Shown here one piece after another: positions 1-64,000 of a DNA stretch of 64,000 bases (within the stretch, counting starts at the first letter, position 1; each line of letters opens with the position of its first letter). This DNA is from Hymenobacter sp. APR13 (GTDB lineage Bacteria; Bacteroidota; Bacteroidia; Cytophagales; Hymenobacteraceae). Both the position numbers and the translations under genes were made by a program. The stretch is from positions 57,545 through 121,544 of the forward strand of contig NZ_CP006588.1 of assembly GCF_000737515.1 (NCBI RefSeq). The letters run 5' to 3'. The notes beneath the pieces are model-generated. The model ran no database searches, was not told where the DNA came from, and saw only the letters and a list, made by a program, of their open reading frames with translations.

Positions 1-928
1 CGCTCAGGCGGGTCCGCTCGCCGGCCTGGTAGTCCAGCTTCAGCGCCGGAATCAGCCAGGGAGTGCTCAGCCAGTTGCGGGCGCGGGTACTTTGGCGGCT
101 ATCCTGAGCAAACTGCGCATCGGTCAGGCCGCCCGGCTGCTGGAGTTTATCGGTCAAATAGCTGACTTCCGCGCCCAGCGTCAAACGCTTGGTCAAGGCC
201 ACGTGTACGTTGGCATGCACATCGTCGACGGTGAACTGATTAAAGGGACGCCAGCCGTCGCCCTGTCGGTGGCGGTAATATGCATAGTAGTTCACTTTGC
301 CTACCGTGCCACCTACGGCGTTGTAGGAGTTGAACAGGCCGTTGGAGCCAGCTGTATTGCTGGTTTCCACCTCCACCTTTTTATCCTGGGGACCACGTTT
401 GAGCTCGTAGTTGAGCAGACCACCAAACTGGGGTCCAAACTGCAGGCCGGCCCCGCCGCGCAGCAGCTGAATGCGCTCCACCGCTTCCATCGGCGGATTG
501 TAATAGGCCTCGGGGTAGCCAAAGGCGTCGGCGCTCATGTCGTAGCCGTTCTGCCGGGTGTTGAACTCCCAGCTACGATTAGGGCTCAGGCCCCGGGTGG
601 CAATGTTAATTTGCTGACCGGATCCGTCGTTTTCCCACACCATCAGGCCGGGAACGCGGGCCAGCACCTGCCGCACATTGTTCTGAGCCAGGTTGGCATT
701 CACGTCGCGCGGCCTGATAAGCTCGTTGCGGCGGCCGGCCGTGAGCGTGGTGCCCTCAACGGGAGCGGCGAAATGGGGAGCCGTGCCGGTAACGGTGACC
801 TCGCTCAGCTTCTGGTGATGCGTAGTGTCGGGCGCCGGCAGCCGCTGGGCCAACCCGGGCTGGGAAATAATAGAAAAAGCAAAGCTGGTCAGTAGGCCAG
901 CCATGGTCGGGTAAAAAGAACAGCTCAT
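1..928 (-). CDS. TonB-dependent outer-membrane receptor, FecA-like, N-terminal part (cut by window edge)
   Basis: The reading frame runs off the left edge, so only about 309 N-terminal residues are present. The start at 928 gives a signal peptide (MSCSFYPTMAGLL..., ending near GLAQ). A second ATG at 904 is possible but leaves a shorter signal. After the leader comes a plug domain with the usual order: LSEVTVTG, then NVRQVLARVPGLMVWEND, INIATRGLSPNRSWEF and VERIQLLRGGAGLQFGPQFGG. The barrel begins after that. The asparagine-rich plug and Q-F-G-P-Q-F-G-G resemble ferric-dicitrate/siderophore receptors (FecA type). By family it takes up an iron chelate with energy from TonB-ExbBD. The substrate itself cannot be read from the sequence. 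The family assignment is sure. Confidence 0.88.
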   Translation of the reverse strand, partial: MSCSFYPTMAGLLTSFAFSIISQPGLAQRLPAPDTTHHQKLSEVTVTGTAPHFAAPVEGTTLTAGRRNELIRPRDVNANLAQNNVRQVLARVPGLMVWENDGSGQQINIATRGLSPNRSWEFNTRQNGYDMSADAFGYPEAYYNPPMEAVERIQLLRGGAGLQFGPQFGGLLNYELKRGPQDKKVEVETSNTAGSNGLFNSYNAVGGTVGKVNYYAYYRHRQGDGWRPFNQFTVDDVHANVHVALTKRLTLGAEVSYLTDKLQQPGGLTDAQFAQDSRQSTRARNWLSTPWLIPALKLDYQAGERTRLS

Positions 929-955
929 TAGGAGACTTCAGGTGGAATAGTGGCA

Positions 956-963
956 CAAAGGTA
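956..963 (-). promoter_or_regulatory. Predicted Bacteroidota -7 promoter box for the TonB receptor
   Basis: The minus strand reads TACCTTTG, a full match to TAnnTTTG, 28 bases before the chosen start. No clear TTG is seen at the -33 distance, so the call rests on the -7 box and its position. Confidence 0.4.
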
Positions 964-1225
964 TATTTGTTTAGAAAGATTATAAATAACACTAATCACC
1001 CTGGTTACTTACATAATTTCCAGCCATGAGGGGTAATCTTTCGCCCGGGAAGGCCTCGGGCACTGCGGGGCGCGCTACATGGCCCGGATGAATGGGTAGC
1101 TTAGGCAAACGGCAGCACCAGATCCGTGCGTATGGCCGGGGGAAAGCGCGACTGCGTCGCATCCTCTGCCTACAAGCCTCGCCAGTACAGTAGTGGGGAC
1201 GCAGCCGCCCGCCCGGTACTTCTCA

Positions 1226-1357
1226 TTAACGAAAGCCAAAGCCGACGCCTAACGCTACGAAAGCGGCCGGCATGAGGCCCCAAGCTATCATCATGGTCGT
1301 TGCCACAAAGAAGGGCAGGGCGCGGATCAAGCCTTCAGAAGACTTTTGGGAATGCAA
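1226..1357 (-). CDS. Possible 43-aa single-span membrane peptide
   Basis: A short minus-strand frame starts at TTG (1357) and stops at 1226. It encodes a peptide of the form LHSQKSSEGLIRALPFF... with one hydrophobic segment (VATTMMIAWGLMPAAFVALG) and the end GFGFR. It lies 19 bases downstream of the lipoprotein-DUF6122 gene on the same strand and could be co-transcribed with it. No family is recognised and the start is non-ATG, so this is only a candidate. The remaining bases of the 964-1376 gap show nothing else. Confidence 0.22.
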   Translation of the reverse strand: MHSQKSSEGLIRALPFFVATTMMIAWGLMPAAFVALGVGFGFR

Positions 1358-1376
1358 CAGGCTCCTTTCTGCCTAT

Positions 1377-2147
1377 TCACTTACCCTTCTCACGGGCTAG
1401 GAGCCGCTTTAGCCAGCTGCGCAAGGCATAGATACGGGAGTTGAGGTAGCACGCGCGGCAGTGGCTGAAGATCCACAAGCAATCCACCGTATCCGTGAAC
1501 AGGTGGAACAGCAGGCCTACGGCGGCAATCCGCGTGACTGGTAGCAGGAGCAGCAGCGTATACACCGGGATGGCATAAAAAGAGTGGAGCGGGTGATACC
1601 CGATGCTGCAGCGCAAGGGGTCGAAGATAGGCTTGGCCAGCAGGTGGTCCAGGTCCATGATCATGGTGGCAAGCATGATCAGGTAGGCGGTTTGCCACAC
1701 CGCGGGAAAGAAAACAAGCGCCAACACAGCCGGAAAAAGAAAGTGCAGCCCATAATGCACCAACGTTTGGACGCTGAAGAACTTGGGGGAGGCGTACTGC
1801 CGGGGCCTGCGCGAAACCAAGGGCTGAGTGGTGCCACTTACCGTGTCCCTAATCGTTGGCTTGGGCTGAAAGCTACCCAGCCGATTCGGCTGCCCCCTTT
1901 TTTTCGAAGAAGGGTGGGCCGAAGTGTTTGTGGTCGCAGGCTGGACTTCAGGCTGTACCCGCTTCTGCGGCGCAGAGGGGAGCTCAGGAGCTAGGAGGGA
2001 GTTCGCCGTGTCGCAGTGCTGTACCGGCCGCGGGGAGTGGTACCCGGCAGTAGCCGCAAACTTGGGGGGCAGAGCGGATGACCGGCAACCAGCAAGCGCC
2101 AACATCAGGCCGGCGGCGCTATAGCGAATGAAGCTGAAAACAGGCAA
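1377..2147 (-). CDS. Lipoprotein-like N-terminus joined to a DUF6122 membrane domain
   Basis: This 256-aa protein begins with TTG at 2147. An in-frame TAG lies just upstream and the next ATG would leave too short a leader. Residues 1-21 form a leader ending in the lipobox LALAGC. Residues 22-120 are low-complexity, rich in Pro, Ser, Gln and Lys. From about residue 127 the DUF6122 family begins (VHYGLHFLFPAVLALVFF), continues with the conserved IMDLDHLLAKPIFDPLRCSIGYHPLHS segment (D and H residues) and ends with FHLFTDTVDCLW. DUF6122 proteins are usually about 110 aa and begin near the VHYGLHF point, so the lipobox region looks added. Function is unknown; the conserved Asp/His suggest metal binding in the membrane. 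No operon partner is clear. Confidence 0.75.
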   Translation of the reverse strand: MPVFSFIRYSAAGLMLALAGCRSSALPPKFAATAGYHSPRPVQHCDTANSLLAPELPSAPQKRVQPEVQPATTNTSAHPSSKKRGQPNRLGSFQPKPTIRDTVSGTTQPLVSRRPRQYASPKFFSVQTLVHYGLHFLFPAVLALVFFPAVWQTAYLIMLATMIMDLDHLLAKPIFDPLRCSIGYHPLHSFYAIPVYTLLLLLPVTRIAAVGLLFHLFTDTVDCLWIFSHCRACYLNSRIYALRSWLKRLLAREKGK

Positions 2148-2748
2148 GAGAAGCTAGGAAACGTGTTGGGGACGAGTAAACAGGCTTATCCCGAGCAACC
2201 ATCCTGCGGGCGGCCTCGTGGCTCGGCACCATCGAAGCAGCATAGTTGAAGATGGAATCATCCGTTTTGAGCGGGGCATCCAATGTCGTTACCCTGCTTG
2301 CTACGATGCCTATGTCCTTACCGGGCTTAAAATACCCAGGTCGTGAACAGATTGCTGCTATCCCCTCCAGGCAAGAACGGCAACACAGAGTCGGCTATTC
2401 GGTGGGAATGACTAGGTGAGCTTACGCACTTTGCCCGTGCATCGTGTGGCCGATTTACTTGCATAATTTCCAGGTCCTGAACTGCCTCGAGGCAGCGTGG
2501 CGGTTTAAAAAAATCATTCGGCCAAACTGAGAAGTATACACGAACAGGAAAGGCGGTGATTAAGCACTGCACTCCTCTCACGGATGGGGTATAATTCACC
2601 GTTGCTCGATAGATAGGCCTGCAAACAGTGCTCTTCGTTTGCCAGCCGGTCAGGCAACGGGTTGTCGAAGGTGGCAATGCCCCGAGCAATACGGGCAACA
2701 CTAGGAGCAGGCTACCATGGGCCTCCGTTCATAGCATGGAGTGTTGCC
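2148..2748. other. Intergenic region without a supportable gene
   Basis: About 600 bases between the DUF6122 gene and the accessory island. A 124-codon minus-strand frame (2327-2701) has no recognisable domain and an unlikely composition. The segment TTACTTGCATAATTTCCAG (2455-2473) repeats, with one mismatch, at 1005-1023. Nothing else stands out. Confidence 0.5.
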
Positions 2749-2811
2749 AGAAACATATTTTATATTTTTAGAAACGATTTTCAATATTTCAGAAACGATT
2801 TTCGTATATTT
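2749..2811 (+). repeat. Three tandem 21-bp direct repeats (candidate operator)
   Basis: The unit begins AGAAAC and recurs at exactly 21-bp steps: 2749, 2770 and 2791. Units 2 and 3 share AGAAACGATTTTC and end in an AT-rich ATATTT; unit 1 differs after AGAAAC. The step equals two helical turns, so bound proteins would sit on one face. The array ends 20 bases before the ATPase start codon, and the third unit contains the -7 box. This is the arrangement of an operator over a promoter. A binding protein cannot be named from sequence, but the ATPase next door carries a helix-turn-helix and is a natural candidate. Confidence 0.7.
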
Positions 2812-2812
2812 G
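2805..2812 (+). promoter_or_regulatory. Predicted -7 promoter box of the IetAS-MBL-E2E1JAB operon
   Basis: TATATTTG matches TAnnTTTG fully and lies in the third 21-bp repeat, 18 bases before the ATG at 2831. The leader would be short, as is common in this phylum. A -33 TTG is not obvious. Confidence 0.5.
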
Positions 2813-2830
2813 AGTACGTATAAAGCACTC

Positions 2831-3928
2831 ATGTTCACAGAAATCATAAAAATCATTGAAGGCGGCCTCAACAAGGATTCGCAGAAGGTGCTTAGTTACG
2901 CCACGCTGCTAGCCGAAAACCTCCGCAAAGCCGGTGACACGAAAGCGGCTGACCGCATCCTGCGCGCCTTGCACAGCAAGCAGGCCCAGCCCGTGTACCT
3001 CGACCAGCTTTTGACCGCTCCGGTTGATCAGGAGACCCGCATGAATATTGCTGACCTGGTGATGCCCCAGCCAGGGTTGGAGCTGCCAGTTATTCTTTCT
3101 GATAACCTGCGCCATAAGCTCGACGGCTTTGTGAATCGATTGCAGCATCGTTCTGAACTCCAGGCCGCGGGCGTAGCTCCGCAGGCTTCTCTCTTACTCT
3201 ACGGCCCCCCCGGCGGCGGCAAGACCACCATTGCCCATTACATCGCTCAGCAAATGCACCTCCCGCTGGTGGTGGCTCGGCTCGACTCGCTGGTTTCCTC
3301 GCTGCTGGGTAACACGGCCAAGAACATCCGCAAAATTTTCGAATTCGCCAGTCGCCAGCCCTGCATCCTGTTTTTGGATGAGTTTGATGCCATCGCCAAG
3401 GCCCGGGACGACCAGCACGAGCTCGGGGAACTGAAGCGGGTGGTCAACAGCTTGCTGCAAAACATTGATGAGTTTGTGGAATCCAACATCCTGATCGCGG
3501 CCACCAACCATCAGGAATTGCTGGATAAGGCCATTTGGCGCCGGTTTAACAGCATCATCGACGTGTCCCTGCCCCAGCCGACCGACATTCAGCGTCTGCT
3601 ACAGCTATTTCTGAAGTCCGTGGAGTTGGGATTTGACCTGGACAGCAAAAAAGGGGAGGCCCTGGCCGAACTGCTACAGGGCAACAGCCCGGCCGACATC
3701 AAGTCCATCTGTCAGAATGCCATTGCTCAGAACGTGCTGGCCAAAAAGCCAAAGCTGGAGTACGAACACCTGCTGCTGCAATTCTACTACTACAAGCACC
3801 ATGAAGCAGCCTCTCAGGAAGCCCTGCTCGGCTTTTTGAGTGCCCATGGGGTATCACAGGCCGCTATTGCGGAGTTACTCGACATTTCTCTACGCCAGGT
3901 GCGCAACTACTTTAATCCGAAAGGCTAG
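2831..3928 (+). CDS. ietA: AAA+ ATPase with C-terminal helix-turn-helix, IetA-like
   Basis: A 365-aa AAA+ protein. Walker A is GPPGGGKT (125-132), Walker B ILFLDEFD (179-186), sensor 1 AATN (223-226) and the arginine finger region RRF (237-239). The C-terminus (about 335-365: HGVSQAAIAELLDISLRQVR) reads as a helix-turn-helix. The frame extends upstream to a GTG at 2741, but that extension covers the promoter repeats, so MFTEIIKII at 2831 is preferred. The gene stops 2 bases before a subtilisin-like protease. An AAA+ ATPase next to an S8 protease is the IetAS pair, described for plasmid incompatibility and later as a phage-defence system. By that model the ATPase gates or feeds the protease. 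AAA+ identity is certain; IetA identity is inferred from pairing. Confidence 0.85.
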   Translation: MFTEIIKIIEGGLNKDSQKVLSYATLLAENLRKAGDTKAADRILRALHSKQAQPVYLDQLLTAPVDQETRMNIADLVMPQPGLELPVILSDNLRHKLDGFVNRLQHRSELQAAGVAPQASLLLYGPPGGGKTTIAHYIAQQMHLPLVVARLDSLVSSLLGNTAKNIRKIFEFASRQPCILFLDEFDAIAKARDDQHELGELKRVVNSLLQNIDEFVESNILIAATNHQELLDKAIWRRFNSIIDVSLPQPTDIQRLLQLFLKSVELGFDLDSKKGEALAELLQGNSPADIKSICQNAIAQNVLAKKPKLEYEHLLLQFYYYKHHEAASQEALLGFLSAHGVSQAAIAELLDISLRQVRNYFNPKG

Positions 3929-3930
3929 GT

Positions 3931-6315
3931 ATGGAACCCAAGAATCTTCCCATTAAGCTGTTCAGCAAGCGCGGCACCCAGGACGAGCGCAAAACCGAAG
4001 CTGGGGGCGGCGGCCCCCAACCCAGCTGGCTATTGCCCGAAGACATACTGGAAGCCCGGGCCACCGAGTTTCGGCAATCATTGGGCGCTACGGCCCAATC
4101 TATTGCTGCGCGGCGGCCGGAGCGCAGCTTTATTCCGGCCGTGGTACAGGTAACAGTGCGGGAAGATGCCATGGCCAAGTCACACCGGGGCGAGGTAGGT
4201 AAACTCTTCAACCGCAAGGAAGAATACAACTTCATCGGGCTGTCCGAAGACCTGGACTTCCTGGTAAAAGTGGACTCGCCGGAGCACGTGGCCTTCATCG
4301 ACCATAACCTGGAGCGCCCGCTGGCTTTCTCCATCGGTTTATCCGCCATTGACGAGATTCGACCATTTCAGCCGCGCATTGATTTACCCCAGGATACCTC
4401 CACGCCGTTAAAAGTCAAGCTGGTGAATTATCAGGATCGGCAAATGAATGCCCAGGTGGAAAGTGCCTTTGAGCAAACCCTGCGCGAGGGCCAGGTTGCC
4501 TACCGTAAAACCCGCTACACTTCCGGGTTGACCGTTTTCAAGCTGGAGCATGTCCGGCCCGATACCCTCGTGACGGTGCAAGAGTTTGAGGCGCTGTATT
4601 CGATCGACCCCATGCCGGCTTACCGCATCACGCTCGACGAGCTGAGCAGTGGCCTGGAACTGCCGGTAAAAACCCCGGTGCCGGGACAGGATTACCTGAC
4701 CGTAGGCGTACTGGATTCTGGCATCGCCCCCATTCCCCACTTGGCCCCGTGGCTGGATTCGCGGCGTTACTCGGCCTACAACGAACCGGAAGTGGACCGT
4801 TCCCACGGCACCTTCGTAGCCGGTGTGCTGCTCTACGGCGACGAGCTGGAGCAGCGCAGCTGGGTGGGGGTGGGGGAATTCAAGCTGCTCGATGCCACCG
4901 TGTTTCCGCGGCCGGGGCTGGAAATTGATGAGGATGAGTTGCTGGAAAACATTCAGAACGCGGTGCTGGCCCACCCCGACGTGCTGCTGTGGAGCCTGTC
5001 CGGCGGGGGCACGATGGAATGCAGCGCCCGGGACTTCTCGGACTTCGGCAAGTCGCTCGACGAGCTGCAGCAGCGCACGGGGGCCCTGATCTGCAAATCG
5101 GCGGGCAACTGCACCAACTTCGTTTCAGCTGCCCCCAAGCGACGCATTCCTGTTTCGGCCGATTCCGTGCGCTCCTTAGTGGTGGGCAGTGTAGCGCACA
5201 GCCAGGGGCCGGACGACCTGGCGGCCGAAGGCCACGCCTCGCCCTTCTCGCGCTCGGGATTTGGTCCTAACAAGCTCATCAAGCCCGAGCTGGTGCACTA
5301 CGGGGGGAATGGTGGCGTCACGGCCGGCGGGCGCATGAAACTGACCGGCGTCAACTCCTTTTCCCTCACCGGGGGCGTGGTGCAGCAAGCCGGCACGAGT
5401 TTTTCCACCCCCCGGGTGTCAGCGCTGATGGCCGGCCTCTCGCACCGCGTGGCCGGCGACTTCAACCCCCTGCTGCTGAAAGCCCTGGCCATTCACTCGG
5501 CTAAATACCACCCGGGCCTGAGCCTGAGTCCGAGCGACCGGTTGCGCGAATTGGGCTTCGGCTTGCCGGGCTCCGTGGACGACATCATCTTCAATTCGCC
5601 CCACGAAAGCACGCTGATCCTGCAGGACAACATCGTGCGCGGGGGCTACATTGAGATCCTCGACTTTCCATTTCCCGACGTCTTACTCAACGACGAGGGC
5701 CAGTTCTACGGGGAGGTTACGGTCACCTTGGTCACCGACCCGCGCCTGGACGGCAACCAGGGCGCCGAGTACTGCCAGTCCAACATTGACGTGTCTTTCG
5801 GCACCTACGACCGGATTCGCCTGCGCGACACGACCAAGCGTACCGTCTCCAACCCCATCGGCAAGCTTAATCCCTACAATCTGCTGCTCTCCAGCAACTA
5901 CGCCGCCAAGTTCCAGCGCTACATCGACCACCCGTTCACGGCCGAGCGGCAACTGCGCGACGACTTGGGCAAGTACCACCCGATTAAGAAATACGCCATC
6001 AACCTGCAGGAAATGACCGAGGCGCACCGGGTACGCGGGCTGACGGCGCCCAAGAAGTGGTACCTCGAGCTCAAGGGCCTGTTTTCGCACGCGGCGGAAG
6101 CGGCGGCCGCGGCCGACGGCGAGGTGCTCTCCCAGGAGTTCTGCCTCATTGTGACCATCCGCGATCCCCTGCAGCGCCACGACGTGTATAGTTCCGTCAC
6201 CCGCAGCCTAACGCTTAACAACTTCCAGCATAACAACATACAGCTGCGCAACGAGGTCAGTTTGAACTTACGCAACACCAGTGGCGGTTCGGCTCCCGAG
6301 CCAGCCCCCGAATAA
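3931..6315 (+). CDS. ietS: Subtilisin-like (S8) serine protease, IetS-like
   Basis: A 794-aa protein with an intact S8 triad: Asp262 in VLDSG, His292 in SHGTFVAG and Ser490 in GTSFSTPRVSALMAG. The oxyanion Asn393 lies in SAGN. There is no signal peptide, so it acts in the cytoplasm. Residues 1-250 are an N-terminal region of unknown fold that may mediate contact with the ATPase. After the catalytic domain (about 255-520) there is a further 270-residue C-terminal region. The gene begins 2 bases after the ATPase stop, so the two are tightly coupled. In IetAS systems both proteins are required for defence; the trigger and the substrate are unknown to me. The residues needed for activity are all present. 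Confidence 0.87.
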   Translation: MEPKNLPIKLFSKRGTQDERKTEAGGGGPQPSWLLPEDILEARATEFRQSLGATAQSIAARRPERSFIPAVVQVTVREDAMAKSHRGEVGKLFNRKEEYNFIGLSEDLDFLVKVDSPEHVAFIDHNLERPLAFSIGLSAIDEIRPFQPRIDLPQDTSTPLKVKLVNYQDRQMNAQVESAFEQTLREGQVAYRKTRYTSGLTVFKLEHVRPDTLVTVQEFEALYSIDPMPAYRITLDELSSGLELPVKTPVPGQDYLTVGVLDSGIAPIPHLAPWLDSRRYSAYNEPEVDRSHGTFVAGVLLYGDELEQRSWVGVGEFKLLDATVFPRPGLEIDEDELLENIQNAVLAHPDVLLWSLSGGGTMECSARDFSDFGKSLDELQQRTGALICKSAGNCTNFVSAAPKRRIPVSADSVRSLVVGSVAHSQGPDDLAAEGHASPFSRSGFGPNKLIKPELVHYGGNGGVTAGGRMKLTGVNSFSLTGGVVQQAGTSFSTPRVSALMAGLSHRVAGDFNPLLLKALAIHSAKYHPGLSLSPSDRLRELGFGLPGSVDDIIFNSPHESTLILQDNIVRGGYIEILDFPFPDVLLNDEGQFYGEVTVTLVTDPRLDGNQGAEYCQSNIDVSFGTYDRIRLRDTTKRTVSNPIGKLNPYNLLLSSNYAAKFQRYIDHPFTAERQLRDDLGKYHPIKKYAINLQEMTEAHRVRGLTAPKKWYLELKGLFSHAAEAAAAADGEVLSQEFCLIVTIRDPLQRHDVYSSVTRSLTLNNFQHNNIQLRNEVSLNLRNTSGGSAPEPAPE

Positions 6316-6411
6316 GCCAAGTCAATACCTGCATTACTTAAATGCCCTGGCTAATCCACCAACTCATGTGGAGGCATAGGATTTTTTTCACTGTTCATAT
6401 TTTTTCTAGTT

Positions 6412-7596
6412 ATGGCAAACGCTACCATAAAATACTACCCCGTCGGCAACGGCGATTGTTCGCTGGTTACTCTTGTTGACGGTACCACGATGCTCGTCGA
6501 CTGCAACATCCGTGAATCAGCTTCGGGTGACACGGACGATACCAAGTTTGATGTAAAACAGGACTTGCTGGCCTCGCTCAAGCGTAATACAGCGAACAAT
6601 CCTTTTGTCGATGTGTTCGTGCTCACCCACGGTGACCAAGATCACTGCCGGGGTTTCGCAAAGAACTTCTTCCAAGGTGACCCAGCTACCTATAGCGCCG
6701 ACGATCGTGAAGCTGGTCGCATTCTTATCGATGAAATTTGGTTTTCGCCAATGGTTGAGGAAGTAAGCACCAACCCAGACGAGGACGTATTCGAAGCCGA
6801 GGCCATGCGGCGCGTCAAGCTCCACCGCGACAAAGCTGCGAACCGGGACGAGCCCGGCAATCGAGTGGTCATCATAGGCTACGATGGGCGCGGCAGCTTC
6901 AAGGACCTGAACCACTTGCGCCAAACGCCAGGTAATATAGTTACCCGGTTTAACCAGAAGGAACAAACTCTATTCTCAGTATTTTTGCATGCACCCTTTA
7001 AAGAGCAGTTATACGACGAAGAAAAGGATAAAAACTTTGCCAGCATTGTGTTCCAGGCTCGGTTTAAACAGCGCGCAACGGACACTGATTTTGCTTGCTT
7101 AGCACTATTCGGCGGCGATTCCGACCACTGGGCTTGGTGCGTTATCCTGGACAAAACTACCCGACACAAAAATGATGTAACGCATAAGGCCCTGGATTGG
7201 GATCTATTTCTTGCGCCTCACCATTGCTCGTGGTCTTACTTCAATGACCGGCCTCAAGCCGACAATCCTACCCCAAAGGCCGAACCTTTAGCCGTACTAG
7301 ATTATGCCCGAACTGGGGCACGCGTAATCGCGTCCAGCAAAGAAGTGCTGGATGATTCTAGCAACCCACCGCACTACGAGGCCAAGCTGGAATACATCAA
7401 GAAAGTGGGCAAAGCCAATTTCCTCAACACGGATACACACAAGAAAAAGGGCAATACTCCCCAGCCCATTGTGTTTGAGGTAACTTCCCAAGGGCCGGTG
7501 CCCGCTAAACTGGTAGAAAGCACCGCTACGGTAGCAGGTACGGGGGCGCTGGGGGCGTTGCATAAACCATCAGGCTATGGCGCGGAAGCTATTTAG
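6412..7596 (+). CDS. ComEC/Rec2-like metallo-beta-lactamase-fold hydrolase (first of three)
   Basis: A 394-aa MBL-fold protein. The metal site is THGDQDH (His73, Asp75, Asp77, His78), preceded by MLVDCN and followed by FGGDSDHW and APHHCSW, which supply the later Asp and His ligands. The His-x-Asp-x-Asp-His form is typical of ComEC/Rec2-like relatives rather than true lactamases. No leader is present. It starts 96 bases after the protease and overlaps the next gene by 20 bases, so it is translationally coupled to the E2-E1-JAB enzyme. Family members often hydrolyse phosphoesters, including nucleic acids or nucleotides. The substrate here is not known. Confidence 0.85.
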   Translation: MANATIKYYPVGNGDCSLVTLVDGTTMLVDCNIRESASGDTDDTKFDVKQDLLASLKRNTANNPFVDVFVLTHGDQDHCRGFAKNFFQGDPATYSADDREAGRILIDEIWFSPMVEEVSTNPDEDVFEAEAMRRVKLHRDKAANRDEPGNRVVIIGYDGRGSFKDLNHLRQTPGNIVTRFNQKEQTLFSVFLHAPFKEQLYDEEKDKNFASIVFQARFKQRATDTDFACLALFGGDSDHWAWCVILDKTTRHKNDVTHKALDWDLFLAPHHCSWSYFNDRPQADNPTPKAEPLAVLDYARTGARVIASSKEVLDDSSNPPHYEAKLEYIKKVGKANFLNTDTHKKKGNTPQPIVFEVTSQGPVPAKLVESTATVAGTGALGALHKPSGYGAEAI

Positions 7597-9889
7597 CCAT
7601 TTCTTGCGCCGTGACAAGCGTCCCATCACGAATCCCCGGCTGGAAGCCTCGTTGCGTGAGTTGGCAAGTCACTTAGGCGTGGCTGTACTGAAACCGCTGG
7701 CTTGGGATAACGACCATATTGGCCTGGCCTTAACCGTAGCGGTTGAATTACCTCCCCGGGGCAACTACGCAGGGATTGACATTCGGGCCCAGGAACCGGT
7801 GCTGCTAGTGCTTAGCCGCACCGGTTACCCCACTGCGACGCCGGTGGTATATGCTGACCGACTTGATTTCCCTAAAGACCAACTTGCTCATTTGTACGTG
7901 GCAGTGCCGGGTAAACCGCCAGCATTTTGTCTGGTGCGTGGCGACTTCACGGAATGGTATGCTAACCGCCGGCTCCCCGACGTCGTAACCCGCACCCAAA
8001 ACTGGCTACGCGACGCGGTTACTGGCGAGCTGGCTGTTGACGGGCAGCAGTTTGATCCGCTTCGGTTGGAAGGGTACCAGGGCTCCGTTATTTATCCCTA
8101 CGACCATCTGGCCCAGGTTGTGTTAACTAGGCCAGCGTCTGGAGTGGCCAATTTTTCCGTAGCTCTGTTTGAGAATACAGCCCCAGTCGGGACTTCTCCC
8201 GCTTTTAGGCTTGACAGGTTGGTCACGCCTGAAAATATAGAGGAAATCGTAGAAGAGTTTCTGCGCGGCATGCGGGCAGTGGCCGCCAATTCCTTACAGG
8301 CCCGCCGCTACCACGCCGGTTACGTGGTGTGGTCACCTGCAGACACCACCTATTCCGATTACTGCGTGGATTTGCCCCGCAGTTGGCAAAAATTACTGGC
8401 CTTTGGTCAATCATTTGGCATTGACTTTGGTCCCTTGGAACGGCACTTAGCCGTGCACGACATCAATTTCTTCCCAGAAGTACCCGTGCTATGTGCCCTG
8501 AAAAGGCCCAAACCACTCATTGGATTTACAGCAAATCTGGAGTTTGTCAACTTTTACCTCACGCTGCAAGACACCGACAAGGATCCAACTACAGGTCGCA
8601 TTATAAACGATCTGCCTGTAAGCTTTCAGGTGCACAATGAGCCCTTAACCCTGCAGAAGGCCCAGGTGGTCTCTGGGGCGGCGGTCGTACCTGTTGGCTC
8701 GATCTGGGTGGCAGGTTGCGGGGCCTTAGGTTCGAAAGTGGTGATGCATTTTGCTCGTGGTGGCATTACCGATTTTGTGCTACTGGATCCCGACAAGCTC
8801 TCCCCTCATAACCTAGTTCGCCACACTTTATTTGCCCAGCATGAGGGCCTGAACAAAGCACTTGCTTTAGAGCAAGTCATTCGGGAAATGTATAGATATG
8901 AAACCGGTTTGGGTCTGATTGCCCTTGCCCGTTCAGCTGATTTCGTGTTAGCGCCCGTCGTGGGGAATGTGCCTGTTACTATCCAACGAGTATTTGACTT
9001 CACTGCATCGGAAGCCTTTTTCCATACCCTTTTGGCTAGTCCAATACTTGCTCAGACAGTAATAAGCCGAGGGCTTATTTCGGACCAGGGGCAGCTCGGC
9101 ATTCTATCCTTGGAGGGGGCCAACCGCAATCCGCGATTGGATGACTTGCAAACTATGCTTTACGCCGAATATGCCCACCGTCCCGCAGTGGCCGCATGGC
9201 TGGCGCGGGAAGTGGCTTTAGCTCAAACCGACGGTCCGCTGTTAAGCGTAGGGATAGGCTGTAACTCCGAAACCACAGTCCTAGCCGATGAAACCATCTC
9301 GACCCACGCAGCCTATTTCGCCGAAGTGCTCAAGCAAGACGCGGTAGTTAGGGAGCGGCCCGTTCACGGCCAAGTGTTTCTTAGCCGCGTCGCCATCGAA
9401 GACGGCTACCCCAGTATTTCCACCGAGCGCTTGGTAGTAGAGCCCATGCATGTGTTCAACGCGGTGAACGACGCGAGTTGGCAGGTGCGCATGACGGCAG
9501 CGGTGCTGCAAACTATTAAACAAGAGTTGGCGCTTGCAGCCCCTCACGAAACGGGCGGCGTATTTATTGGAAGGGCTAATTTTAAAACCAAAACCATCCA
9601 CGTAGTAGGGGTGGTGCCAGCGCCACCCGACAGCCGAGCCAACTCCGTGTGCTTCTTTCGCGGCGTACAGAATCTGCCGGAAACGGTAAACAAGATCAAC
9701 CAGGCCAGTGGCGGGCAACTCGGCTACATTGGCGAGTGGCATACTCATCCAGTTGGGCCTGAGTGCATGAGCCCAACCGATGCGGCCACGGTGCAACGCT
9801 TCCAGCAAGAGTTTGCTGACCTTACAAGCCCCTTACCAGTTTTCTTGCTTATTGCCACGCCCTCTGCCATCCTGCCTTTTGTCTACTGA
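7577..9889 (+). CDS. Single-chain E2-E1-JAB ubiquitin-like conjugation/deconjugation enzyme
   Basis: A 770-aa three-part protein. Residues about 20-150 resemble a prokaryotic E2: paired prolines with TGYPTATP, then Cys118 in AFCLVRG as the likely thioester cysteine, then EWYANRRLPDVV. Residues about 370-600 are an E1/ThiF domain, with the nucleotide loop VAGCGALGSK (378-387), LLDPD (402-406) and a candidate catalytic Cys562 in GIGCNSETT. Residues about 645-770 are a JAB/MPN peptidase with Glu658 (HETGG) and HTHP...SPTD (His722, His724, Ser732, Asp735), a full JAMM set. Residues 160-365 are unassigned. The same three activities occur as separate Cap2 and Cap3 in CBASS, but no CD-NTase or ubiquitin-like gene is near. 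Such fusions near MBL genes have been noted in comparative genomics. Target and modifier are unknown. Confidence 0.88.
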   Translation: MARKLFSHFLRRDKRPITNPRLEASLRELASHLGVAVLKPLAWDNDHIGLALTVAVELPPRGNYAGIDIRAQEPVLLVLSRTGYPTATPVVYADRLDFPKDQLAHLYVAVPGKPPAFCLVRGDFTEWYANRRLPDVVTRTQNWLRDAVTGELAVDGQQFDPLRLEGYQGSVIYPYDHLAQVVLTRPASGVANFSVALFENTAPVGTSPAFRLDRLVTPENIEEIVEEFLRGMRAVAANSLQARRYHAGYVVWSPADTTYSDYCVDLPRSWQKLLAFGQSFGIDFGPLERHLAVHDINFFPEVPVLCALKRPKPLIGFTANLEFVNFYLTLQDTDKDPTTGRIINDLPVSFQVHNEPLTLQKAQVVSGAAVVPVGSIWVAGCGALGSKVVMHFARGGITDFVLLDPDKLSPHNLVRHTLFAQHEGLNKALALEQVIREMYRYETGLGLIALARSADFVLAPVVGNVPVTIQRVFDFTASEAFFHTLLASPILAQTVISRGLISDQGQLGILSLEGANRNPRLDDLQTMLYAEYAHRPAVAAWLAREVALAQTDGPLLSVGIGCNSETTVLADETISTHAAYFAEVLKQDAVVRERPVHGQVFLSRVAIEDGYPSISTERLVVEPMHVFNAVNDASWQVRMTAAVLQTIKQELALAAPHETGGVFIGRANFKTKTIHVVGVVPAPPDSRANSVCFFRGVQNLPETVNKINQASGGQLGYIGEWHTHPVGPECMSPTDAATVQRFQQEFADLTSPLPVFLLIATPSAILPFVY

Positions 9890-9950
9890 AACGCGTAGCG
9901 GAAACTCCTCACAGGTTATGGACTACCCGCTTGACCCGGTCAAGGCACGA

Positions 9951-10484
9951 TTACTTCATTAGTGGCTTGTTTGTTAGGCGAAGCGTTAGGCCAGAATTAG
10001 AGCCCGCCGGCAGTTGGCTGCCCCTTTGGCTGCCATCTATGCTATTTTTCAGGTAGAGGAGCAGTCTTCGAGGATCTTCCAGATTTCCTTCGATCAACTT
10101 GGAGGACCTTCGTGGTACCATAGAGGATTTGGCTCGATATACTTCTACTGCGTTTCCTTCCCCAATGGCCCGGTGGCAAATGCCACGCATATAAAAGGCG
10201 TTGAATTCTCCTTCCGCAAAAATCAGCGGTGCATTCGCCGGTACTTTCCGTAATACGATTCCATGCTTCTCGTGCGTCTGAAAGCAATTATGCTGTTGCA
10301 GTGCTGTGGCCAGTGTTTCTTCATTCCCATCTATCACTGCTTGGCGCAGAAGTTTTGGGTAAAGAGCCTTTCCCTCTTCGGTGAACCGCATGCTAATGTA
10401 GAGTTGGCTGGTTTTGATGGCAGCCTCTACTTCGAGCAGCATGTAGTCTCTGGTTTTCTGGTCTAGATTATCGAACTGAAACAT
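9951..10484 (-). CDS. Conserved 177-aa protein of unknown function
   Basis: A soluble, charged 177-aa protein beginning MFQFDNLDQKTRDYM. It contains EGEFNAFYMRGICHRAIGEG in the middle and ends with a segment rich in Pro, Gly and Ser (LPAGSNSGLTLRL). I recall similar unnamed proteins of this size in many bacteria, but I know no function. No signal peptide or membrane segment is present. It converges with the E2-E1-JAB gene (61 bases apart) and lies 89 bases downstream of the DUF2235 gene on the same strand, so these two minus-strand genes are probably one unit. Confidence 0.7.
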   Translation of the reverse strand: MFQFDNLDQKTRDYMLLEVEAAIKTSQLYISMRFTEEGKALYPKLLRQAVIDGNEETLATALQQHNCFQTHEKHGIVLRKVPANAPLIFAEGEFNAFYMRGICHRAIGEGNAVEVYRAKSSMVPRRSSKLIEGNLEDPRRLLLYLKNSIDGSQRGSQLPAGSNSGLTLRLTNKPLMK

Positions 10485-10573
10485 ATCGTTCCTAAAAAGC
10501 GTGGGCCCACTAGCCGGATGTTGTGAGCAAAATGGAATGCTGGATTGAGAGGTATTCCCTACACTGGCGCAGG

Positions 10574-11617
10574 TTATGAAGCACTAACCGTTAGCCTTTC
10601 CAAGGCAGCTGCTACGTTGACGGGCTTGTAATCGGGTAGGGCTCTTATTCGCTGCAGTACACTCTCATCAATTGTTTCATTGCTGCCCTGACCGACACCG
10701 ATTTCACGCACGTGCGTGCCCAGCAGCCGGTAGAGCCACGTCATGGAATTGCGCAGTTGGTCACCATACCACGGCTTGTAATACGCCAAAAAAGCTTCGT
10801 CGACCTCTAGGCCCAAAGCGGTAGCTTTTTCTTTAAGCCAATGCAAAGGAATATTAGCTAACCCATCTTTCTCATAGCCACCTCCTACGTTGGTATGTAC
10901 GCCAGCGAACCAGCGTTGCTCCAATACCTGTGAGGTTGTTACATGTTCCCACAGCGTTGGTCGAAACGTTTTTCGCTGCTCATCCACTGCCAACGCTTGG
11001 TAGGCGTGCTGGATGCAGGGGCTGAGGCTGGAATCGTGGAACATATAACGCCGACGATTGAAAAGATTGAACAGGTTCAACGGCAGGCCCAGGGCTCCTA
11101 CAGTATCCCACACGCCAACAAAATGGATAGGAATGGGTTGGGCATGGTGCCTTGTTCTAAACGCAGCAATTTGGTGTTGCCACGCTTCCTGTGGGTCCCC
11201 TTTGGTGGGCCGCTGCCGATACAGACCGTACGCTTCCGGCACATAGAAGTCCTCCTGCTTGGGTAGCAAACCAATGTGCTGAATCAATCCGGCCAAGCTA
11301 CGGACCGTGTAAGCCCCCCGGCTAAAGCCGAACAGAAATATCGCATCCCCGGGCTCATAGTTGTAGAGCAAAAACCGGTACGCTTCAACGACGTTTTTAG
11401 ATAATCCCAGCCCTAAGCCGCCCCCAAGAAACCGGTCCAGTCCCCAATGATTGCCCACGCCCTCGTCGTAATAGGTTACTTGCACGGTGTTATCAGCGGT
11501 TAGCGGTTTGATTGACCGCACCATCTTCATCACGTTGGTAGGTTTGCGCTTGCGGTTATCCATGTTTTCGGCCCGATTCCAGGTGCCGTCACAAAGGACA
11601 ATTAGGCGTTTTGACAT
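10574..11617 (-). CDS. DUF2235 alpha/beta-hydrolase (Tle1-like putative lipase)
   Basis: A 347-aa DUF2235 protein. It starts with KRLIVLCDGTWN, has the nucleophile elbow GFSRGA (Ser99) and later FVGVWDTVGALGLP and the candidate catalytic His in HTNVGGGY. The start at 11617 (MSKRLIV) is chosen over an upstream ATG at 11641 because the DUF2235 fold begins at KRLIV. In some bacteria DUF2235 proteins are Tle1 phospholipases delivered by type VI secretion. No type VI genes are seen here and there is no leader, so a cytoplasmic hydrolase is likely. It is divergent from the metallopeptidase operon, with 219 bases between them. Confidence 0.83.
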   Translation of the reverse strand: MSKRLIVLCDGTWNRAENMDNRKRKPTNVMKMVRSIKPLTADNTVQVTYYDEGVGNHWGLDRFLGGGLGLGLSKNVVEAYRFLLYNYEPGDAIFLFGFSRGAYTVRSLAGLIQHIGLLPKQEDFYVPEAYGLYRQRPTKGDPQEAWQHQIAAFRTRHHAQPIPIHFVGVWDTVGALGLPLNLFNLFNRRRYMFHDSSLSPCIQHAYQALAVDEQRKTFRPTLWEHVTTSQVLEQRWFAGVHTNVGGGYEKDGLANIPLHWLKEKATALGLEVDEAFLAYYKPWYGDQLRNSMTWLYRLLGTHVREIGVGQGSNETIDESVLQRIRALPDYKPVNVAAALERLTVSAS

Positions 11618-11836
11618 GAGATGTAAGATTGGAGCCAGCAAACTTGGAAAAGGCGTGTAGCAAGCTGCAAGTGAAGATTAGTTAAAATTATTGTGCAAAG
11701 CTGCATATTACCTTTTCATTGCAGCTGGGTGCCAGTTGGCCACTTTGGCGCTTGGCGCCCTGAGAATATTACTGCCAGCACACTCCAATCACTTCGAATA
11801 GCGCTTGGCAATGGCCATATAAACAGCTTTTAATCA

Positions 11837-13888
11837 ATGTCTTTACCAATCCAACATCGCCCGCGCATCGCGGAACCTGGGCACCGAAGTTTACGGGCGT
11901 ACAGCTTCGATCCTTCGTTGTCTCTGCGCTTGGACACAGTGGCCATAAACCGACTTACCTATCAGGTGGATTGGGAATCTGTGACACCGGGACCGGTGGG
12001 TGAGTACCTGGAGGTATTGGACTACGATCCTACCGTGCGACGGTTCTATTTACCGGTCGATCTAAACGACCGGAACTTGCTCGCTCAACACGGGTTAGAG
12101 CCCAGCGAAAGCAATCCGCAGTTTCACCAGCAAATGGTGTACGCGGTGGCCATGACAACAATTAAAAATTTTGAAAAGGCTCTTGGCCGTAAAATTCAGT
12201 GGTCCCCGCGGCGCACGCTTGATGGCCCCGGGTACGAAGAGTATGTGGCGCAACTGCGCATTTACCCGCACGCGATGCGAGATGCCAATGCGTACTACAG
12301 TCCTTTAAAGAAGGCTATTCTTTTCGGGTACTTTTCCTCCACCCCTGCGGATGATACCCAGCAAATGCCCGATTCACTGGTTTTTACCTGTCTGAGCCAT
12401 GACATCATCGCCCACGAGGTGACGCACGCCATTCTCGACGGCATCTACACGCATTACAACGAGCCAACCAACCCCGATGTGCTAGCTTTTCACGAAGCTT
12501 TCGCGGACATCGTAGCCCTGTTTCAGCACTTTACTTTTCCGGAGGTGCTCAAACACCAGATTGCTCGCACGAGGGGTGATTTATCCGCGCAGAACTTACT
12601 GGGTGAATTGGCACAACAGTTTGGTACGGCTATCGGCGGCTACGGCAGCTTGCGCGACGCCATTGGACGCCAGGACCCCAATACCCAGCAGTGGCGGCCT
12701 TTGGAGCCTAACAGTGACGAATATCGGCAGCAAACCGAGCCGCATGCCCGCGGCAGCATCCTGGTAGCAGCAGTTTTTGAAGCCTTTACCTCGATTTATA
12801 AGGTGCGGATCGCGGACCTGTTGCGCATCGCCTCGGGCGGCAGCGGCATCTTAGCCCAGGGCGAACTGCATCCGGATTTGGTCAACCGCCTAGCGGATGA
12901 AGCGGCTAAGGCTGCGAATCATGTGCTGGGCATGTGCATCCGGGCACTTGATTATTGTCCGCCCGTAGACATCACTTTCGGTGATTACCTGCGAGCCATC
13001 ATCACGGCTGACGTTGACTCCGTACGGGACGACCGGTATGAATACAGGCTGGCTTTTATTGATGCTTTCCGTCGACGGGGCATTTATCCGCAGGGCATCA
13101 AGACGCTGAGCGTGGAAAGCCTGCGTTTACCCGGAATAGGAACTATTGCGGAGTACAATTCAGATTCAGCTTCTCAGAAGGTGTTGACGAAACTCATCGG
13201 ACGACTGCGGGAATACGCGATAGGAATCAAGTACGAAAACGACCGGGCTAAGATAGATGCCTTCACCCGAAATTTTATTGGTAAGCTGCGGAAGGAAGAG
13301 ACGGGAGAAACGGAGGGGATTCACCAGTATATCAGTGAGCAATTTGCCACTTCTAAGGAGTTTACCAGCTTTACCGGAATAGCCTTTGTGTTGGCTGACT
13401 CGCTTCACGCAGCTGTCGTCCACCAAACTACCTATTCGTCACGCCCCTCTTTTCAAGTTCAAAACCTGCGGCTAGTCAGCCGATCCGGACCAGATGGTTT
13501 ACAAATTAACCATGTTGTTTTTTGCCTGGTGCAGCGTAGCGGCGTTGTATTTAGAGAGGGTAAAGTGGTAGGACATTACAATTTGAAAGAAGGCATCCGC
13601 ACCAATCCGGGCGACACGGAGCAGCGGATGGAGTTCCGCGGGGGCTGCACGCTTATTCTGGATCTGGACACGCTCAGTCTAAAGTACGTGGTGAACCGGC
13701 CTTTGCTCAACATGCAGGTGTGGGAGCAATCGGGAGGTGAAATAGCCGTGCTCGACACAACCCGGGCTGAGCGGCAGTACCGCTATACGCGCCAAGGGCA
13801 GCACCACCACCACAATGCCTATACCCAGTACTTCGGCCAGCAAGTGCAGCACCTGAGCGAGCCGTTTGCCTTCTTGCACCAACACTAG
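11837..13888 (+). CDS. Gluzincin-type zinc metallopeptidase (M4-like)
   Basis: A 683-aa protein with the zinc motif HEVTH (193-197) and, 23 residues on, HEAFADIVALF with Glu220 as the likely third ligand. This is the HExxH...E pattern of gluzincins such as M4. No signal peptide is seen, unlike secreted thermolysins, so it likely acts inside the cell. Residues 240-450 and 530-683 have no recognised domain; the end is His-rich (GQHHHHNAYTQ). It begins an operon with two MBL hydrolases (8 bases to the next start). The target is unknown; the setting suggests a conflict or defence role, which is inference. Confidence 0.8.
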   Translation: MSLPIQHRPRIAEPGHRSLRAYSFDPSLSLRLDTVAINRLTYQVDWESVTPGPVGEYLEVLDYDPTVRRFYLPVDLNDRNLLAQHGLEPSESNPQFHQQMVYAVAMTTIKNFEKALGRKIQWSPRRTLDGPGYEEYVAQLRIYPHAMRDANAYYSPLKKAILFGYFSSTPADDTQQMPDSLVFTCLSHDIIAHEVTHAILDGIYTHYNEPTNPDVLAFHEAFADIVALFQHFTFPEVLKHQIARTRGDLSAQNLLGELAQQFGTAIGGYGSLRDAIGRQDPNTQQWRPLEPNSDEYRQQTEPHARGSILVAAVFEAFTSIYKVRIADLLRIASGGSGILAQGELHPDLVNRLADEAAKAANHVLGMCIRALDYCPPVDITFGDYLRAIITADVDSVRDDRYEYRLAFIDAFRRRGIYPQGIKTLSVESLRLPGIGTIAEYNSDSASQKVLTKLIGRLREYAIGIKYENDRAKIDAFTRNFIGKLRKEETGETEGIHQYISEQFATSKEFTSFTGIAFVLADSLHAAVVHQTTYSSRPSFQVQNLRLVSRSGPDGLQINHVVFCLVQRSGVVFREGKVVGHYNLKEGIRTNPGDTEQRMEFRGGCTLILDLDTLSLKYVVNRPLLNMQVWEQSGGEIAVLDTTRAERQYRYTRQGQHHHHNAYTQYFGQQVQHLSEPFAFLHQH

Positions 13889-13896
13889 CCGTCGGC

Positions 13897-15444
13897 ATGG
13901 AACATAATAGAAACACTACTGCTCTAGAAGGGGCATCCATGTCGCCAGCCGTGCCCACTACCCGGGTTGACGTGCGCATGTACTGTCTGGGTACAGGCGA
14001 TTGCTTCGTGCTCAAATTCTTTGCGCAGGAGGAATTGCAATTCACCATGCTGATTGACTGCGGAAGTTGTATGGGCACGCGGGCCGACTTTTTACCCTAC
14101 ATCGAAAACCTAGTTGACTACGTCGAAGGCAAGCTGGACTTGCTGGTCATTACTCACGAACACCAAGACCATGTCAATGGGTTTGACAAGTGCCTAGAGG
14201 AGTTTGAGCAACTTGAAATTGGGGAGGCTTGGTTTGCGTGGACTGAGGATCCTGATGACCCACAAGGACGGGCCCAAGACCTGCTCCAGAAAAGACAAAA
14301 AATGCGCCTGGGTCTCCGAAATGCCATCACCCAGCTGCATACGAACAGAGGTGCCATTCACGCCGAGCAAACCAATCTGAAAGCCAATGAGCAGGCACTG
14401 TTGGCTCTAGATGCTTTTCTTGATGGGATGGACACGCTCGGAGCCGTGAATTTAGACGAAGCGCTGCCTGCTGCGGGGGGCCTGGCCGGGATGCGAAAAA
14501 TCAAGCAACTGCTGAAAAACAAGCAAGTGCGTACCCGCTACCTACTGCCCGGAGCTTCGCTTCCCATGCCCCAGGTGCCTGGCGTCCGGTTTCATGTATT
14601 GGGCCCGCCACTAGACAAGGCGCATATTTTTGCCGATGGCAAAGAGGGCCGCGATACGCACCCTCGCCACACCACTCCAGGGGAAGGTATTCTGGCGATG
14701 AACAGCTTTCTTACTATTGATGGAGATATCTCTCCAGGCGACCTACCATTCTCGGATAAGTATGCTGTGGGGGCTCAGGGACTCGTCCAATCGGAACTCG
14801 ATCACTCACCCGCCGAGAGCGCAGTGTACTTGAGCCAGGCCCGAGACTTGTTTGACCGTTACGCGGCCTTCGACAATAAGTGGCGGGATATTGAGCAGGA
14901 ATGGCTATACACGGCTGGTTCATTGGCCATTCGACTGGACTCTCACATCAACAACACCAGTTTGGCCTTGGCCATTGAGATCGGAACAGGTGGCCCCGTA
15001 CTGCTGTTGCCCGGTGATGCTGAGTACGCCAACTGGGAGAGCTGGCACCTGATTGAGAAATGGAATGGCACAGGCCCCAATCCTAAACATTTCGTGACGG
15101 ACTTACTGAGCCGTACCGTTTTTTACAAGGTCTCACACCATCTAAGCTTCAACGGCACTCCATTGGACAAAGGCATTCAGTTACTGAACAACCCGGATTT
15201 GGCGGTCATGGTCCCCCTGGATCTACGACGTATCTCATCCCGTTGGCGAACTACGATGCCTAATTACCGCTTGCTTCGAGACTTGATGGAACGCAGCCAG
15301 GGTAAATGTATTATTATGGACGAAATTGAAATCATTCCGCGCCCCTCCGCGCAATATGATTTGACAACCCTTGGCGAAGCCCGGTATAGAGTCATCACCA
15401 AGGATGGTCAAACGCTAGCCAAGCAATACACTGTATTTGTATAG
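13897..15444 (+). CDS. ComEC/Rec2-like MBL-fold hydrolase (second of three)
   Basis: A 515-aa MBL-fold protein. The metal site is THEHQDH (His87, His89, Asp91, His92), with MLIDCG upstream and LLLPGDAEYANW and YKVSHHLSFNGT downstream as later ligands. A start at 13939 (MSPAVP) is also possible. The insert between the first metal site and the PGD strand (about residues 105-330) is long and helical, rich in Gln and Lys. It follows the metallopeptidase by 8 bases, clearly one transcript. Compared with the MBL at 6412, the first metal site uses His rather than Asp at the second position, so the two are not simple copies. Confidence 0.83.
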   Translation: MEHNRNTTALEGASMSPAVPTTRVDVRMYCLGTGDCFVLKFFAQEELQFTMLIDCGSCMGTRADFLPYIENLVDYVEGKLDLLVITHEHQDHVNGFDKCLEEFEQLEIGEAWFAWTEDPDDPQGRAQDLLQKRQKMRLGLRNAITQLHTNRGAIHAEQTNLKANEQALLALDAFLDGMDTLGAVNLDEALPAAGGLAGMRKIKQLLKNKQVRTRYLLPGASLPMPQVPGVRFHVLGPPLDKAHIFADGKEGRDTHPRHTTPGEGILAMNSFLTIDGDISPGDLPFSDKYAVGAQGLVQSELDHSPAESAVYLSQARDLFDRYAAFDNKWRDIEQEWLYTAGSLAIRLDSHINNTSLALAIEIGTGGPVLLLPGDAEYANWESWHLIEKWNGTGPNPKHFVTDLLSRTVFYKVSHHLSFNGTPLDKGIQLLNNPDLAVMVPLDLRRISSRWRTTMPNYRLLRDLMERSQGKCIIMDEIEIIPRPSAQYDLTTLGEARYRVITKDGQTLAKQYTVFV

Positions 15445-15551
15445 AGAATGGGGGGCTTAGCGTGCAATGTTACCATCCTAAGCAAAAGACTACTTTAGTA
15501 AAACTTGAAATAACCTTTTTCTTAAAACAAAGCTCACTTCCCTTTCCTTTC

Positions 15552-16565
15552 ATGGAGATTATCCATTTTCTTAACGTGCTTGAGGGCGATTGTAATATAA
15601 TACAGCACAACTCAGGTCGAACTACAGTAATTGATGTCAGCAATGCTTATAATCTGGTGGATACACCAGAAGAAAAAGCAGTAAAAGCCTCGAAAGAAAG
15701 AGAGGAACGGCGTACTCGAACTTCTGTCCCATCCGGAAAAACCAACTACTATCAGAAGCTGAGCCCCGATAACCCCGTTGATTATATAAAAGGGTTAGGT
15801 GTTAAGCAGATTTGGCGCTTCATCGTGACTCACCCAGATATGGACCATTTGGATGGTATCCGGGATTTGTACCAGGAGTTCTCAATTCCTAATACGTGGG
15901 ACACAGACAATGATAAATATTGTGACGAGAACGGCTTTGGCGGAGGCTACAACAAGGAAGACTGGAAATTTTATCAAGAAGTACGTCATGGCCGATATTC
16001 GGCCACACGTCGCTTATCCCTGCTAGCCAATCACCAAGCCGATTTTTGGAACCAGGATAACGTTAAAATACTGTGTCCAACCGCAGCGTTGGTTAAAGAA
16101 GCGAACGACAAGAAGGATTATAATGAGTCTTCTTACGTGCTGCTATTCACCCCTCCTAAAGCAGGGGGAGGGCATTGGAAAATTCTGTTCGCTGGCGACA
16201 CGCACGATGCAGCTTGGGACTACATTCTTACCACTTATCAGACTGAAGTAAGCAACGTGGATGTCCTCTTTGCCCCGCATCACGGCCGAGATTCTGGGCG
16301 GAACTATGATTTTCTAAAAACATTAAAGCCCAGACTTACGCTTTTGGGTAATGCCAGCAGCAAGCACCTAGCGTATACGAGCTATCCTAAAGTTAGAATC
16401 ACGAACAATCAAGCAGGCTTCGTAGTGCTGAAAGTGACTGACTCAGGCATTGAGGTATATGTTAAACACTATGACTTTGCTCGAGACTTTCGCCACAAAC
16501 GCGGCTGGAGTGTTCCTGTATTCTACAATACTTTGAACGCTTGGCACCTGATAACTTTCAGGTAG
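15552..16565 (+). CDS. ComEC/Rec2-like MBL-fold hydrolase (third of three)
   Basis: A 337-aa MBL-fold protein when started at 15552 (MEIIHFLNVLEGDC), where the fold begins. A frame extension to 15462 adds 30 residues without family support. The metal site is THPDMDH (His94, Asp96, Asp98, His99), followed by FAGDTHDAAW and APHHGRDSG. Residues 40-80 are lysine- and glutamate-rich. It lies about 107 bases after the previous MBL gene on the same strand and is probably the last gene of this operon. Base composition is more AT-rich than the neighbouring housekeeping-like genes, in line with acquisition by transfer. Confidence 0.82.
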   Translation: MEIIHFLNVLEGDCNIIQHNSGRTTVIDVSNAYNLVDTPEEKAVKASKEREERRTRTSVPSGKTNYYQKLSPDNPVDYIKGLGVKQIWRFIVTHPDMDHLDGIRDLYQEFSIPNTWDTDNDKYCDENGFGGGYNKEDWKFYQEVRHGRYSATRRLSLLANHQADFWNQDNVKILCPTAALVKEANDKKDYNESSYVLLFTPPKAGGGHWKILFAGDTHDAAWDYILTTYQTEVSNVDVLFAPHHGRDSGRNYDFLKTLKPRLTLLGNASSKHLAYTSYPKVRITNNQAGFVVLKVTDSGIEVYVKHYDFARDFRHKRGWSVPVFYNTLNAWHLITFR

Positions 16566-16611
16566 ACAGGCCGCCATTTAACAATAAGGCAATGAGAATG
16601 TCAGTAAAAGC

Positions 16612-16643
16612 GAGATGGTCTAGCTAAAACGGACAGGACGAAG
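16612..16643 (+). mobile_element. Solo IS3-type terminal sequence (relic)
   Basis: GAGATGGTCTAG followed by CGGACAG and GAAG closely matches the right end (read inward) of the intact IS3-family element at 62436-63680 (GAGGTGGTCTAG, CGGACAG, GAAG). No transposase follows. It is best read as the remnant of a related element at the edge of the accessory island. Confidence 0.5.
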
Positions 16644-16670
16644 TCTACGTTTACTTAATCCGAAGGTGTA

Positions 16671-17555
16671 TTAGGAAGCACTAGCACAAGAACAAAAATT
16701 CCCGCTAAGCGTACAGTACCTGCCTTTCATTCTACAGCCGCACCACGGCAAGCAGCCCGGTGACCCCACCCTGGTAGAAAGGCACCACCCCGCCCGGTCC
16801 TGCAAGCCCCGCAGCAGCAGGCGTTGGACCGTTGGATACACCCAGTACGCCAGCTCTGTAGACGCCAGGCCTACCCCCGCCCCCGCGACGACGTCCGACA
16901 GCCAGTGCTTGCCGTTGATTAGGCGCAGGGCCGCGACGCTGGTGGCCACGGTGTAGCCGCCTACGCGGTACCAGCCGCTGCGCGTCCCGTACTCGCGGTC
17001 CAACAGCCAGGCGGCCGAATACGCCGCGCTGGCGTGCTGACTCGGGAACGAGCTGTAATCGCCGCCGCCGTAGGGACGCTCTACCCGCGTCAGGCGCTTG
17101 AGGTTGCTGGTGAGCGTATTGTTGATGGTGTAGGTCAGGGCAAACAGCAACGCCTGGTTCACCGTGCTGTGCTCGCCCCGCACGCCGGCCAGGCTGAGCC
17201 CCAGGGCCGCGGCGGCCGGCACGTGGCGCAACTGGTCGTCCAGGGTGGTGCGCACGGCCGGCACGTGCTCACCGAGTTCCTCGCGCACCGCCCAATCGGT
17301 CTTGAGCTCCAGCGTGTGGTGGGCCGGGCGGCCGACCCCCACCAACAGCCCTGGTACCAGCACGCGCCAGGTGGCCGGCCGCCCGGCCCACTGCGCCGCG
17401 CGCCGGAGCGGCGACGGCCGGGGCTCTACCTCCAGGCGCCGGCCCACGGAATCAGGCACAACAGGGGAATGCAGCACCTGCCCCGCGACGGGCGCTGGCG
17501 TCAGCAGGCAGACGGCCACGCCGACAGCGGGCCAGCAAAGACGAACAGGGAGCAT
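16671..17555 (-). CDS. PAP2-family phosphatase with frameshifted C-terminus
   Basis: This PAP2/type 2 phosphatidic-acid phosphatase carries the three motifs: KRLTRVERP, PSQHAS and GKHWLSDVVAG. The start at 17555 gives a signal peptide (MLPVRLCWPAVGVAVCLL...). The paralogue at 39889-40716 aligns well up to VYP. After that this copy reads a Cys/Arg-rich tail, while the +1 frame reads VVPFYQGGVTGLLAVVRL and stops at 16732-16734, which matches the paralogue's ending. So a one-base indel near 16780 probably changed the last residues. The catalytic core is intact. The likely substrate is a lipid or isoprenoid phosphate at the inner membrane or periplasm. Confidence 0.8.
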   Translation of the reverse strand: MLPVRLCWPAVGVAVCLLTPAPVAGQVLHSPVVPDSVGRRLEVEPRPSPLRRAAQWAGRPATWRVLVPGLLVGVGRPAHHTLELKTDWAVREELGEHVPAVRTTLDDQLRHVPAAAALGLSLAGVRGEHSTVNQALLFALTYTINNTLTSNLKRLTRVERPYGGGDYSSFPSQHASAAYSAAWLLDREYGTRSGWYRVGGYTVATSVAALRLINGKHWLSDVVAGAGVGLASTELAYWVYPTVQRLLLRGLQDRAGWCLSTRVGSPGCLPWCGCRMKGRYCTLSGNFCSCASAS

Positions 17556-18004
17556 ACAGTGCAGGGGACAACCCCGGAAGATACACAAGGTAGCGGCACC
17601 GTTGGCCTATGCTAGGTGCGTTGTGCACCCGGTTCCTGCGTAGCGCATTCCCAAAAACGGCCCCATGCGCCGGGCTAGAAACCGCCGGCTTGGGAGTAGA
17701 GGATCCAGGCGCCGACCGCCGCGTAGAGGCCTAGTCGGAGCAGTTTTCGAGTCGGGGTATGATGCGCACACATACCCGCCTAACCATAATGAGAGCGGGC
17801 GTAGTTCCCCTGGCGCACAGCAGCAAAGACGCCGTCTGCAACGAGCTGCCGTCGCTGGGGCTGAGCACGAACCCCGCAAAGCCACAGGTCGTTTGGCCGT
17901 GGCGGGCCGCTTACTCGTAGCTGCCCTGCCGCGCGGTGCTGCTGGACCGCTACGAGTTTCTGGCGTTCTGCCCCGGTATAAAACGCTGACTCCTACGCCG
18001 GACT
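17556..18004. other. Intergenic region without a supportable gene
   Basis: About 450 bases of GC-rich DNA. Frames of 120-130 codons on both strands here are arginine- and proline-rich with no domain and are likely noise. No terminator or promoter was clear. Confidence 0.5.
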
Positions 18005-18388
18005 TCATCGGCCGGCAGGAACGGGATCCAGGATAAGCGCATCATAGTTGCCGACGCTGTCCTGGGCGTAGAGCGTAAGCCGCTCCAGCTGCACTTCCCT
18101 TGACAACCCTTGGCCCTGGTCGGTGCGCAGGCTGTCCAAGGAAAGCCGCCGGTGGGCGCCCGGGGCAAGGGTGCCTAATGCGGCCGCAAAGGCATCATTT
18201 ACTTCCACTTGCGCGTGGTAGTACGTTGCGCGGGTGGGGTTATGGATCCGGATGGCCGTGCTGTCGAAGGCAACCTGCAAGCGGAGGGTCAGGCTATGCG
18301 AGCCCAGATTGCCACAGCCGGGCAGCAACAGTGCGGCTGCCAGACCGGCCAGGCCGATGAACCGATTAAAGGGCAGATACGTCTTCAT
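18005..18388 (-). CDS. Small lipoprotein of unknown function
   Basis: A 127-aa protein with a lipoprotein leader (MKTYLPFNRFIGLAGLAA, lipobox LLPGC) followed by a beta-rich body (SLTLRLQVAFDSTAIRIHN...). The frame could extend upstream into the DUF2279 gene, but the extension is Arg/Pro noise and the lipobox fixes the start at 18388. It follows DUF2279 by about 100 bases on the same strand. No family recognised. Confidence 0.6.
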   Translation of the reverse strand: MKTYLPFNRFIGLAGLAAALLLPGCGNLGSHSLTLRLQVAFDSTAIRIHNPTRATYYHAQVEVNDAFAAALGTLAPGAHRRLSLDSLRTDQGQGLSREVQLERLTLYAQDSVGNYDALILDPVPAGR

Positions 18389-18489
18389 GCCATACGAGCT
18401 AAAAATGAGCAGCGCCCCGGCCAGTAAATAAGGAGGGAAACCGGAGGTAGGAGAACACCCGGAAAGGGCGCGAAGCCGCCCGGACAGCG

Positions 18490-19473
18490 TTAGTAATAGA
18501 GGCCATGGCCATGCCAGCCCCGCCGGGCGTTCCATTCTAACGCCGGGGCGGGCAGGTGCACGAGGCTGGCTACGTAGAACACGCGCCGTAGCACCTGGGA
18601 GCGTGTGGGCACCCGACGCAGGTCCACGTCCACCGACAGGTAGTACTGGCGGTAGGCGCGCAGTCCGGCCGCCTGGTTGCGGGCCGGGTCGTTGTAGAGC
18701 AATTGGTCGGCCCCATAGCCGACTGCCGGCTGGAGCCAGCGTGGCCAGCGGCTGCCGGCCGGCAGCCACGCGCCCACGTCGGCACACACCCAGTAGGTTT
18801 GGCCGTTGTAGTCCTTGAGCAAGCGCTCGGGCAGGGTACGCCCCAGCACGTCGGGGCGCTGCGCGGCGTAGGGGCTGCGGTGAAACGATACCTTGGGCAT
18901 CAGCCGCACCTGGCCCCAGGCCAGCTGCTGGGTCAGCAGGCCCACCGATCCGGCCAGGTTGGCCGCCAGGTCGCCGGGCGAGGCGCCGTAGGCGGGAGAG
19001 CGGCCGTCCAGCAGCTCAATCGGGCTTTGCAGCAGAAATCCTACAAAGCTCCCGTACCAGCGGGAGCGGCGCTCGGCCACCCCGGCCCAGCCCAGCAGGT
19101 CAACCGCGGCGCGGCTTTCGTGAAACGCGGTCCAGAAGTGGCCGGCTTTGTCTAGCTGCTTCCATTCGGGCCAGTCGTTAAACCAATGCAGCGGAACCCG
19201 CTCCCCGGTGTACCAGCTACGCCCCAGCAGGTACAGCCCCGCGGGATAGACCACCGCCACGCTGCCGGCCAGCACCGGCAACCGAGCGGCGTGACGACTG
19301 GAGTCGGCCAGACTGGGGACGTCCTCGTTCTTTGATCGGGGCACTTGGGCGGCGGCGGGGGAGGGCTGCAGCAGAGCCGCGCTTAGCCAGGCCGCGCTCA
19401 ACAAGGGTCCACCTGCGGCCCGCCGCCACCCCGCCCCGCAGGGTAGGCGGCCAGTCAGGTTACAGCAGTACAT
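18490..19473 (-). CDS. DUF2279 periplasmic/outer-membrane-associated protein
   Basis: A 327-aa protein with the DUF2279 signature: WFNDWPEWKQLDKAGHFWTAFHES, then QSPIELLDG, and tryptophan/tyrosine-rich segments. The start at 19473 gives a leader (MYCCNLTGRLPCGAGW...LSAALLQPSPAAAQ) with cleavage near AAAQ. The start overlaps the bestrophin stop by 14 bases, so it is coupled. Function is unknown; the charged His/Asp pattern around KAGHFWTAFHE suggests a membrane-proximal role. Confidence 0.78.
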   Translation of the reverse strand: MYCCNLTGRLPCGAGWRRAAGGPLLSAAWLSAALLQPSPAAAQVPRSKNEDVPSLADSSRHAARLPVLAGSVAVVYPAGLYLLGRSWYTGERVPLHWFNDWPEWKQLDKAGHFWTAFHESRAAVDLLGWAGVAERRSRWYGSFVGFLLQSPIELLDGRSPAYGASPGDLAANLAGSVGLLTQQLAWGQVRLMPKVSFHRSPYAAQRPDVLGRTLPERLLKDYNGQTYWVCADVGAWLPAGSRWPRWLQPAVGYGADQLLYNDPARNQAAGLRAYRQYYLSVDVDLRRVPTRSQVLRRVFYVASLVHLPAPALEWNARRGWHGHGLYY

Positions 19474-20395
19474 CCTCCACGGGCTGTACGGGCGCGGGCA
19501 CCTGCTGCTCGCCCAGCATCTGGCGCAGGTCAATCTCGATGGTGCGGCAGAGCGCCGTCATGGGCACGTCGTTCATGCGATTCTCAAACGGGTCCTCACT
19601 GATGTGGCCCACCAATTCCATGGTCACAAACACCCAGGACACCAGCACCGAGAACGGAATCGTCATCCAGTACTGCCCGTGGCCCAGCTTCTCGAACTCG
19701 GCCAGCAAGCCTAGGGGCAGCAGGGCAATAAAGAGCCAGACGAACGCAGCGCTGGAAAAGGCATACTGCCGGGGAAACGGTGTGTTTTTGATGCGCTCGC
19801 AGCCACCCTGCAGATTGGTGAGCTCCCGCAGGTCTTCGGTAAGGGTGCGCTGCTGCAACTCGGTGTAGAGACCGGCTGCCTGGCGCAAGTCATGGGTCTG
19901 CCGCAGTAACAACTGGGCCGGCCGATTGGCTACTGCCCGCAAGTACACGGACTCGTCCGGGCCCAGGAAAGGGGCCACCTCCGCCTCCCACCGCTCAGGC
20001 TGGCGGCGCAGGTGCAGGCGCAGGGCATTCACCCAGGCCAGGTGCCGGTAGATCAGCCGCTGCTGTGCGGCCACTTGCGCCGGCGTCAGGGCCGGCCCCA
20101 ATGGGTCGGTATTGCCCAGTACCAGCATCGCCCAGCTGCGGCTGCGGTTCACGATACCGCCCCACAGCTGGCGGGCCTCGGAAAACCGATTATAGGAGCT
20201 GCTGTTCTTGAAGCCCACGTAAAAGGAGACGGCCACGCCGAGGATGCTGATGAGCTGCCAGGGAATGTCCAGCCAGCGTACCTGCAGCGGCCCGTGCAAT
20301 ACGGCCAGCAGGGTATCGTAGCCAAGAAAAATCAGCACGTCTTTCCAGGAATAGGCCCAGATAACACGCCAGTGAATGTGCTTACGGATATACAT
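19460..20395 (-). CDS. Bestrophin-family anion channel
   Basis: A 311-aa bestrophin homologue. It opens with MYIRKHIHWRVIWAYSWKDV and has the characteristic FYVGFKNSSSYNRFSEARQLWGGIVNRSR segment. Later it has DLTNLQGGCERIKNTPFP-type residues (seen as LTNLQGGCERIKNTPFP) and a helix IALLPLGLLAEF. Bacterial bestrophins form pentameric channels in the inner membrane, some of them cation- rather than anion-selective. The length matches the family. It lies between DUF1345 (upstream) and DUF2279 (overlapping), in a run of membrane proteins. Confidence 0.9.
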   Translation of the reverse strand: MYIRKHIHWRVIWAYSWKDVLIFLGYDTLLAVLHGPLQVRWLDIPWQLISILGVAVSFYVGFKNSSSYNRFSEARQLWGGIVNRSRSWAMLVLGNTDPLGPALTPAQVAAQQRLIYRHLAWVNALRLHLRRQPERWEAEVAPFLGPDESVYLRAVANRPAQLLLRQTHDLRQAAGLYTELQQRTLTEDLRELTNLQGGCERIKNTPFPRQYAFSSAAFVWLFIALLPLGLLAEFEKLGHGQYWMTIPFSVLVSWVFVTMELVGHISEDPFENRMNDVPMTALCRTIEIDLRQMLGEQQVPAPVQPVEDVLL

Positions 20396-20476
20396 GCGGT
20401 AACAGCGGGGTAAAACAACGAAGGATCATCAGGCCGTGAGCAAGCCACTGGCCGGAGAACTGGACGGCCCGCCGCC

Positions 20477-21178
20477 TCAGAGCAGTCCGGCCAGCAGGTT
20501 GATGGCCAGCGCCACGATGCTGGTATTGAAAGCAAAGGCCAACAGGCCGTGCAGCATCACCAGCCGCCGCAGACGGGCCGAGGACACGGCCACGTCGGCG
20601 GTCTGGGCGGTCATGCCCACGATGCAGGCGAAGTAGGCAAAGTCCCAGTACGAGGTGGGGGGCTCCCCGGGAAACTCCAGTCCCCCCAGCGTATCCGGTG
20701 GGTCGGTCGCGAGGTTTTCGCTGAAGTAGGCGTGGGCGTAGCGCAGAGCAAACACGGTGTGCACCAGCAGCCAGGCCCCGACCACTGCCCCGGCGGACAA
20801 CCCCACATGGTAGCTCACTTCGGGCCCGCGCATGGAAGCCAGCCCCGAAAGCAGCACCACCACGGCCAGCAGCGCGGCACTGCTGCCGGCCAGCACGGCC
20901 ACGAAGGTCCAGGTCCGGCCGGGATCCTGCCGGGTGGCGACGCGCCGGATATGGGCCGCGTCGGCCCGGTACATGGCGGCCCACAGCAAACTCAGAATGC
21001 CGGAGCAAAACACGTCCCAGGCGGCCACCAGGCGCGTGGCCGCCTGCAAGGAAAACGGCAGCAGCAGCAGCCAGCTCAGGCCGCCCAGGCCGGCGGCTAC
21101 GAGCAGGCGCTGCCGGGCCGAGAGGTGACGCAGATGGGCCAGCAGGTGCCGGGGGGAAAGCAGGCGTAAAACAGGCAT
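20477..21178 (-). CDS. DUF1345 membrane protein
   Basis: A 233-aa protein with about five membrane segments and the DUF1345 landmarks: AWDVFCSGILSLLWAAM near residue 55, HTVFALRYAHAYFS, and LEFPGEPPTSYWDFAYFACIVGMTAQTADV. DUF1345 is widespread and uncharacterised. The frame continues past the real end in other phases, but this one closes cleanly at LAINLLAGLL. It sits 82 bases before bestrophin on the same strand. Confidence 0.86.
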   Translation of the reverse strand: MPVLRLLSPRHLLAHLRHLSARQRLLVAAGLGGLSWLLLLPFSLQAATRLVAAWDVFCSGILSLLWAAMYRADAAHIRRVATRQDPGRTWTFVAVLAGSSAALLAVVVLLSGLASMRGPEVSYHVGLSAGAVVGAWLLVHTVFALRYAHAYFSENLATDPPDTLGGLEFPGEPPTSYWDFAYFACIVGMTAQTADVAVSSARLRRLVMLHGLLAFAFNTSIVALAINLLAGLL

Positions 21179-21209
21179 AGGTCCGAGTAAACAATGGCCA
21201 CTTGGTATG

Positions 21210-21887
21210 TTAGGGATGCCTCCGCCCAGGGCTGGCAGCCAGCGGGCTTAGCAAGCGGGCTATTTCTCGTAGACGGAAATCCTGCCCGTAACGCAATTGC
21301 AGCTGTGCCAAACGGGTGAGGCTCGTTTGGTACACGCGCCATGCGGCCGCCAGTTGAGCGGCAGAATCTGCCTTGGAAGCAGGAAGTGCCGCGCAAGCGT
21401 GCGCCAAATCGCGGCGTAGCAATGCGGTGGCGCGGGCAAACGGCGTGGCCGGATCCAGGCGGTGATTGGTGTGAAGATGATGCTGGCGGGAAACAATGGC
21501 TTCCAATTCGGGGAGCAGATGCTCCTGGCCGGGGCGCACCCGCCGGGCCAGGGCCCGCAGGGAATCGGAAGCGCTCCGCTCTACCGTCAGGTTGGCCAGA
21601 TCCAGGCCGGCGTGGGTGTATTCCAGCGCCAGGTGGGCAAAGTCATGGTCGGCCCGGCCGTTCAGCGAGAGGCCGTCCAGGCTCTCCTGCAACCGCTGCA
21701 GAATGCCGGTGGCGGTGGCGTGCTCCACGGGCGCGTCTACGTGGCCCGAGTCGGCCGGGGCCACGGCCGGGCGCGCGGGTTCCGCGTGCTGCTCGTTGCG
21801 GGGGTGACCGCAAAAGCCCAGCAGCAGGGCCCCGGCCCCCAGCAACAGGATGCGTACCCGGCGCAAAGGTGCTAAGAAAGCAGGCAT
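21210..21887 (-). CDS. Exported protein with DUF305-like helical pattern
   Basis: A 225-aa protein with a leader (RRVRILLLGAGALLLGFCG, possibly a lipobox at the Cys) and an alpha-helical body rich in His, Leu and Arg. The segment DHDFAHLALEYTHAGLDLAN resembles the D-x-x-F-x-x-x-M-x-x-H-H-x-x-A pattern of DUF305 ferritin-like proteins, with Met/His changes. A second helical repeat follows (SRQHHLHTNHRLD). Metal binding in the periplasm would fit the gene run, but is inference. It ends 31 bases before the DUF1345 start. Confidence 0.55.
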   Translation of the reverse strand: MPAFLAPLRRVRILLLGAGALLLGFCGHPRNEQHAEPARPAVAPADSGHVDAPVEHATATGILQRLQESLDGLSLNGRADHDFAHLALEYTHAGLDLANLTVERSASDSLRALARRVRPGQEHLLPELEAIVSRQHHLHTNHRLDPATPFARATALLRRDLAHACAALPASKADSAAQLAAAWRVYQTSLTRLAQLQLRYGQDFRLREIARLLSPLAASPGRRHP

Positions 21888-21899
21888 GGCAAGAGGGGG

Positions 21900-23099
21900 C
21901 TAATAGTTGATGTGCACGCCGTAGCTCTCGTCCCGGAGTACGTCTTTCCACTGAGCAATCAGGCGCTGGTAGGCCCGGCCCACGGGCCGTATCTTGCGGT
22001 CCAGGTCGTAGAGGCCCAGCGGGTTAACGCGGCCGTTGTTTTCGCGCAGGGCCGTGTCCCAGTCCACTTGGTCGAGCAGCGAGTACCAGGTGAAGCCCAC
22101 CAGGGGAATGCCGTCCTGCTTGAGGCGGTAGGCGTTGGCCCACTGCCGCCAGAGCCAGTTCACGGCGTCGGGTTCCCACAAATTGGTTTCGGTGTGCATC
22201 AGCGGCATGCGGTAGCGGTCGTAGTACTGCTTGGCAATGACGTAGTAGCCGAACACGTCCCCGGCCGGGTAGGTGCTGCCGTCCTCGCGCACCATACGCT
22301 CGTTGGTGCGGTAGTAGTCCGTACCCATGATGCACTTGGCCTTGATGTTCTGGTCGTCAAACCAGTGGTACTCGGCATCCGTCATGCCGTTTTTGAGCAG
22401 GAACTCGTACATGGCCACGCTCACGGGGTAGCCGTAGGTTAAATCGAGGCTCAGGAAGCGCTTCTGATTGAGAAAGTTGGCCAGGGGCCGCGCGGCGGGC
22501 GTTTCGGGGTGGAAGTACTCGGCCGACTCGCTTTGAATGAAGGTGGCTCCCGGCTGCACGGCCAGGATGGCCTGCATGGCCAGCACATTGGCCCGGCACA
22601 CGTGCTTGAGGGCCGTCACAAAGGCCTGGTCGCTGGCCAGGCACTCGTTCCACCAGCCGTACTGGGCCGAAAACATGGTGGTGACGAAGATTTCGTTGAT
22701 GGGCGTGTAGAACTGCAGGTCCGGGAACCGGGCGGCAAAGGCCCCGGCGTAGGCGGCGAAGTGCTCCGGGAAGGCCGGGTTCTGGAAGTTGCCCAGCCAG
22801 TCGGGCAGCCCGAAATGCAGCAAGTCCACCAGGGGCGTGATGCCCAACTCGCGCAGGGCGCCGAAGGTCTCGTCGGTAAAGGCCCAGTCATACTGGCTGG
22901 GGCCGGTATGCACCCGGTAGTAGGGCGGGCCGTAGCGCAGGAACTCAATGCCCATTTCCTTGACCAGGGCGAAGTCTTCGCGCCAGCGCTCGTAATGGCC
23001 GGTTTTCTCCAGCTCGTCCACCCGCTGCCTCGTGCCGTCCGGCAGTTTGATAGTGGGGTAGCTGTTTTCGATGCCGGTGGCAAACATGAAGGCGCTCAT
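21900..23099 (-). CDS. GH1-like glycoside hydrolase
   Basis: A 399-aa TIM-barrel glycosidase when started at 23099 (MSAFMFATGIENSYP). A 55-residue extension upstream is out of family. It carries the family-1-type acid/base Glu136 in TPINEIF and a candidate nucleophile Glu304 in MHTETNLWEP, where classical GH1 has TENG. WYSLLDQVDWDTAL resembles the aglycone-site W-S-L-x-D-N-F-E-W. There is no leader, so it is intracellular. It follows a short-chain dehydrogenase by 52 bases. Substrate is a beta-glycoside by family; which one is unclear. Confidence 0.82.
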   Translation of the reverse strand: MSAFMFATGIENSYPTIKLPDGTRQRVDELEKTGHYERWREDFALVKEMGIEFLRYGPPYYRVHTGPSQYDWAFTDETFGALRELGITPLVDLLHFGLPDWLGNFQNPAFPEHFAAYAGAFAARFPDLQFYTPINEIFVTTMFSAQYGWWNECLASDQAFVTALKHVCRANVLAMQAILAVQPGATFIQSESAEYFHPETPAARPLANFLNQKRFLSLDLTYGYPVSVAMYEFLLKNGMTDAEYHWFDDQNIKAKCIMGTDYYRTNERMVREDGSTYPAGDVFGYYVIAKQYYDRYRMPLMHTETNLWEPDAVNWLWRQWANAYRLKQDGIPLVGFTWYSLLDQVDWDTALRENNGRVNPLGLYDLDRKIRPVGRAYQRLIAQWKDVLRDESYGVHINY

Positions 23100-23151
23100 G
23101 GGCTTGGGGATAAGTTTAAGCGGAAATGGAAAAGTGTGTGCGGGGAGGCGG

Positions 23152-23880
23152 TTACAAGATGCTGAGCCGGCCGCCGTCCACGACCAGGGTGGTGCCGTTG
23201 ATGTAGTGGGCATCGGCCGAGGCCAGGTAGCAGATGGCGCCGGCAATGTCTGCGGGGTGGCCAACCTCGCCCTCTACCTTCTCCTTGCCGCTTTTCACGT
23301 TCGGGTTGTTCCACAGCATGGGCGTGTCCACGGCTCCGGGGGCCACGCAGTTGGTGCGCACGCGGGCAGCCGGATACTCCTGGCTCATGCCCCGGGTGAA
23401 GGCCTCCAGCGCGCCTTTGCTGGCCGCGTAGGGAATCACGTTGGCCGTGGTTTCCTGCGCATGCACGGAGCTGATGTTGACGATGGCTCCGCCCCGCATG
23501 TGGGGCAGGCACAGTTTGCTGAGCAGAAAAACTGCCCGCAGATTGACAGCCATGACCAGGTCCCACTCTTCGACCGCCAACTCGGTAATCGGCTTAAATG
23601 TCATCATGGCCGCGTTGTTGACCAGCACATCCACCCGGCCGTAGGCGGCTACTACGGTGCCCATGGCCGCTTCTATCTCGGCCACCAGGCCCAAATCAAC
23701 CCGGATGGCCCGGGCCTGACCGCCGCCTTTTTCAATCAGGTCCACGGTCTGCTGGGCCGTGGTTTCGTCGCGGTCCAGGACGACGACGGTGCCGCCTTCA
23801 GCGGCCAGCTGCTGGCAGGCCGCCCGGCCGATGCCGGAGCCGCCGCCGGTGACGAGGCATATTTTGTCGGTGAAGCGCAT
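23152..23880 (-). CDS. Short-chain dehydrogenase/reductase (SDR)
   Basis: A 242-aa classical SDR. The cofactor loop is TGGGSGIG (residues 11-18), NNAA marks the fourth strand, the catalytic set is Ser (NISSVHA), Tyr-x-x-x-Lys (YAASKG), and the substrate side has PGAVDTPML. ASADAHYINGTTLVVDGG closes the fold. VVLDRD at the end of the second strand suggests NAD use. It precedes the GH1-like enzyme and may form a small sugar- or metabolite-modifying pair with it. The substrate cannot be told. Confidence 0.9.
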   Translation of the reverse strand: MRFTDKICLVTGGGSGIGRAACQQLAAEGGTVVVLDRDETTAQQTVDLIEKGGGQARAIRVDLGLVAEIEAAMGTVVAAYGRVDVLVNNAAMMTFKPITELAVEEWDLVMAVNLRAVFLLSKLCLPHMRGGAIVNISSVHAQETTANVIPYAASKGALEAFTRGMSQEYPAARVRTNCVAPGAVDTPMLWNNPNVKSGKEKVEGEVGHPADIAGAICYLASADAHYINGTTLVVDGGRLSIL

Positions 23881-23912
23881 CGCGTTGTTGGGTCGGGTTG
23901 TTTGGGTTGAAG

Positions 23913-24185
23913 CTACCTGAGGGTGGTGCGCACGATGTTGCTGTGCCCCTCGTAAACATCCTGCTGATTGAAGTGCTGCACGTGGTACTCCAGGGTGGTG
24001 CCGGCCGGAAAGGATTCCGTATCGATAAAGGGAGAGCGGGCATTCGTAGCCACTTGCTGCCAGGCGTCTCCCTCTGTTCCTACCCGGCGGTAGACGTGCA
24101 CCTTTTCCAGCATTTCTTTGGAAAAGGCAATGTGCCGGCCGGCCGGCACCAGGGTGAGTTCGATGAGAAGCTTGTGCGAATCCAT
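23913..24185 (-). CDS. Small 90-aa beta-rich protein
   Basis: A 90-aa protein without leader, MDSHKLLIELTLVPAG..., with alternating hydrophobic strands, ending VYEGHSNIVRTTLR. The pattern EYHVQHFNQQDVYEGHSNIV resembles the last strands of a fibronectin-III-like domain, but assignment is weak. It starts 23 bases after the ZIP transporter stop and precedes the SDR by 32 bases, so it is in the same run. Confidence 0.55.
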   Translation of the reverse strand: MDSHKLLIELTLVPAGRHIAFSKEMLEKVHVYRRVGTEGDAWQQVATNARSPFIDTESFPAGTTLEYHVQHFNQQDVYEGHSNIVRTTLR

Positions 24186-24208
24186 AGTAGGTCAGAAAAT
24201 GTGGCCGG

Positions 24209-25038
24209 CTACACGAGCATGCCCAGAAGTAGAAAGACCAGAAAACCCAGGAAAAATGCGGAGGTTAGCCAGGGCGACTCCGGCTCCTCGTGGGCCTCGG
24301 TCAGCAGCTCTTCCGTTACCAGGAACAGCAGCGCGGCCAGGCCGAAGGAGAGCACCAGTTCCATGACGTTGTCGGAGGCGCCCTGCAGCACAGTGATACC
24401 GACCCCGGCCCCGACGACCAGCAGCCCCGACAAAGCAGCCACGACGCCCACGGTCCGGGCTTTGGGCTGCCCTTCCTGCTGCAACTCCACGGCCGTAGCC
24501 AGCCCCAGCGACAGCACCTCAATGGTCAGGGCAATGGCCAGCAATAGGCCTTCCTCGGCCCCGGCCGCAAAGCCGATGCCCAAGAGCAGCCCGTCGATGA
24601 GGATGTCGATGGCCACGCCCGTGAGCAGGCCCATGGGCAGCGGCGCCCGGCGCTGGTCCGCGGCTTTTTCGGTTTGCGAGGCCCACATGGTGCCTGGGGC
24701 GAAGTAGGGAAGTGGCGTGGCTTTCTCCTTTTCCGCCGCTTTGCGGGTCCAGGAGCGCAAGGCCAGCATCAGCCCTACCCCGCCCCGAAGCCCAGGCCAA
24801 CCTCCAGCGGACGGTGACGGGCCACGATGTCGGGCAGCAGCTCGACGGCCACCACGGAAAACACCACCCCGGCGGCGAAGTGCAAAATGGCGCTGCGAAT
24901 GGCCGCGCCCGGCGGGCGCAGCACGGCCACAACGGCCCCCACGACCATGATGGCGGCGGGCACCAGGGAATACAGCAGCACCTGACTCCAGGAAGGGGGC
25001 GCGTCCGGCGTAACAGCCAGCAGAAAGGCGAGTAGCAT
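24209..25038 (-). pseudogene. ZIP-family divalent-metal transporter, broken by a one-base frameshift
   Basis: The first part (24775-25038, starting MLLAFLLAVTPDA) has three membrane segments and ends ...LGFGAG at a TAG. The second part (24209-24769) continues with MLALRSW, a cytosolic loop, then the ZIP core (LPMGLLTGVAIDILIDGLLLGIGFAAG, GLLLAIALTIEVLSLGLA, ...FLLLGMLV). Adding one G in the run at about 24777-24782 would join them as GLGFGAGVGLMLALRSW. Together they make about 276 aa, the family length. ZIP proteins import Zn/Fe/Mn. The break may be a sequencing undercall or a true mutation. Confidence 0.72.
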
Positions 25039-25044
25039 ACGGGG

Positions 25045-26457
25045 TTACATATTGAGGGCCCCGATGCCGGCCGCGTTCAGGCAGGCTTCCTTGAAGGCTT
25101 CGGCGTAGGTGGGGTGGGCATGCGACATCAGGCCCACGTCTTCGGCCGCGCCCCGGAAGTGCATGATGCCCACGGCCTCGGCAATGATGTCGGCAATGCG
25201 GGCCCCGATCATGTGCACGCCCAGAATCTCGTCGGTCTGCGCGTCGGTGAGCACCTTCACCAACCCTTCGGTGTCAGCCCCGGCCAGCGCCCGGCCGGAG
25301 GCGGAATACGGAAAGGAACCCACCTTATAGGCTTTGCCCTGCTCCTTGAGCTGCTCCTCGGTGTAGCCCACACCAGCTACTTCGGGCCAGGTATAGACCA
25401 CACCCGGGATAAGCAGGTAGTTCACCTCCGGGGCCTGGCCGGCAATGAGCTCAGCCACGTACACGCCTTCATCGGAAGCCTTATGGGCCAGCATGGCCCC
25501 GCGCACCACGTCGCCGATGGCCCAGATGCCCGGCACCGTCGTCTGCAGGTCCTCGTTGACTTTCACGCGGCCCTTCTCATCCAGCTCCACGCCGGCCGCG
25601 GCCAGGTTCAGCCCGTCGGTGTAGGGCCGGCGGCCCACTGATACCAGGCAGTAGTCGCCTTCCAGCTGCAGCTCGGCCGATGGCCCGCCCTGGGCCGTGA
25701 GCTTCACCGTGTCGCCGGTCCGCTCCACGGCCGTCACCTTGTGCGAGAGGTAGAACTCCAGACCCTGCTTCTTGAGGGAGCGTAGCAGCTCCTTGCCCAG
25801 GGTGCGGTCCATGGTAGGGATGATGGCGTCAGTGTATTCCACGACGGACACCTTGCTACCCAGCCGCGCATACACTGAGCCCAGCTCCAGGCCGATAACC
25901 CCGCCGCCCACAATAATCAGGTGCTGGGGCAGCTCGCGCAGGGCCAGCGCCTCGGTGCTGGTGATGACACGCTCCTTATCCAGGGTGATGAAGGGCAGGG
26001 TGCTGGGCTTGGAGCCGGTGGCAATGATGATGTTTTTGGCCGTGAGCAGCTGCTTTTCCCCACTGCCCCCGTCGCTGGGCTCTACCAGCACGGTGGTGGC
26101 ATCCACGAACGAGGCTACGCCGTGGAGTACGTCCACCTTGTTTTTCTTCATGAGGAAGACCACCCCGTCGCACACTTTCTTCACCACCTGGTCCTTGCGC
26201 TCCATCATGCGGGGCAGGTCGGCACGCAGGTTATCGGCATCAATGCCGTGCTCCGTGAACTGGTGAGTGGCTTTCTGGTAGAGCTCGGTGGATTCGAGTA
26301 CCGCCTTGCTGGGGATGCAGCCCACGTTGAGGCAGGTGCCGCCCAGGGTGGGGTACTTTTCGATGATGGCCGTTTTCAGGCCCAGCTGCCCGCAGCGTAC
26401 GGCCGCGATATAGCCGCCGGGGCCGGAGCCGATAATGAGAACGTCGTAGGAGGTCAT
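25045..26457 (-). CDS. lpdA: Dihydrolipoyl dehydrogenase (E3)
   Basis: A 470-aa flavoprotein that reoxidises dihydrolipoamide for 2-oxoacid dehydrogenase complexes with NAD+. FAD loop [10 protein letters not shown] (10-19), redox cysteines Cys42 and Cys47 in [17 protein letters not shown] loop [17 protein letters not shown], second FAD contact WAIGDVV, and the C-terminal His-Pro base [10 protein letters not shown]. The start at 26457 ([10 protein letters not shown]) is chosen because the fold begins there. It lies between metal-transport genes; the overlap with the CDF reading frame's end is none (25 bases apart). Here it may act as a general redox enzyme, but sequence says E3. Confidence 0.93.
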
Positions 26458-26482
26458 GAGAGAAACGAAGAAGCTAGTCAGG

Positions 26483-27379
26483 TTAGAGGTGGGTTTCGTG
26501 CCGGGCAACGTCGCCGCGCTCCACTTGAATGGTCGCGTGCTGGATGGAATGCTTGCCCGTGACGTACGCCTGGGCGCGGGTCAGTACTTCCTCGTGCCCG
26601 GCGGCCTCGGCCAGCACGACGTGGGCACTCAGGGCATTGACGCCGGAGGTCAGCACCCAGGCGTGCAGGTCGTGTACGGCCGCCACGCCCGGCACTTGCA
26701 GCAGGCCCTGGCGCAGCTCCTCCAGGTTGATATCGGCCGGGGTACCTTCCAGCAGCACGTTCACCGACTCCTTGAGCAGGGCCCAGGTGCGGGGCAGGAT
26801 GAACAGGCCAATGCCGGCCGAGAGCAGCGGGTCGGCGTAGTACCAGCCGGTGGTGAGCATAATGATACCGGCGGCAATTACCCCGATAGACGTCAGCATG
26901 TCGCTGAGCACTTCGAAGTACGCTCCCTTCATGTTCAGACTCTCGTCTTTGCCCTGCCGCAGCAAGTACATGCCGGCCAGGTTAACCGCCAGTCCGAGAC
27001 CTGCGATCCATAGCATCTGCCCACTTTCCACCTGGGGCGGGTTCCGAAAGCGCAGATAGGCCTCATAGAGAATATAAATCGAAATCAGAATCAGCACCAC
27101 CGCGTTGGTCAGCGCCGCCAGGATCTCAAAGCGGTAGTAGCCGTAGGTGCGCTGCGGCGTCGCCGGTTTCTCCCCGAAGCGGATGGCCAGCAGGGCCAGC
27201 CCCACGCCGGCCACGTCGGTGAGCATGTGGCCCGCGTCGGCCAGCAGGGCCAGACTGCCGGTCCAGAACCCGCCCACTACTTCCGCCAGCAGGTAGGTCA
27301 GCGTTAGAAAGAAGACAATGGTCAGTTGCCGCTTGTTGCGGCTGGCGGCGCTGCCGCTCATACCGTGGGACCCGCTCAT
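26483..27379 (-). CDS. CDF cation-efflux protein (CzcD/ZitB-like)
   Basis: A 298-aa cation diffusion facilitator with six membrane segments. The metal-site helices carry ADAGHMLTD (His and Asp) and SDMLTS. The cytosolic end has HDLHAWVLTSG and SIQHATIQVE, as in Zn exporters. It exports Zn, Cd or Co in exchange for protons. Its start overlaps the P-type ATPase stop by 4 bases, so the two are coupled. The His-Asp in the second helix fits zinc rather than manganese. Confidence 0.93.
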   Translation of the reverse strand: MSGSHGMSGSAASRNKRQLTIVFFLTLTYLLAEVVGGFWTGSLALLADAGHMLTDVAGVGLALLAIRFGEKPATPQRTYGYYRFEILAALTNAVVLILISIYILYEAYLRFRNPPQVESGQMLWIAGLGLAVNLAGMYLLRQGKDESLNMKGAYFEVLSDMLTSIGVIAAGIIMLTTGWYYADPLLSAGIGLFILPRTWALLKESVNVLLEGTPADINLEELRQGLLQVPGVAAVHDLHAWVLTSGVNALSAHVVLAEAAGHEEVLTRAQAYVTGKHSIQHATIQVERGDVARHETHL

Positions 27380-29640
27380 GTCGTTTGGTCGTTAGGGTGG
27401 TGCGGGCCCTGGCGCAGCGCCCGGGGCATGGGCTCAACCACTGACAGGGTATGCTGCGCTTGTGGGGCAGCGAGAGAAGCAGGCGACGGGTTACCGGTAC
27501 CCGGCGTGGAATAGTCCATGCGCTGAATGCGCACGGCATTTAAAATAGCCAGCAGGGCCACGCCCACGTCGGCAAACACGGCCTCCCACATGGTCGCCAA
27601 GCCGCCCGCGCCCAGCACCAGCACGATGCCTTTTACCACGAAAGCCAGCCAGATATTCTGCCACACCACGCGGTGAGTGGCGCGGGCAATGCGCCGGGCG
27701 GTGGCAATCTTGCTGGGGTGGTCGGTTTGGATAACCACGTCGGCGGTTTCAATGGTCGCATCCGAGCCCAGCCCGCCCATGGCAATGCCCACGTCGGCCA
27801 GGGCCACCACCGGAGCATCGTTTACCCCGTCGCCCACGAAGGCCAGCTTCCGCCCTTCGGTTTTGTACTGCTGCACGTAGCGGGCCTTGTCCTCGGGCAG
27901 CAGGCCGCCGTGGGCCTCGTCGATGCCCAGCTCCCGGGCGACGCGCTGCACGATGCTGTCCTTGTCGCCCGAGAGCATGACCAGCTTGCTGATGCCGTCG
28001 GCGCGCAGCTCCTGCACGGCGCGGGCCGCGTCCTCTTTCGGGGCGTCGGCCACAGTCAGGTAGCCCGCGTACTGCCCGTCCACGGCCCCCACCACGATGC
28101 TGTCCACCACCTGGTCTACTTCGGCCGGGTAGGCCACGTTAAACTTGCGCAGCAACTTGGTGTTGCCGGCCAGCACGTCGCGCCCGTCCACCCGGCCCCG
28201 TAGGCCGTGGCCGGCTATTTCCTCCACGTTCTCTACTGCCACGCCGGCGGTAGCCGCGCCGACGTGGGCCACGACGGCTTTGGCAATCGGGTGCGTCGAT
28301 TTGGTTTCCAGCGCCCCGAGCAGCCGCAGCAGCTGGGCTTTCTCCAGTCCCACCGCCTGCACCTGCTGCACGGCAAACACCCCCTCCGTGAGGGTGCCGG
28401 TTTTGTCCATCACCACCGTATCCAATTCGCGCATGGCATCCAGGAAGTTGGAGCCTTTGAACAGGATGCCCGCTTTGGAGGCCGCGCCGATGCCGCCGAA
28501 GTAACCCAGCGGAATGCTGATGACCAGCGCGCAGGGGCAGGAAATGACCAGGAACACCAGGGCCCGGTACAACCAGTCCCGGAAGACATAGTCCTCTACC
28601 ACGAAGGAGGGCACCAGCACCAGCAGCACGGCCAGCGCCACTACGATGGGGGTGTAGATTTTGGCGAACTTGGTGATGAACTGCTGGGTTTTAGCCTTGC
28701 GGCCCACCGCGTCCTGCACCATGGCCAGGATCTTGGCCAGCTTCGTGTCCTGGTAGCCTGCCGTGACGGCTACCTGAATCAGGCTTTCCAGGTTGACCAT
28801 GCCGGCCAGCACCGGCTCCCCCGTTTGTTTGGTCTGGGGCACGGATTCCCCCGTCAGGGCCGCCGTATTGAAGGAAGCCGGTCCCTTGGTCAGCGTCCCA
28901 TCCAGGGCTACCTTCTCGCCGGGCTTCACTTCAATGGTATCGCCTACCTGTACCTGTTTGGGATCCAGCACCAGGGACTGCCCGCCTCGCAGCACCGTGA
29001 CTTCCGTGGCCTGGATTTCCAGCAGGGCCTTGATGCTGCGCTTGGCCCGGTTCACGGCCGCGTCCTGGAATAATTCGCCGACTGTGTAGAACAGCATCAC
29101 GGCCACCCCTTCCGGGTACTCGCCGATGGCAAACGCCCCCAGCGTGGCGATGCTCATGAGCAGAAACTCGTTGAATACGTTACCCGACGGAATGCTTTGC
29201 ACGGCGGAGCGGATGACTTTCCAGCCCACCAGCAGGAAGGCCACCCCGTACCAGAGCAGGCGCACGTAGCCGGTAAAAAAGCCCACCGTATAGTAGTCGA
29301 GCGCAATGCCGGCCAGCAGCAGGGCCAGGCTCACCCCGGGCCAGAGGTAGGGGTTGTCCCCGGCCGGACCGTGGTCGTGGTCGTCGCCGTCCCCGTGGGA
29401 GTGGCCGGCGTGCTCGTCGGCCGGTTGGCCGGCCAGGTCCACGACCTGTTTGCCGGGGGGATGGTGGTGGCCCGTGTGGTCGTGGGTGGCGTGGTCGTGG
29501 CCGGGCACGTCGTGGCCCTCGGGCGCGGCGGCGGCCTCAGGCGTGAGCTGGTCCCGGCTCAGGGCGCCCACGTTGTCGAGCTGCACCTGCTTGGCGGTGT
29601 TGAGCTCTTCGTCGGTATTGGAAGGGGTTGGATCAGGCAT
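27376..29640 (-). CDS. Heavy-metal P1B-type ATPase (Zn/Cd/Co/Pb exporter)
   Basis: A 754-aa metal ATPase. Motifs are TGES (263-266), the membrane metal site CPC (368-370), DKTGT with phosphorylated Asp412, a THPIA loop for nucleotide binding and GDGVNDAP near the C-terminus. Instead of a CxxC heavy-metal-associated domain, the N-terminus has two His/Asp-rich stretches (about 43-60 and 76-90, with GHDHATHDHTGHHH and HAGHSHGDGDDHDH), which probably bind zinc or cobalt. It drives export of soft divalent ions with ATP. Upstream gene is the NicO-like exporter; downstream the CDF exporter overlaps it. Confidence 0.93.
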   Translation of the reverse strand: MPDPTPSNTDEELNTAKQVQLDNVGALSRDQLTPEAAAAPEGHDVPGHDHATHDHTGHHHPPGKQVVDLAGQPADEHAGHSHGDGDDHDHGPAGDNPYLWPGVSLALLLAGIALDYYTVGFFTGYVRLLWYGVAFLLVGWKVIRSAVQSIPSGNVFNEFLLMSIATLGAFAIGEYPEGVAVMLFYTVGELFQDAAVNRAKRSIKALLEIQATEVTVLRGGQSLVLDPKQVQVGDTIEVKPGEKVALDGTLTKGPASFNTAALTGESVPQTKQTGEPVLAGMVNLESLIQVAVTAGYQDTKLAKILAMVQDAVGRKAKTQQFITKFAKIYTPIVVALAVLLVLVPSFVVEDYVFRDWLYRALVFLVISCPCALVISIPLGYFGGIGAASKAGILFKGSNFLDAMRELDTVVMDKTGTLTEGVFAVQQVQAVGLEKAQLLRLLGALETKSTHPIAKAVVAHVGAATAGVAVENVEEIAGHGLRGRVDGRDVLAGNTKLLRKFNVAYPAEVDQVVDSIVVGAVDGQYAGYLTVADAPKEDAARAVQELRADGISKLVMLSGDKDSIVQRVARELGIDEAHGGLLPEDKARYVQQYKTEGRKLAFVGDGVNDAPVVALADVGIAMGGLGSDATIETADVVIQTDHPSKIATARRIARATHRVVWQNIWLAFVVKGIVLVLGAGGLATMWEAVFADVGVALLAILNAVRIQRMDYSTPGTGNPSPASLAAPQAQHTLSVVEPMPRALRQGPHHPNDQTT

Positions 29641-29687
29641 AGGAAAGATGCATCAGGTGAAAAATGAAGACAGCAGCCAGCCGGCCG

Positions 29688-30293
29688 CTACCAGTCCACG
29701 AAAAAGCCGGCCAGGCCTACCAGCACGAGCACGGCCCCGGTCAGGCGACGCTCGTGGTGCGCCAGCCCGTCCAGGTTCAGGCGACCCAGCCCCCGGTGAG
29801 CCAGCGCGACCAGCGCGCACATGGCCGAGACCGAAGCCAGCAGGTACACCCCCATGAGCAGGGCCAGCGCCGCCGGGCCGTGGGTGCCGGCGGCCAGAAA
29901 AAACGTTTGAATTTCCAGGCAGGGCGCCAGAAACATGGTCGCCGCCAGCCCCAGTACCACCCGGCCGCGGGGCCGGGTCGGGGCCGGGTCCGGGTGGGCG
30001 TGTCCCGGCCCCGACAAGGCGTACAGCACGCCAATGAGCACGAGCAGGGCCGGGGCCGCCCCGCGGGCCAGGTGGGAGAACTGCGCCGACAAGCGCCAGC
30101 CCAGCAGCCCCAGCCCCAGGCCCAGCAGCACCGTGCTCAGCACGTGGGCCAGGCCGGCTACCAGCGTCACGCCCACGGCCCGGCGCAGGGGCCAGCGCTC
30201 GGCGCGCGCCACGGCCAGCACCGGCGCCCAGTGGTTGGGAATCGCGGCGTGCAGCAGGCTTAAGAGCAGGCAACCGGTGAGCAGATGGAACAT
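29688..30293 (-). CDS. NicO/RcnA-like polytopic membrane protein, putative metal exporter
   Basis: A 201-aa protein with six membrane segments. The first helix holds HAAIPNHWAP, with two His near the membrane face as in NicO-type Ni/Co exporters. The middle loop is His/Pro-rich (GPGHAHPDPAPT) and later helices have FLAPCLEIQTFFLAAG. It is smaller than RcnA. It lies between the CzcB-like adaptor and the P-type ATPase in one minus-strand run, so metal export is likely. UreH-like or TauE-like relatives are possible alternatives. Confidence 0.6.
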   Translation of the reverse strand: MFHLLTGCLLLSLLHAAIPNHWAPVLAVARAERWPLRRAVGVTLVAGLAHVLSTVLLGLGLGLLGWRLSAQFSHLARGAAPALLVLIGVLYALSGPGHAHPDPAPTRPRGRVVLGLAATMFLAPCLEIQTFFLAAGTHGPAALALLMGVYLLASVSAMCALVALAHRGLGRLNLDGLAHHERRLTGAVLVLVGLAGFFVDW

Positions 30294-30350
30294 GGGCAGG
30301 GCGAAGAGCCGCGACAGGAACGCGGCCGGATTAGGGGAGAAAATGCGCGG

Positions 30351-31541
30351 CTATTCTTCTTCTTCCGCGTTTTTGAGCTTGGCCAGCAGCGAGTACGCGC
30401 CCTCCACCACGACCTGCGCCGCCGCAGTGCCTTGCGGCAGACGGACTTCGGTGTAGCCGTTTTCGCTTACCCCCGCCGTCACGGGCACCATGCGGTAGTG
30501 CGTTTCCTGGTTTTTTCCTGCCGGACCTTCGGCCACGAACACGTAGCTCTTTCCCCCAAACTGCACCAGGGCCTTGTCGGGCAGGGAGGGCAACGTGGCC
30601 GAGTTGGTTTCGATAGTGGCCCGCACGTAGGTGCCGGGCAGGCGGCTGGCGTCTTCCCGGCTCAGGTGGGCGTACACGCGCACCGTGCGGTCCTCGCTCA
30701 CGGCGCGGCCAATCACATACACCTTCGCCCGGTGCTCGGCCCCGGCCGAATCATTGGCCAGGGTGTAGCGCACGGTCTGGCCCACGCGCACCTGCGGCAC
30801 GTCCTTCTCGAACACAGTGAGCACCACGTCCAGGTGGGCCGGGTCCACGATTTCAAACAGCACGTCGGTCGAGGTCACGCTTTGCCCGGCGCTGGCATTC
30901 ACGGTTTTCAGGAAGCCGCCGCGCGGGGCCCGCACCGGGGCCGTCGTGGTAATCTTGCCGCCCACCGGCAGGCCCGCCAGGCGCAGGCGGGCGGCTTGCG
31001 CCGCCACCTGGGTCTGCATGGCTCGGTATTCGGCACGGGCCCTCTGGAAATTTTTCTGCGGGGCTACTTCCTGGCGGTAGAGCTCCTGCTGGCGCTCGTA
31101 CTCGGCGCGGGCAAACTCCAGCTGGCTGCTGGTTTCCAGGTAATCCTGCTGGAGCTGCACAAACTCGGGGTTGCGCACCGTCGCCAGCACCTGCCCGGCC
31201 TGCACGCGGCTGCCCTGTAGCAGGGTCGTCCGCTCCACGATGCCCCCGAGCAGGGCGCTGACGGCCACCGCGTTTTCCGGGGGCGCGTCGAGCGTGCCGT
31301 TGACTTTGAGCGTGCCGCTGAGCACCCGGTCTTCCACCCGGCCCAGCCGGATGCCGGCCGCCCGCTGCTCGGCAGCCGACAGGGTGGTTTCGGTAGCGTT
31401 TTCTTCGGCGGCGGCTTCGCCGCCCGCGGCCGATGTTTCCGTGGTGGCCCCGGCCGCTTCCGGTGCCGCCGTATCCGTTTTCTCCTGACCGCAACCGGCC
31501 AGCGTCAGGCCCAGCAGGGCCAGCAATGCGTATTTTGTCAT
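30351..31541 (-). CDS. RND periplasmic adaptor (CzcB/CusB-like lipoprotein)
   Basis: A 396-aa membrane-fusion protein. The start at 31541 gives a lipoprotein leader (MTKYALLALLGLTLAGC). An acidic Ala/Glu/Thr linker follows, then the lipoyl halves (NAVAVSALLGGIVERTTLLQGSRVQAGQVLATV and APRGGFLKTVNASAGQSV), a coiled-coil hairpin between them (about residues 130-190, Gln/Arg/Ala-rich), and beta-barrel and proximal domains. It bridges the inner-membrane pump to the outer-membrane channel. It lies 31 bases after the CzcA-TolC fusion, its partner. Confidence 0.91.
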   Translation of the reverse strand: MTKYALLALLGLTLAGCGQEKTDTAAPEAAGATTETSAAGGEAAAEENATETTLSAAEQRAAGIRLGRVEDRVLSGTLKVNGTLDAPPENAVAVSALLGGIVERTTLLQGSRVQAGQVLATVRNPEFVQLQQDYLETSSQLEFARAEYERQQELYRQEVAPQKNFQRARAEYRAMQTQVAAQAARLRLAGLPVGGKITTTAPVRAPRGGFLKTVNASAGQSVTSTDVLFEIVDPAHLDVVLTVFEKDVPQVRVGQTVRYTLANDSAGAEHRAKVYVIGRAVSEDRTVRVYAHLSREDASRLPGTYVRATIETNSATLPSLPDKALVQFGGKSYVFVAEGPAGKNQETHYRMVPVTAGVSENGYTEVRLPQGTAAAQVVVEGAYSLLAKLKNAEEEE

Positions 31542-31572
31542 GAAAGGGGGAGGCAAGAAAAGTCAGGGATGA

Positions 31573-34500
31573 TTACTGGGGGGTGCTGCCCAGCAGGTAG
31601 TCCAGCTCGATGACGGTCTGGTTGTGTTCCAGCAGCACGTCCAGGTAGGTGGTGCGCAGGGTCAGGGCCCGCTCCAGGTTGAGCAGGTATTCGGCGTAGC
31701 CGGTTTCACCGGCCTTGAAGGCCCGCGTGCTCAGGCGCACGATGACGTCGGCCTGGGGCAGGGCCGTCTGCTGGTAGAAAGCCAGGCGCTGCTGCTGCTC
31801 GGCGTGCCGGGCCACTAGCTCGTCCAGCCGGCCCGAGAGCTCGGCCCGCAGGCGCTGGTAGCCGGCGTCGGCCACCTGCTCCTGCAGGCGGGCGGCCTGC
31901 ACCCGACCCTTCTGCGGCCCGCGCAGGAGGGGAATGCCCACCGAAGCCTGCACGCCCTGGAAGCGGTCCGACCCGGCGTAGTACCGCTCCGCGCCGCCCA
32001 CGCCGCCCATGGTCTGGGGGCCAATCAGCGACTGGTTGAAGTAGCCCAGCGTCACGTTGGGTAGTCCCAGGGCCTGCTCGGTGCGGGTGGCCGCCTGGCG
32101 CTGGGCGATGAGTTGGCGCTGCACTTGCAGCTCCGGGTTCTGGGTCAGGCGCGCCGTGTCACCGGTGGCGGGCAGCACCACGGGTTCCAGCGGGCGAAGC
32201 AGGCTGTCGGCCACGCCCACCGCCTGGCTTTGTTGCAGCAGGGCTTGCAGCTGGCGCTGGGCCACCTGGTAGCCGGTGCGGGCCTGGGCAATCAGGGCGC
32301 GGGTTTCGCCTTGCTGCACCAGGGCGGTGGCCGGCTCCAGGCGGGCTACTTCCCCGGTTTTAAAGCGCAGCTGGGCGGCCCGCAAAAACTCGCTGTAGAG
32401 GCTGTCCTGCCCGCGCAGCACCTGCACCCGGTGGCGGGCGTACACGGCCTGCTCATAATTCAGGCGCACCTGCCGCCGCAGCTCGGCCTGCACCTGGGCC
32501 AGCGTGAGCTGCTGCCCGCCGACCTGCGCCTCCAGCAATTGGCGCTGGCTGCGGTACACCCGCGGCAGCGAAAAGCTCTGGCTGACGTTGAATTGGTTGT
32601 CCTTGCGGTAGGAATTGTACTGCCCGTAGGTAACGCCCACGGTGGTGCGGCCCACGTCGGTAGCGGTGCGCCGCAGGGCCTGCTGGGCCTCCAAACTGCG
32701 CTGGGCAGCCGTTACCGTGGTGTTGGCCTGCAAGGCCTGGGTCACGGCCTGCTGGGCCGTGAAGGGCGTGCCACCGGCCGTCAGCTGCACTTGCTGGGCC
32801 CGGCCGGTGCCGGGCACCAGCAGTGTCAGCAACAGCACGGCTGCGCCGCCGGCCAGCAGGGGTGCCGACCGGGTGCCGTGGTGGGTTGGATCCTCGGGCT
32901 GCTGGTCCGGCCCGGCTGCCGGGGTGCGTTCCGACAGGGCGTAGAGCACCGGCAGCACCAGCAGCGTCAGCAGCGTGGCCGTGACCAGCCCGCCGATGAC
33001 GACCGTGGCCAGGGGGCGCTGCACCTCGGCCCCGGCCGAGGTGCTCAGGGCCATCGGCAAAAAGCCCAGCGAGGCCACCGTAGCCGTCATCAGCACCGGC
33101 CGCAGGCGTACCTGTGTGCCTTCCAGAATTCGCTCGTGCAGGTTGGCCCAGCCCTCGTCCTTGAGCTGGTTGAAATAGCCGATGAGCACGATGCCGTTGA
33201 GCACGGCCACGCCGAACAGGGCAATAAAGCCCACGCCCGCTGAGATGCTGAACGGCATGCCCCGCAGCCACAGAGCCGCCACCCCGCCAATGGCCGATAA
33301 GGGGATGGCCGTGAAAATCAGCACGGACTGCTTCAGGGAGCCGAAGGTGAAGAAGAGCAGCACAAAAATCAGGGTCAGGGCCACCGGCACGGCCACGCTC
33401 AGGCGCTGCGAGGCCTCGCGCAGGTTCTCGAACTGCCCGCCGTAGGTGGCGTAGTAGCCGGGAGCAAACTTCAGGCGCTGGTCCACTTTGCCTTGCAGCT
33501 CCTCCACTACGCTTTCCACGTCGCGGCCCCGCACGTTGAAGGCCACCGTAATGCGGCGCTTGGCGTCGTCGCGCTGCACCTGGTTCGGACCCTCCTGCAG
33601 GGCCACGGTGGCCACCTGCTCCAGCGGCACCTGCTCGCCCCGCGGGGTGGCAATGAAGAGCTGGCGCACGGCGTTGATGTCCTGGCGCAGGTCCGGGCGC
33701 AGGCGCAGCACCAAATCAAAGCGGCGCTCCTGCTCAAATATCTGCCCGGCGGCCTGGCCGGCAAAGGCAGTCTGCACCGTGCGGTTCACGTCCTCGACGT
33801 TCAGACCGAACTGGGCCAGCTTGTTGCGGTCCAGCTGGACCACAATCTGGGGCAGGCCCGTCACCTGCTCCACGTACACATCTTCGGCTCCCTGCACCTG
33901 CCGCACCTGGGCCGCGGCCCGCTGGGCGTAGTCGGCCAGCTGCTGCAGGTCTTCGCCGTAGATTTTCATCACCACGTCCTGCTTGGCCCCGCTGATGAGC
34001 TCGTTGAAGCGCATCTGAATGGGCTGCTGGAACCCGAAGGTGACGCCCGGAATTACGCTCAGGGCGTGGGCCATTTTCTCGGCCAGCTCCTCGCGGGACT
34101 TGGCCGAAGTCCACTTGCTCTGGTCCTTTTCCAGAATTACCATCACGTCCCCAGCTTCCACCGGCATGGGGTCGGTGGGAATTTCGGCCGCGCCAATCTT
34201 GGCCACCACTTCCTTGACCTCCGGAAACTGCTGTTTCAGGATGGCCCCGGCCTGCTGGCTTTTTTCGATGGTGTAGCTTAGCGACGAGCCCGTGAGCACG
34301 CGCATCTCAATGGCGAAGTCGCCTTCCGAAAGCTGGGGGATAAACTCCCCGCCCAGAGTGCGGAACACGAGCAAGGCCCCGACGAACAGCCCCACGGCCG
34401 AAGCCAGCACCAGGGCTTTGCGGCGCAGACCCCATTCCAGCAGGGGCCGGTAGCGGGCCTCCAGCCAGCTCATCATGCGGTCCGAGAAGTTGCGCTTGTG

Positions 34501-36051
34501 CTCCGTGTTGCGGCTCAACCCCAGTGCCGCCATCATGGGCACGTAGGTGAGCGAGAGAATGAAAGCGCCGATAATGGCGAAGGCCACCGTCTCGGCCATG
34601 GGCTTAAACATCTTGCCCTCAATGCCGGCCAGGGCCAGCAGGGGCAGGTACACGATGAGGATGATGATTTCCCCGAACGCGGCTGAGGCGCGGATTTTGG
34701 AGGCTGCCTCGTAGGTGGCCTCGTTCATCTGGTCCTGGGTTAGCTTGCCGTGGGCCCCGTCGGGGTGGGCGGCAATTCCCGAGTGGGTGTGCAGGCGGTG
34801 CACGATGGCCTCCACGATAATCACCGCCCCATCCACTACCAGTCCGAAATCAATAGCCCCGAGCGAGAGCAGGTTACCCGACACGCCGAACACGCGCATC
34901 AGGCTGATGGCAAAGAGCATGGCCAGCGGAATCACCGAGGCCACCACCAGCCCCGCGCGCAGGTTGCCTAGGAACAGCACCAGCACAAAAATCACGATGA
35001 GCGCTCCCTCAATCAGGTTTTTGGTTACCGTATGAATGGCCCGGCCCACCAGTTCCGAGCGGTCCAGGTACACGTCCACGGTCACGCCTTCCGGCAGGGA
35101 CTTGCGCACGGTTTCCATGCGCTCCTTGACGGCCTTGATAACCTCGTTGGCGTTGGCGCCTTTGAGCATGAGCACGATGCCGCCGGTGACCTCGCCCTCC
35201 GCGTTACGGGTCATGGCCCCGTAGCGCACGGCCGAGCCCAGGCGCACCTCGGCCACGTCGCGCACCAGCACCGGCAAGCCGGTGCTGGTAGAGCGCACCA
35301 CGATGTTGCCGATGTCCTGGGCGTTTTGGGCCAGGCCCTCGGTGCGGATGAAGTAGGCCGTCGGGTTTTGATCCAGGTAGGCTCCGCCCGTGTTCTGGTT
35401 GTTGCGGCTGACGGCCTGGTACACCTGGTCCACGGTCACGTTCAGGGAACGGAGCCGCTCCGGGTCCAGGGCCACCTCGTACTGCTTGAGCTGGCCCCCG
35501 AAAGAGCTGACGTCGGCCACGCCGGGCGTGCCCAGCAGCTGGCGGCGCACAATCCAGTCCTGAATCGTGCGCAGCTCCCGCGCCGTGTATTTTTTCTCGT
35601 AGCCGGGCTTGGCCCGTACCAGGTACTGGTAGATTTCGCCCAGGCCGGTGCTGACCGGGGCTAGTTCCGGCCGGCCCACGCCGGCCGGAATCTGGCTTTC
35701 GGCCTCGCGCAGGCGCTCGGCCACCTGCTGGCGGGCCCAGTAGATGTCGATGCCGTCTTCCAGGACGATGGTCACGACCGAGAGGCCGAAGCGGGAAAAG
35801 GAGCGTACTTCTTCGCGCCCCGGAATCGTGGCCACGCTCTGCTCGATGGGAAAGGACACCAGCCGCTCGATGTCGCCGGCCGATAGCGAGGGTGCCACCG
35901 TGTAGACCACAACCTGGTTGTTGGTAATGTCGGGCACCGCGTCAATGGGCAGCCGACTTAGCGAGTAGCTGCCCCAGGCAATCAAAGCCAGGGTCAGCAG
36001 CCCGATGATGAGCTTGTTGTGAATGGAAAAGTGAATGAGCCGGTCGAACAT
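31573..36051 (-). CDS. CzcA/CusA-type RND metal pump fused to a TolC-like outer-membrane factor
   Basis: A 1492-aa fusion. Residues 1-1045 are a heavy-metal RND pump: MFDRLIHFSIHNKLIIG start, twelve membrane segments, and the HME-class signature AIDFGLVVDGAVIIVEA in the fourth helix with its charged residues. After a linker (about 1050-1085) with an internal hydrophobic, signal-like stretch (APLLAGGAAVLLLTLLVPGTGRAQ), residues 1090-1492 are a TolC-like protein with the two coiled-coil repeats (LEAQQALRR..., QLLEAQVGGQQLTLAQVQAELRRQVRLNYEQA and AARLQEQVADAGYQRLRAEL). Fusions of this kind are known in Bacteroidota and bring inner- and outer-membrane parts together in one chain, possibly cleaved at the internal signal. 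Metals exported are likely Zn/Co/Cd or Cu/Ag. Confidence 0.92.
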   Translation of the reverse strand: MFDRLIHFSIHNKLIIGLLTLALIAWGSYSLSRLPIDAVPDITNNQVVVYTVAPSLSAGDIERLVSFPIEQSVATIPGREEVRSFSRFGLSVVTIVLEDGIDIYWARQQVAERLREAESQIPAGVGRPELAPVSTGLGEIYQYLVRAKPGYEKKYTARELRTIQDWIVRRQLLGTPGVADVSSFGGQLKQYEVALDPERLRSLNVTVDQVYQAVSRNNQNTGGAYLDQNPTAYFIRTEGLAQNAQDIGNIVVRSTSTGLPVLVRDVAEVRLGSAVRYGAMTRNAEGEVTGGIVLMLKGANANEVIKAVKERMETVRKSLPEGVTVDVYLDRSELVGRAIHTVTKNLIEGALIVIFVLVLFLGNLRAGLVVASVIPLAMLFAISLMRVFGVSGNLLSLGAIDFGLVVDGAVIIVEAIVHRLHTHSGIAAHPDGAHGKLTQDQMNEATYEAASKIRASAAFGEIIILIVYLPLLALAGIEGKMFKPMAETVAFAIIGAFILSLTYVPMMAALGLSRNTEHKRNFSDRMMSWLEARYRPLLEWGLRRKALVLASAVGLFVGALLVFRTLGGEFIPQLSEGDFAIEMRVLTGSSLSYTIEKSQQAGAILKQQFPEVKEVVAKIGAAEIPTDPMPVEAGDVMVILEKDQSKWTSAKSREELAEKMAHALSVIPGVTFGFQQPIQMRFNELISGAKQDVVMKIYGEDLQQLADYAQRAAAQVRQVQGAEDVYVEQVTGLPQIVVQLDRNKLAQFGLNVEDVNRTVQTAFAGQAAGQIFEQERRFDLVLRLRPDLRQDINAVRQLFIATPRGEQVPLEQVATVALQEGPNQVQRDDAKRRITVAFNVRGRDVESVVEELQGKVDQRLKFAPGYYATYGGQFENLREASQRLSVAVPVALTLIFVLLFFTFGSLKQSVLIFTAIPLSAIGGVAALWLRGMPFSISAGVGFIALFGVAVLNGIVLIGYFNQLKDEGWANLHERILEGTQVRLRPVLMTATVASLGFLPMALSTSAGAEVQRPLATVVIGGLVTATLLTLLVLPVLYALSERTPAAGPDQQPEDPTHHGTRSAPLLAGGAAVLLLTLLVPGTGRAQQVQLTAGGTPFTAQQAVTQALQANTTVTAAQRSLEAQQALRRTATDVGRTTVGVTYGQYNSYRKDNQFNVSQSFSLPRVYRSQRQLLEAQVGGQQLTLAQVQAELRRQVRLNYEQAVYARHRVQVLRGQDSLYSEFLRAAQLRFKTGEVARLEPATALVQQGETRALIAQARTGYQVAQRQLQALLQQSQAVGVADSLLRPLEPVVLPATGDTARLTQNPELQVQRQLIAQRQAATRTEQALGLPNVTLGYFNQSLIGPQTMGGVGGAERYYAGSDRFQGVQASVGIPLLRGPQKGRVQAARLQEQVADAGYQRLRAELSGRLDELVARHAEQQQRLAFYQQTALPQADVIVRLSTRAFKAGETGYAEYLLNLERALTLRTTYLDVLLEHNQTVIELDYLLGSTPQ

Positions 36052-36215
36052 ACTGGCTGAGGGGTAAGACTAGAAATCCTGAGAAAAGGGCGGTCGGAGC
36101 CCGCGGGGCTCGACGACGGCAGGGTTCGACAGCGCACAGCAAGGTGCGTATGCGCCGACGGGACCGGGCACGGCAGCGTGCCCGGTCCCGCGGACGGAAC
36201 CGAAAAAACAGGAAA

Positions 36216-36536
36216 CTAGGCTTGCGGAGGCTGCCAGACGGCAAAGGCCCGCGGCTGCGGGGCCGGGCTCGTCAACGGAGCAAACGGCCGGGCAGCATCG
36301 CCTACCGGGTGGGTGGCCGGAAGAACCACGGCCGTAGCGGCAGGCAAGGAGGTACCAGCGCAGCAGTGGCACTGGCACAGGGGAGTACACCAATCCTGCT
36401 GGTGATGCGCGGCGGCATTGGTCTGCGCCGTAATGCGGGCACGCGCCGGCTCCGGCGGGTTCACCGCCCCGTCAGCACAGGGCAGACAGGCCAGCAACAG
36501 CAGGTAGAGCGCAAAAAAGACCGCGAAAAAACGCAT
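36216..36536 (-). CDS. DUF6660 small cysteine-rich exported protein
   Basis: A 106-aa protein. The start at 36536 gives a hydrophobic leader (MRFFAVFFALYLLLLACLPCADG). The body has Cys clusters and His (AAHHQQDWCTPLCQCHCCAG), then a Pro/Ala-rich end. DUF6660 proteins occur just upstream of CzcA-type pumps in Bacteroidota. The Cys/His cluster suggests a periplasmic metal binder or sensor. It is the first gene of the large metal run, with a good promoter box upstream and 164 bases to the pump. Confidence 0.75.
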   Translation of the reverse strand: MRFFAVFFALYLLLLACLPCADGAVNPPEPARARITAQTNAAAHHQQDWCTPLCQCHCCAGTSLPAATAVVLPATHPVGDAARPFAPLTSPAPQPRAFAVWQPPQA

Positions 36537-36557
36537 AGCAGAAAGGGGCAAACGCTG

Positions 36558-36565
36558 CAAACATA
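36558..36565 (-). promoter_or_regulatory. Predicted -7 promoter box of the metal-efflux run
   Basis: The minus strand reads TATGTTTG, a full match to TAnnTTTG, 22 bases before the DUF6660 start. A TTTG lies further upstream but closer than the normal -33 spacing. Confidence 0.45.
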
Positions 36566-36891
36566 CGTACTCGTCGCCAAATAGATTCCTCTACCAGGTA
36601 ATTAACAGGCGTAGCAGATCAGCATGATGGGTTTAGGTTGGGGAAATAGACCTGAAAAACACGGCATGAGGCTGGCTTCGACCCTAATCGCTGGTTATAA
36701 AATAAGCTGAAGCAACCAGTTTTTCGCCGGGCACACCACTAGGCTAAAATCTTCGTAACCGGCAGTATACAGGTGTTGAGTTCGCTGAGCGAACTGACGT
36801 CAGGGGCAGCGGCAGCAAACAGAATGCATTCAGTGTTAATTTCTCTGACCCCAGCAGCTGTCCACGCAAAATCACGCATTATTCCCGCGTC
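36566..36891. other. Intergenic region without a supportable gene
   Basis: About 325 bases between the DUF6660 promoter and the end of the MetA-type gene. I see no coding frame, hairpin with a T run, or repeat. Confidence 0.45.
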
Positions 36892-37742
36892 CTAACGCCG
36901 AAAACTTACCCCCAGAAAGTACGTTGTTTCTGTGTCTTTCGTCAGCGGGTAGTTCAGGCCCACATCCAACTGCACGTTATCCGTCACCCGCCAGATGGGC
37001 CCGCCGTTGAGCGTCGCGGCCCAGCCTCTTTCCCGCCAGTCCCAGGCCCCGGCCACTTCTACAAACCCACCCAGCGTTTTGTACAGGTCGTGGCCCACGG
37101 TCAGGGTCGGGGCCAGTTCCAGGCAGTGACGCGCCGTGGCTTCGTCGCGCACCCAGGTAGCTTGCAACTGGCTGCCCAGGCTCCAATCGTGGGGTAATTG
37201 GCAGGCAAACGGTGCCACCACGCCGCCTTCCCAATTGTGGTTGCCAGTGCGCCGACCCGTCGGCAGCTTTACGAAGGGCATCAGCGCCAGCGCCGTGCGG
37301 CCCCCGTCGTTACCCCACAGGTTGCGCTTCACCCGCAGCGTCAGGTCCCCAAAGCCGGCCCGTGCCCCCGGATGCTCGCCCCGCTCCGTCTGCGCCGTGT
37401 ACGATTCCACCACCAGCTGCACATCCATCGTGCGCGTCAAACCTAGTTTCAGATTGGCATGGTTCAGCCCCAGCTCCTGGTGCGTGTCCTGCTTGCCAAA
37501 CCGCTGCCGCCCCAGCCGCAGCACGTCGGTTTCCACCTGAAAATGCCCCGCGTCCACCAAGTAGGCGCTTTCCGTCGCGTCGGGCCGGTCCGTACTCATT
37601 GGCCGCAGCCGGGCCCGGGGCACCGGCCGCAAGAGCGAGTACTGGGGGGGCGACGATTCAAGGAATCCGGCGCGACCCCTTGGCTCTGCGCTGACAAGGC
37701 TACAGGCAGTGAACAGAATACCAGGCAGTAGAAGGAGAGCAT
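36892..37742 (-). CDS. MetA-pathway-type outer-membrane protein (Phenol_MetA_deg family), with one-base frameshift after the signal peptide
   Basis: Two frames together make one gene. The ATG at 37742 opens a signal peptide (MLSFYCLVFCSLPVALSAQ) and about ten residues. The frame then changes at a C7 run (minus-strand, near 37646-37652). The other frame continues QYSLLRPVPRARLRPMSTDRPDATESAYLVDAGHFQVETD, which is the usual start of the mature family, and runs as a beta-barrel to VSFRR. One more C would restore the frame. Family members are predicted outer-membrane transporters or channels. It is preceded by a DtxR/MntR-like operator, so it may be controlled by iron or manganese. Confidence 0.72.
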
Positions 37743-37750
37743 ACGTGTAT

Positions 37751-37778
37751 TTTAGACAAACCTAAATATTTTTTTAGG
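37751..37778 (-). promoter_or_regulatory. DtxR/MntR-like operator overlapping a -7 promoter box
   Basis: The plus strand has TTTAGACAAACCTAAA (37751-37766), a near-palindrome with TTTAG/CTAAA arms, as seen for DtxR/MntR-family repressors. A further TTTAGG half-site (37773-37778) pairs with the CCTAAA as a second inverted repeat. On the minus strand TAGGTTTG (37757-37764) is a full TAnnTTTG box, 15 bases before the ATG at 37742. A metal-bound repressor here would block the polymerase. Confidence 0.55.
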
Positions 37779-37968
37779 CAAGCTTACATACTCGCTTATC
37801 TACGAACTGGTTTTTTATATCAGTTTGTGATAGCCGATTGCCACCTAGTTAAGGGAGGCTTATCTTGGAGCAACTCGGTGCGTTTTATTCAGTTCTATTG
37901 CTCTTCACTGACGTGCAATGGCCCATTCAGCATGATATCAGTACTTTCTCTGCTTAACAAGCTGTTGC

Positions 37969-38973
37969 ATGCCCGTAGAATTTCTCAGTGACGAGCAAGC
38001 CGCCCGCTACAGATGCTACTACGTGGCTCCTGGCCCTGAGCAAATAGCCCGCTTCTTTTACCTGAGGTTCGCTGATTTGGCGTTCGTGGCCCAGCGGCGC
38101 CGGCCATGTAATCGGCTGGGCTGCGTGGTGCAACTCTGTACTCTTCGGTTTCTGGTTACCTTTCCACCCGACCCACTCGATTTGCCAACGGTTGTCGTGG
38201 ACACCCTACCCGCGCAGTTGGGTGCTGCACCGCCCGAAATAGAAGAACATCGCAAACGTATAAGTACTAGGGACGATCAGCAGGCCAAACTGCTGGTGTA
38301 ACTCGGTTACATACTCATTGAAGCGAAGCAGGCATTTCGCCCTACCCACTGGCTGTATGCGCAGGTGACAACCAGCCCGGTACGTCACAGCATTTTATTT
38401 AATTTGGCTACTGCTCACCTAGTAACGCCCCGCGTGGTACAGCCGGGCGCTACGATGCTGGCCCGCTTGACTGTCCTGGTACGGGAGTGTACTAGCCGCA
38501 CGGTGTATCGGCAACTTGCTGCCCGGCTTTTAACGCTGCAGTGCGCCGCACTGGAAGATGTATTGATTCTGTTGCCTGGAGAGCGATTTACGCCGATGCA
38601 AGTCCTCCGTACGCCTCCTACCCGCGTGTCGGCTCCAGCCCTGGCAGGAGCCTTTTGGCGGCTGGAACAATTGCGGGCCGTAGGCGTGGGAGACATTTTG
38701 GTACGTGACTTACCGGAAGATCGAGTGACACGCATGGTGCGCCACGCGCAGGTATCATGGGCTCAGAGAGTAAGCCGGATGCTCGAGGACCGGTGTTTGG
38801 CGACATTGCTTGTGTTTATGCACGCCTTGGAACGGACGGCAACGGACGATATTCTCGACTTACTAGATGGACTTGTGAGCACGCTGGCGCTACGCGCTGA
38901 AAACAAGCTCCGAAGTGAACTGCTCCGCTGCCTGGGAGGTCTGGACAAAGCAGCTTTCATGTTACACCACTAG
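37969..38973 (+). pseudogene. Tn3-family transposase N-terminal fragment (DUF4158), decayed
   Basis: The first frame (37969-38301, 110 aa: VEFLSDEQAARYRCYY...FFYLRFADLAFVAQRRRPCNRLGCVVQLCTLRFL) is the DUF4158 N-terminal domain of Tn3 transposases. A TAA at 38299-38301 stands where a coding triplet is expected. The same frame continues (LGYILIEAKQAFRPTHWLYAQVTTSPVRHSILF...) to 38973. The full enzyme is about 980 aa, so about two thirds is missing, including the DDE core. It is a relic of an old transposon insertion. No terminal repeats were found around it. Confidence 0.75.
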
Positions 38974-39209
38974 TGCGAATGGTCGTGAATGAACTGATGG
39001 TGGCTTGGTGGGCGCTCGCTTTGGTCAGCAGCAGCCTGCCCAATAGCTTCCCAGTTATCAATAAAACTCCCCGTAGCCGAAAGGGTAATAGCGCAACAGA
39101 TTTTTTTCACGGTTAAAGCAGTTAGTAGGCTAAAATACAGCGTAGCAGACTAATTTATAAGACCGGGCTAAAGGGAACAAGGCGAAAAACGACAGGTAGA
39201 TAACAAAAA

Positions 39210-39237
39210 CAAGCTGTCAGCAGATGCTGACAGCTTG
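39210..39237 (-). terminator. Rho-independent terminator of the minus-strand run
   Basis: A perfect 12-bp stem (CAAGCTGTCAGC / GCTGACAGCTTG) with a 4-base loop. On the minus strand it is followed by TTTTTGTT. It ends transcription from the PepSY-like gene at 39371-39808 and the genes above it. Confidence 0.85.
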
Positions 39238-39370
39238 AATTAGAACCAGGCATTCCTGGTATGGGTGCTGCAATACGTGTGGGATCAGATGTCGGAGCAG
39301 GCGTTTGCTTCAGGGACGAACTGGGCCTCAAGTTATCATGGAAGCCAACTATTTTTGGGCTTCAATCACG

Positions 39371-39808
39371 TTATTTTTTTACTTCCTGGCCGTTGGCGTC
39401 GAAGAGGAGGTCCATCTTCTTGCCGCTTTTCAGCACCTCGGCCTCGTAGGTGGTAGCCCCCGTACTGGCCGACACGATTTTGGCGGCTTCCGTGACTTTA
39501 TAGCTTTTGTAAGAGCTGGCTAGCTTGGCCCGCACGGCAGCTGGCAGCTGCGACGGCGCCATTTCCGATTCAGTTTCCAGCAGCTCACCGCTGGCACTCA
39601 GCAAGGCCGACATTTCCACGTTGCCCTGCTCAAAGCCGGCTTCGTACTTGTCACCTTCCTTTTCCCATTTCACTTCTTTGACCTGGGGGAACTTCTGCTT
39701 AAACGCCGCAACGACTGCCGCGGGAACCTGGGTCGCCTTCAGCTGCTGCGCCTGGGCGGGGGCGGCCAGCGCCAGAGCGAAGGCGGCCAACACAAGATAG
39801 TGTTTCAT
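39371..39808 (-). CDS. PepSY-like (BLIP-fold) periplasmic protein
   Basis: A 145-aa protein with a clear signal peptide (MKHYLVLAAFALALAAPAQAQ). The mature part has two repeats of the PepSY-like pattern: VPAAVVAAFKQKFPQVKEVKWEKEGDKYEAGFE and later VRAKLASSYKSYKVTEAAKIVSASTGATTYEAEV. These proteins are secreted, small and common in Bacteroidota; many are tied to two-component systems and metal stress. It is the last gene before the terminator and lies 80 bases after a PAP2 phosphatase. Confidence 0.83.
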   Translation of the reverse strand: MKHYLVLAAFALALAAPAQAQQLKATQVPAAVVAAFKQKFPQVKEVKWEKEGDKYEAGFEQGNVEMSALLSASGELLETESEMAPSQLPAAVRAKLASSYKSYKVTEAAKIVSASTGATTYEAEVLKSGKKMDLLFDANGQEVKK

Positions 39809-39888
39809 GGGGAGGTTTTGAAAGATCTATGGCCAAAACTACCCCCTGATTCTGTCGATATTCTGGAATCCGACGCTGTCCGTAAAAA

Positions 39889-40716
39889 TTATAACACCAT
39901 CACCAAGGTCGCCCCCGTGGCCCCATTGGCGTAGCTGGGCAGCAGCACGGCGTGGTGGCCAAACCGGCTGGTTGGGCCGATGACGCGGCGAGTGGCGCGC
40001 TGCAGCAGCGGGTACACCCGGTACACTATTTCCGTGGACAGCATGCCTACCCCGGCCCCGGCCACCACGTCGGAGAGCCAGTGGTTATCCTTGGCCACGC
40101 GCAGCCCGGCCACGCCCGTGGCCACAGTGTAGCCGCCCACCCGGTACCAGATGCTCTGGGCACCGTACTCTTTGTCCAGAAACCGGGCCGCCGAAAACGC
40201 CGCGCTGGTGTGCTGGCTCGGAAACGACTCGAAGCTGTTGCCCTGGGGGCGCTCCACGCGGGTGATGCGCTTAAGGTTGCTGGTAATCGTGTTATTAAGC
40301 GTGTAGGTGAGAGCAAATAACACGGCCTGGTTGAGCGAGTTATGCTCGCCCTTCACCCCCAGCAAACTCAGGCCCAGCGTGGTGTAGGCGGGCGCGTGGC
40401 GAAGCTGGTCGTCGAGGTTGGTACGCACCCAGCGCAGGTGTTCCCGGCTTTCCTCCCGCACCGCTTCATCGGAATTGATTACCTCGACATGCTCTGTCGT
40501 GAGGGCCCCGGCTGCTATTAAAGCCGCCGGCACTACCAGCCCCCGCAGTACGACCCAGGTAGCGGGCCGGACCCGCTGCACCATTACGGAAGAGGTAGCG
40601 TGGGCACTATCGGGCACCAGCAAGCCCGGCGTTAATGCCGTTTGCTGAGCCTGCGCCGCCCCCACTGACCAAGCCAGCACACCTCCACTTATAAGGGGAA
40701 AAGCTGTTTTTCTCAT
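39889..40716 (-). CDS. PAP2-family phosphatase, exported
   Basis: A 275-aa PAP2 phosphatase with signal peptide (FPLISGGVLAWSVGAAQAQ) and the three motifs KRITRVERP, PSQHTS and DNHWLSDVVAG. It is clearly a paralogue of the protein at 16671-17555 (shared LDDQLRHAP, GEHNSLNQAVLFALTYTLNNTITSNLK), and its intact C-terminus (HAVLLPSYANGATGATLVMVL) shows where that copy is frameshifted. It lies 3 bases from a PepSY-like lipoprotein and belongs to the same run as the histidine kinase. Substrate probably a lipid or undecaprenyl phosphate. Confidence 0.88.
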   Translation of the reverse strand: MRKTAFPLISGGVLAWSVGAAQAQQTALTPGLLVPDSAHATSSVMVQRVRPATWVVLRGLVVPAALIAAGALTTEHVEVINSDEAVREESREHLRWVRTNLDDQLRHAPAYTTLGLSLLGVKGEHNSLNQAVLFALTYTLNNTITSNLKRITRVERPQGNSFESFPSQHTSAAFSAARFLDKEYGAQSIWYRVGGYTVATGVAGLRVAKDNHWLSDVVAGAGVGMLSTEIVYRVYPLLQRATRRVIGPTSRFGHHAVLLPSYANGATGATLVMVL

Positions 40717-40719
40717 AAC

Positions 40720-41205
40720 CTAACGGGGGGAGCTGGAAACCTTAACAGGTTGGCTGAGCCGGTGCCCATCGGCCAGGAAGCGGAAGCGCATCGCGGGGCC
40801 ACCGGGCGCGGCGAGCAGCAAGTTGTAGTGGAAGCCGGCCGGCGTTTCAACCAAGTGCATCGCCCGGCGCTGGTAGGAGCGGTAGTAGCGCTGCAGCGAA
40901 TCCTGCAACCCGGGCGGTATGTCTTCCCCAAGCATCGCCAGCTGAGTTTCCTGCACCTGGCCGGCCGCGGTCAACCATACGTCTACGGGGATGGTCTTCC
41001 AGATAAAAGAGGCGTGTAGCCGGTTTGAGTCCGGGTGCCAGCGCAGCTGCTCCAGGTGCGTGCCGAATTTCTGGCGCAAAGCGTTTTGCGCTGCTGCTGG
41101 CACCGTGATAGGCTGGCCACTGCCCGACTCGCATCCGGTCAGAGCGGCTAATGCTCCAAGGCCAAACAGGAAGAGTAAAATGTGTGGGCGGAGCCGTGAG
41201 AGCAT
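40720..41205 (-). CDS. PepSY-like lipoprotein
   Basis: A 161-aa lipoprotein. The start at 41205 gives the leader MLSRLRPHILLFLFGLGALA with lipobox LTGC. The body resembles the PepSY-like fold: ALRQKFGTHLEQLRWHPDSNRLHASF, then VDVWLTAAGQVQETQ and LQDSLQRYYRSYQRRAMHLVE. It is followed after 3 bases by the PAP2 phosphatase and preceded by the histidine kinase (96 bases). It may modulate the kinase from the periplasm, as related proteins are thought to do, but that is inference. Confidence 0.7.
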   Translation of the reverse strand: MLSRLRPHILLFLFGLGALAALTGCESGSGQPITVPAAAQNALRQKFGTHLEQLRWHPDSNRLHASFIWKTIPVDVWLTAAGQVQETQLAMLGEDIPPGLQDSLQRYYRSYQRRAMHLVETPAGFHYNLLLAAPGGPAMRFRFLADGHRLSQPVKVSSSPR

Positions 41206-41301
41206 ACAGGGAGGAAAAGCCAAGCCTGGAGTGGTTTGGCCCGCAGTCTATAAATCGAATCTGAAGTAATTCTGACGTGCGGCCTCAGAACTGACGCTGG
41301 C

Positions 41302-42600
41302 TTAGCCCGCTGACACTTGAGTATCCGGAGTGGAAGCTGCCTTTTTGGGTGCGAAGTCCACCCGCAAGGTATGCAGGCTGGTAGTCGGCTCGAAGCGGTA
41401 GCGCACGGTAAAGCCATAGTACTGGCAGATTTGCTGCACAATCGACAAGCCCAGGCCCGGCGAATCGGAAGCAGCTTGGTGCTTGCGGAACCGCTCGAAA
41501 AAGCGGGCTGGGTCGCCGGTCACCGTTGGGCCCGTGTTGCTCACTTCCAGGTACGCTGGAGTCAGCGTCACATCAATAGTGCCCCCGCGGTGATTGTGCT
41601 TAATGGCGTTCTGCAGCAGATTGTGTACCAGCGAATCGGTCAGGCCGGCGTGCATCTGCAAGGCTGGCACGCCGCTGAGGTGGGTGCGTAGCGTCACGTG
41701 CCGTACATCGGCCAGCGACTCAAACTGAAGCACTTTTTCTTCCAGCAGCCGGTCCAGGCGTTGCGCAGAGGTGTCTGCGAACTGACGGTTCTCGATTTTA
41801 CTGAGTAGCGTGAGGGCCTGGTGCAAGCGCGAGAGCCGCAGCGTGGCCCCGTACAGCTCCGACACCAGCGTAGCCAGCTCCGGGTTTACCAGTTCCGGCA
41901 GCTGCAGCATCTGCTCCAGCTTGGCTTGCATAATGGCCAGGGGGGTCTGGGTCTCGTGGGCGGCATTAGCCGTAAACTCCCGCACGGCCTCGTAGTCGGC
42001 TACCAGCCGCTGGCTCATCAGGGTCAGGGCCTGGTTTAGCTCGGCAAACTCATCGGTGTTGGTCGGCGGAAACGTCAGCACCTGGTCCTGCTGCACGCCG
42101 TAGCCGCGCAGCACCCGTAGCGTATTGCGGAACGGGCTCCACAGCCACTGCCCCAGCCAGCGGTTAATCAGAATAACGCCCAGCAGCAGTAGCCCCAGCA
42201 CGCCCACCATCACGCCCAGTACCACGGCCAGTACGTCCTCGGTTTCCACCAGTGACTTGCGCAACGTTACCCAAACCAGCTCTTGCCGCACCCGTAACGG
42301 AAACGTAAGCTGGCGGTGCGGCACCATTTCCTGCTCCTGTGGGTCGAGCAGCAGCGTGTCGCTGTAGCCGATGCGCTGGGGTCGGTGGCTGACTGCCATC
42401 TGGTACTCAAAGGGGGAGGTGGGCAGGCCCACACCATTCTGCACCCGCTGCTCCAAATATACGCGGCGATTGAACAACTGCTCTTCCACCTCGTGCTGCA
42501 AGGCGCCGAATAGCCCGTAGTAGAGTACCGCACTGGCCACAATGAACAGCACCGTGGTCAGCAGCAAGTAGTAGCGGTTGGTTTTGGTGAGCAGCTTCAC
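41302..42600 (-). CDS. Sensor histidine kinase
   Basis: A 432-aa membrane kinase. Two membrane segments (about 11-33 and 125-148) flank a periplasmic sensor of about 90 residues. Then follow a HAMP-like linker, the H-box with His215 (ANAAHETQTPLA), the N-box (LLQNAIKHN) and G-box (PGLGLSIVQQICQYYG). It phosphorylates the response regulator whose stop overlaps its start by 4 bases. The neighbours are PepSY proteins, a PAP2 phosphatase and a metal pump, so an envelope- or metal-stress signal is plausible but not shown. Confidence 0.93.
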   Translation of the reverse strand: MKLLTKTNRYYLLLTTVLFIVASAVLYYGLFGALQHEVEEQLFNRRVYLEQRVQNGVGLPTSPFEYQMAVSHRPQRIGYSDTLLLDPQEQEMVPHRQLTFPLRVRQELVWVTLRKSLVETEDVLAVVLGVMVGVLGLLLLGVILINRWLGQWLWSPFRNTLRVLRGYGVQQDQVLTFPPTNTDEFAELNQALTLMSQRLVADYEAVREFTANAAHETQTPLAIMQAKLEQMLQLPELVNPELATLVSELYGATLRLSRLHQALTLLSKIENRQFADTSAQRLDRLLEEKVLQFESLADVRHVTLRTHLSGVPALQMHAGLTDSLVHNLLQNAIKHNHRGGTIDVTLTPAYLEVSNTGPTVTGDPARFFERFRKHQAASDSPGLGLSIVQQICQYYGFTVRYRFEPTTSLHTLRVDFAPKKAASTPDTQVSAG

Positions 42601-43274
42601 TCGGTGCTGAGTTTATAGCCCACGCCGTACATGGTACGGATGTAGTTGTCGGCCCCTTTTTCCTGGAGCTTCTTGCGCAGGTTTTTCAGGTGGGTATAAA
42701 TAAAGTCAAACGAGTCAGCACTGTCCACGGCATCGCCGCATAGGTGCTCGGCAATGGATTCTTTGGTCAGCACCCGGTTAGGGTTGGCGAGCAGAAACAG
42801 CAACAGATCGTATTCCTTACGGGTGAGTACCAGCGGCTGGTCCCGCACAAACACCTCGGCTTGCTCGGGCCACACCAGCAGGTCGCGGAAAGCAATGTGG
42901 TGGCTGCCCTGGAACTGGCGCCGCCGGATAATGGCCCGGAGCCGCGCGTTCAGCTCAGCCAGGTGAAAGGGCTTGGTCAGGTAGTCATCGGCGCCCAGGT
43001 CCAGGCCCGTCAGCCGGTCATCAAGGGCATCACGGGCCGAAATAATCAGCACGCCGGCCCGGGAGCTGTCGGCCTTCAGTTCGCGAAGAATATTCAAGCC
43101 GTTGCCGTCGGGCAGGGTTAAGTCTAGCACCACACAATCGTACTGATATAGCTTGATTTTCTCCAGCGCCTGCTGGTAGTCCCCGGCGACCTCGCAGACG
43201 TATCCCGCCTGCCGCAGGTAGTCTACGAGCGTATTGCGCAGGTAGACCTCGTCTTCAATCAGCAGCAGTTTCAT
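42597..43274 (-). CDS. OmpR/PhoB-family response regulator
   Basis: A 225-aa regulator started at 43274 (MKLLLIEDEVYLRNTL); the longer frame upstream is not in family. The receiver has the acidic pair in IEDE, phospho-acceptor Asp51 (VVLDLTLPDGNG), a switch Ser (IISARD) and Lys in DDYLTKPF. The C-terminal winged helix includes VLTRKEYDLLLFLL and FIYTHLKNLRKKL...IRTMYGVGYKL. It overlaps the histidine-kinase start by 4 bases, so the pair is coupled. Confidence 0.95.
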   Translation of the reverse strand: MKLLLIEDEVYLRNTLVDYLRQAGYVCEVAGDYQQALEKIKLYQYDCVVLDLTLPDGNGLNILRELKADSSRAGVLIISARDALDDRLTGLDLGADDYLTKPFHLAELNARLRAIIRRRQFQGSHHIAFRDLLVWPEQAEVFVRDQPLVLTRKEYDLLLFLLANPNRVLTKESIAEHLCGDAVDSADSFDFIYTHLKNLRKKLQEKGADNYIRTMYGVGYKLSTE

Positions 43275-43398
43275 GGTAAATGGGCAAAAGCAGGTCTTCC
43301 CTGATGGGATAGTGAAGGCGAAATAAGTCCGTAAATCTGAAGGAAAGCTGAAGCGCCGGGCTGCCGGCGCGTTCAGGCGGGGGTAGTATTGGATCGCC

Positions 43399-44127
43399 TT
43401 ACCTCCCAAAGAGACGGGCAACGTAAAATGCGGCCCCGGCCGCGGCGGCCCCGGTGCTGGCCATCTTGAGGGCCCCCCACACCGGCGGCTGGCCGGTGAT
43501 GCGGCTCTTGAAGTAGCCGAAGATGAGCAGGCAAACCAGCGTAATAAGGGCCGACCAAAGCAGGCCCTGCCAGGGCGTGCTGGTGAGGAAATAGGCACTG
43601 AGCGGAATGAGGCCGCCCACGGCGTAGGCCCCGGCGATGGTCACGGCGCTTTTGGGAGCCTGGCGGGGATTGGGCGCTTCCAAGCCCAGTTCGTACTTCA
43701 TCATGAACTTCACCCACTGTTCAGGGTCAGCTGTCAACTCCTGCATGGCCACTTCCTGGGTGGAGGGGCTCAGGCCCATTTCAGCCAGCAGCTCCTTAAC
43801 TTCGCAGCGCTCCACCTCGGGCACTTCCCGTACTTCCTGGTGCTCGCGCCGCAGTTCGGCGGCTTAGTGCTCCACCTCGGTGCGGCCGGCCAGGTAGCCG
43901 CCCAGGCCCATGGCAATGGAGCCGGCCACCACTTCGGCCAGGCCCGCCGTGATGACGAGGCTGGACGAGGCCACGGCCCCGCTTAGGCCCGCCGCCAGGG
44001 CGAAGGGCACCGTCAGGCCATCCGACAGACCGATGACGATGTCCTGCAGCATGGCCGAGCTGGTCAGGTGCGTTTCGGTGTGGGCACGTATTTCAAGAAA
44101 GGCGCGGGAGTCGGGCTGCATGAGCAA
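43399..44127 (-). pseudogene. VIT1/CCC1-type iron/manganese transporter interrupted by an in-frame stop
   Basis: Two segments lie in one frame. The N-terminal segment (43864-44127) contains MLQDIVIGLSDGLTVPFALAAGLSGA and SIAMGLGGYLAGRTEVEH, then TAA at 43864-43866. Reading through gives AAELRREHQEVREVPEVE and the rest (43399-43861) with ELGLEAPNPRQAPKSAVTIAGAYAVGGLIPLSAYF and two final helices. In relatives the stop position is a Tyr, so C-to-A at that codon would explain it. Total length of 242 aa fits the VIT family, which moves Fe or Mn into the periplasm or vacuole. Whether the stop is real or a sequence error is open. Confidence 0.72.
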
Positions 44128-44242
44128 AGAAATAGTCAGTTAAAGACTATGAAATAAAGTGCCGCTACCCCAGGCGTTTGCCAAATCAATTGCGCTGTCC
44201 CCGAAGTAGTCGGCTATTTCCCCCTAGTATGCTGCTGCCGCA

Positions 44243-44719
44243 TTACCGGCTCCCGGCGTCTTTTACAAACACTTTAACTCCGGTGTATTCGGCAGAATTG
44301 TTCTTTGACGGCACGGGCACCACCACCAGCACGGGCTCGTTGCCGGTAAGGTTCGCCAGGCGCAGCAGGGGCCGATAATCATGGGTTTGTGCGTGCGCGG
44401 ATTGAATCAGATAGCTGTACACTCTTCGGGTGCGCGCGCTGTAGCCGACCCGCAGCAGCAGTGTATCGCGGCGAAAGAGGCGGACGCTTTCGGAGGCGTC
44501 ATGCGCGGCTACGCTGTCCCACTTGGGCCGGCCCAACTTGCTTTCCACGCGGTCAATATCCAAGCCCAGCAGGTCGGGGACGTTGAATACGGGCGCAGTC
44601 TCGGCTGCCTGTTTTACGCTGTCCGATTTGGAACCGCAGCTAGAGGTAAGCAAGCCGATGGTCAAACACAGAAGCAGCCGGTAGCAGGGATGCCTGCAAA
44701 CGCGCAAGAATCTTATCAT
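44243..44719 (-). CDS. Lipoprotein of unknown function
   Basis: A 158-aa lipoprotein started at 44719 (MIRFLRVCRHPCYRLLLCLTIG, lipobox TSSC). The body (NVPDLLGLDIDRVESKLGRP...) resembles the start of short beta/alpha lipoproteins with a D-I-D-x-V-x-x-x-L-G-x-P pattern, as in some PASTA- or SmpA-like modules, but no family is firm. It ends 115 bases before the VIT-type gene and is in the same orientation as the pump downstream. Confidence 0.55.
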   Translation of the reverse strand: MIRFLRVCRHPCYRLLLCLTIGLLTSSCGSKSDSVKQAAETAPVFNVPDLLGLDIDRVESKLGRPKWDSVAAHDASESVRLFRRDTLLLRVGYSARTRRVYSYLIQSAHAQTHDYRPLLRLANLTGNEPVLVVVPVPSKNNSAEYTGVKVFVKDAGSR

Positions 44720-44813
44720 TGAATACTTAAGTTTGTTGACAGGTTGGCGTAGGCAGTGACTGATGACCCCTGCTGACCGCGACATTGTGGAAGAAGTTGA
44801 TTTTCCGGCCGAC

Positions 44814-45176
44814 TTAAGCGAGGTTGGCCGATTTATGCTTTATGCGACCGGGCTTGACTGGGCAGATAAGCTCATCAGGGGCACGCGCCACGGCCGGCAG
44901 GTGGTCGCGCCGCGCCCGAAACTTTTCGCCAAACTTTCGGGTCAACGAGACCGCTATCTGCCGGTAATCGTCGGCGGCGAGGTACACCAGCAGCGACTTG
45001 TCCATGGGTCGGGCGGCCACCGTGCGCACCGCGTCGGGGTCTACCGCCACCGAAGGCGAAAGGGCGCCATGTGGAGTCAGGCCGCTGCTGAGCAGCAACA
45101 CCAGCCCGGCTCCGGCCCAAGCGACGCGCAACCTGATTGAGGGGTTTGGGTTCGTAGTGGGGCAGACGACAGTCAT
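44814..45176 (-). CDS. Hypothetical 120-aa protein following the CzcA pump
   Basis: A 120-aa protein starting at 45176, 5 bases after the pump stop. It has one hydrophobic segment (RVAWAGAGLVLLLSSGL) and a body with SLLVYLAADDYRQIAVSLTRKFGEKFRARRDH. The tight spacing argues for a real gene in the pump operon. I recognise no family. It could be a small exported accessory protein. Confidence 0.5.
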   Translation of the reverse strand: MTVVCPTTNPNPSIRLRVAWAGAGLVLLLSSGLTPHGALSPSVAVDPDAVRTVAARPMDKSLLVYLAADDYRQIAVSLTRKFGEKFRARRDHLPAVARAPDELICPVKPGRIKHKSANLA

Positions 45177-45181
45177 CGGAG

Positions 45182-48100
45182 CTAGGCGACGGCTGGTTCT
45201 GCCCGCGCTGGTTCCGCTCCGGCCTTGCGGCCGAAAGCCCAATACAGCGCGGGCATGCCCAGCAGGTTAAGCACCGTGGAGGTGATGACGCCCCCGAGAA
45301 TAACCACCGACATGGGGTGCTCGATTTCAGAGCCCGGCTCGTTGCCGGCCAAGATGATGGGCAGCAGGGCCAGCACTGAGGTCAGGGCCGTCATGATAAT
45401 GGGCGATATCCGCTCCAATGAGCCGCGGATAATCAGTTCCTTACCGAATGGCATGCCTTCCTCCACTTCCAGATGGCGGTAGTGGCTCACGAGCATGATG
45501 CTGTTGCGGGCCGCCACGCCCAGTACCGTAATAAACCCCACGATGGAGCCCAGCGAGAGCACCCCGCCGGTGAGAAACGCCGCCAGCAAACAGCCCGACA
45601 CGGCGAAGAATAAGCTCAGAATCCCCAGTACGGCCAGGCGCACGGTGCCGAAGTCGGTGTAGAGTACCAGGAAGATACCGATGAGCGAGAGGCAGACCAG
45701 CAGGGCCATGCGGTTCTGCGAGGCCTGTCGCTCGGCGTACTCGCCCAGGATTTCGGGGTGGTAGCCGGCGCCGAAGGCCACGCCGTCCACCTGCGCCTGC
45801 ACGTCGCGGGCCACCGAGCCCAGGTCGCGGCCCCGCACGTTGAGCGTTACGTCGATGCGGCGCGACGAGGCCTCGCGGGTAATTTCGTTGGGCGTGGGCA
45901 CGATGCGCACGTCGGCCACCTCGCGTAGGGGCACGGCCCCGCCACCAGGCAGGCCGATGAGCAGCTCGCGCACGGCCCCGAAGTCGGCGCGCATGGCTGG
46001 CTGGCCCCACACGGCTACGTCGAAAATCTTTTGCTCCTGGTAGATTTCGCCCACCTTCCGGCCCTTCACCACGGTGCTGATGGCCTGCAGCACCGTGCCG
46101 GGATTCAGACCGAATCGGGCCGCGGCTTCGGGCTTCATCTTCACCTGAATCTGGGGCACGAGCGTCTGCTGCTGCACTTTGAGGTCCACCACGCCCTCTA
46201 CGCCTTCGAGCTTGCTGCCCACTTCCTTGGCCTTGGTGTAAAGCTGGTCGAGGTCGGGGCCGAAGATGCGCACCACGATGGTGGCCGAGGTACCGGTCAG
46301 CACTTCCTTGATGCGCTCGCGCAGGTAGGTCAATAGGTCGCGGTACAGGCCGGGGTAGCCGTCGACCACCGTCTGGATTTTGGCCACGGTGGCCTCATAG
46401 TCCACCTTGGGGTCGACGGAAATCCACAATTCGGTAAAGTTGGGACCCACCACCTCGTCGGCTACTTCCGCCCGGCCGATGTGGGCCCCGAAGTTGCGCA
46501 CGCCGGGAATGGCGCGCAGCTCCTTGCTGGCCCGCACCGTGATGCGCGACATGGCCTGCAGCGAGGTGCCGGGCTTCTCTACCCAGTGCATGAGAAAATC
46601 GTACTCCTTGAAGTTGGGCAGAAACTCCTGGCCGAAAAACGGCAGCGTGAGCATGGAGATAACCGCGGCTGCCGTCAGCGACCAGGCCACGCGCTTGGGC
46701 CGGGCCAGCAGGGTGGGCAAGATGCGGGCGTAGTGCCGTTTGAGCCAGGCCACCACCGGCGCATCTTTCGACTTTTTCTCCGCCGCCTTAGGCAGCAGAA
46801 TCAGGGCCAGGGCCGGCGTCAGGGTCAGGGCCACAAACAGCGAGGCCAGAATGGCCAGCACGTAGGCAAAGGCCAGCGGCTGGAAAAACGCCCCCGACAA
46901 GCCCGGCAGCAGGAAAATGGGCAGCAGCACCAGCGCCACGATAACCGAGCCGTAAATCACGGCCGAGCGTACCTCCATGCTGGCCTCGTACACCACCGCA
47001 AAGGCCGTTTTAGGCGAGCCGGCCTCGTGATTCAGCCGCAGGCGGCGCATGATGTTTTCCACGTCGATAATGGCGTCGTCCACGACTTCGCCCAGGGCAA
47101 TGATGAGGCCGGCCAGCACCATCGTGTCGATGGTTTTGCCGGAGTAGCGTAACGCTAACGCCGCCGCGATGAGCGAGGTGGGCAACGCCAGCGCACTGAT
47201 GAGGGCCGTGCGCCACTCGTACAGAAAAAACAGCAGCACCAGCACCACCAGTACGCAGCCGATGAGCAGGGACTTGTTCAGGTTGCTGAGCGACATTTCA
47301 ATAAAGGTCGCCGGCCGGAAGATGGTCGAGTCGATTTCCAGCCCCTTCAAACCGGGACGCATGGCATTTAGCGCGGCTTCCACCTGCTGGGTCACGGCCA
47401 GGGTGTTGGCTCCCGGCTGCTTTTCCACGATGAGCAGCAGGCCGGCCCCGTCGTTAATTACGGCGTCGCCGATGGGGGCGGGAAAGCCCTCGACCACCTG
47501 CGCCACTTCGCCCAGCTTCAGGCTCACGCCGTTGCGGAACGTGACGGGCATCTGGGCTAGGTCAGCAGCGGACTGGATGGCCGAGCTTTGCGACACGGCC
47601 AGGCGCTGGTTGGGCGAATCGATAAAACCGCCGCCGGCCAGCGCGGTAGCGTCGGCCGCCGCCTTTTCTACTTCGGCCAAGGTCAGACCCAGGGTGCGCA
47701 GCTGCTCGGGGTTCACCAGCACCTGCAACTGCCGGTCGCGCTGCCCCCAGATGGCTACGTTGGCCACGCCGGGCACGGCCATCAGGCGGGGGCGGATGCT
47801 CCAGCGGGCCAGCGTGGTCATCTCCACCTGGGTCAGACTATCTGACGACACCCCAATTTTCAGCACCCGGCTCGTCGAGGACAAGGGTGAAAGCATCACC
47901 GGAGGCCGGGCTACGCCGGGCAGGGTAGGGGCCACCCGTGCCAGCCGCTCCTGCACCGCCTGCCGGGCGTTGTTGATGTCGGTGCCTTGAGGGAAGTACA
48001 GCACCACCGACGAGAGGCCCAGCACCGATTTGGAGCGGATTTTCTTGACCTCGGGCGTGCCGTTCAGGGCGTTTTCCAGCGGCACGCTCACCAGGGCTTC

Positions 48101-48280
48101 CACCTCGGCGGTGCTCAGGCCGGGGGCTTCGGTCTGCACTTCCACGTAAGGCGGCGCAAACTCCGGAAACACATCCAACGGGGTGTTACGCACCACCTGC
48201 AGCCCTGCTGCCAGCAATACGCCAAACAGGATGACTACCACCAGCCGTAGTCGCAGCGCCGATTCTATTATCCACTTCAT
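45182..48280 (-). CDS. CzcA/CusA-family RND heavy-metal pump
   Basis: A 1032-aa inner-membrane RND pump. It opens [20 protein letters not shown] and has [31 protein letters not shown] and twelve membrane segments. The fourth-helix signature here is [20 protein letters not shown], different from the fused pump at 31573 (AIDFGLVVDGAVIIVEA), so the two pumps are of different subclasses and may move different ions. It exports divalent or monovalent metal ions from the periplasm with proton drive. Its adaptor lies 3 bases upstream and the TolC protein 20 bases before that. Confidence 0.93.
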
Positions 48281-48283
48281 CGC

Positions 48284-49513
48284 TTAGTGGCTGCCGCCAA
48301 ATTCGGTTCCGAATAACTCCGCCGCACCGTCGGTCACGACTTCGGCGCCGGCTTTCACGCCCCGCGAGATGACCACCTGGTCCCCCACTGCCCGTTGCAC
48401 CTCCACTCGCTGGCGGACGTACTGCAAGGGCTTGGTGCGCACGTACACCCACTGCCCGCCCGAGGCGTCGTAGAGTAGTGCGGCCGTAGGCACAGTCAGC
48501 GCCGCCGTACTGGTAGCCGCACCCGTCATACCATTTGTGGCGCCGCTGGCCGCGTTGCCCAGCGTCACGTCCACGGCCACCCGCTCGCCGGGGCGAAAGG
48601 CCTCGTCGGTGTTGTCAATCTCGTAGAACACATCGGCCGTGGCCGTGCCCGCCGTGCCCCCAATGGTGGGCGCTTCCACCGGCCGCGCTTGCCGGGCCGC
48701 GCCGCCGTTCAGGGGCCGCACGGTCACTGCCTGGTCCTTGCCCAGGCGGCGCAAGTCGCCCACGAACAGCGGTACCCGCACCCACACCTTGTTCAAGGAG
48801 GCCAGTTCCAGCAGCACGGTGTTGGCCGTCACCAGCGAACCCGGCGCGACCGTGACGCGCTGCACTACCCCGCTCAACGGTGCTTTGATGGGCAGGCTCT
48901 GCCCGCCGCCGGTGTTGCCGTTCAGAGCACCCTGTCGGGCCCGGGCATCGGCCAGGGCCCGCTGGGCCAGGGCCACGTCGGCGCGGGCATCATCGCGGGC
49001 GCGCACGCTGCCCGCGCGGTCAGCCAGCAGGGCCTCGGCCCGTTGCAGGCGCGCCTGGGCTACCTGCAGCTGGGTGCGGGCCTGGGTGGTGCCTTGGTCC
49101 AGCGTGAGCAGGTCGCGCTCGGCGGGCAGTGCCACCAGTTGGTACAGGGTTTGCCCCTGTCGCACGCGCTGGCCGGCCGTGAGGCTGGCCCCGCCACGCA
49201 GCGTGCCCTGCACCGGGGCCACGATGGTCACAGCCTGGCCCGGTACGGCCTGGATTTCGCCGCCCACCTCGCGGGTGGCCTGCACGTTGTCGGTCTTGAC
49301 CGCCACGGTTTTAATGCCCAGCCGCTTTTCCGCGTCGGCGGTAATGGTCACCGTGGTCAGGTCTGACTCCTTGACCGGGTTTGCAACCTCGGAAGGGCTG
49401 ACGGCTTTGGGCTTTTCAGCTTTGCCGCAGGCAACTGCGCCACAGAGCAGGCCACTCAGTGCCAGGCAGCGGGACGCTGCCAGCAGGGAGAATGTAAACT
49501 TGGGGAAGTACAT
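48284..49513 (-). CDS. RND periplasmic adaptor lipoprotein
   Basis: A 409-aa membrane-fusion protein. The start at 49513 gives MYFPKFTFSLLAASRCLALSG with a lipobox at AVACG. It has the lipoyl halves (VTIVAPVQGTLRGGASLTAGQRVRQGQTLYQL and PIKAPLSGVVQRVTVAPGSLV), a coiled-coil hairpin between them (LDQGTTQARTQLQVAQARLQRAEALLADR) and a C-terminal barrel. The frame extends far upstream into the TolC gene, but the lipobox fixes this start. It links the CzcA pump (3 bases away) to the TolC protein. Confidence 0.91.
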   Translation of the reverse strand: MYFPKFTFSLLAASRCLALSGLLCGAVACGKAEKPKAVSPSEVANPVKESDLTTVTITADAEKRLGIKTVAVKTDNVQATREVGGEIQAVPGQAVTIVAPVQGTLRGGASLTAGQRVRQGQTLYQLVALPAERDLLTLDQGTTQARTQLQVAQARLQRAEALLADRAGSVRARDDARADVALAQRALADARARQGALNGNTGGGQSLPIKAPLSGVVQRVTVAPGSLVTANTVLLELASLNKVWVRVPLFVGDLRRLGKDQAVTVRPLNGGAARQARPVEAPTIGGTAGTATADVFYEIDNTDEAFRPGERVAVDVTLGNAASGATNGMTGAATSTAALTVPTAALLYDASGGQWVYVRTKPLQYVRQRVEVQRAVGDQVVISRGVKAGAEVVTDGAAELFGTEFGGSH

Positions 49514-49533
49514 ACAGAGAAGAAATCGAAGAA

Positions 49534-50898
49534 TTAGAAGCGGCCGCCCACAGCGTAGCGCAGCCGGGCCAGGGCGCGGCGCTGGTCCGCGCGGGCGTCG
49601 GCGGCACGCTGCTGGGCATCGAGCAACTGGCGGGTGGTTTCGGCCACCTGCACGTAAGGGAAGTCGCCGTTGATAAAGGCATTGGTGGAGCGGCGCAGCG
49701 CGTCCTGGAGGCTGGGCAGGTAGCTCCGCTCCCACAGGGCGACGCTCTGGGTGGCCTGCTCGTACTGGGCGTAGGCCTCGCGCACGTCCAGGTTCACGGT
49801 CTGGCGCAGGGTCAGGTACTGCCAGGAGGCTTGTTCCAGCTCGGCTTTCACCCGCGAAATGCGGCCCTGGTTGCGGTTGAAGAGGGGCAGGCCGATGGTT
49901 GCGCCCGGCCCCAGGTGCACCGGGTTGGGGTTGTTGAAGCGGGCGTCCAGCGAAACGATGAACGAAAACACCCGACTCCGTTCCCACCGCAGCCGCTGGC
50001 CAATGCCCTCGATGCCCACCCGCGCTGCCCACAAGTCGGGCCGGGCAGCGTAGGCCGAATCGAGCAGCGTCGGCAAGGGCGGCACCAGAGTCGCCGAGAC
50101 GGGAGCGGCGGTGAACCGCAGGGAATCGGCATTCACGGAGTCCAGGCCCAGCGTAGCCAGCAGGCGCAGGCGGGCCACCCGGTTGTCGCGGCGGGCCCGG
50201 TAGTAGTCGTCGACGGCGCGCAGGGAATCGGCGCTGGGCGCCACGGTTTCCAGCTCGCTGGCCTCGCCTGCGCGGTAGCGGGCCCGCACGATGCGCGCTA
50301 CTTCGGCCCGCATCACAATGGCCTCACGGGCGATGCGCAGCCGCTCATCGGCCAGCGTGATATCCGTGTAGCTTACCTGGGCGTCGCGGCTAACCAGCAG
50401 GCCGCGACTGACGAGGCTTTCGGCTACGCGCTGGGTTTCCAGCTGAGCGGCCCCCACGCGCGACGGCCGCTGCCAGAGCAGGTCAGAGGCTAGGCTCAGC
50501 GCCATGGAGAACGGGGCGGTACCGTGGGCCGTCACCAGGCTCAGCACGGGATTGGGAAGCAAACCAGCGTCTTGTAAATCGGCCTGGGCCAGCGCCAGCG
50601 TGCTCAGGTCGGCCTGGAAAGCGGGGTTGCGGGTCAGGGCCAGGCGGATGGCCTCGTCTTCGCTCAGGCCGTCCTGCAGAGTAGGCAGCGCCGGGGCCAG
50701 GGCGCTGGCGCTGCGGGCCGTGCCCAGCTCGTAGCCGCCGCGGGCTTGCAGGCGCCGGGCCACATGGTCGCGGGTGTACGCTGACTTGGTGCTGACGCAG
50801 CCGGCCAGCAGCAGCGGCAAAGCCAGTAGCCAAACGCCGCGGCGGTGGAGGGGAAAGACCAGAAGATTTGAAAGTCGATTCGGAAGGAAAAAAGTCAC
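49534..50898 (-). CDS. TolC-family outer-membrane factor (CzcC-like)
   Basis: A 454-aa outer-membrane channel. It has a lipoprotein-type leader (VWLLALPLLLAGC) and the two coiled-coil/beta repeats of the family: ALTRNPAFQADLSTLALAQADLQDAGLLPNP and RISRVKAELEQASWQYLTLRQTVNLDVREAYAQYEQATQ, ending with DARADQRRALARLRYAVGGRF. It is the first gene of the TolC-adaptor-CzcA operon and forms the exit duct. Length matches the family. Confidence 0.9.
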   Translation of the reverse strand: MTFFLPNRLSNLLVFPLHRRGVWLLALPLLLAGCVSTKSAYTRDHVARRLQARGGYELGTARSASALAPALPTLQDGLSEDEAIRLALTRNPAFQADLSTLALAQADLQDAGLLPNPVLSLVTAHGTAPFSMALSLASDLLWQRPSRVGAAQLETQRVAESLVSRGLLVSRDAQVSYTDITLADERLRIAREAIVMRAEVARIVRARYRAGEASELETVAPSADSLRAVDDYYRARRDNRVARLRLLATLGLDSVNADSLRFTAAPVSATLVPPLPTLLDSAYAARPDLWAARVGIEGIGQRLRWERSRVFSFIVSLDARFNNPNPVHLGPGATIGLPLFNRNQGRISRVKAELEQASWQYLTLRQTVNLDVREAYAQYEQATQSVALWERSYLPSLQDALRRSTNAFINGDFPYVQVAETTRQLLDAQQRAADARADQRRALARLRYAVGGRF

Positions 50899-51269
50899 GG
50901 CAACTAACTATGAGTGCAACAAAGCGAAGAGCGCATGGCTACCGCATGTGAGGTTGTAAAACAGGATTGTTTTATCAGCTGTCCGCCAGCACTCTGCTTT
51001 AAAAGCATCTTGCTGTCATATGAATGGTACTTTAGGTATTTATGAAGAATGCGTGAAGCAGCACTACGCACAAGGTTAGGCACCGTTTCTGAAGCAATTC
51101 TGAATAAACCCTATTAAGCCAGAAACTAACGGTCCCGTAGTGAAAAAGCCCGTTAGCCAGCTTCCCGACTGGTTAACGGGCTTAGAATATCTTGTCAGCG
51201 CTAAACTGAGTTGTATACTAAGGGCGTGTAAAGGCGACTTGGCCGACTACTTCGGCCCTCACTCCCGAA
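50899..51269. other. Intergenic region upstream of the second metal pump
   Basis: About 370 bases. It holds the terminator of the PAP2 gene (51146-51183) and the upstream region of the TolC gene. No perfect TAnnTTTG was seen for the pump operon. Confidence 0.5.
51146..51183 (-). terminator. Rho-independent terminator after the PAP2 gene
   Basis: A 15-bp stem with one G-T pair (AAGCCCGTTAGCCAG / CTGGTTAACGGGCTT) and an 8-base loop. On the minus strand it is followed by a TTT run. It ends the PAP2 transcript at 51270. Confidence 0.75.
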
Positions 51270-51935
51270 TTACCTTAGCAGGGTGGACCGGTTGAAAAGC
51301 AGGTATACACTCGTCACCCAGCCAACGGACGCAATCCAGCCCGCTAGCACATCGGAAGGATAGTGTACGCCCAGGTACATGCGCGAAATGCCCACCCCCA
51401 GCACAAACAGTGCCCCCGGCAGCCACAGCAGCCAGCGCCGGGGCGAGTGGGCCAGTATCAGCCCCAACGCCAGCACCACCGCCGCCGACCCCATGGCGTG
51501 GCCGCTGGGAAAGCTAGGCGTCGTTTCCGGAGCCAGAGATACCCAGAGTGCCGGTCGGACCCGGCCTAACAGCGCCTTCGCCAGCAGGTTGATAACCATA
51601 GCGCCTCCAACTGCCCACGAGAAAAACCAGGCTTGGTGGTAAGAGCGGCGCCAGAACAGGAAACCCGCAATGAGCAGGGTCACAACGGCCATTACCTGGG
51701 GTCCGCCGACCCGGGTCAGCAGCAGGTTGAGGGCGTCCAGCGGGGGCGTAGCATGGGCATGCAGCCACCGCAGAAAGGCCTGGTCGCCAGGGAAGCCTTC
51801 CCCCTCCCGGATTTCTGAGGCGGCCTTCAGAAACGCGCTCCAAGGCAGGATAATGCCTAGTAGCAGGAGTACTACCACCTGGCGCCGCTGCCGGAGCAAG
51901 TGGCGCAGGAGGTGAGTCAGATCAGAGAGATCCAT
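51270..51935 (-). CDS. PAP2-family phosphatase (membrane)
   Basis: A 221-aa polytopic PAP2 phosphatase with KALLGRVRP, PSFPSGHAMGS and SRMYLGVHYPSDVLAG, the three catalytic motifs, and six predicted membrane segments. There is no cleavable signal. It resembles undecaprenyl-diphosphate or phosphatidylglycerophosphate phosphatases more than the exported paralogues in this window. It stands alone with its own terminator. Confidence 0.9.
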   Translation of the reverse strand: MDLSDLTHLLRHLLRQRRQVVVLLLLGIILPWSAFLKAASEIREGEGFPGDQAFLRWLHAHATPPLDALNLLLTRVGGPQVMAVVTLLIAGFLFWRRSYHQAWFFSWAVGGAMVINLLAKALLGRVRPALWVSLAPETTPSFPSGHAMGSAAVVLALGLILAHSPRRWLLWLPGALFVLGVGISRMYLGVHYPSDVLAGWIASVGWVTSVYLLFNRSTLLR

Positions 51936-52300
51936 AGTGAACAGTCTTGTAAAACCTCTTTCCGTACCAACTCACAGGGGAGCCGGCAAAAGCAAGACTA
52001 GTATCGGATTCTGAGTAAAAACTGAGGCCTAGCCACCAAGGAGCCTGCTGCAGCTTGTCCAGGTGCGTCTGGAAGTTGGCCGGACCCCGCCGCTCCAGCC
52101 GGATAGCGGCGGTCAGGCAGGCGTCAGTTTTGCTTCAGAATCAGCGGGCACCTTTGCCGTCGCACTCTATCTTATCGAGCTTGTAGCAGCGTCTGCTCAC
52201 TAGTTGCCCGGATAAGGTGCCAGATGCCGCTTTCTGTGTCAGTGGCTGGATCATAAATACTTCACCTGGCTTCAGCCAACACGCCAGCTATTTCATACCG
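51936..52300. other. Intergenic region
   Basis: About 365 bases between the PAP2 gene and a small plus-strand gene. No confident coding, repeat or terminator signal was found. Confidence 0.4.
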
Positions 52301-52531
52301 ATGGCCAAGACTCCGCCTTTTTTCCAGCATAACCAGCACGCAACTGGGTTACGGTCCGCAGCTCCGGGGCCAGTACGCTACCCCTACCACGACAACGACG
52401 GGTGTCCCGTTGGTCAGCAGGTGAAGGCTGGAGGTGAGTGGCAATACTACGAGCCCACCCGAATCGAGGAAACTCGGGCACGCTGCCCCCACTGCGTGTC
52501 CCTGGACGCTGCTTATACTCGGGAAACGTAA
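52301..52531 (+). CDS. Small 76-aa protein with a Cys-Pro-His-Cys motif
   Basis: A 76-aa protein from ATG 52301. It is polar, with DNDGCPVGQ, EWQYYEPTRIEETRARCPHCVSLD and many Arg/Tyr. The CPHC and the other Cys may bind a metal. An upstream extension to 52217 is less likely. No family recognised; composition looks coding rather than random. Confidence 0.45.
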   Translation: MAKTPPFFQHNQHATGLRSAAPGPVRYPYHDNDGCPVGQQVKAGGEWQYYEPTRIEETRARCPHCVSLDAAYTRET

Positions 52532-52738
52532 GCCGCAAGACTCTGCTAGCTGCTGTTCTCAGCACGAACCTAATGGGTGCGGATTAGATAGATACGCACG
52601 AAGGAAAGCTCAACCACAGCCGCTCCAGAGTAAGCTTTAAAACTCAGATTTCCGCCAGAATCCGCCGTTAGGTTTGCGCGATTTCAGAACTCTTTTCCTC
52701 GCTGATGCGGGCCATGGTTACACACTAGCTACCAACAT

Positions 52739-53557
52739 ATGCGTATTGCATCGTCTTGCCGCGCCGTTTTCGCGGCGATAGTTCTGAGCCTGTCCATGCC
52801 GGCCTACGCCCAGATTCCCCAGAATCCGCCCACGCCGGCCGCGGACTCACTGCACAAATTCGAGGTGCCCGCGGCGGCGGCACCACCAGCTTCCAAACCC
52901 TGGTACAAGGGCAAACTGGTGAAGGCCAGCATTGTGCCCGCGCTGCTTATCGGCTACGGGGCCTATACCTTCAACGGGGGAGGCTTTTACACTAATCAGC
53001 AAGCCAACCGCGACATTCACAAGCTGTTTCCCACCTACCGTACGCGGCTGGACGACATCTTGATTTTTGCCCCCTATGCCGAGCTGGGATTGGTAGCCCT
53101 CTCGGGAGTAGAGTCACGCGACGACCGGCTGAACACCCTGCTGGTTATCGGCAAGTCGGAGTTATTCATGCTGGCATCCGTATTCGCGGTCAAAAACCTA
53201 ACTCGGGAAACCCGCCCCGACGGTTCTGATAACCTTTCCTTCCCGTCAGGGCATACGGCCCAGGCGTTCTTGGCCGCTAGCATCGTGCACACGGAGTTCC
53301 GCGACAAAAGCCAGTGGTATGGCATTGGTGCTTATACTATCGCTACCAGCGTAGCGGCCCTGCGCATGATCAACAACAAGCACTGGCAGAGCGACGTGGT
53401 GGCGGGCGCGGGCTTCGGTATTCTCTCCGCACACCTGGGCTATCTTACCCACCGCAACCGCTGGGGCCGGCAGCCGCGCCTGGTAGGCCTGAACGTGGCT
53501 CCGGCCTATTTTGGCGGTGGCACATCCGGCCTGACGCTGAGCTGGCGCGCTCATTAA
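52739..53557 (+). CDS. PAP2-family phosphatase, exported
   Basis: A 272-aa PAP2 phosphatase. The signal peptide (MRIASSCRAVFAAIVLSLSMPAYAQ) is followed by a Pro/Ala linker, then VKNLTRETRP, SFPSGHTAQA and INNKHWQSDVVAG. It resembles the exported pair at 16671 and 39889 but differs clearly. It is followed 12 bases later by the DUF347 gene and may be co-transcribed. Probable lipid-phosphate substrate in the envelope. Confidence 0.9.
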   Translation: MRIASSCRAVFAAIVLSLSMPAYAQIPQNPPTPAADSLHKFEVPAAAAPPASKPWYKGKLVKASIVPALLIGYGAYTFNGGGFYTNQQANRDIHKLFPTYRTRLDDILIFAPYAELGLVALSGVESRDDRLNTLLVIGKSELFMLASVFAVKNLTRETRPDGSDNLSFPSGHTAQAFLAASIVHTEFRDKSQWYGIGAYTIATSVAALRMINNKHWQSDVVAGAGFGILSAHLGYLTHRNRWGRQPRLVGLNVAPAYFGGGTSGLTLSWRAH

Positions 53558-53569
53558 CTGGCTGGCCTC

Positions 53570-54378
53570 ATGCAGACCGCGCTGAAGAAAATCCCGGAAG
53601 TCACCCTACTCTTCTGGGTGATGAAGATCTGTGCCACCACCTTGGGCGAAACGGCCGGGGACCTGCTGGCGCAAACCCTGAACGTGGGTTACGGGGTTAG
53701 CTCCCTATTGCTGCTGGGCGTGTTCCTGGTCGTCCTGGCTGCCCAGCTAGTTGTCAGTCGGTACATCCCCGCGCTGTATTGGGCCGTGATTCTGGCCACC
53801 AGCACGGCGGGCACCACCATGTCAGACTACATGGACCGGACCATGGGTTTAGGCTACGCTACTGGTTCAGCGTTGCTGGTAACGCTGCTGGCCGTAATAC
53901 TGGGGCTATGGCGGCTTAACGAAAAACCCTCTCGGTCAGTACGATTACCACTCGCCGGGGGGAGCGGTTTTACTGGACTGCCATTCTATTTTTCAACACG
54001 CTGGGCACGGCCTTGGGCCACTATATGGCCGACTACTCCGGCTTAGGGATCGCCGGAGGGGCGCTGCTTATTGGATCCCTGCTAGCCCTGGTCGTGCTGG
54101 CGTACTACTTCACCCACCTGTCGCACGTGCTCCTGTTTTGGGTGGCGTTCGTGCTCACCCGCCCGTTCGGAACTACGTTCGGCGACTTGTTAACCAAACC
54201 CTTGGCTAAACATGGCCTTGGCTTCGGCACGCAGGGATCCTCGCTGACTCTATTTGCGTTACTGGTTATTCTAGTCGCCTACACCACCTGGCGTCCCCAT
54301 CGCGCTGACCTGGCAAATCCACGTCCGTTATACCCGAAGGGTAGATATTTCGCGGCAAGCGCACTAGATGCTTTGTAG
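53570..54378 (+). pseudogene. DUF347 (COG4705) membrane protein, broken by a one-base frameshift
   Basis: The N-terminal frame (MQTALKKIPEVTLLFWVMKICATTLGETAGD...) carries two DUF347 repeats (about 133 residues). The other frame continues from about 53925 with FYWTAILFFNTLGTALGHYMADYSGLG, then YYFTHLSHVLLFWVAFVLTRPFGTTFGDLLTKPLA, the third and fourth repeats, to 54378. The shift lies at an A5 run near 53921-53925 (AACGAAAAACC); a sixth A would give one 269-aa protein with eight helices. DUF347 proteins are uncharacterised. As with other genes here, a sequencing undercall is possible. Confidence 0.75.
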
Positions 54379-54619
54379 CCGGATGGTGCGATAGGAGGGT
54401 AGTAGAGTATCCGCGGCTCAGCAGTTTTTCCTGCGCAGCAGTTGGTATTATGAATTAATGACTTAGAAGGTTTGTGAATTAGTATTTTTTCGATTTCCAT
54501 GGAATTACACTAAGTTAGTTCCCACCAGCTAGGGCCTCAGGTCCGGGGGGAGTGAGGATTTTTAGCCCTCCTGATAGAGTAGCATACCCTCTGCTACTTT
54601 GGCCGCCCCGTGCGGCTGA

Positions 54620-55543
54620 ATGCCCTTACATATACATACCCTACTTACGCCAGTGAAAAATACCCCGCTCAACCTATGTACCACGCGCCCCCATGGCGGT
54701 GAATACGGCCTGTACGTTGCGCTACGAGAACGGGCCGACAATGTCATGAATGCGGAAACCGAGTCAATTTACGGCCACAAACCCGCTCGGTACCTGCTGC
54801 AGGAAATAGCGGCCGGCCACAAAGCGTACTCGGAGTTGCTGATCAGTGAAGGCACCGCCATTGGGAGAAGGGAAACCAAAGAAATCCTGCAGGAACTGGC
54901 CCTACTGCACACCCACTTCTGGCAGCCAGGCAGAGTTTTGCGGGTCCGCTTTCTGGGTGGGGAGGCGCATGTGCACCGTCAAATTGAGACAATCGCCAAA
55001 ACGTGGGAAACCCATGCCAACATCACGTTTGACTTTATTACGCAGGGGGAGGCGGAAGTAAGAATTAGCTTTACCCGTAGCGGCTCTTGGTCCTTGGTAG
55101 GCACGGATGCGCTGACGGAACGCGATCAGAATAAAGCCACGATGAATTTTGATCTCTCGGATGAAACGACCAGTCCGGACGCTTTCCCGGCTACGATACT
55201 GCACGAATTTGGCCATTGCCTGGGGTGCGTGCACGAGCATCAGAGTCCGGCAGCTGCTATCCAGTGGAACAAGCCCCTGATCTACAGCCGCCTGTTTCAA
55301 GCCTACGGGTGGGATCGGCAGAAAGTGGACACCAATTTCTTTGAACAAGCGGAAAAAGAGCTTATCACGAATTCCGGGTATGATCCGCTTTCGATTATGC
55401 ACTATAGTTTCCCCCCAGATTTCACCGTCCCCCACACGCATAGGCCGCCTAATACCCAGCTTTCTGCCCAGGACATTGCGTTCATTGGTCGGTGTTATCC
55501 TTTTCCTGCGTCGAGCAGCGCATCCACGCTACTGAAGGGGTAG
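54620..55543 (+). CDS. Metzincin-type zinc protease (astacin/matrixin-like)
   Basis: A 307-aa protein with the long zinc motif HEFGHCLGCVHEH (HExxHxxGxxH form) and the Met-turn SIMHYSF downstream. Upstream is a beta strand ITFDFITQGEAEVRISF, typical of metzincins. No signal peptide is seen in the N-terminus (MPLHIHTLLTPVKNTP), so it may act inside or be released another way. Residues 30-110 are unassigned. It is isolated between intergenic stretches. Activity is likely given complete ligands; the substrate is unknown. Confidence 0.83.
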   Translation: MPLHIHTLLTPVKNTPLNLCTTRPHGGEYGLYVALRERADNVMNAETESIYGHKPARYLLQEIAAGHKAYSELLISEGTAIGRRETKEILQELALLHTHFWQPGRVLRVRFLGGEAHVHRQIETIAKTWETHANITFDFITQGEAEVRISFTRSGSWSLVGTDALTERDQNKATMNFDLSDETTSPDAFPATILHEFGHCLGCVHEHQSPAAAIQWNKPLIYSRLFQAYGWDRQKVDTNFFEQAEKELITNSGYDPLSIMHYSFPPDFTVPHTHRPPNTQLSAQDIAFIGRCYPFPASSSASTLLKG

Positions 55544-55659
55544 GGGCTGCACGTTAGCTCTTCTGGCCAATTTGACGCGCTACCTCGTTCTTATTACGGG
55601 TGCATCAAGCTTAACTGCGTCGGCCAGCCGCAGCAGACTGGGTGACACTACTAAAAGCA

Positions 55660-56210
55660 GGGGCAGGGCCAGCAGTAGCCCCCAATAACGGCAATGGCCA
55701 GGGTCAGTAAGGCAGAAATAGCGGCCAGCGCGGTCATCAGCTTAGGCCGCAGGCGGGCGACAATAGCGTAGCCGATGGCCTGGTCCACGGGGTTACCCTC
55801 GGCGCGGTTGTCAGAAAATGGCTGCAGCGTGAAGATTGCATTCTCCCCGATGATGTCCACCACCATAATCAGGCCGGTGCACGAGCTTACATGGAGGGGA
55901 GTGGGGGTGAAGTGCTGCGCCAGGCTGCCGCCGGCCGGCCCAGAACGGCCACCAGCAAAAGCAGTCCCGCGGCCTTCACGTCCCTAAATAGAAACAGCCC
56001 CACGGCAAATACGAGCAGGCACGCCGTAATCAGGATGGTGAGTAGCTCTTGAAACGACTGCTGCTGCTCGGCGTAGGATCCCCCGTACTACTTGAAGTAG
56101 CTGCCCGGCGGCAGGGGCACCAACTGGGCCAGTCACTGCTGGATGTCGCGCATGACTCCGCCTGGGTCGCGGTCGTCGAGGCGGGCGGTGACGCTCATCA
56201 TAGCTTGCAG
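55660..56210 (-). pseudogene. RND efflux pump remnant
   Basis: One minus-strand frame reads SVTARLDDRDPGGVMRDIQQ, a stop, LAQLVPLPPGSYFK, a stop, YGGSYAEQQQSFQELLTILI, then HVSSCTGLIMVVDIIGENAIF and ARLRPKLMTALAAISALLTLAIAVIGG. These match the periplasmic loop and the helices of the second half of RND transporters. Two in-frame stops and loss of both ends mean it is dead. Only about 180 of some 1030 residues remain. Coordinates are approximate. Confidence 0.75.
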
Positions 56211-56436
56211 GTTTTCCGCACCAGCTCCGCGTCGGCAGCGCTGATGCGGACCGCCACCAGTATACACACGCGGCAGCAAAGCGAGCAATGGGGTGAGTGG
56301 ATAGGCAAAAGCACGGGAATTGAGTGAGGCAGCAAAACAAGCACTCAAATCTGCAGGAAAATTGCAGCACCTTGTACGTATTACGCCAGCTTGCTCTGCA
56401 TGTATTGCCTAGTAAGGAGGCGTCGGCCCCAAAACC

Positions 56437-56468
56437 AAAAAAGCGAACCGGTAGTAGTTCGCTTTTTT
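56437..56468. terminator. Bidirectional hairpin terminator
   Basis: A perfect 12-bp stem AAAAAAGCGAAC / GTTCGCTTTTTT with 8-base loop, so a T run follows on both strands. It lies in the gene-poor stretch between the RND remnant and the membrane-protein gene. Confidence 0.7.
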
Positions 56469-56671
56469 GAAAACATCATGCAGAGCACCAGAGTAGAGCC
56501 GACGCAGGCAGGCCAAACTCGCGCAAAGCTCTGCTCTAACTGGTATTGACCAACCAGTCAAAGTCCAGTACCGGCTAGGACCGGAGTGTGCGTCACTACG
56601 CAAGCTTGCCAGCCCGCGATGCAAGTGTAGGTGTGAGGTTACCCGTAAGGACAAGTCCAAGGCTTAGCGGG

Positions 56672-56708
56672 AAAGATTCGACTCCTACAAAGTAGGTGTC
56701 GAATCTTT
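56672..56708. terminator. Long hairpin, possible terminator
   Basis: A 17-bp stem with one mismatch (AAAGATTCGACTCCTAC / GTAGGTGTCGAATCTTT) and an AAA loop, 54 bases downstream of the membrane-protein stop at 56762. The T run is short on both sides (CTTTTC on plus). Confidence 0.5.
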
Positions 56709-56761
56709 TCTTCTGAACTACTGCCTTAACTGCTTGCCTTTTGCGACGTTAGGCAATTCGG

Positions 56762-57670
56762 TCAGAGATTTTGGGTGCCGGTTCCTGCATATCCAGTTAT
56801 GCTCTCGATGGGTAAGGGAACCGCATTGCCATTAACCAGCACGTAGTAATTTTTTTCCGAGATGTACACCACCTCGACAGGTGCCTGCAGCACAGCTGGG
56901 GAGGTAATAGCCCCACTTTTTACCAGCTTGTCAAGCGCTTCTGCCTGCAGGTAAAAGCGGGTGAAGTAGGGCCGCCCACCGCCCAACTGCAACGGCATCC
57001 AGCGATAGAAGAGCACTCCGTATAACACGCACGCTACCAGGAGAAAAGTAATGCCTGCTATAGCAGTCCACACTGCTCGCTGGAGCGAAGGTTTTTCCCT
57101 AATCCGGCGCATCTGCCGAACTATTACTTGGCAGACCACTCCACTGGAGATGAAGTACAGGATGAGTAAGCTCATGCCATATACGCCTACCCATATTATT
57201 ACAACAGCCAGTAGTAGGTAGAACCACGGCAGTCCATGCTTTTTGCCCCAGTTAGGGGTATCCGCAGCCGGTTTAAGCGCCGCAAATAAGCATATACTGG
57301 CTGCAACAAATGCGCCGGCTATGATCACTACTTTCATGGGCGTAACCGATTCAGCCGTTGCCGAGAAGCTCCCCGTTATGGTGAACGCAACGCATCCATA
57401 CCCAAGAGCTCCCAGCACGGCAAACGCGGCATCCACGATAGGTATAGGTACCTGCTCTTGTTCGTGCGTGCTATAGTAGGCTATTAGTACGGGAGGTAGC
57501 GTAAAGCCTAAGAAGCTGATGCCCGCTTTGATATAGTTAAAGCTCAACCAACTTGCTTCTGTCAGATTGTGAGTCGCTAGGTACATATTCACAATCAGGT
57601 AACCGGCCGCGTAGAGGGCGAACAATCCCATGGTTACAAGTGATTCGGACGACACTTCAGATACTTTCAT
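56762..57670 (-). CDS. Polytopic membrane protein of unknown function
   Basis: A 302-aa protein with about six membrane segments (LFALYAAGYLIVNMYLA, FIGIS-like IKAGISFLGFTLPPVLIAYY, DAAFAVLGALGYGCVAF, VVIIAGAFVAASICLF, FYLLLAVVIIWVGVYGMSLLILYF, AIAGITFLLVACVLYGVLFY), followed by a 75-residue soluble end with VVYISEKNYYVLVNGNAVPLP. No family recognised. No partner adjacent. Confidence 0.6.
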   Translation of the reverse strand: MKVSEVSSESLVTMGLFALYAAGYLIVNMYLATHNLTEASWLSFNYIKAGISFLGFTLPPVLIAYYSTHEQEQVPIPIVDAAFAVLGALGYGCVAFTITGSFSATAESVTPMKVVIIAGAFVAASICLFAALKPAADTPNWGKKHGLPWFYLLLAVVIIWVGVYGMSLLILYFISSGVVCQVIVRQMRRIREKPSLQRAVWTAIAGITFLLVACVLYGVLFYRWMPLQLGGGRPYFTRFYLQAEALDKLVKSGAITSPAVLQAPVEVVYISEKNYYVLVNGNAVPLPIESITGYAGTGTQNL

Positions 57671-57989
57671 GTAGGGTAAGTAAAATAGAAAGTTAAACTA
57701 CCACGTGTGTCAGAGGCTTATCAGCCTTCTTTGCCCACTCTCAGTGATCTTATACCGGGCCTAACGTACCTATACGAGCTGAATACAATGCTATTGCGGC
57801 GTGATAGTTTTACTAATAGCACACGTTTCCGCGCTCCGGGCAACTAGTCAGGTGCTGTAGTTGCTCAGTTTGCTGTCCGGCAGGAAGTAAAGGTTATTAA
57901 ACGGCTGGCCGATCGTTTCTTCTTATCCGATAAGCGTGTATATTCCAACACGTAGATACCTGTTGTACCCATAACCACTACCAATTACC

Positions 57990-58118
57990 ATGGCTATCAA
58001 ACCCGGCCCTAAGCCTAAGAAAGAAGATGGTACTCCGGACAGAAGAAGACGGGTCACGGAAGAAAACAGACCGAAACACCCCGATCTGAAACCGCATAAG
58101 CATAAGAAAGGCGACTAG
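57990..58118 (+). CDS. Small basic 42-aa protein
   Basis: From ATG 57990 the frame reads MAIKPGPKPKKEDG, then TPDRRRRVTEE and ends KPHKHKKGD. It is highly charged (Lys, Arg, His, Pro). A compact hairpin follows at once. Short lysine-rich proteins of this kind are often missed; it may bind nucleic acid. The evidence is composition and the tight 3' hairpin only. Confidence 0.45.
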   Translation: MAIKPGPKPKKEDGTPDRRRRVTEENRPKHPDLKPHKHKKGD

Positions 58119-58129
58119 TCGGCCTTCCT

Positions 58130-58148
58130 GCGACTTACAGTAAGTCGC
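58130..58148 (+). terminator. Short hairpin after the 42-aa gene
   Basis: GCGACTTAC / GTAAGTCGC with a central A, 12 bases after the stop codon. The stem is good but the T run is poor. Confidence 0.35.
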
Positions 58149-58189
58149 CTTGACGAGGTCTCAACGCCCCACAACAGTATGCGCCACGG

Positions 58190-58236
58190 CAAAGCCCCTC
58201 GCTCGCTATCCTCAGGAAGTGACGCGAGGGGCTTTG
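58190..58236. terminator. Hairpin with CAAAGCCCCTCGC stem
   Basis: A 13-bp perfect stem (CAAAGCCCCTCGC / GCGAGGGGCTTTG) with a 21-base loop between the 42-aa gene and the 84-aa gene, convergent on it. It may end transcription from either side. Confidence 0.5.
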
Positions 58237-58343
58237 CACAGGGTTCGCTATGACCGTGCTGGCCGTGTAGTGCTTACTCCCCGGGTTACACGCGTAAGCT
58301 ATTTGCGCCTCTTGGTAGACAATAGCTAATCTGCCTACCCGGT

Positions 58344-58598
58344 TCAGTGCGAAAGAGCAGACGCGGACGCCGGCTCTCCGGCTTGCTTATCGTCCTTTTT
58401 GCTCAGATAGACCAGCAGCCCCACGGCTGCGAGAGCGCCTAGTTTGCAAGCCGTTGGATGTTTCTGATAGAACTTCACTCCTTTTTTGGCTTTACCGAGC
58501 AGAACCTCGCTTTTTTCAATACCCTTCAGGGCTAAGTCAGAAAAGGATTCCTTGGCTTTTTTACGAGCCCGCTTGTACCGCGTGACGGATTGATTCAT
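58344..58598 (-). CDS. Small 84-aa membrane-anchored basic protein
   Basis: An 84-aa protein: a long basic helix (RYKRARKKAKESFSDLALKGIEKSEVLLGKAKKG) followed by one membrane helix (KLGALAAVGLLVYLS) and an acidic/serine tail. It has the layout of small stress or DUF883-like ribosome-associated proteins, but this is weak. A TAnnTTTG box lies upstream. Confidence 0.6.
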   Translation of the reverse strand: MNQSVTRYKRARKKAKESFSDLALKGIEKSEVLLGKAKKGVKFYQKHPTACKLGALAAVGLLVYLSKKDDKQAGEPASASALSH

Positions 58599-58646
58599 AG
58601 AATGGGGTAGTGTAGTTAGAAGTGGCCTTGATTAAAAGTTTAGTCC

Positions 58647-58654
58647 CAAAATTA
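58647..58654 (-). promoter_or_regulatory. Predicted -7 promoter box of the 84-aa gene
   Basis: The minus strand reads TAATTTTG, a full TAnnTTTG match, 49 bases before the ATG at 58598. Confidence 0.4.
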
Positions 58655-58706
58655 CGGCTTCCTAAAACAACGCCGCTTTCGCCGCAAACCCACTTTGTTT
58701 GAAGGC

Positions 58707-60260
58707 TTATCTGTTTTTGAAATAGGTGGTTGCCCGGGTAAAATCCTGGGCTATGTCCAAAATTTGATTGATTTCCGTAGGCAACTGGTCCACATCGACG
58801 CGGAGCGAAATCAACTTAGCAAACGCGACTTTATCGAAAGTGGCCTGCTTTTTCTGAAACATTATGCGCTTCACGTTGGAGAGGAAGTCTTTCGTGGTAT
58901 CGAAGTCAGATACCAAAATTTCTTCACCATCGGGATACAATTCATTGAGCGTTTGCACGGCATAGGGTAATTCGAACAAGTCCTCGAAGGTGCCCTGTTC
59001 GATGAATACCATCCGGTACTTGTGCTTGTTATCTTTCACGATACGCTCGATGTTGTCCCGCTCCTTTTTGGCATCCGAATCCAGCAGGCAAATCATCTTG
59101 CGGTTTGGGTATTTGGCCCGGAACGTGAGGAAATCGGCGGCAAGCTTCTCCTTGGACTTGGAGTTGTACACTTGAATGCCGCGCTGTGACAAGATGAAGT
59201 GTTTGCGGAAGGCAAGAATGGGAATCGCGATTTCCTCGCTCTCGCCTTCCACTAAAATCAAGCATTCTGGATTGTCGATGCGGTTTAACTCGGGGAGAAA
59301 CTGATTCAGGTGCTTGGCCAAGTTTTGTGTATAGTTATCCCGAAACTCCTGCAAGTGCAAGAGTCCAATAGCAATGCCCAGCTTCTTGTTATCAACCAAG
59401 TATTTGTACTGCAGTACTTCCTCTGGTACTTCAATGGTCGTTTTGTCCCCGCAGCACGGGCAAATGACATCGTCCCTAAAGTGCGCTTTATTGGCTGCCG
59501 CCAAGCGCCGAATAGCGGCAAAGTCCTCTTTGAAAGAAGTAAGTTCGGGCTCCTGCTCAAACCCGGTGAGGCCGTAGCGTTTGAATAATTCGTGGTCAAC
59601 CGGAAAATACGAGTTTCGCAGGGCCTCCGGCATTCCAAATGAGGGTGCTTGAACTTTCTCAACGGCCGAAAAGGCAATGGCAAGACGTTCGAACTGATGG
59701 CGCAACGCGGCATTGTAGCGGTTCTGGAAAAGAGCCAACTCCGTCAGCGGCGGGAAGTTCATGAGCCGAAACAGCAGCAGCAACTCTTCCCGGCGCGTGC
59801 GAGGCAGTAGGGAAGGTGGCAATAGATTGGCCAAGCCGTTGCCGAAGCCCAGGCGGGTAAGGCCTGTTTTCTCCGCAACATCCTGAAAATCAAACTCCAG
59901 TTGCTCGTCTGTGATCTGCGTCAGCGTTTGTAGATCGTCCAACTCGCGAGTGGTGGCCAGCTCCGCCGTGAGTTCACAGAGCAGCATGGTGTAGGGTGTA
60001 ACCTCCATCTGCCAGGTATGCTCGTAAGGAAAAAGAGGCAAGAATTCCTCATATAGCAGTTCCAGAGTTGCCTTCCACAGTGCTTGGTATAAGAAAAACT
60101 TATCGGTGATGAGTAGAACTTCATCAGCCTTAGGCGGCTCAACTATAAGTAGGCGCAGCAAGCTGTTGATACTGTCGTCAACCTCAAAGTGCAGCACGCG
60201 GTTGCATGCGCCCTTGATAACGCCTAAATAGGCTTCTTTCACAACTGGTTTGAAATCCAT
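58707..60260 (-). CDS. TOPRIM-domain (OLD-like) nuclease-type protein
   Basis: A 517-aa protein. The C-terminal half has a TOPRIM domain: Glu338 in ILVEGESEE, Asp394 and Asp396 in CLLDSDAKKE, and TFEDLFELP near 424-432, as in OLD-family nucleases. Just before it is a zinc-finger-like CPCC (267-270), then GDKTTIEV. The first 250 residues are alpha-helical and unassigned. There is no ATPase domain in the chain and no ATPase or helicase gene next to it, unlike standard OLD or Gabija. It is likely a metal-dependent nuclease, perhaps with a defence role. No operon partner is seen. Confidence 0.78.
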   Translation of the reverse strand: MDFKPVVKEAYLGVIKGACNRVLHFEVDDSINSLLRLLIVEPPKADEVLLITDKFFLYQALWKATLELLYEEFLPLFPYEHTWQMEVTPYTMLLCELTAELATTRELDDLQTLTQITDEQLEFDFQDVAEKTGLTRLGFGNGLANLLPPSLLPRTRREELLLLFRLMNFPPLTELALFQNRYNAALRHQFERLAIAFSAVEKVQAPSFGMPEALRNSYFPVDHELFKRYGLTGFEQEPELTSFKEDFAAIRRLAAANKAHFRDDVICPCCGDKTTIEVPEEVLQYKYLVDNKKLGIAIGLLHLQEFRDNYTQNLAKHLNQFLPELNRIDNPECLILVEGESEEIAIPILAFRKHFILSQRGIQVYNSKSKEKLAADFLTFRAKYPNRKMICLLDSDAKKERDNIERIVKDNKHKYRMVFIEQGTFEDLFELPYAVQTLNELYPDGEEILVSDFDTTKDFLSNVKRIMFQKKQATFDKVAFAKLISLRVDVDQLPTEINQILDIAQDFTRATTYFKNR

Positions 60261-61300
60261 CGGTTCTTATCGTTGATTGCCTCATGGCCGCCACTGGGAG
60301 CTGGTCAGGAAGGGTACCTACGGCGTTTTTAACGATTAGATAGACTTCGGGTCTAGTCAGCGCGTGGTCACCCAAAGCAAGTACAGGTAAAAATTCTACC
60401 AACGGGAAATTCCATTCTATTTTCCCGCCGGGCGGGCCGTAGCACTGCCGCCGGTTGGCCCCCCCGTGTGGTGGGGCGGCTGGACCTGATGCGCAACCGA
60501 CTTGCCTTATCCGATGCTGGCTGGCGGGGGCCTTATTGTTCGGGGCCCTGGCGCTGCTGCTCGAGCTGCCATGCGGGCGAAGAAGCAGTTTGTGCGCGAG
60601 CAGCAGAGCTGGGTGGGCTACGTCAACCAAACGCGCTTCTCCCGGCGCTGGGGCAGCTGGGATGACCTGCATATGCGGCAGCACGACCACTTCGTGATCT
60701 GCTGATGGCTCAGGTTGCGCATCAGGCGCAGGTTTTTTAGGCGAAAATGCAAGCTCATGGGCGAAGGTTTTTACAAAGCTGTGGGGCGGCAAGGAGGAAA
60801 GCCAGCAGGTTCCACCTTTTCACCACGGAGGTAGCGTGAGTGCTACACCACAGGCTACCCAAGGCGTTTGCAGACAACAGATGTCGTATGAGTAACGGTA
60901 GAAGCCGAGTGAGTCGCCCGTATGGATATTCAGGCAAAAGCCCCCTATCCTGGAGAATGTTAGGCAGATTGAGTAGCAGGAGTTATAGGGTCAGCAAACC
61001 AGCGCAAATAGGAATTAGAAGGCTAGCCAAAAGGGCATTGTTACGTTAGATATTATTTATTGAATATAATGACATATAAAATATCACTATTCAGCGATGT
61101 ATAACATCTGGGTTGCAAAATGCTGGCTACATGTGCAATGTATTGCAATAGAGCAGTTTAATGATAGTGCACAGAACGTAGGGTACTGTGTACTATTGAG
61201 CTGTTATTGGAATAGTCAAACTTTATTGCAACTAAATTTATTATCACATTTTCAAGATTTTTATGTATATTTTTAGGTGTACTAAATTTCATACGCACCC
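60261..61300. other. Long intergenic region, AT-rich toward its right end
   Basis: About 1 kb between the TOPRIM gene and the recombinase. Frames of 60-200 codons exist in the GC-rich left part but read as noise. A plus-strand frame near 60571-60705 (RAKKQFVREQQSWVGYVNQT...) could be a fragment of something. The right 250 bases are strongly AT-rich and end at the recombinase. Confidence 0.45.
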
Positions 61301-62317
61301 ATGATCCTCAACTACCTCCAGCCCAAGCTTGCACACGACGTTGAGCAACATCCCACGATCACAGATTGGCTCAGTAACAGAGTTACAACAGGACTCAAAG
61401 TGAGTAGCGCAGAAACATATGCCTATTCCGTGATGAGCTTCCTCAGATTCTGTCAAGCAAAAAAGCTCAATCACGTTCGCGTAAAAGATTCACATGTCCT
61501 ACGGTATTTGGCGTATCTCCAAAAACGTCCTTTCGAGCATGACACCTCTCTTATTTTAAAAAACGCATATGCTACTGCGACGCAACGTAAACACTTAACA
61601 TCTTTGCGATTATATTATGGGTATTTAGCAGAGCAAAAAATTCGACCTATATCTCCCCTGATTAGTGTAAAAAATACAGGCAAAGCTAAAAAAGGACAAC
61701 CTCAATACCGTATTTTACCTGTCGGTCGTAAATTAAAATGGATACCGAACGAAGAACAATGGCATGCTTTTCTAAATTATATGAAAGCAGAGTCTTTGCG
61801 CAATCAATTAATGCTGTTATTAAGTTATGAAGGCGCACTACGTAAAAATGAATTGTGCACATTGGAAGTAAGCGATATCTCAGGTTTAATTATTACAATA
61901 CGCGCTGAGAATAATAAAACAAATTGCGATCAACGCGTTACATTTTCGCCTCGAACCCGGCGCTTACTGGATCTATATCTAAAGACCCGGCCTACTCCCG
62001 TAGGAGAAGGCAACGCAGCGCTCTTCTTATCAGAATCTAAACAGAATCGGGGACAGGGCATTACGGGCGCTACCTGGCGAAAAGTGATTGATCGAATTGC
62101 GGAACAGACTAACCTTCCTCAGTTCACGCCACATACATTACGCCATCTGAGCATTACTCATTTTGCCGAGCAGGGGTATAGCGCACAGGAAGTATCTGAT
62201 TTCGCGCGTCATCAAAGTATCGCGAGTACAGCCGTGTACCGCCATACAACGCCCCGGCAACTGGTGACGAAAGCCGCGCACACGTTCCGGAATGTTCGGT
62301 CTTCCCAACAGCGCTAG
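61301..62317 (+). CDS. Tyrosine recombinase (phage-integrase family)
   Basis: A 338-aa site-specific recombinase. The N-terminal SAM-like DNA-binding domain (about 1-120) is followed by the catalytic set: Arg in EGALRKNELC, His and Arg in HTLRHLSITHF, His in FARHQSIAST and nucleophile Tyr in TAVYRHTT. Its own codons and the 250 bases upstream are markedly AT-rich compared with the window, a sign of recent transfer. It could serve an integron-like, transposon or island element; no attachment repeats were found. It is 119 bases from an IS3 element. Confidence 0.9.
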   Translation: MILNYLQPKLAHDVEQHPTITDWLSNRVTTGLKVSSAETYAYSVMSFLRFCQAKKLNHVRVKDSHVLRYLAYLQKRPFEHDTSLILKNAYATATQRKHLTSLRLYYGYLAEQKIRPISPLISVKNTGKAKKGQPQYRILPVGRKLKWIPNEEQWHAFLNYMKAESLRNQLMLLLSYEGALRKNELCTLEVSDISGLIITIRAENNKTNCDQRVTFSPRTRRLLDLYLKTRPTPVGEGNAALFLSESKQNRGQGITGATWRKVIDRIAEQTNLPQFTPHTLRHLSITHFAEQGYSAQEVSDFARHQSIASTAVYRHTTPRQLVTKAAHTFRNVRSSQQR

Positions 62318-62329
62318 CCCATCAGGTAC

Positions 62330-62435
62330 ATGGCACCAGACTTTTTATGGTCGGCTTACATGGCCACATTCGACCGCACACCCGGCTTAACACAAGAGGA
62401 GAAGAGCGCGCTTGCCAATTGGATTACTCAAATTC
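62330..62435 (+). other. Left part of a small frame split by the IS3 element
   Basis: From ATG 62330 a frame reads MAPDFLWSAYMATFD...EKSALANWITQI up to the IS. Removing the IS and one copy of the TTC duplication joins it to PSPPKPAIPYYRLQQQ and a stop at 63731-63733. This is consistent with disruption of a small gene, but the short length makes chance possible. Confidence 0.25.
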
Positions 62436-62448
62436 TGAGGTGGTCTAG

Positions 62449-63330
62449 CTAAGCCGAACACAATTGGGACGTTGTTTGAAGTTGGGTTTCGAAGTGGTTG
62501 GGCGAGTGATAGCCGAGAGCAGAATGTCGGCGTTCGGCGTTGTAATAGGCAATATGGTGGCTGATTTCGAGCTTGGCTTCGGCCAGGCCGGGGAAGCTGC
62601 CGCCGTCGAGCAGTTCAGCCTTGAAGCGGCTCCAAAACGATTCGGCGTGGGCGTTGTCGTAGCAGTTGCCGCGCCGGCTCATGCTTTGCAGTGCGCCGTG
62701 TTGGGCGACCAGGGCTTTGAAGCGGGTAGCCGTGTACTGGCTGCCCTGGTCGGAGTGCACGACCAGTCCAGCCGCGGGCCGGCGCACGACCAGGGCCCGG
62801 CGCAAGGCCTCGCTGACCAAGTCCTCGGGCATGGTATCGCGCACGTCCCAGCCCACGATTTTGCGCGAGCAGCGGTCGAGCCAGATGGCTAAGTACAGCC
62901 AGCCGCCGCCCTGGCGGGGCAAGTACGTGATGTCGCCCACCCAGACCCGGTTCGGGGCGGTGGGGGCCGGTTGGCCGAGTAAGCGGTTGGGGGCGGCGCG
63001 CACGGCCGGGTCGGAATCGGTGGTGCGGGGCACGAACGAGCGGGGCTGCTGGGCGCGCAAGCCGTGCGCTTTGAGCACGCGCCGAATGCGCCAACGGCCC
63101 ACGCCATGGCCTTCGGCCTGCACCTCGGCCCGCAGCCGGCGCGTACCGTAGCGCTGGCTGTGGCGTACAAATGCTTGGCGTACGGCTACTTGCCAGGCCG
63201 GCTCGGGTACAGGTTGGCCCTGCTGCCGGTGCCAGGCGTAGTATGCGCTGGGCGCGATGTGCAACACGCGGCAGAGCTGGCGTACGGGCACCCGCACCTG
63301 GCACTGGGCGATGTATCGGTACGTACTCAC
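62449..63330 (-). CDS. IS3-family transposase OrfB (DDE catalytic part)
   Basis: A 293-aa protein with the HTH-21 region (VPVRQLCRVLHIAPSAYYAWH) and the rve integrase core: Asp in VGDITYLP, Asp in VHSDQGSQY and Glu in AHAESFWSRFKAEL, spaced as in DDE transposases. The frame opens upstream of the ATG through the slippage region, so OrfAB fusion by -1 frameshift is expected. The ATG overlaps the OrfA stop by 4 bases. Confidence 0.93.
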   Translation of the reverse strand: MSTYRYIAQCQVRVPVRQLCRVLHIAPSAYYAWHRQQGQPVPEPAWQVAVRQAFVRHSQRYGTRRLRAEVQAEGHGVGRWRIRRVLKAHGLRAQQPRSFVPRTTDSDPAVRAAPNRLLGQPAPTAPNRVWVGDITYLPRQGGGWLYLAIWLDRCSRKIVGWDVRDTMPEDLVSEALRRALVVRRPAAGLVVHSDQGSQYTATRFKALVAQHGALQSMSRRGNCYDNAHAESFWSRFKAELLDGGSFPGLAEAKLEISHHIAYYNAERRHSALGYHSPNHFETQLQTTSQLCSA

Positions 63331-63629
63331 GGGGTCGGCTGGCCGAAGATGACCAAGGCTTTTTTTAAAATATCCAGCTCCTGCGCCAGCCGCTTGTTGG
63401 CGGCGCGCAGAGCACGCACCTCCGGGTCACGGGCCACTTCGACGCTGCCGACCTCGGCCACCACTTGGGCCTGCTGCCAGCGGTAGAGCAGCTTGGGGCT
63501 GATGCCCAACTCGCGGGCTGCGGCTTGCGTACTGCGGCTCTCGGACGCCAAGCGCAGGGCCTCGACCTTGAACGCCTCGTCGTATTTACGCCGTTTGTCG
63601 GGCGACGACCCGCTGGTTTTTGCTGCCAT
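63327..63629 (-). CDS. IS3-family transposase OrfA (helix-turn-helix)
   Basis: A 100-aa protein (KRRKYDEAFKVEALRLA..., helix-turn-helix AARELGISPKLLYRWQ, then a leucine-zipper helix ALRAANKRLAQELDILKKAL). It binds the IS ends. The A7G run lies near its 3' end and would allow ribosomes to shift into the OrfB frame. Confidence 0.92.
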   Translation of the reverse strand: MAAKTSGSSPDKRRKYDEAFKVEALRLASESRSTQAAARELGISPKLLYRWQQAQVVAEVGSVEVARDPEVRALRAANKRLAQELDILKKALVIFGQPTP

Positions 63630-63683
63630 AACAGAAGAAATATACGTCCTTCTTCTGTCCGCCTTCTCTAGACCACCTCATTC

Positions 63684-64000
63684 CTTCCCCTCCAAAACCA
63701 GCCATCCCGTATTATCGGCTACAGCAACAGTAAGCTGCAGTTACTGCACCGCTTGGTAGATCCTGTGCAAGAGGTCGATCACTTATTGTAAACTATCATG
63801 ATACGAATCAGAAACTACTGTACAGCTGCTGCGCGCTGTTGCTCAAAGAAACTGCATGTGCGTCAGACAGCGATGTGGGCGTGGGACAAGGCGACGTGGG
63901 TAGAAATTGTTGGCTACAATACGCAGCACTTCCAAGACCGGCATCACGCGTTTTTTGGCTGACTGGTTGAATGTGACAATCAACCTACGCCCTTGCATCA
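63684..64000. other. Window end without a supportable gene
   Basis: About 317 bases to the right of the IS. No coding frame of quality, repeat or hairpin was clear. A gene may continue beyond the window. Confidence 0.4.

Follow-up and report, generated by a model that had tools for sequence, protein, structure and literature searches.

Four genes behind an iteron promoter

The window analysed here is a stretch of 64,000 nucleotides from a Hymenobacter genome, and its positions 1-20000 are 99.9% identical to a 306-kb plasmid. An ORF check showed that the four ORFs between 2831 and 9889 are real and all lie on the plus strand. The original prediction had described this layout, a promoter with repeats ahead of it, and the gene families. 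The spacing was exact on re-checking: 2 bases separate the first two genes and 96 the second and third, while the third and fourth overlap by 20. The family assignments also stand, with IetAS recognized by PADLOC and the MBL and E2-E1-JAB genes both above their NCBIfam cut-offs.

The first gene (2831..3928, +) encodes IetA, a p97/Cdc48-like AAA+ ATPase (PADLOC IetA PDLC02196, E 4.5e-136; against p97, E 2.9e-56) with a Walker A motif from residue 125 and FLDEFD from residue 181. It starts at the ATG at 2831; an in-frame GTG exists at 2741, and close relatives start at the same MFTEIIKIIEGG. Alignment points to an HTH-like segment near the C terminus, at approximately residues 336-360. HTH_23 matches IetA below the Pfam cut-off (E 0.0011), and a PDB look-up returned Aca1 at a non-significant E of 1.2. 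The second gene (3931..6315, +) encodes IetS, an S8 subtilase of 794 residues (PADLOC IetS PDLC02201, 1036.6 bits; Pfam S8, 2e-26) with the triad motifs DSG from residue 262, SHGT from 291 and GTSFSTP from 488. No match to IetS was found among PDB sequences or in viral contigs. The pair scores 372.2 of 510 and 361.7 of 900 bits against the NCBIfam equivalog cut-offs for IteA/IteS, and therefore represents a distinct subfamily.

The promoter region (2749..2830, +) contains four iterons of 21/22 bp: AGAAAC at 2749, 2770 and 2791, spaced by 21 bp, and AGTACG at 2813, which we read from the sequence as the fourth repeat. Between repeats on both sides lies a Bacteroidota -7-like TAnnTTTG box (TATATTTG, 2805-2812, +), located by pattern search. 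The spaced pair AGAAAC-15-AGAAAC has ten matches in the window's own genome; two are the promoter's own, overlapping, and the other eight are isolated pairs on contig C1. Across the clade of IetAS loci the 21-bp period of these repeats is strong (lag-21 z 11.1 over 12 loci), and lag 21 ranks highest in 8 of the 12. Control sets gave z -0.9 (Shedu), 1.0 (6A-MBL genes of relatives) and 0.2 (nine divergent IetAS loci), with a maximum of 1.4 in any of them. One divergent locus, L139, also has 21 as its best lag, and divergent IetA proteins from loci that lack the 21-bp ladder also have, by eye, HTH-like C-terminal ends.

Pattern search found no further TAnnTTTG on the plus strand from 2813 to 6979; the whole window has 19 matches, which is not above shuffled sequence. 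No terminator-like hairpin was found in the gap at 6316-6411. A structured element 3' of IetS matched only tRNA in Rfam, and its consensus fold has three pairs, probably misaligned. The promoter, the absence of further boxes and the hairpin-free gap fit one probable transcript over all four genes. Thus the part of the original prediction that placed both modules under one promoter is consistent with the layout; the part that made them a single functional system is not borne out.

Farther downstream are a DUF2235/Tle1-like phospholipase gene (10574..11641, -; PF09994, 1.3e-86), a candidate membrane effector, and a HExxH metallopeptidase-like gene with a second MBL gene, MBLb (11837..15444, +). 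The HExxH motif was read by eye, and the gene has no Pfam match. A DUF2235/Tle1-like gene is also near 6A-MBL in G503 (L133, PF09994, 5.7e-87), where the HExxH gene and MBLb directly follow E2-E1-JAB on the same strand.

The 6A-MBL module and its glycine tail

The third gene (6412..7596, +) encodes the 6A-MBL enzyme, a ComEC-like MBL hydrolase (NF058524, 379 bits, cut-off 220; Foldseek match to the ComEC domain 9ic4, 7.7e-14). It carries HxDxDH, and H73, D75, D77, H78, D236 and H270 are invariant in 45 sequences. Residues 368-394 (7513-7593) form a flexible tail predicted to be disordered (pLDDT<50), in which Gly390 (codon 7579..7581, +) is at least 90% conserved in the same 45 sequences. This is the predicted conjugation residue, within SGYG-AEAI, and the proposed cut falls after the Gly. 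The motif [YQAFHN]G occurs within the last eight residues in 106 of the 120 homologues listed, compared with 25/120 in another MBL family. We considered whether the tail Gly is a by-product of the overlapping ATG and rejected this, because the Gly persists in loci whose next gene begins beyond the MBL stop codon; it is also kept with TAC-GG codons. From the 37-row tail alignment we excluded L023, which has a split MBL, L032 and L083, whose stretches contain no MBL, and duplicates of the window itself.

The fourth gene (7577..9889, +) encodes a Cap2-Cap3-like E2-E1-JAB fusion (NF058523, 538 bits, cut-off 320). Foldseek matched it to Cap2-CdnD02 (7to3, 5.6e-22) and Cap3 (9ild, 2.4e-8). Its active residues, invariant in 25/25 sequences, are Cys118 in E2, Cys562, GxGxxGS and D404 in E1, and E658, H722, H724, S732 and D735 in JAB. 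The single chain has the domain order E2, E1, JAB required for type 6a, and in relatives 40 of 42 loci with a long match to E2-E1-JAB have an MBL gene next to it; the remaining two (L032, L083) are cut off where the stretch ends. Iyer et al. 2006 (PMC1779556) names this E2-E1-JAB/MBL arrangement operon type 6a. By sequence, then, the last two genes are an already named system, type 6a, or "anti-phage 6A-MBL" in NCBIfam, where "anti-phage" is a name for a predicted function. A literature search for the term 6A-MBL found no paper.

In 29 of 40 6A loci a third gene follows in the same direction at a distance of no more than 100 bp, and 28 of these 29 genes encode a GGGxR patatin motif or two or more hydrophobic segments; no patatin or TM gene adjoins E2-E1-JAB in the window. 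A search of the entire genome G000 for SMODS, the CD-NTase domain, gave no hit at E 0.001. The original prediction had also supposed a ubiquitin-like tag. None of the four ORFs contains a ubiquitin-like Pfam domain, and the likely modifier is the MBL enzyme itself.

Passages of PMC10097602 describe how Cap2 of type II CBASS uses the C-terminal Gly or Ala of cGAS. By analogy, we predict that the MBL is the conjugated protein and that the JAB domain trims it, so that 6A-MBL would work like a type II CBASS whose cyclase is replaced by an MBL hydrolase. The JAB domain would cut the tail after Gly390, removing four residues; E1 Cys562 and then E2 Cys118 would relay Gly390 to target amines; and the JAB domain may also take the MBL off its targets. 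Conjugated MBL might act as a nuclease or a signal-maker. In most relatives examined it would work with a membrane effector, either a patatin or a small TM protein specified by the following gene, which would presumably attack the membrane.

Exchange of modules behind IetAS

Among the relatives searched, IetAS and 6A-MBL occur together only in three near-identical Hymenobacter loci. IetAS is missing from all 29 further 6A-MBL loci that have 4 kb or more of upstream sequence, some of them near-identical (e.g. L017, L018, L021). G417/G510 have the same IetAS and flanks with a type III CBASS in place of 6A-MBL; DNA homology to the window ends at 6303 and resumes at 16876, and the 96-bp gap (6316..6411, +) is the left edge of the exchanged segment. 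Three IetS proteins of at least 95% identity lead 6A-MBL, type III CBASS and a 104-aa+E2-E1 module, respectively. The reading as one system, in which a tag is attached near a proteolytic executor, fails because the four-gene set is confined to near-identical loci, 6A-MBL occurs elsewhere without IetAS and CBASS can be swapped in. For this specific combination, the observations that the original prediction had named as refuting it have been made, apart from separate promoters for the two halves. A four-gene system was thus rejected with no second independent instance, and the four genes fall into two distinct modules.

The same subfamily leads other modules elsewhere. Six locus types join IetAS to an E1-bearing module (6A-MBL, G431, G154, G552, G952/G956 and a second copy in G432), and four join it to CBASS (G417/G510, G688, G701 and G682:C5). 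The p97-like nature of IetA and the six E1-bearing types would suit the coupling originally proposed, in which IetA unfolds and IetS degrades proteins carrying a ubiquitin-like tag. The contigs of the four CBASS types, however, have no ThiF match, and the 29 6A-MBL loci manage without IetAS. We consider this coupling improbable, and the CBASS partners without E1 led us to reject IetAS as a general degrader of tagged proteins. Among the partial texts returned by a literature search for IetAS with ubiquitin or CBASS, we found no description of such a link.

In 14 of 20 clade loci, SMODS or ThiF is encoded no more than 2.5 kb downstream of IetS and in the same direction; this distance limit was chosen after the data were seen. 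With near-identical loci merged, a CBASS cyclase or E1 is downstream in 10/14 IetAS loci, compared with 0/15 for Shedu (Fisher p 5e-5), a comparison that covers one control family and one taxonomic family, with the contig of Shedu G899 extending only some 370 bp downstream and two of the 15 Shedu loci giving no ORF for the neighbour list. Counting G701 and G682:C5, which have sister IetS and the same module, as one event leaves 9/13 (p 1e-4). The hypothesis was formed on the first four locus types; the ten later types gave 6/10 (p 0.0012). Neighbour families were drawn from the 25 of 71 listed, with whole-genome searches added. Weak IetS-like matches of up to 226 bits (G461, G669, G706, G731, G835, G118, G292, G243) and an IetS fragment (G428) were dropped before counting. 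The partner is not obligatory, since 6/20 clade loci (4/14 merged) have no CBASS/E1 module downstream and nine divergent loci, six on plasmids by annotation and three (L168, L170, L184) judged by phmmer only, also go without. Gaps in positive loci range from 39 to 822 bp, several with hairpins, so co-transcription at other loci is not certain.

Plain stacking in a defence island, with IetAS and the downstream systems independent and sharing insertion sites and expression without functional coupling, would account for the exchange of modules, for each half occurring without the other, and for the six annotated divergent plasmid loci, all without such modules. We regard it as somewhat unlikely: each of the 14 positive loci has its partner downstream in the same orientation, and the partners are of two kinds, whereas Shedu loci from one of the same families scored 0/15. 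An E1 profile, the cyclase profile being too weak for this comparison, gave at most 6.4 bits on 62 neighbours of Shedu or upstream of IetA; known E1 proteins left out of it scored at least 35. Because the CBASS/E1 module is far commoner here than behind the control defence gene, an association of clade IetAS with some immune operon is likely at a general level.

The first description of IetAS was as a toxin-antitoxin pair of Agrobacterium Ti plasmids, and such pairs usually form autoregulated operons. The pair could accordingly be an addiction or guard module that keeps the immune cassette and plasmid in the population, or backs the cassette up by killing the cell. The near-identity to a 306-kb plasmid fits this; two IetAS loci, though, come from contigs 714 and 814 kb long that may be chromosomal, and we hold the idea to be rather doubtful.

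We favor, at a probability of roughly 0.6, a two-module explanation in which an autoregulated IetAS leader precedes an exchangeable operon, here the MBL-conjugating, CBASS-like 6A-MBL. IetA, which ends in the HTH-like segment, would bind the 21-bp phased iterons and regulate its own promoter, and the downstream module would thereby come under the same control as IetAS. Among Cytophagales and their relatives, CBASS or ubiquitin-like/E1 operons often occupy the position after clade IetAS. The data suggest that clade IetAS is a swappable control or guard unit leading immune operons. Upstream genes are known to govern CBASS, Bil and Bub operons. If true, a protease-ATPase pair with phased repeats in the controller slot would join a stand-alone defence to signalling and conjugation systems, and its constancy would open module exchange behind it to direct testing. 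The Gly tail, conserved and with a trimmable extension, would offer a single-residue handle on the 20-year-old type 6a operon.

Comparison with known systems

The window pair shares with IetAS (PADLOC; IteA/IteS in NCBIfam) the adjacent AAA ATPase and S8 protease and full-length PADLOC matches; it differs in falling below the equivalog cut-offs, and its 21-bp ladder and CBASS/E1 neighbours did not emerge as a shared trait of divergent IetAS. Like other type 6a/6A-MBL loci, the window has a one-chain E2-E1-JAB beside a specialised MBL; its copy differs in following IetAS and in being without the adjacent effector gene present in 29 of 40 loci. Bil and Bub differ by a separate ubiquitin-like protein gene, which the four ORFs do not include. 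Type II CBASS has the same E2-E1 and JAB folds, a Gly-bearing C-terminal tail on the partner enzyme and, as in relatives of 6A-MBL, a membrane effector. In 6A-MBL, by contrast, MBL replaces the CD-NTase, Cap2 and Cap3 are fused, and the tail has 0-6 residues past the Gly.

The controllers CapW, CapH+CapP and CapK+CapS, according to PMC13373217, stand upstream of CBASS, Bil, Bub and MBL operons, with CapP a protease and CapH a DNA-binding repressor. We tentatively propose, as a more speculative extension, that clade IetAS is a further such family: a DNA-binding AAA+/subtilase switch that would silence the iteron promoter and, on infection, release the protease and the downstream CBASS, 6A-MBL or ubiquitin-like operon, with the MBL as a ubiquitin-like modifier precursor matured by its own ligase's JAB domain. 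Like the Cap-type controllers, the IetAS pair stands directly upstream of diverse immune operons, in its case at 14 of 20 loci. Its DNA binding and derepression are putative, resting on the iterons and the HTH-like segment, and it differs in being an AAA+/subtilase pair that NCBIfam itself names anti-phage.

The four-gene locus and its two modules

The layout in the original prediction matched the ORF calls in coordinates, gaps and overlap: four plus-strand ORFs for IetA (2831–3928), IetS (3931–6315), an MBL hydrolase (6412–7596) and a single-chain E2-E1-JAB enzyme (7577–9889). The PADLOC models for IetA and IetS matched the first two ORFs over their full length. The second two scored above the cut-offs of NCBIfam NF058524 (MBL) and NF058523 (E2-E1-JAB), both models of the "anti-phage 6A-MBL system", a term that did not occur in the open-licence papers searched. 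Row 6a of Iyer et al. 2006 (PMC1779556) describes an operon with a triple-module E2-E1-JAB protein "almost always next to a metallo-beta-lactamase", which makes the second pair of the four genes a known operon.

The window takes up the right-hand 64 kb of its contig, which is 121.5 kb long and belongs to a 5.0-Mb genome of four contigs. The same four genes occur on a plasmid (306 kb) of Hymenobacter sp. DG01, which is 99.9% identical to window positions 1–20000, and in Hymenobacter metallilatus 9PBR-2 (locus L002), where the DNA identity is 98.5% over 10.4 kb. All three count as a single event, the same locus in three copies.

The proposal that IetAS and the MBL/E2-E1-JAB pair form a single system was not borne out. 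Among 111 loci examined, IetA and IetS matches were present only in L002, itself one of the three near-identical copies. MBL and E2-E1-JAB stood together in 40 loci, 29 of which, L002 included, had at least 4 kb of upstream sequence. IetAS lay upstream of 6A-MBL in none of 29 other loci (28 with at least 4 kb upstream, plus that of genome G503), some of which are near-identical to one another. Across 395 Bacteroidota genomes, the 6A cut-off was passed in seven and IetS was found at E 1e-40 or better in five, two of them with strong full-length matches; both occurred together only in the window's own genome. In 120 Hymenobacter genomes we found E2-E1-JAB in four, IetS in seven and both in three, the near-identical copies, to which the co-occurrence of all four families was confined.

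Two genomes, G417 and G510, have the window's left flank and IetAS at 94–95% DNA identity. Homology to the window stops at 6303 and returns at 16876 (99.6–99.8%). Between these breakpoints G417 carries a type III CBASS (CD-NTase, HORMA, TRIP13, NUDIX-TM) and a Pycsar-like pair; in G510 the segment's ORFs agree with these in length, and SMODS matches there. In G503, 6A-MBL is followed directly by a metallopeptidase-like gene and the window's second MBL, with DUF2235 nearby and no IetAS. What has been exchanged is 6A-MBL together with the genes on its right, rather than a unit of IetAS and 6A-MBL. The four genes make up two modules, of which the second already has a name; their combination is private.

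IetAS as a recurrent leader

In this clade, IetAS repeatedly leads CBASS and ubiquitin-like operons, and its promoter carries a phased array of repeats; we found no description of it as such in open-licence papers. Behind IetAS stands 6A-MBL in the window, CBASS III in G417 and G510, and CBASS in G688, G701 and one locus of G682 (C5). Elsewhere the module is a 104-aa protein (weak DUF2604 match) with an E2-E1-like protein (G431), Multi_ubiq with E1 (G154), Multi_ubiq-E2 with JAB-E1 (G552, G952, G956), or a Multi_ubiq-like protein with E1 (second copy in G432, the 9PBR-2 genome). There is no CBASS/E1 module in G682:C22, G783 and G935, nor in G891, G896 and G902, which have Mrr-like and DUF2971 genes instead.

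We searched 33 whole genomes for SMODS and ThiF; this put a CBASS/E1 partner behind IetAS in 14 of 20 loci (10 of 14 after merging), with a 2.5-kb limit fixed after the data were seen. Counting just the ten locus types met after the idea arose, a partner was present in six (p 0.0012). In all 14 positive loci it lay downstream, in the same orientation as IetAS. For comparison, Shedu, which is a defence system of one gene and was sampled from one family that also supplied many IetAS loci, had SMODS or ThiF within 10 kb on either side in 0 of 15 loci (p 5e-5 against 10 of 14 for IetAS). Module types are scattered over the IetS tree, with three different ones behind three almost identical IetS. 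Divergent IetAS on six annotated plasmids had no such modules alongside; this count leaves out an unannotated Fusobacterium match. That record, NZ_CP084075.1 (H12), is 2.1 Mb long, listed as a plasmid with one annotated feature, and perhaps a mislabelled chromosome.

The first 230 bp behind IetS hold a conserved-looking structured element in nine loci (L138, L159–L161, L177–L179, L181, L182), a hairpin followed by a long stem whose apical part varies pairwise by eye (CTGAGG:CCTCAG, CTTGGG:CCCAAG). It accompanies gaps of at least about 200 bp and is missing from the window copy. Rfam gave no match in the six of these loci searched, and a computed consensus fold gave the element no support. Three loci also encode an 86-aa protein behind IetS without a Pfam match (L161, 8480–8740; L160, 8286–8546; L179, 8078–8338).

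Promoter repeats upstream of IetA

We compared the 140 bp upstream of IetA with itself, without a motif, in 12 non-redundant loci at lags of 12 to 32. At exactly 21 bp z was 11.1, and no other lag exceeded 2.4 in absolute value; in 8 of the 12 regions, 21 scored higher than any other single lag. Nine divergent IetAS loci pooled gave z 0.2 at this lag, one of them (L139) still having 21 as its best lag, and the controls gave -0.9 (Shedu), 1.0 (6A-MBL genes of 20 relatives) and 1.4 (the window's IetS–MBL gap). A cruder motif count agreed, with 20 pairs in 14 loci against a shuffled mean of 2.3 and a maximum of 8 in 1000, and was below 0.05 locus by locus in only 6 of 14. From these upstream sequences, the 21-bp ladder appears special to this IetAS subfamily. 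At its C-terminus the subfamily's IetA has an HTH-like segment (...QxxIAexxxxSxRQVRN) with a weak HTH_23 match and a non-significant Aca1 match. Most divergent IetA, judged by eye, also end in HTH-like segments, so this feature does not set the subfamily apart.

6A-MBL neighbours, tail and likeness to CBASS

In 29 of 40 loci 6A-MBL has a third gene behind it, in the same orientation and no more than 100 bp away; 28 of the 29 encode a GGGxR patatin motif or at least two hydrophobic stretches. One TM third gene matches PADLOC PDC-M48A at 1.6e-69; this TM family stands behind 6A-MBL in L008. The window's 6A-MBL lacks this third gene; the nearest candidate effector there is the DUF2235 lipase (10574–11641, minus strand).

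Window positions 11837–16565 encode an HExxH metallopeptidase-like protein and two more MBLs; the HExxH gene and the first of these MBLs lie directly behind E2-E1-JAB in G503. The last MBL (15462–16565) resembles the MBL, component B, of the PADLOC candidate PDC-M48, whose component A is a small TM protein. In L003, L004 and L006 a same-strand gene of 907–916 aa lies 235–283 bp upstream of 6A-MBL, possibly another leader; by eye, the L003 protein resembles an AAA NTPase with TPR-like repeats.

The MBL model (pLDDT 87.9) had the ComEC beta-lactamase-like domain as its closest match; its last 27 residues form a disordered tail, with a conserved Gly followed by 0–6 residues. Of the 120 listed homologues of the 6A-MBL MBL (1029 found), 106 have [YQAFHN]G among their final eight residues, compared with 25 of 120 listed homologues (1096 found) of the window's MBL at 15462–16565. 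The Gly is retained in 6A-MBL loci where the next gene does not overlap MBL.

The E2, E1 and JAB catalytic residues were invariant across 25 sequences, and the AlphaFold2 model of E2-E1-JAB (pLDDT 83, pTM 0.71) matched the Cap2-CdnD02 complex and Cap3. In type II CBASS, the C-terminal residue of cGAS, a Gly or Ala, is what Cap2 links to targets, with no ubiquitin-like protein involved (PMC10097602). MBL with a TM protein may represent the type-I-like form, and E2-E1-JAB the type-II-like addition.
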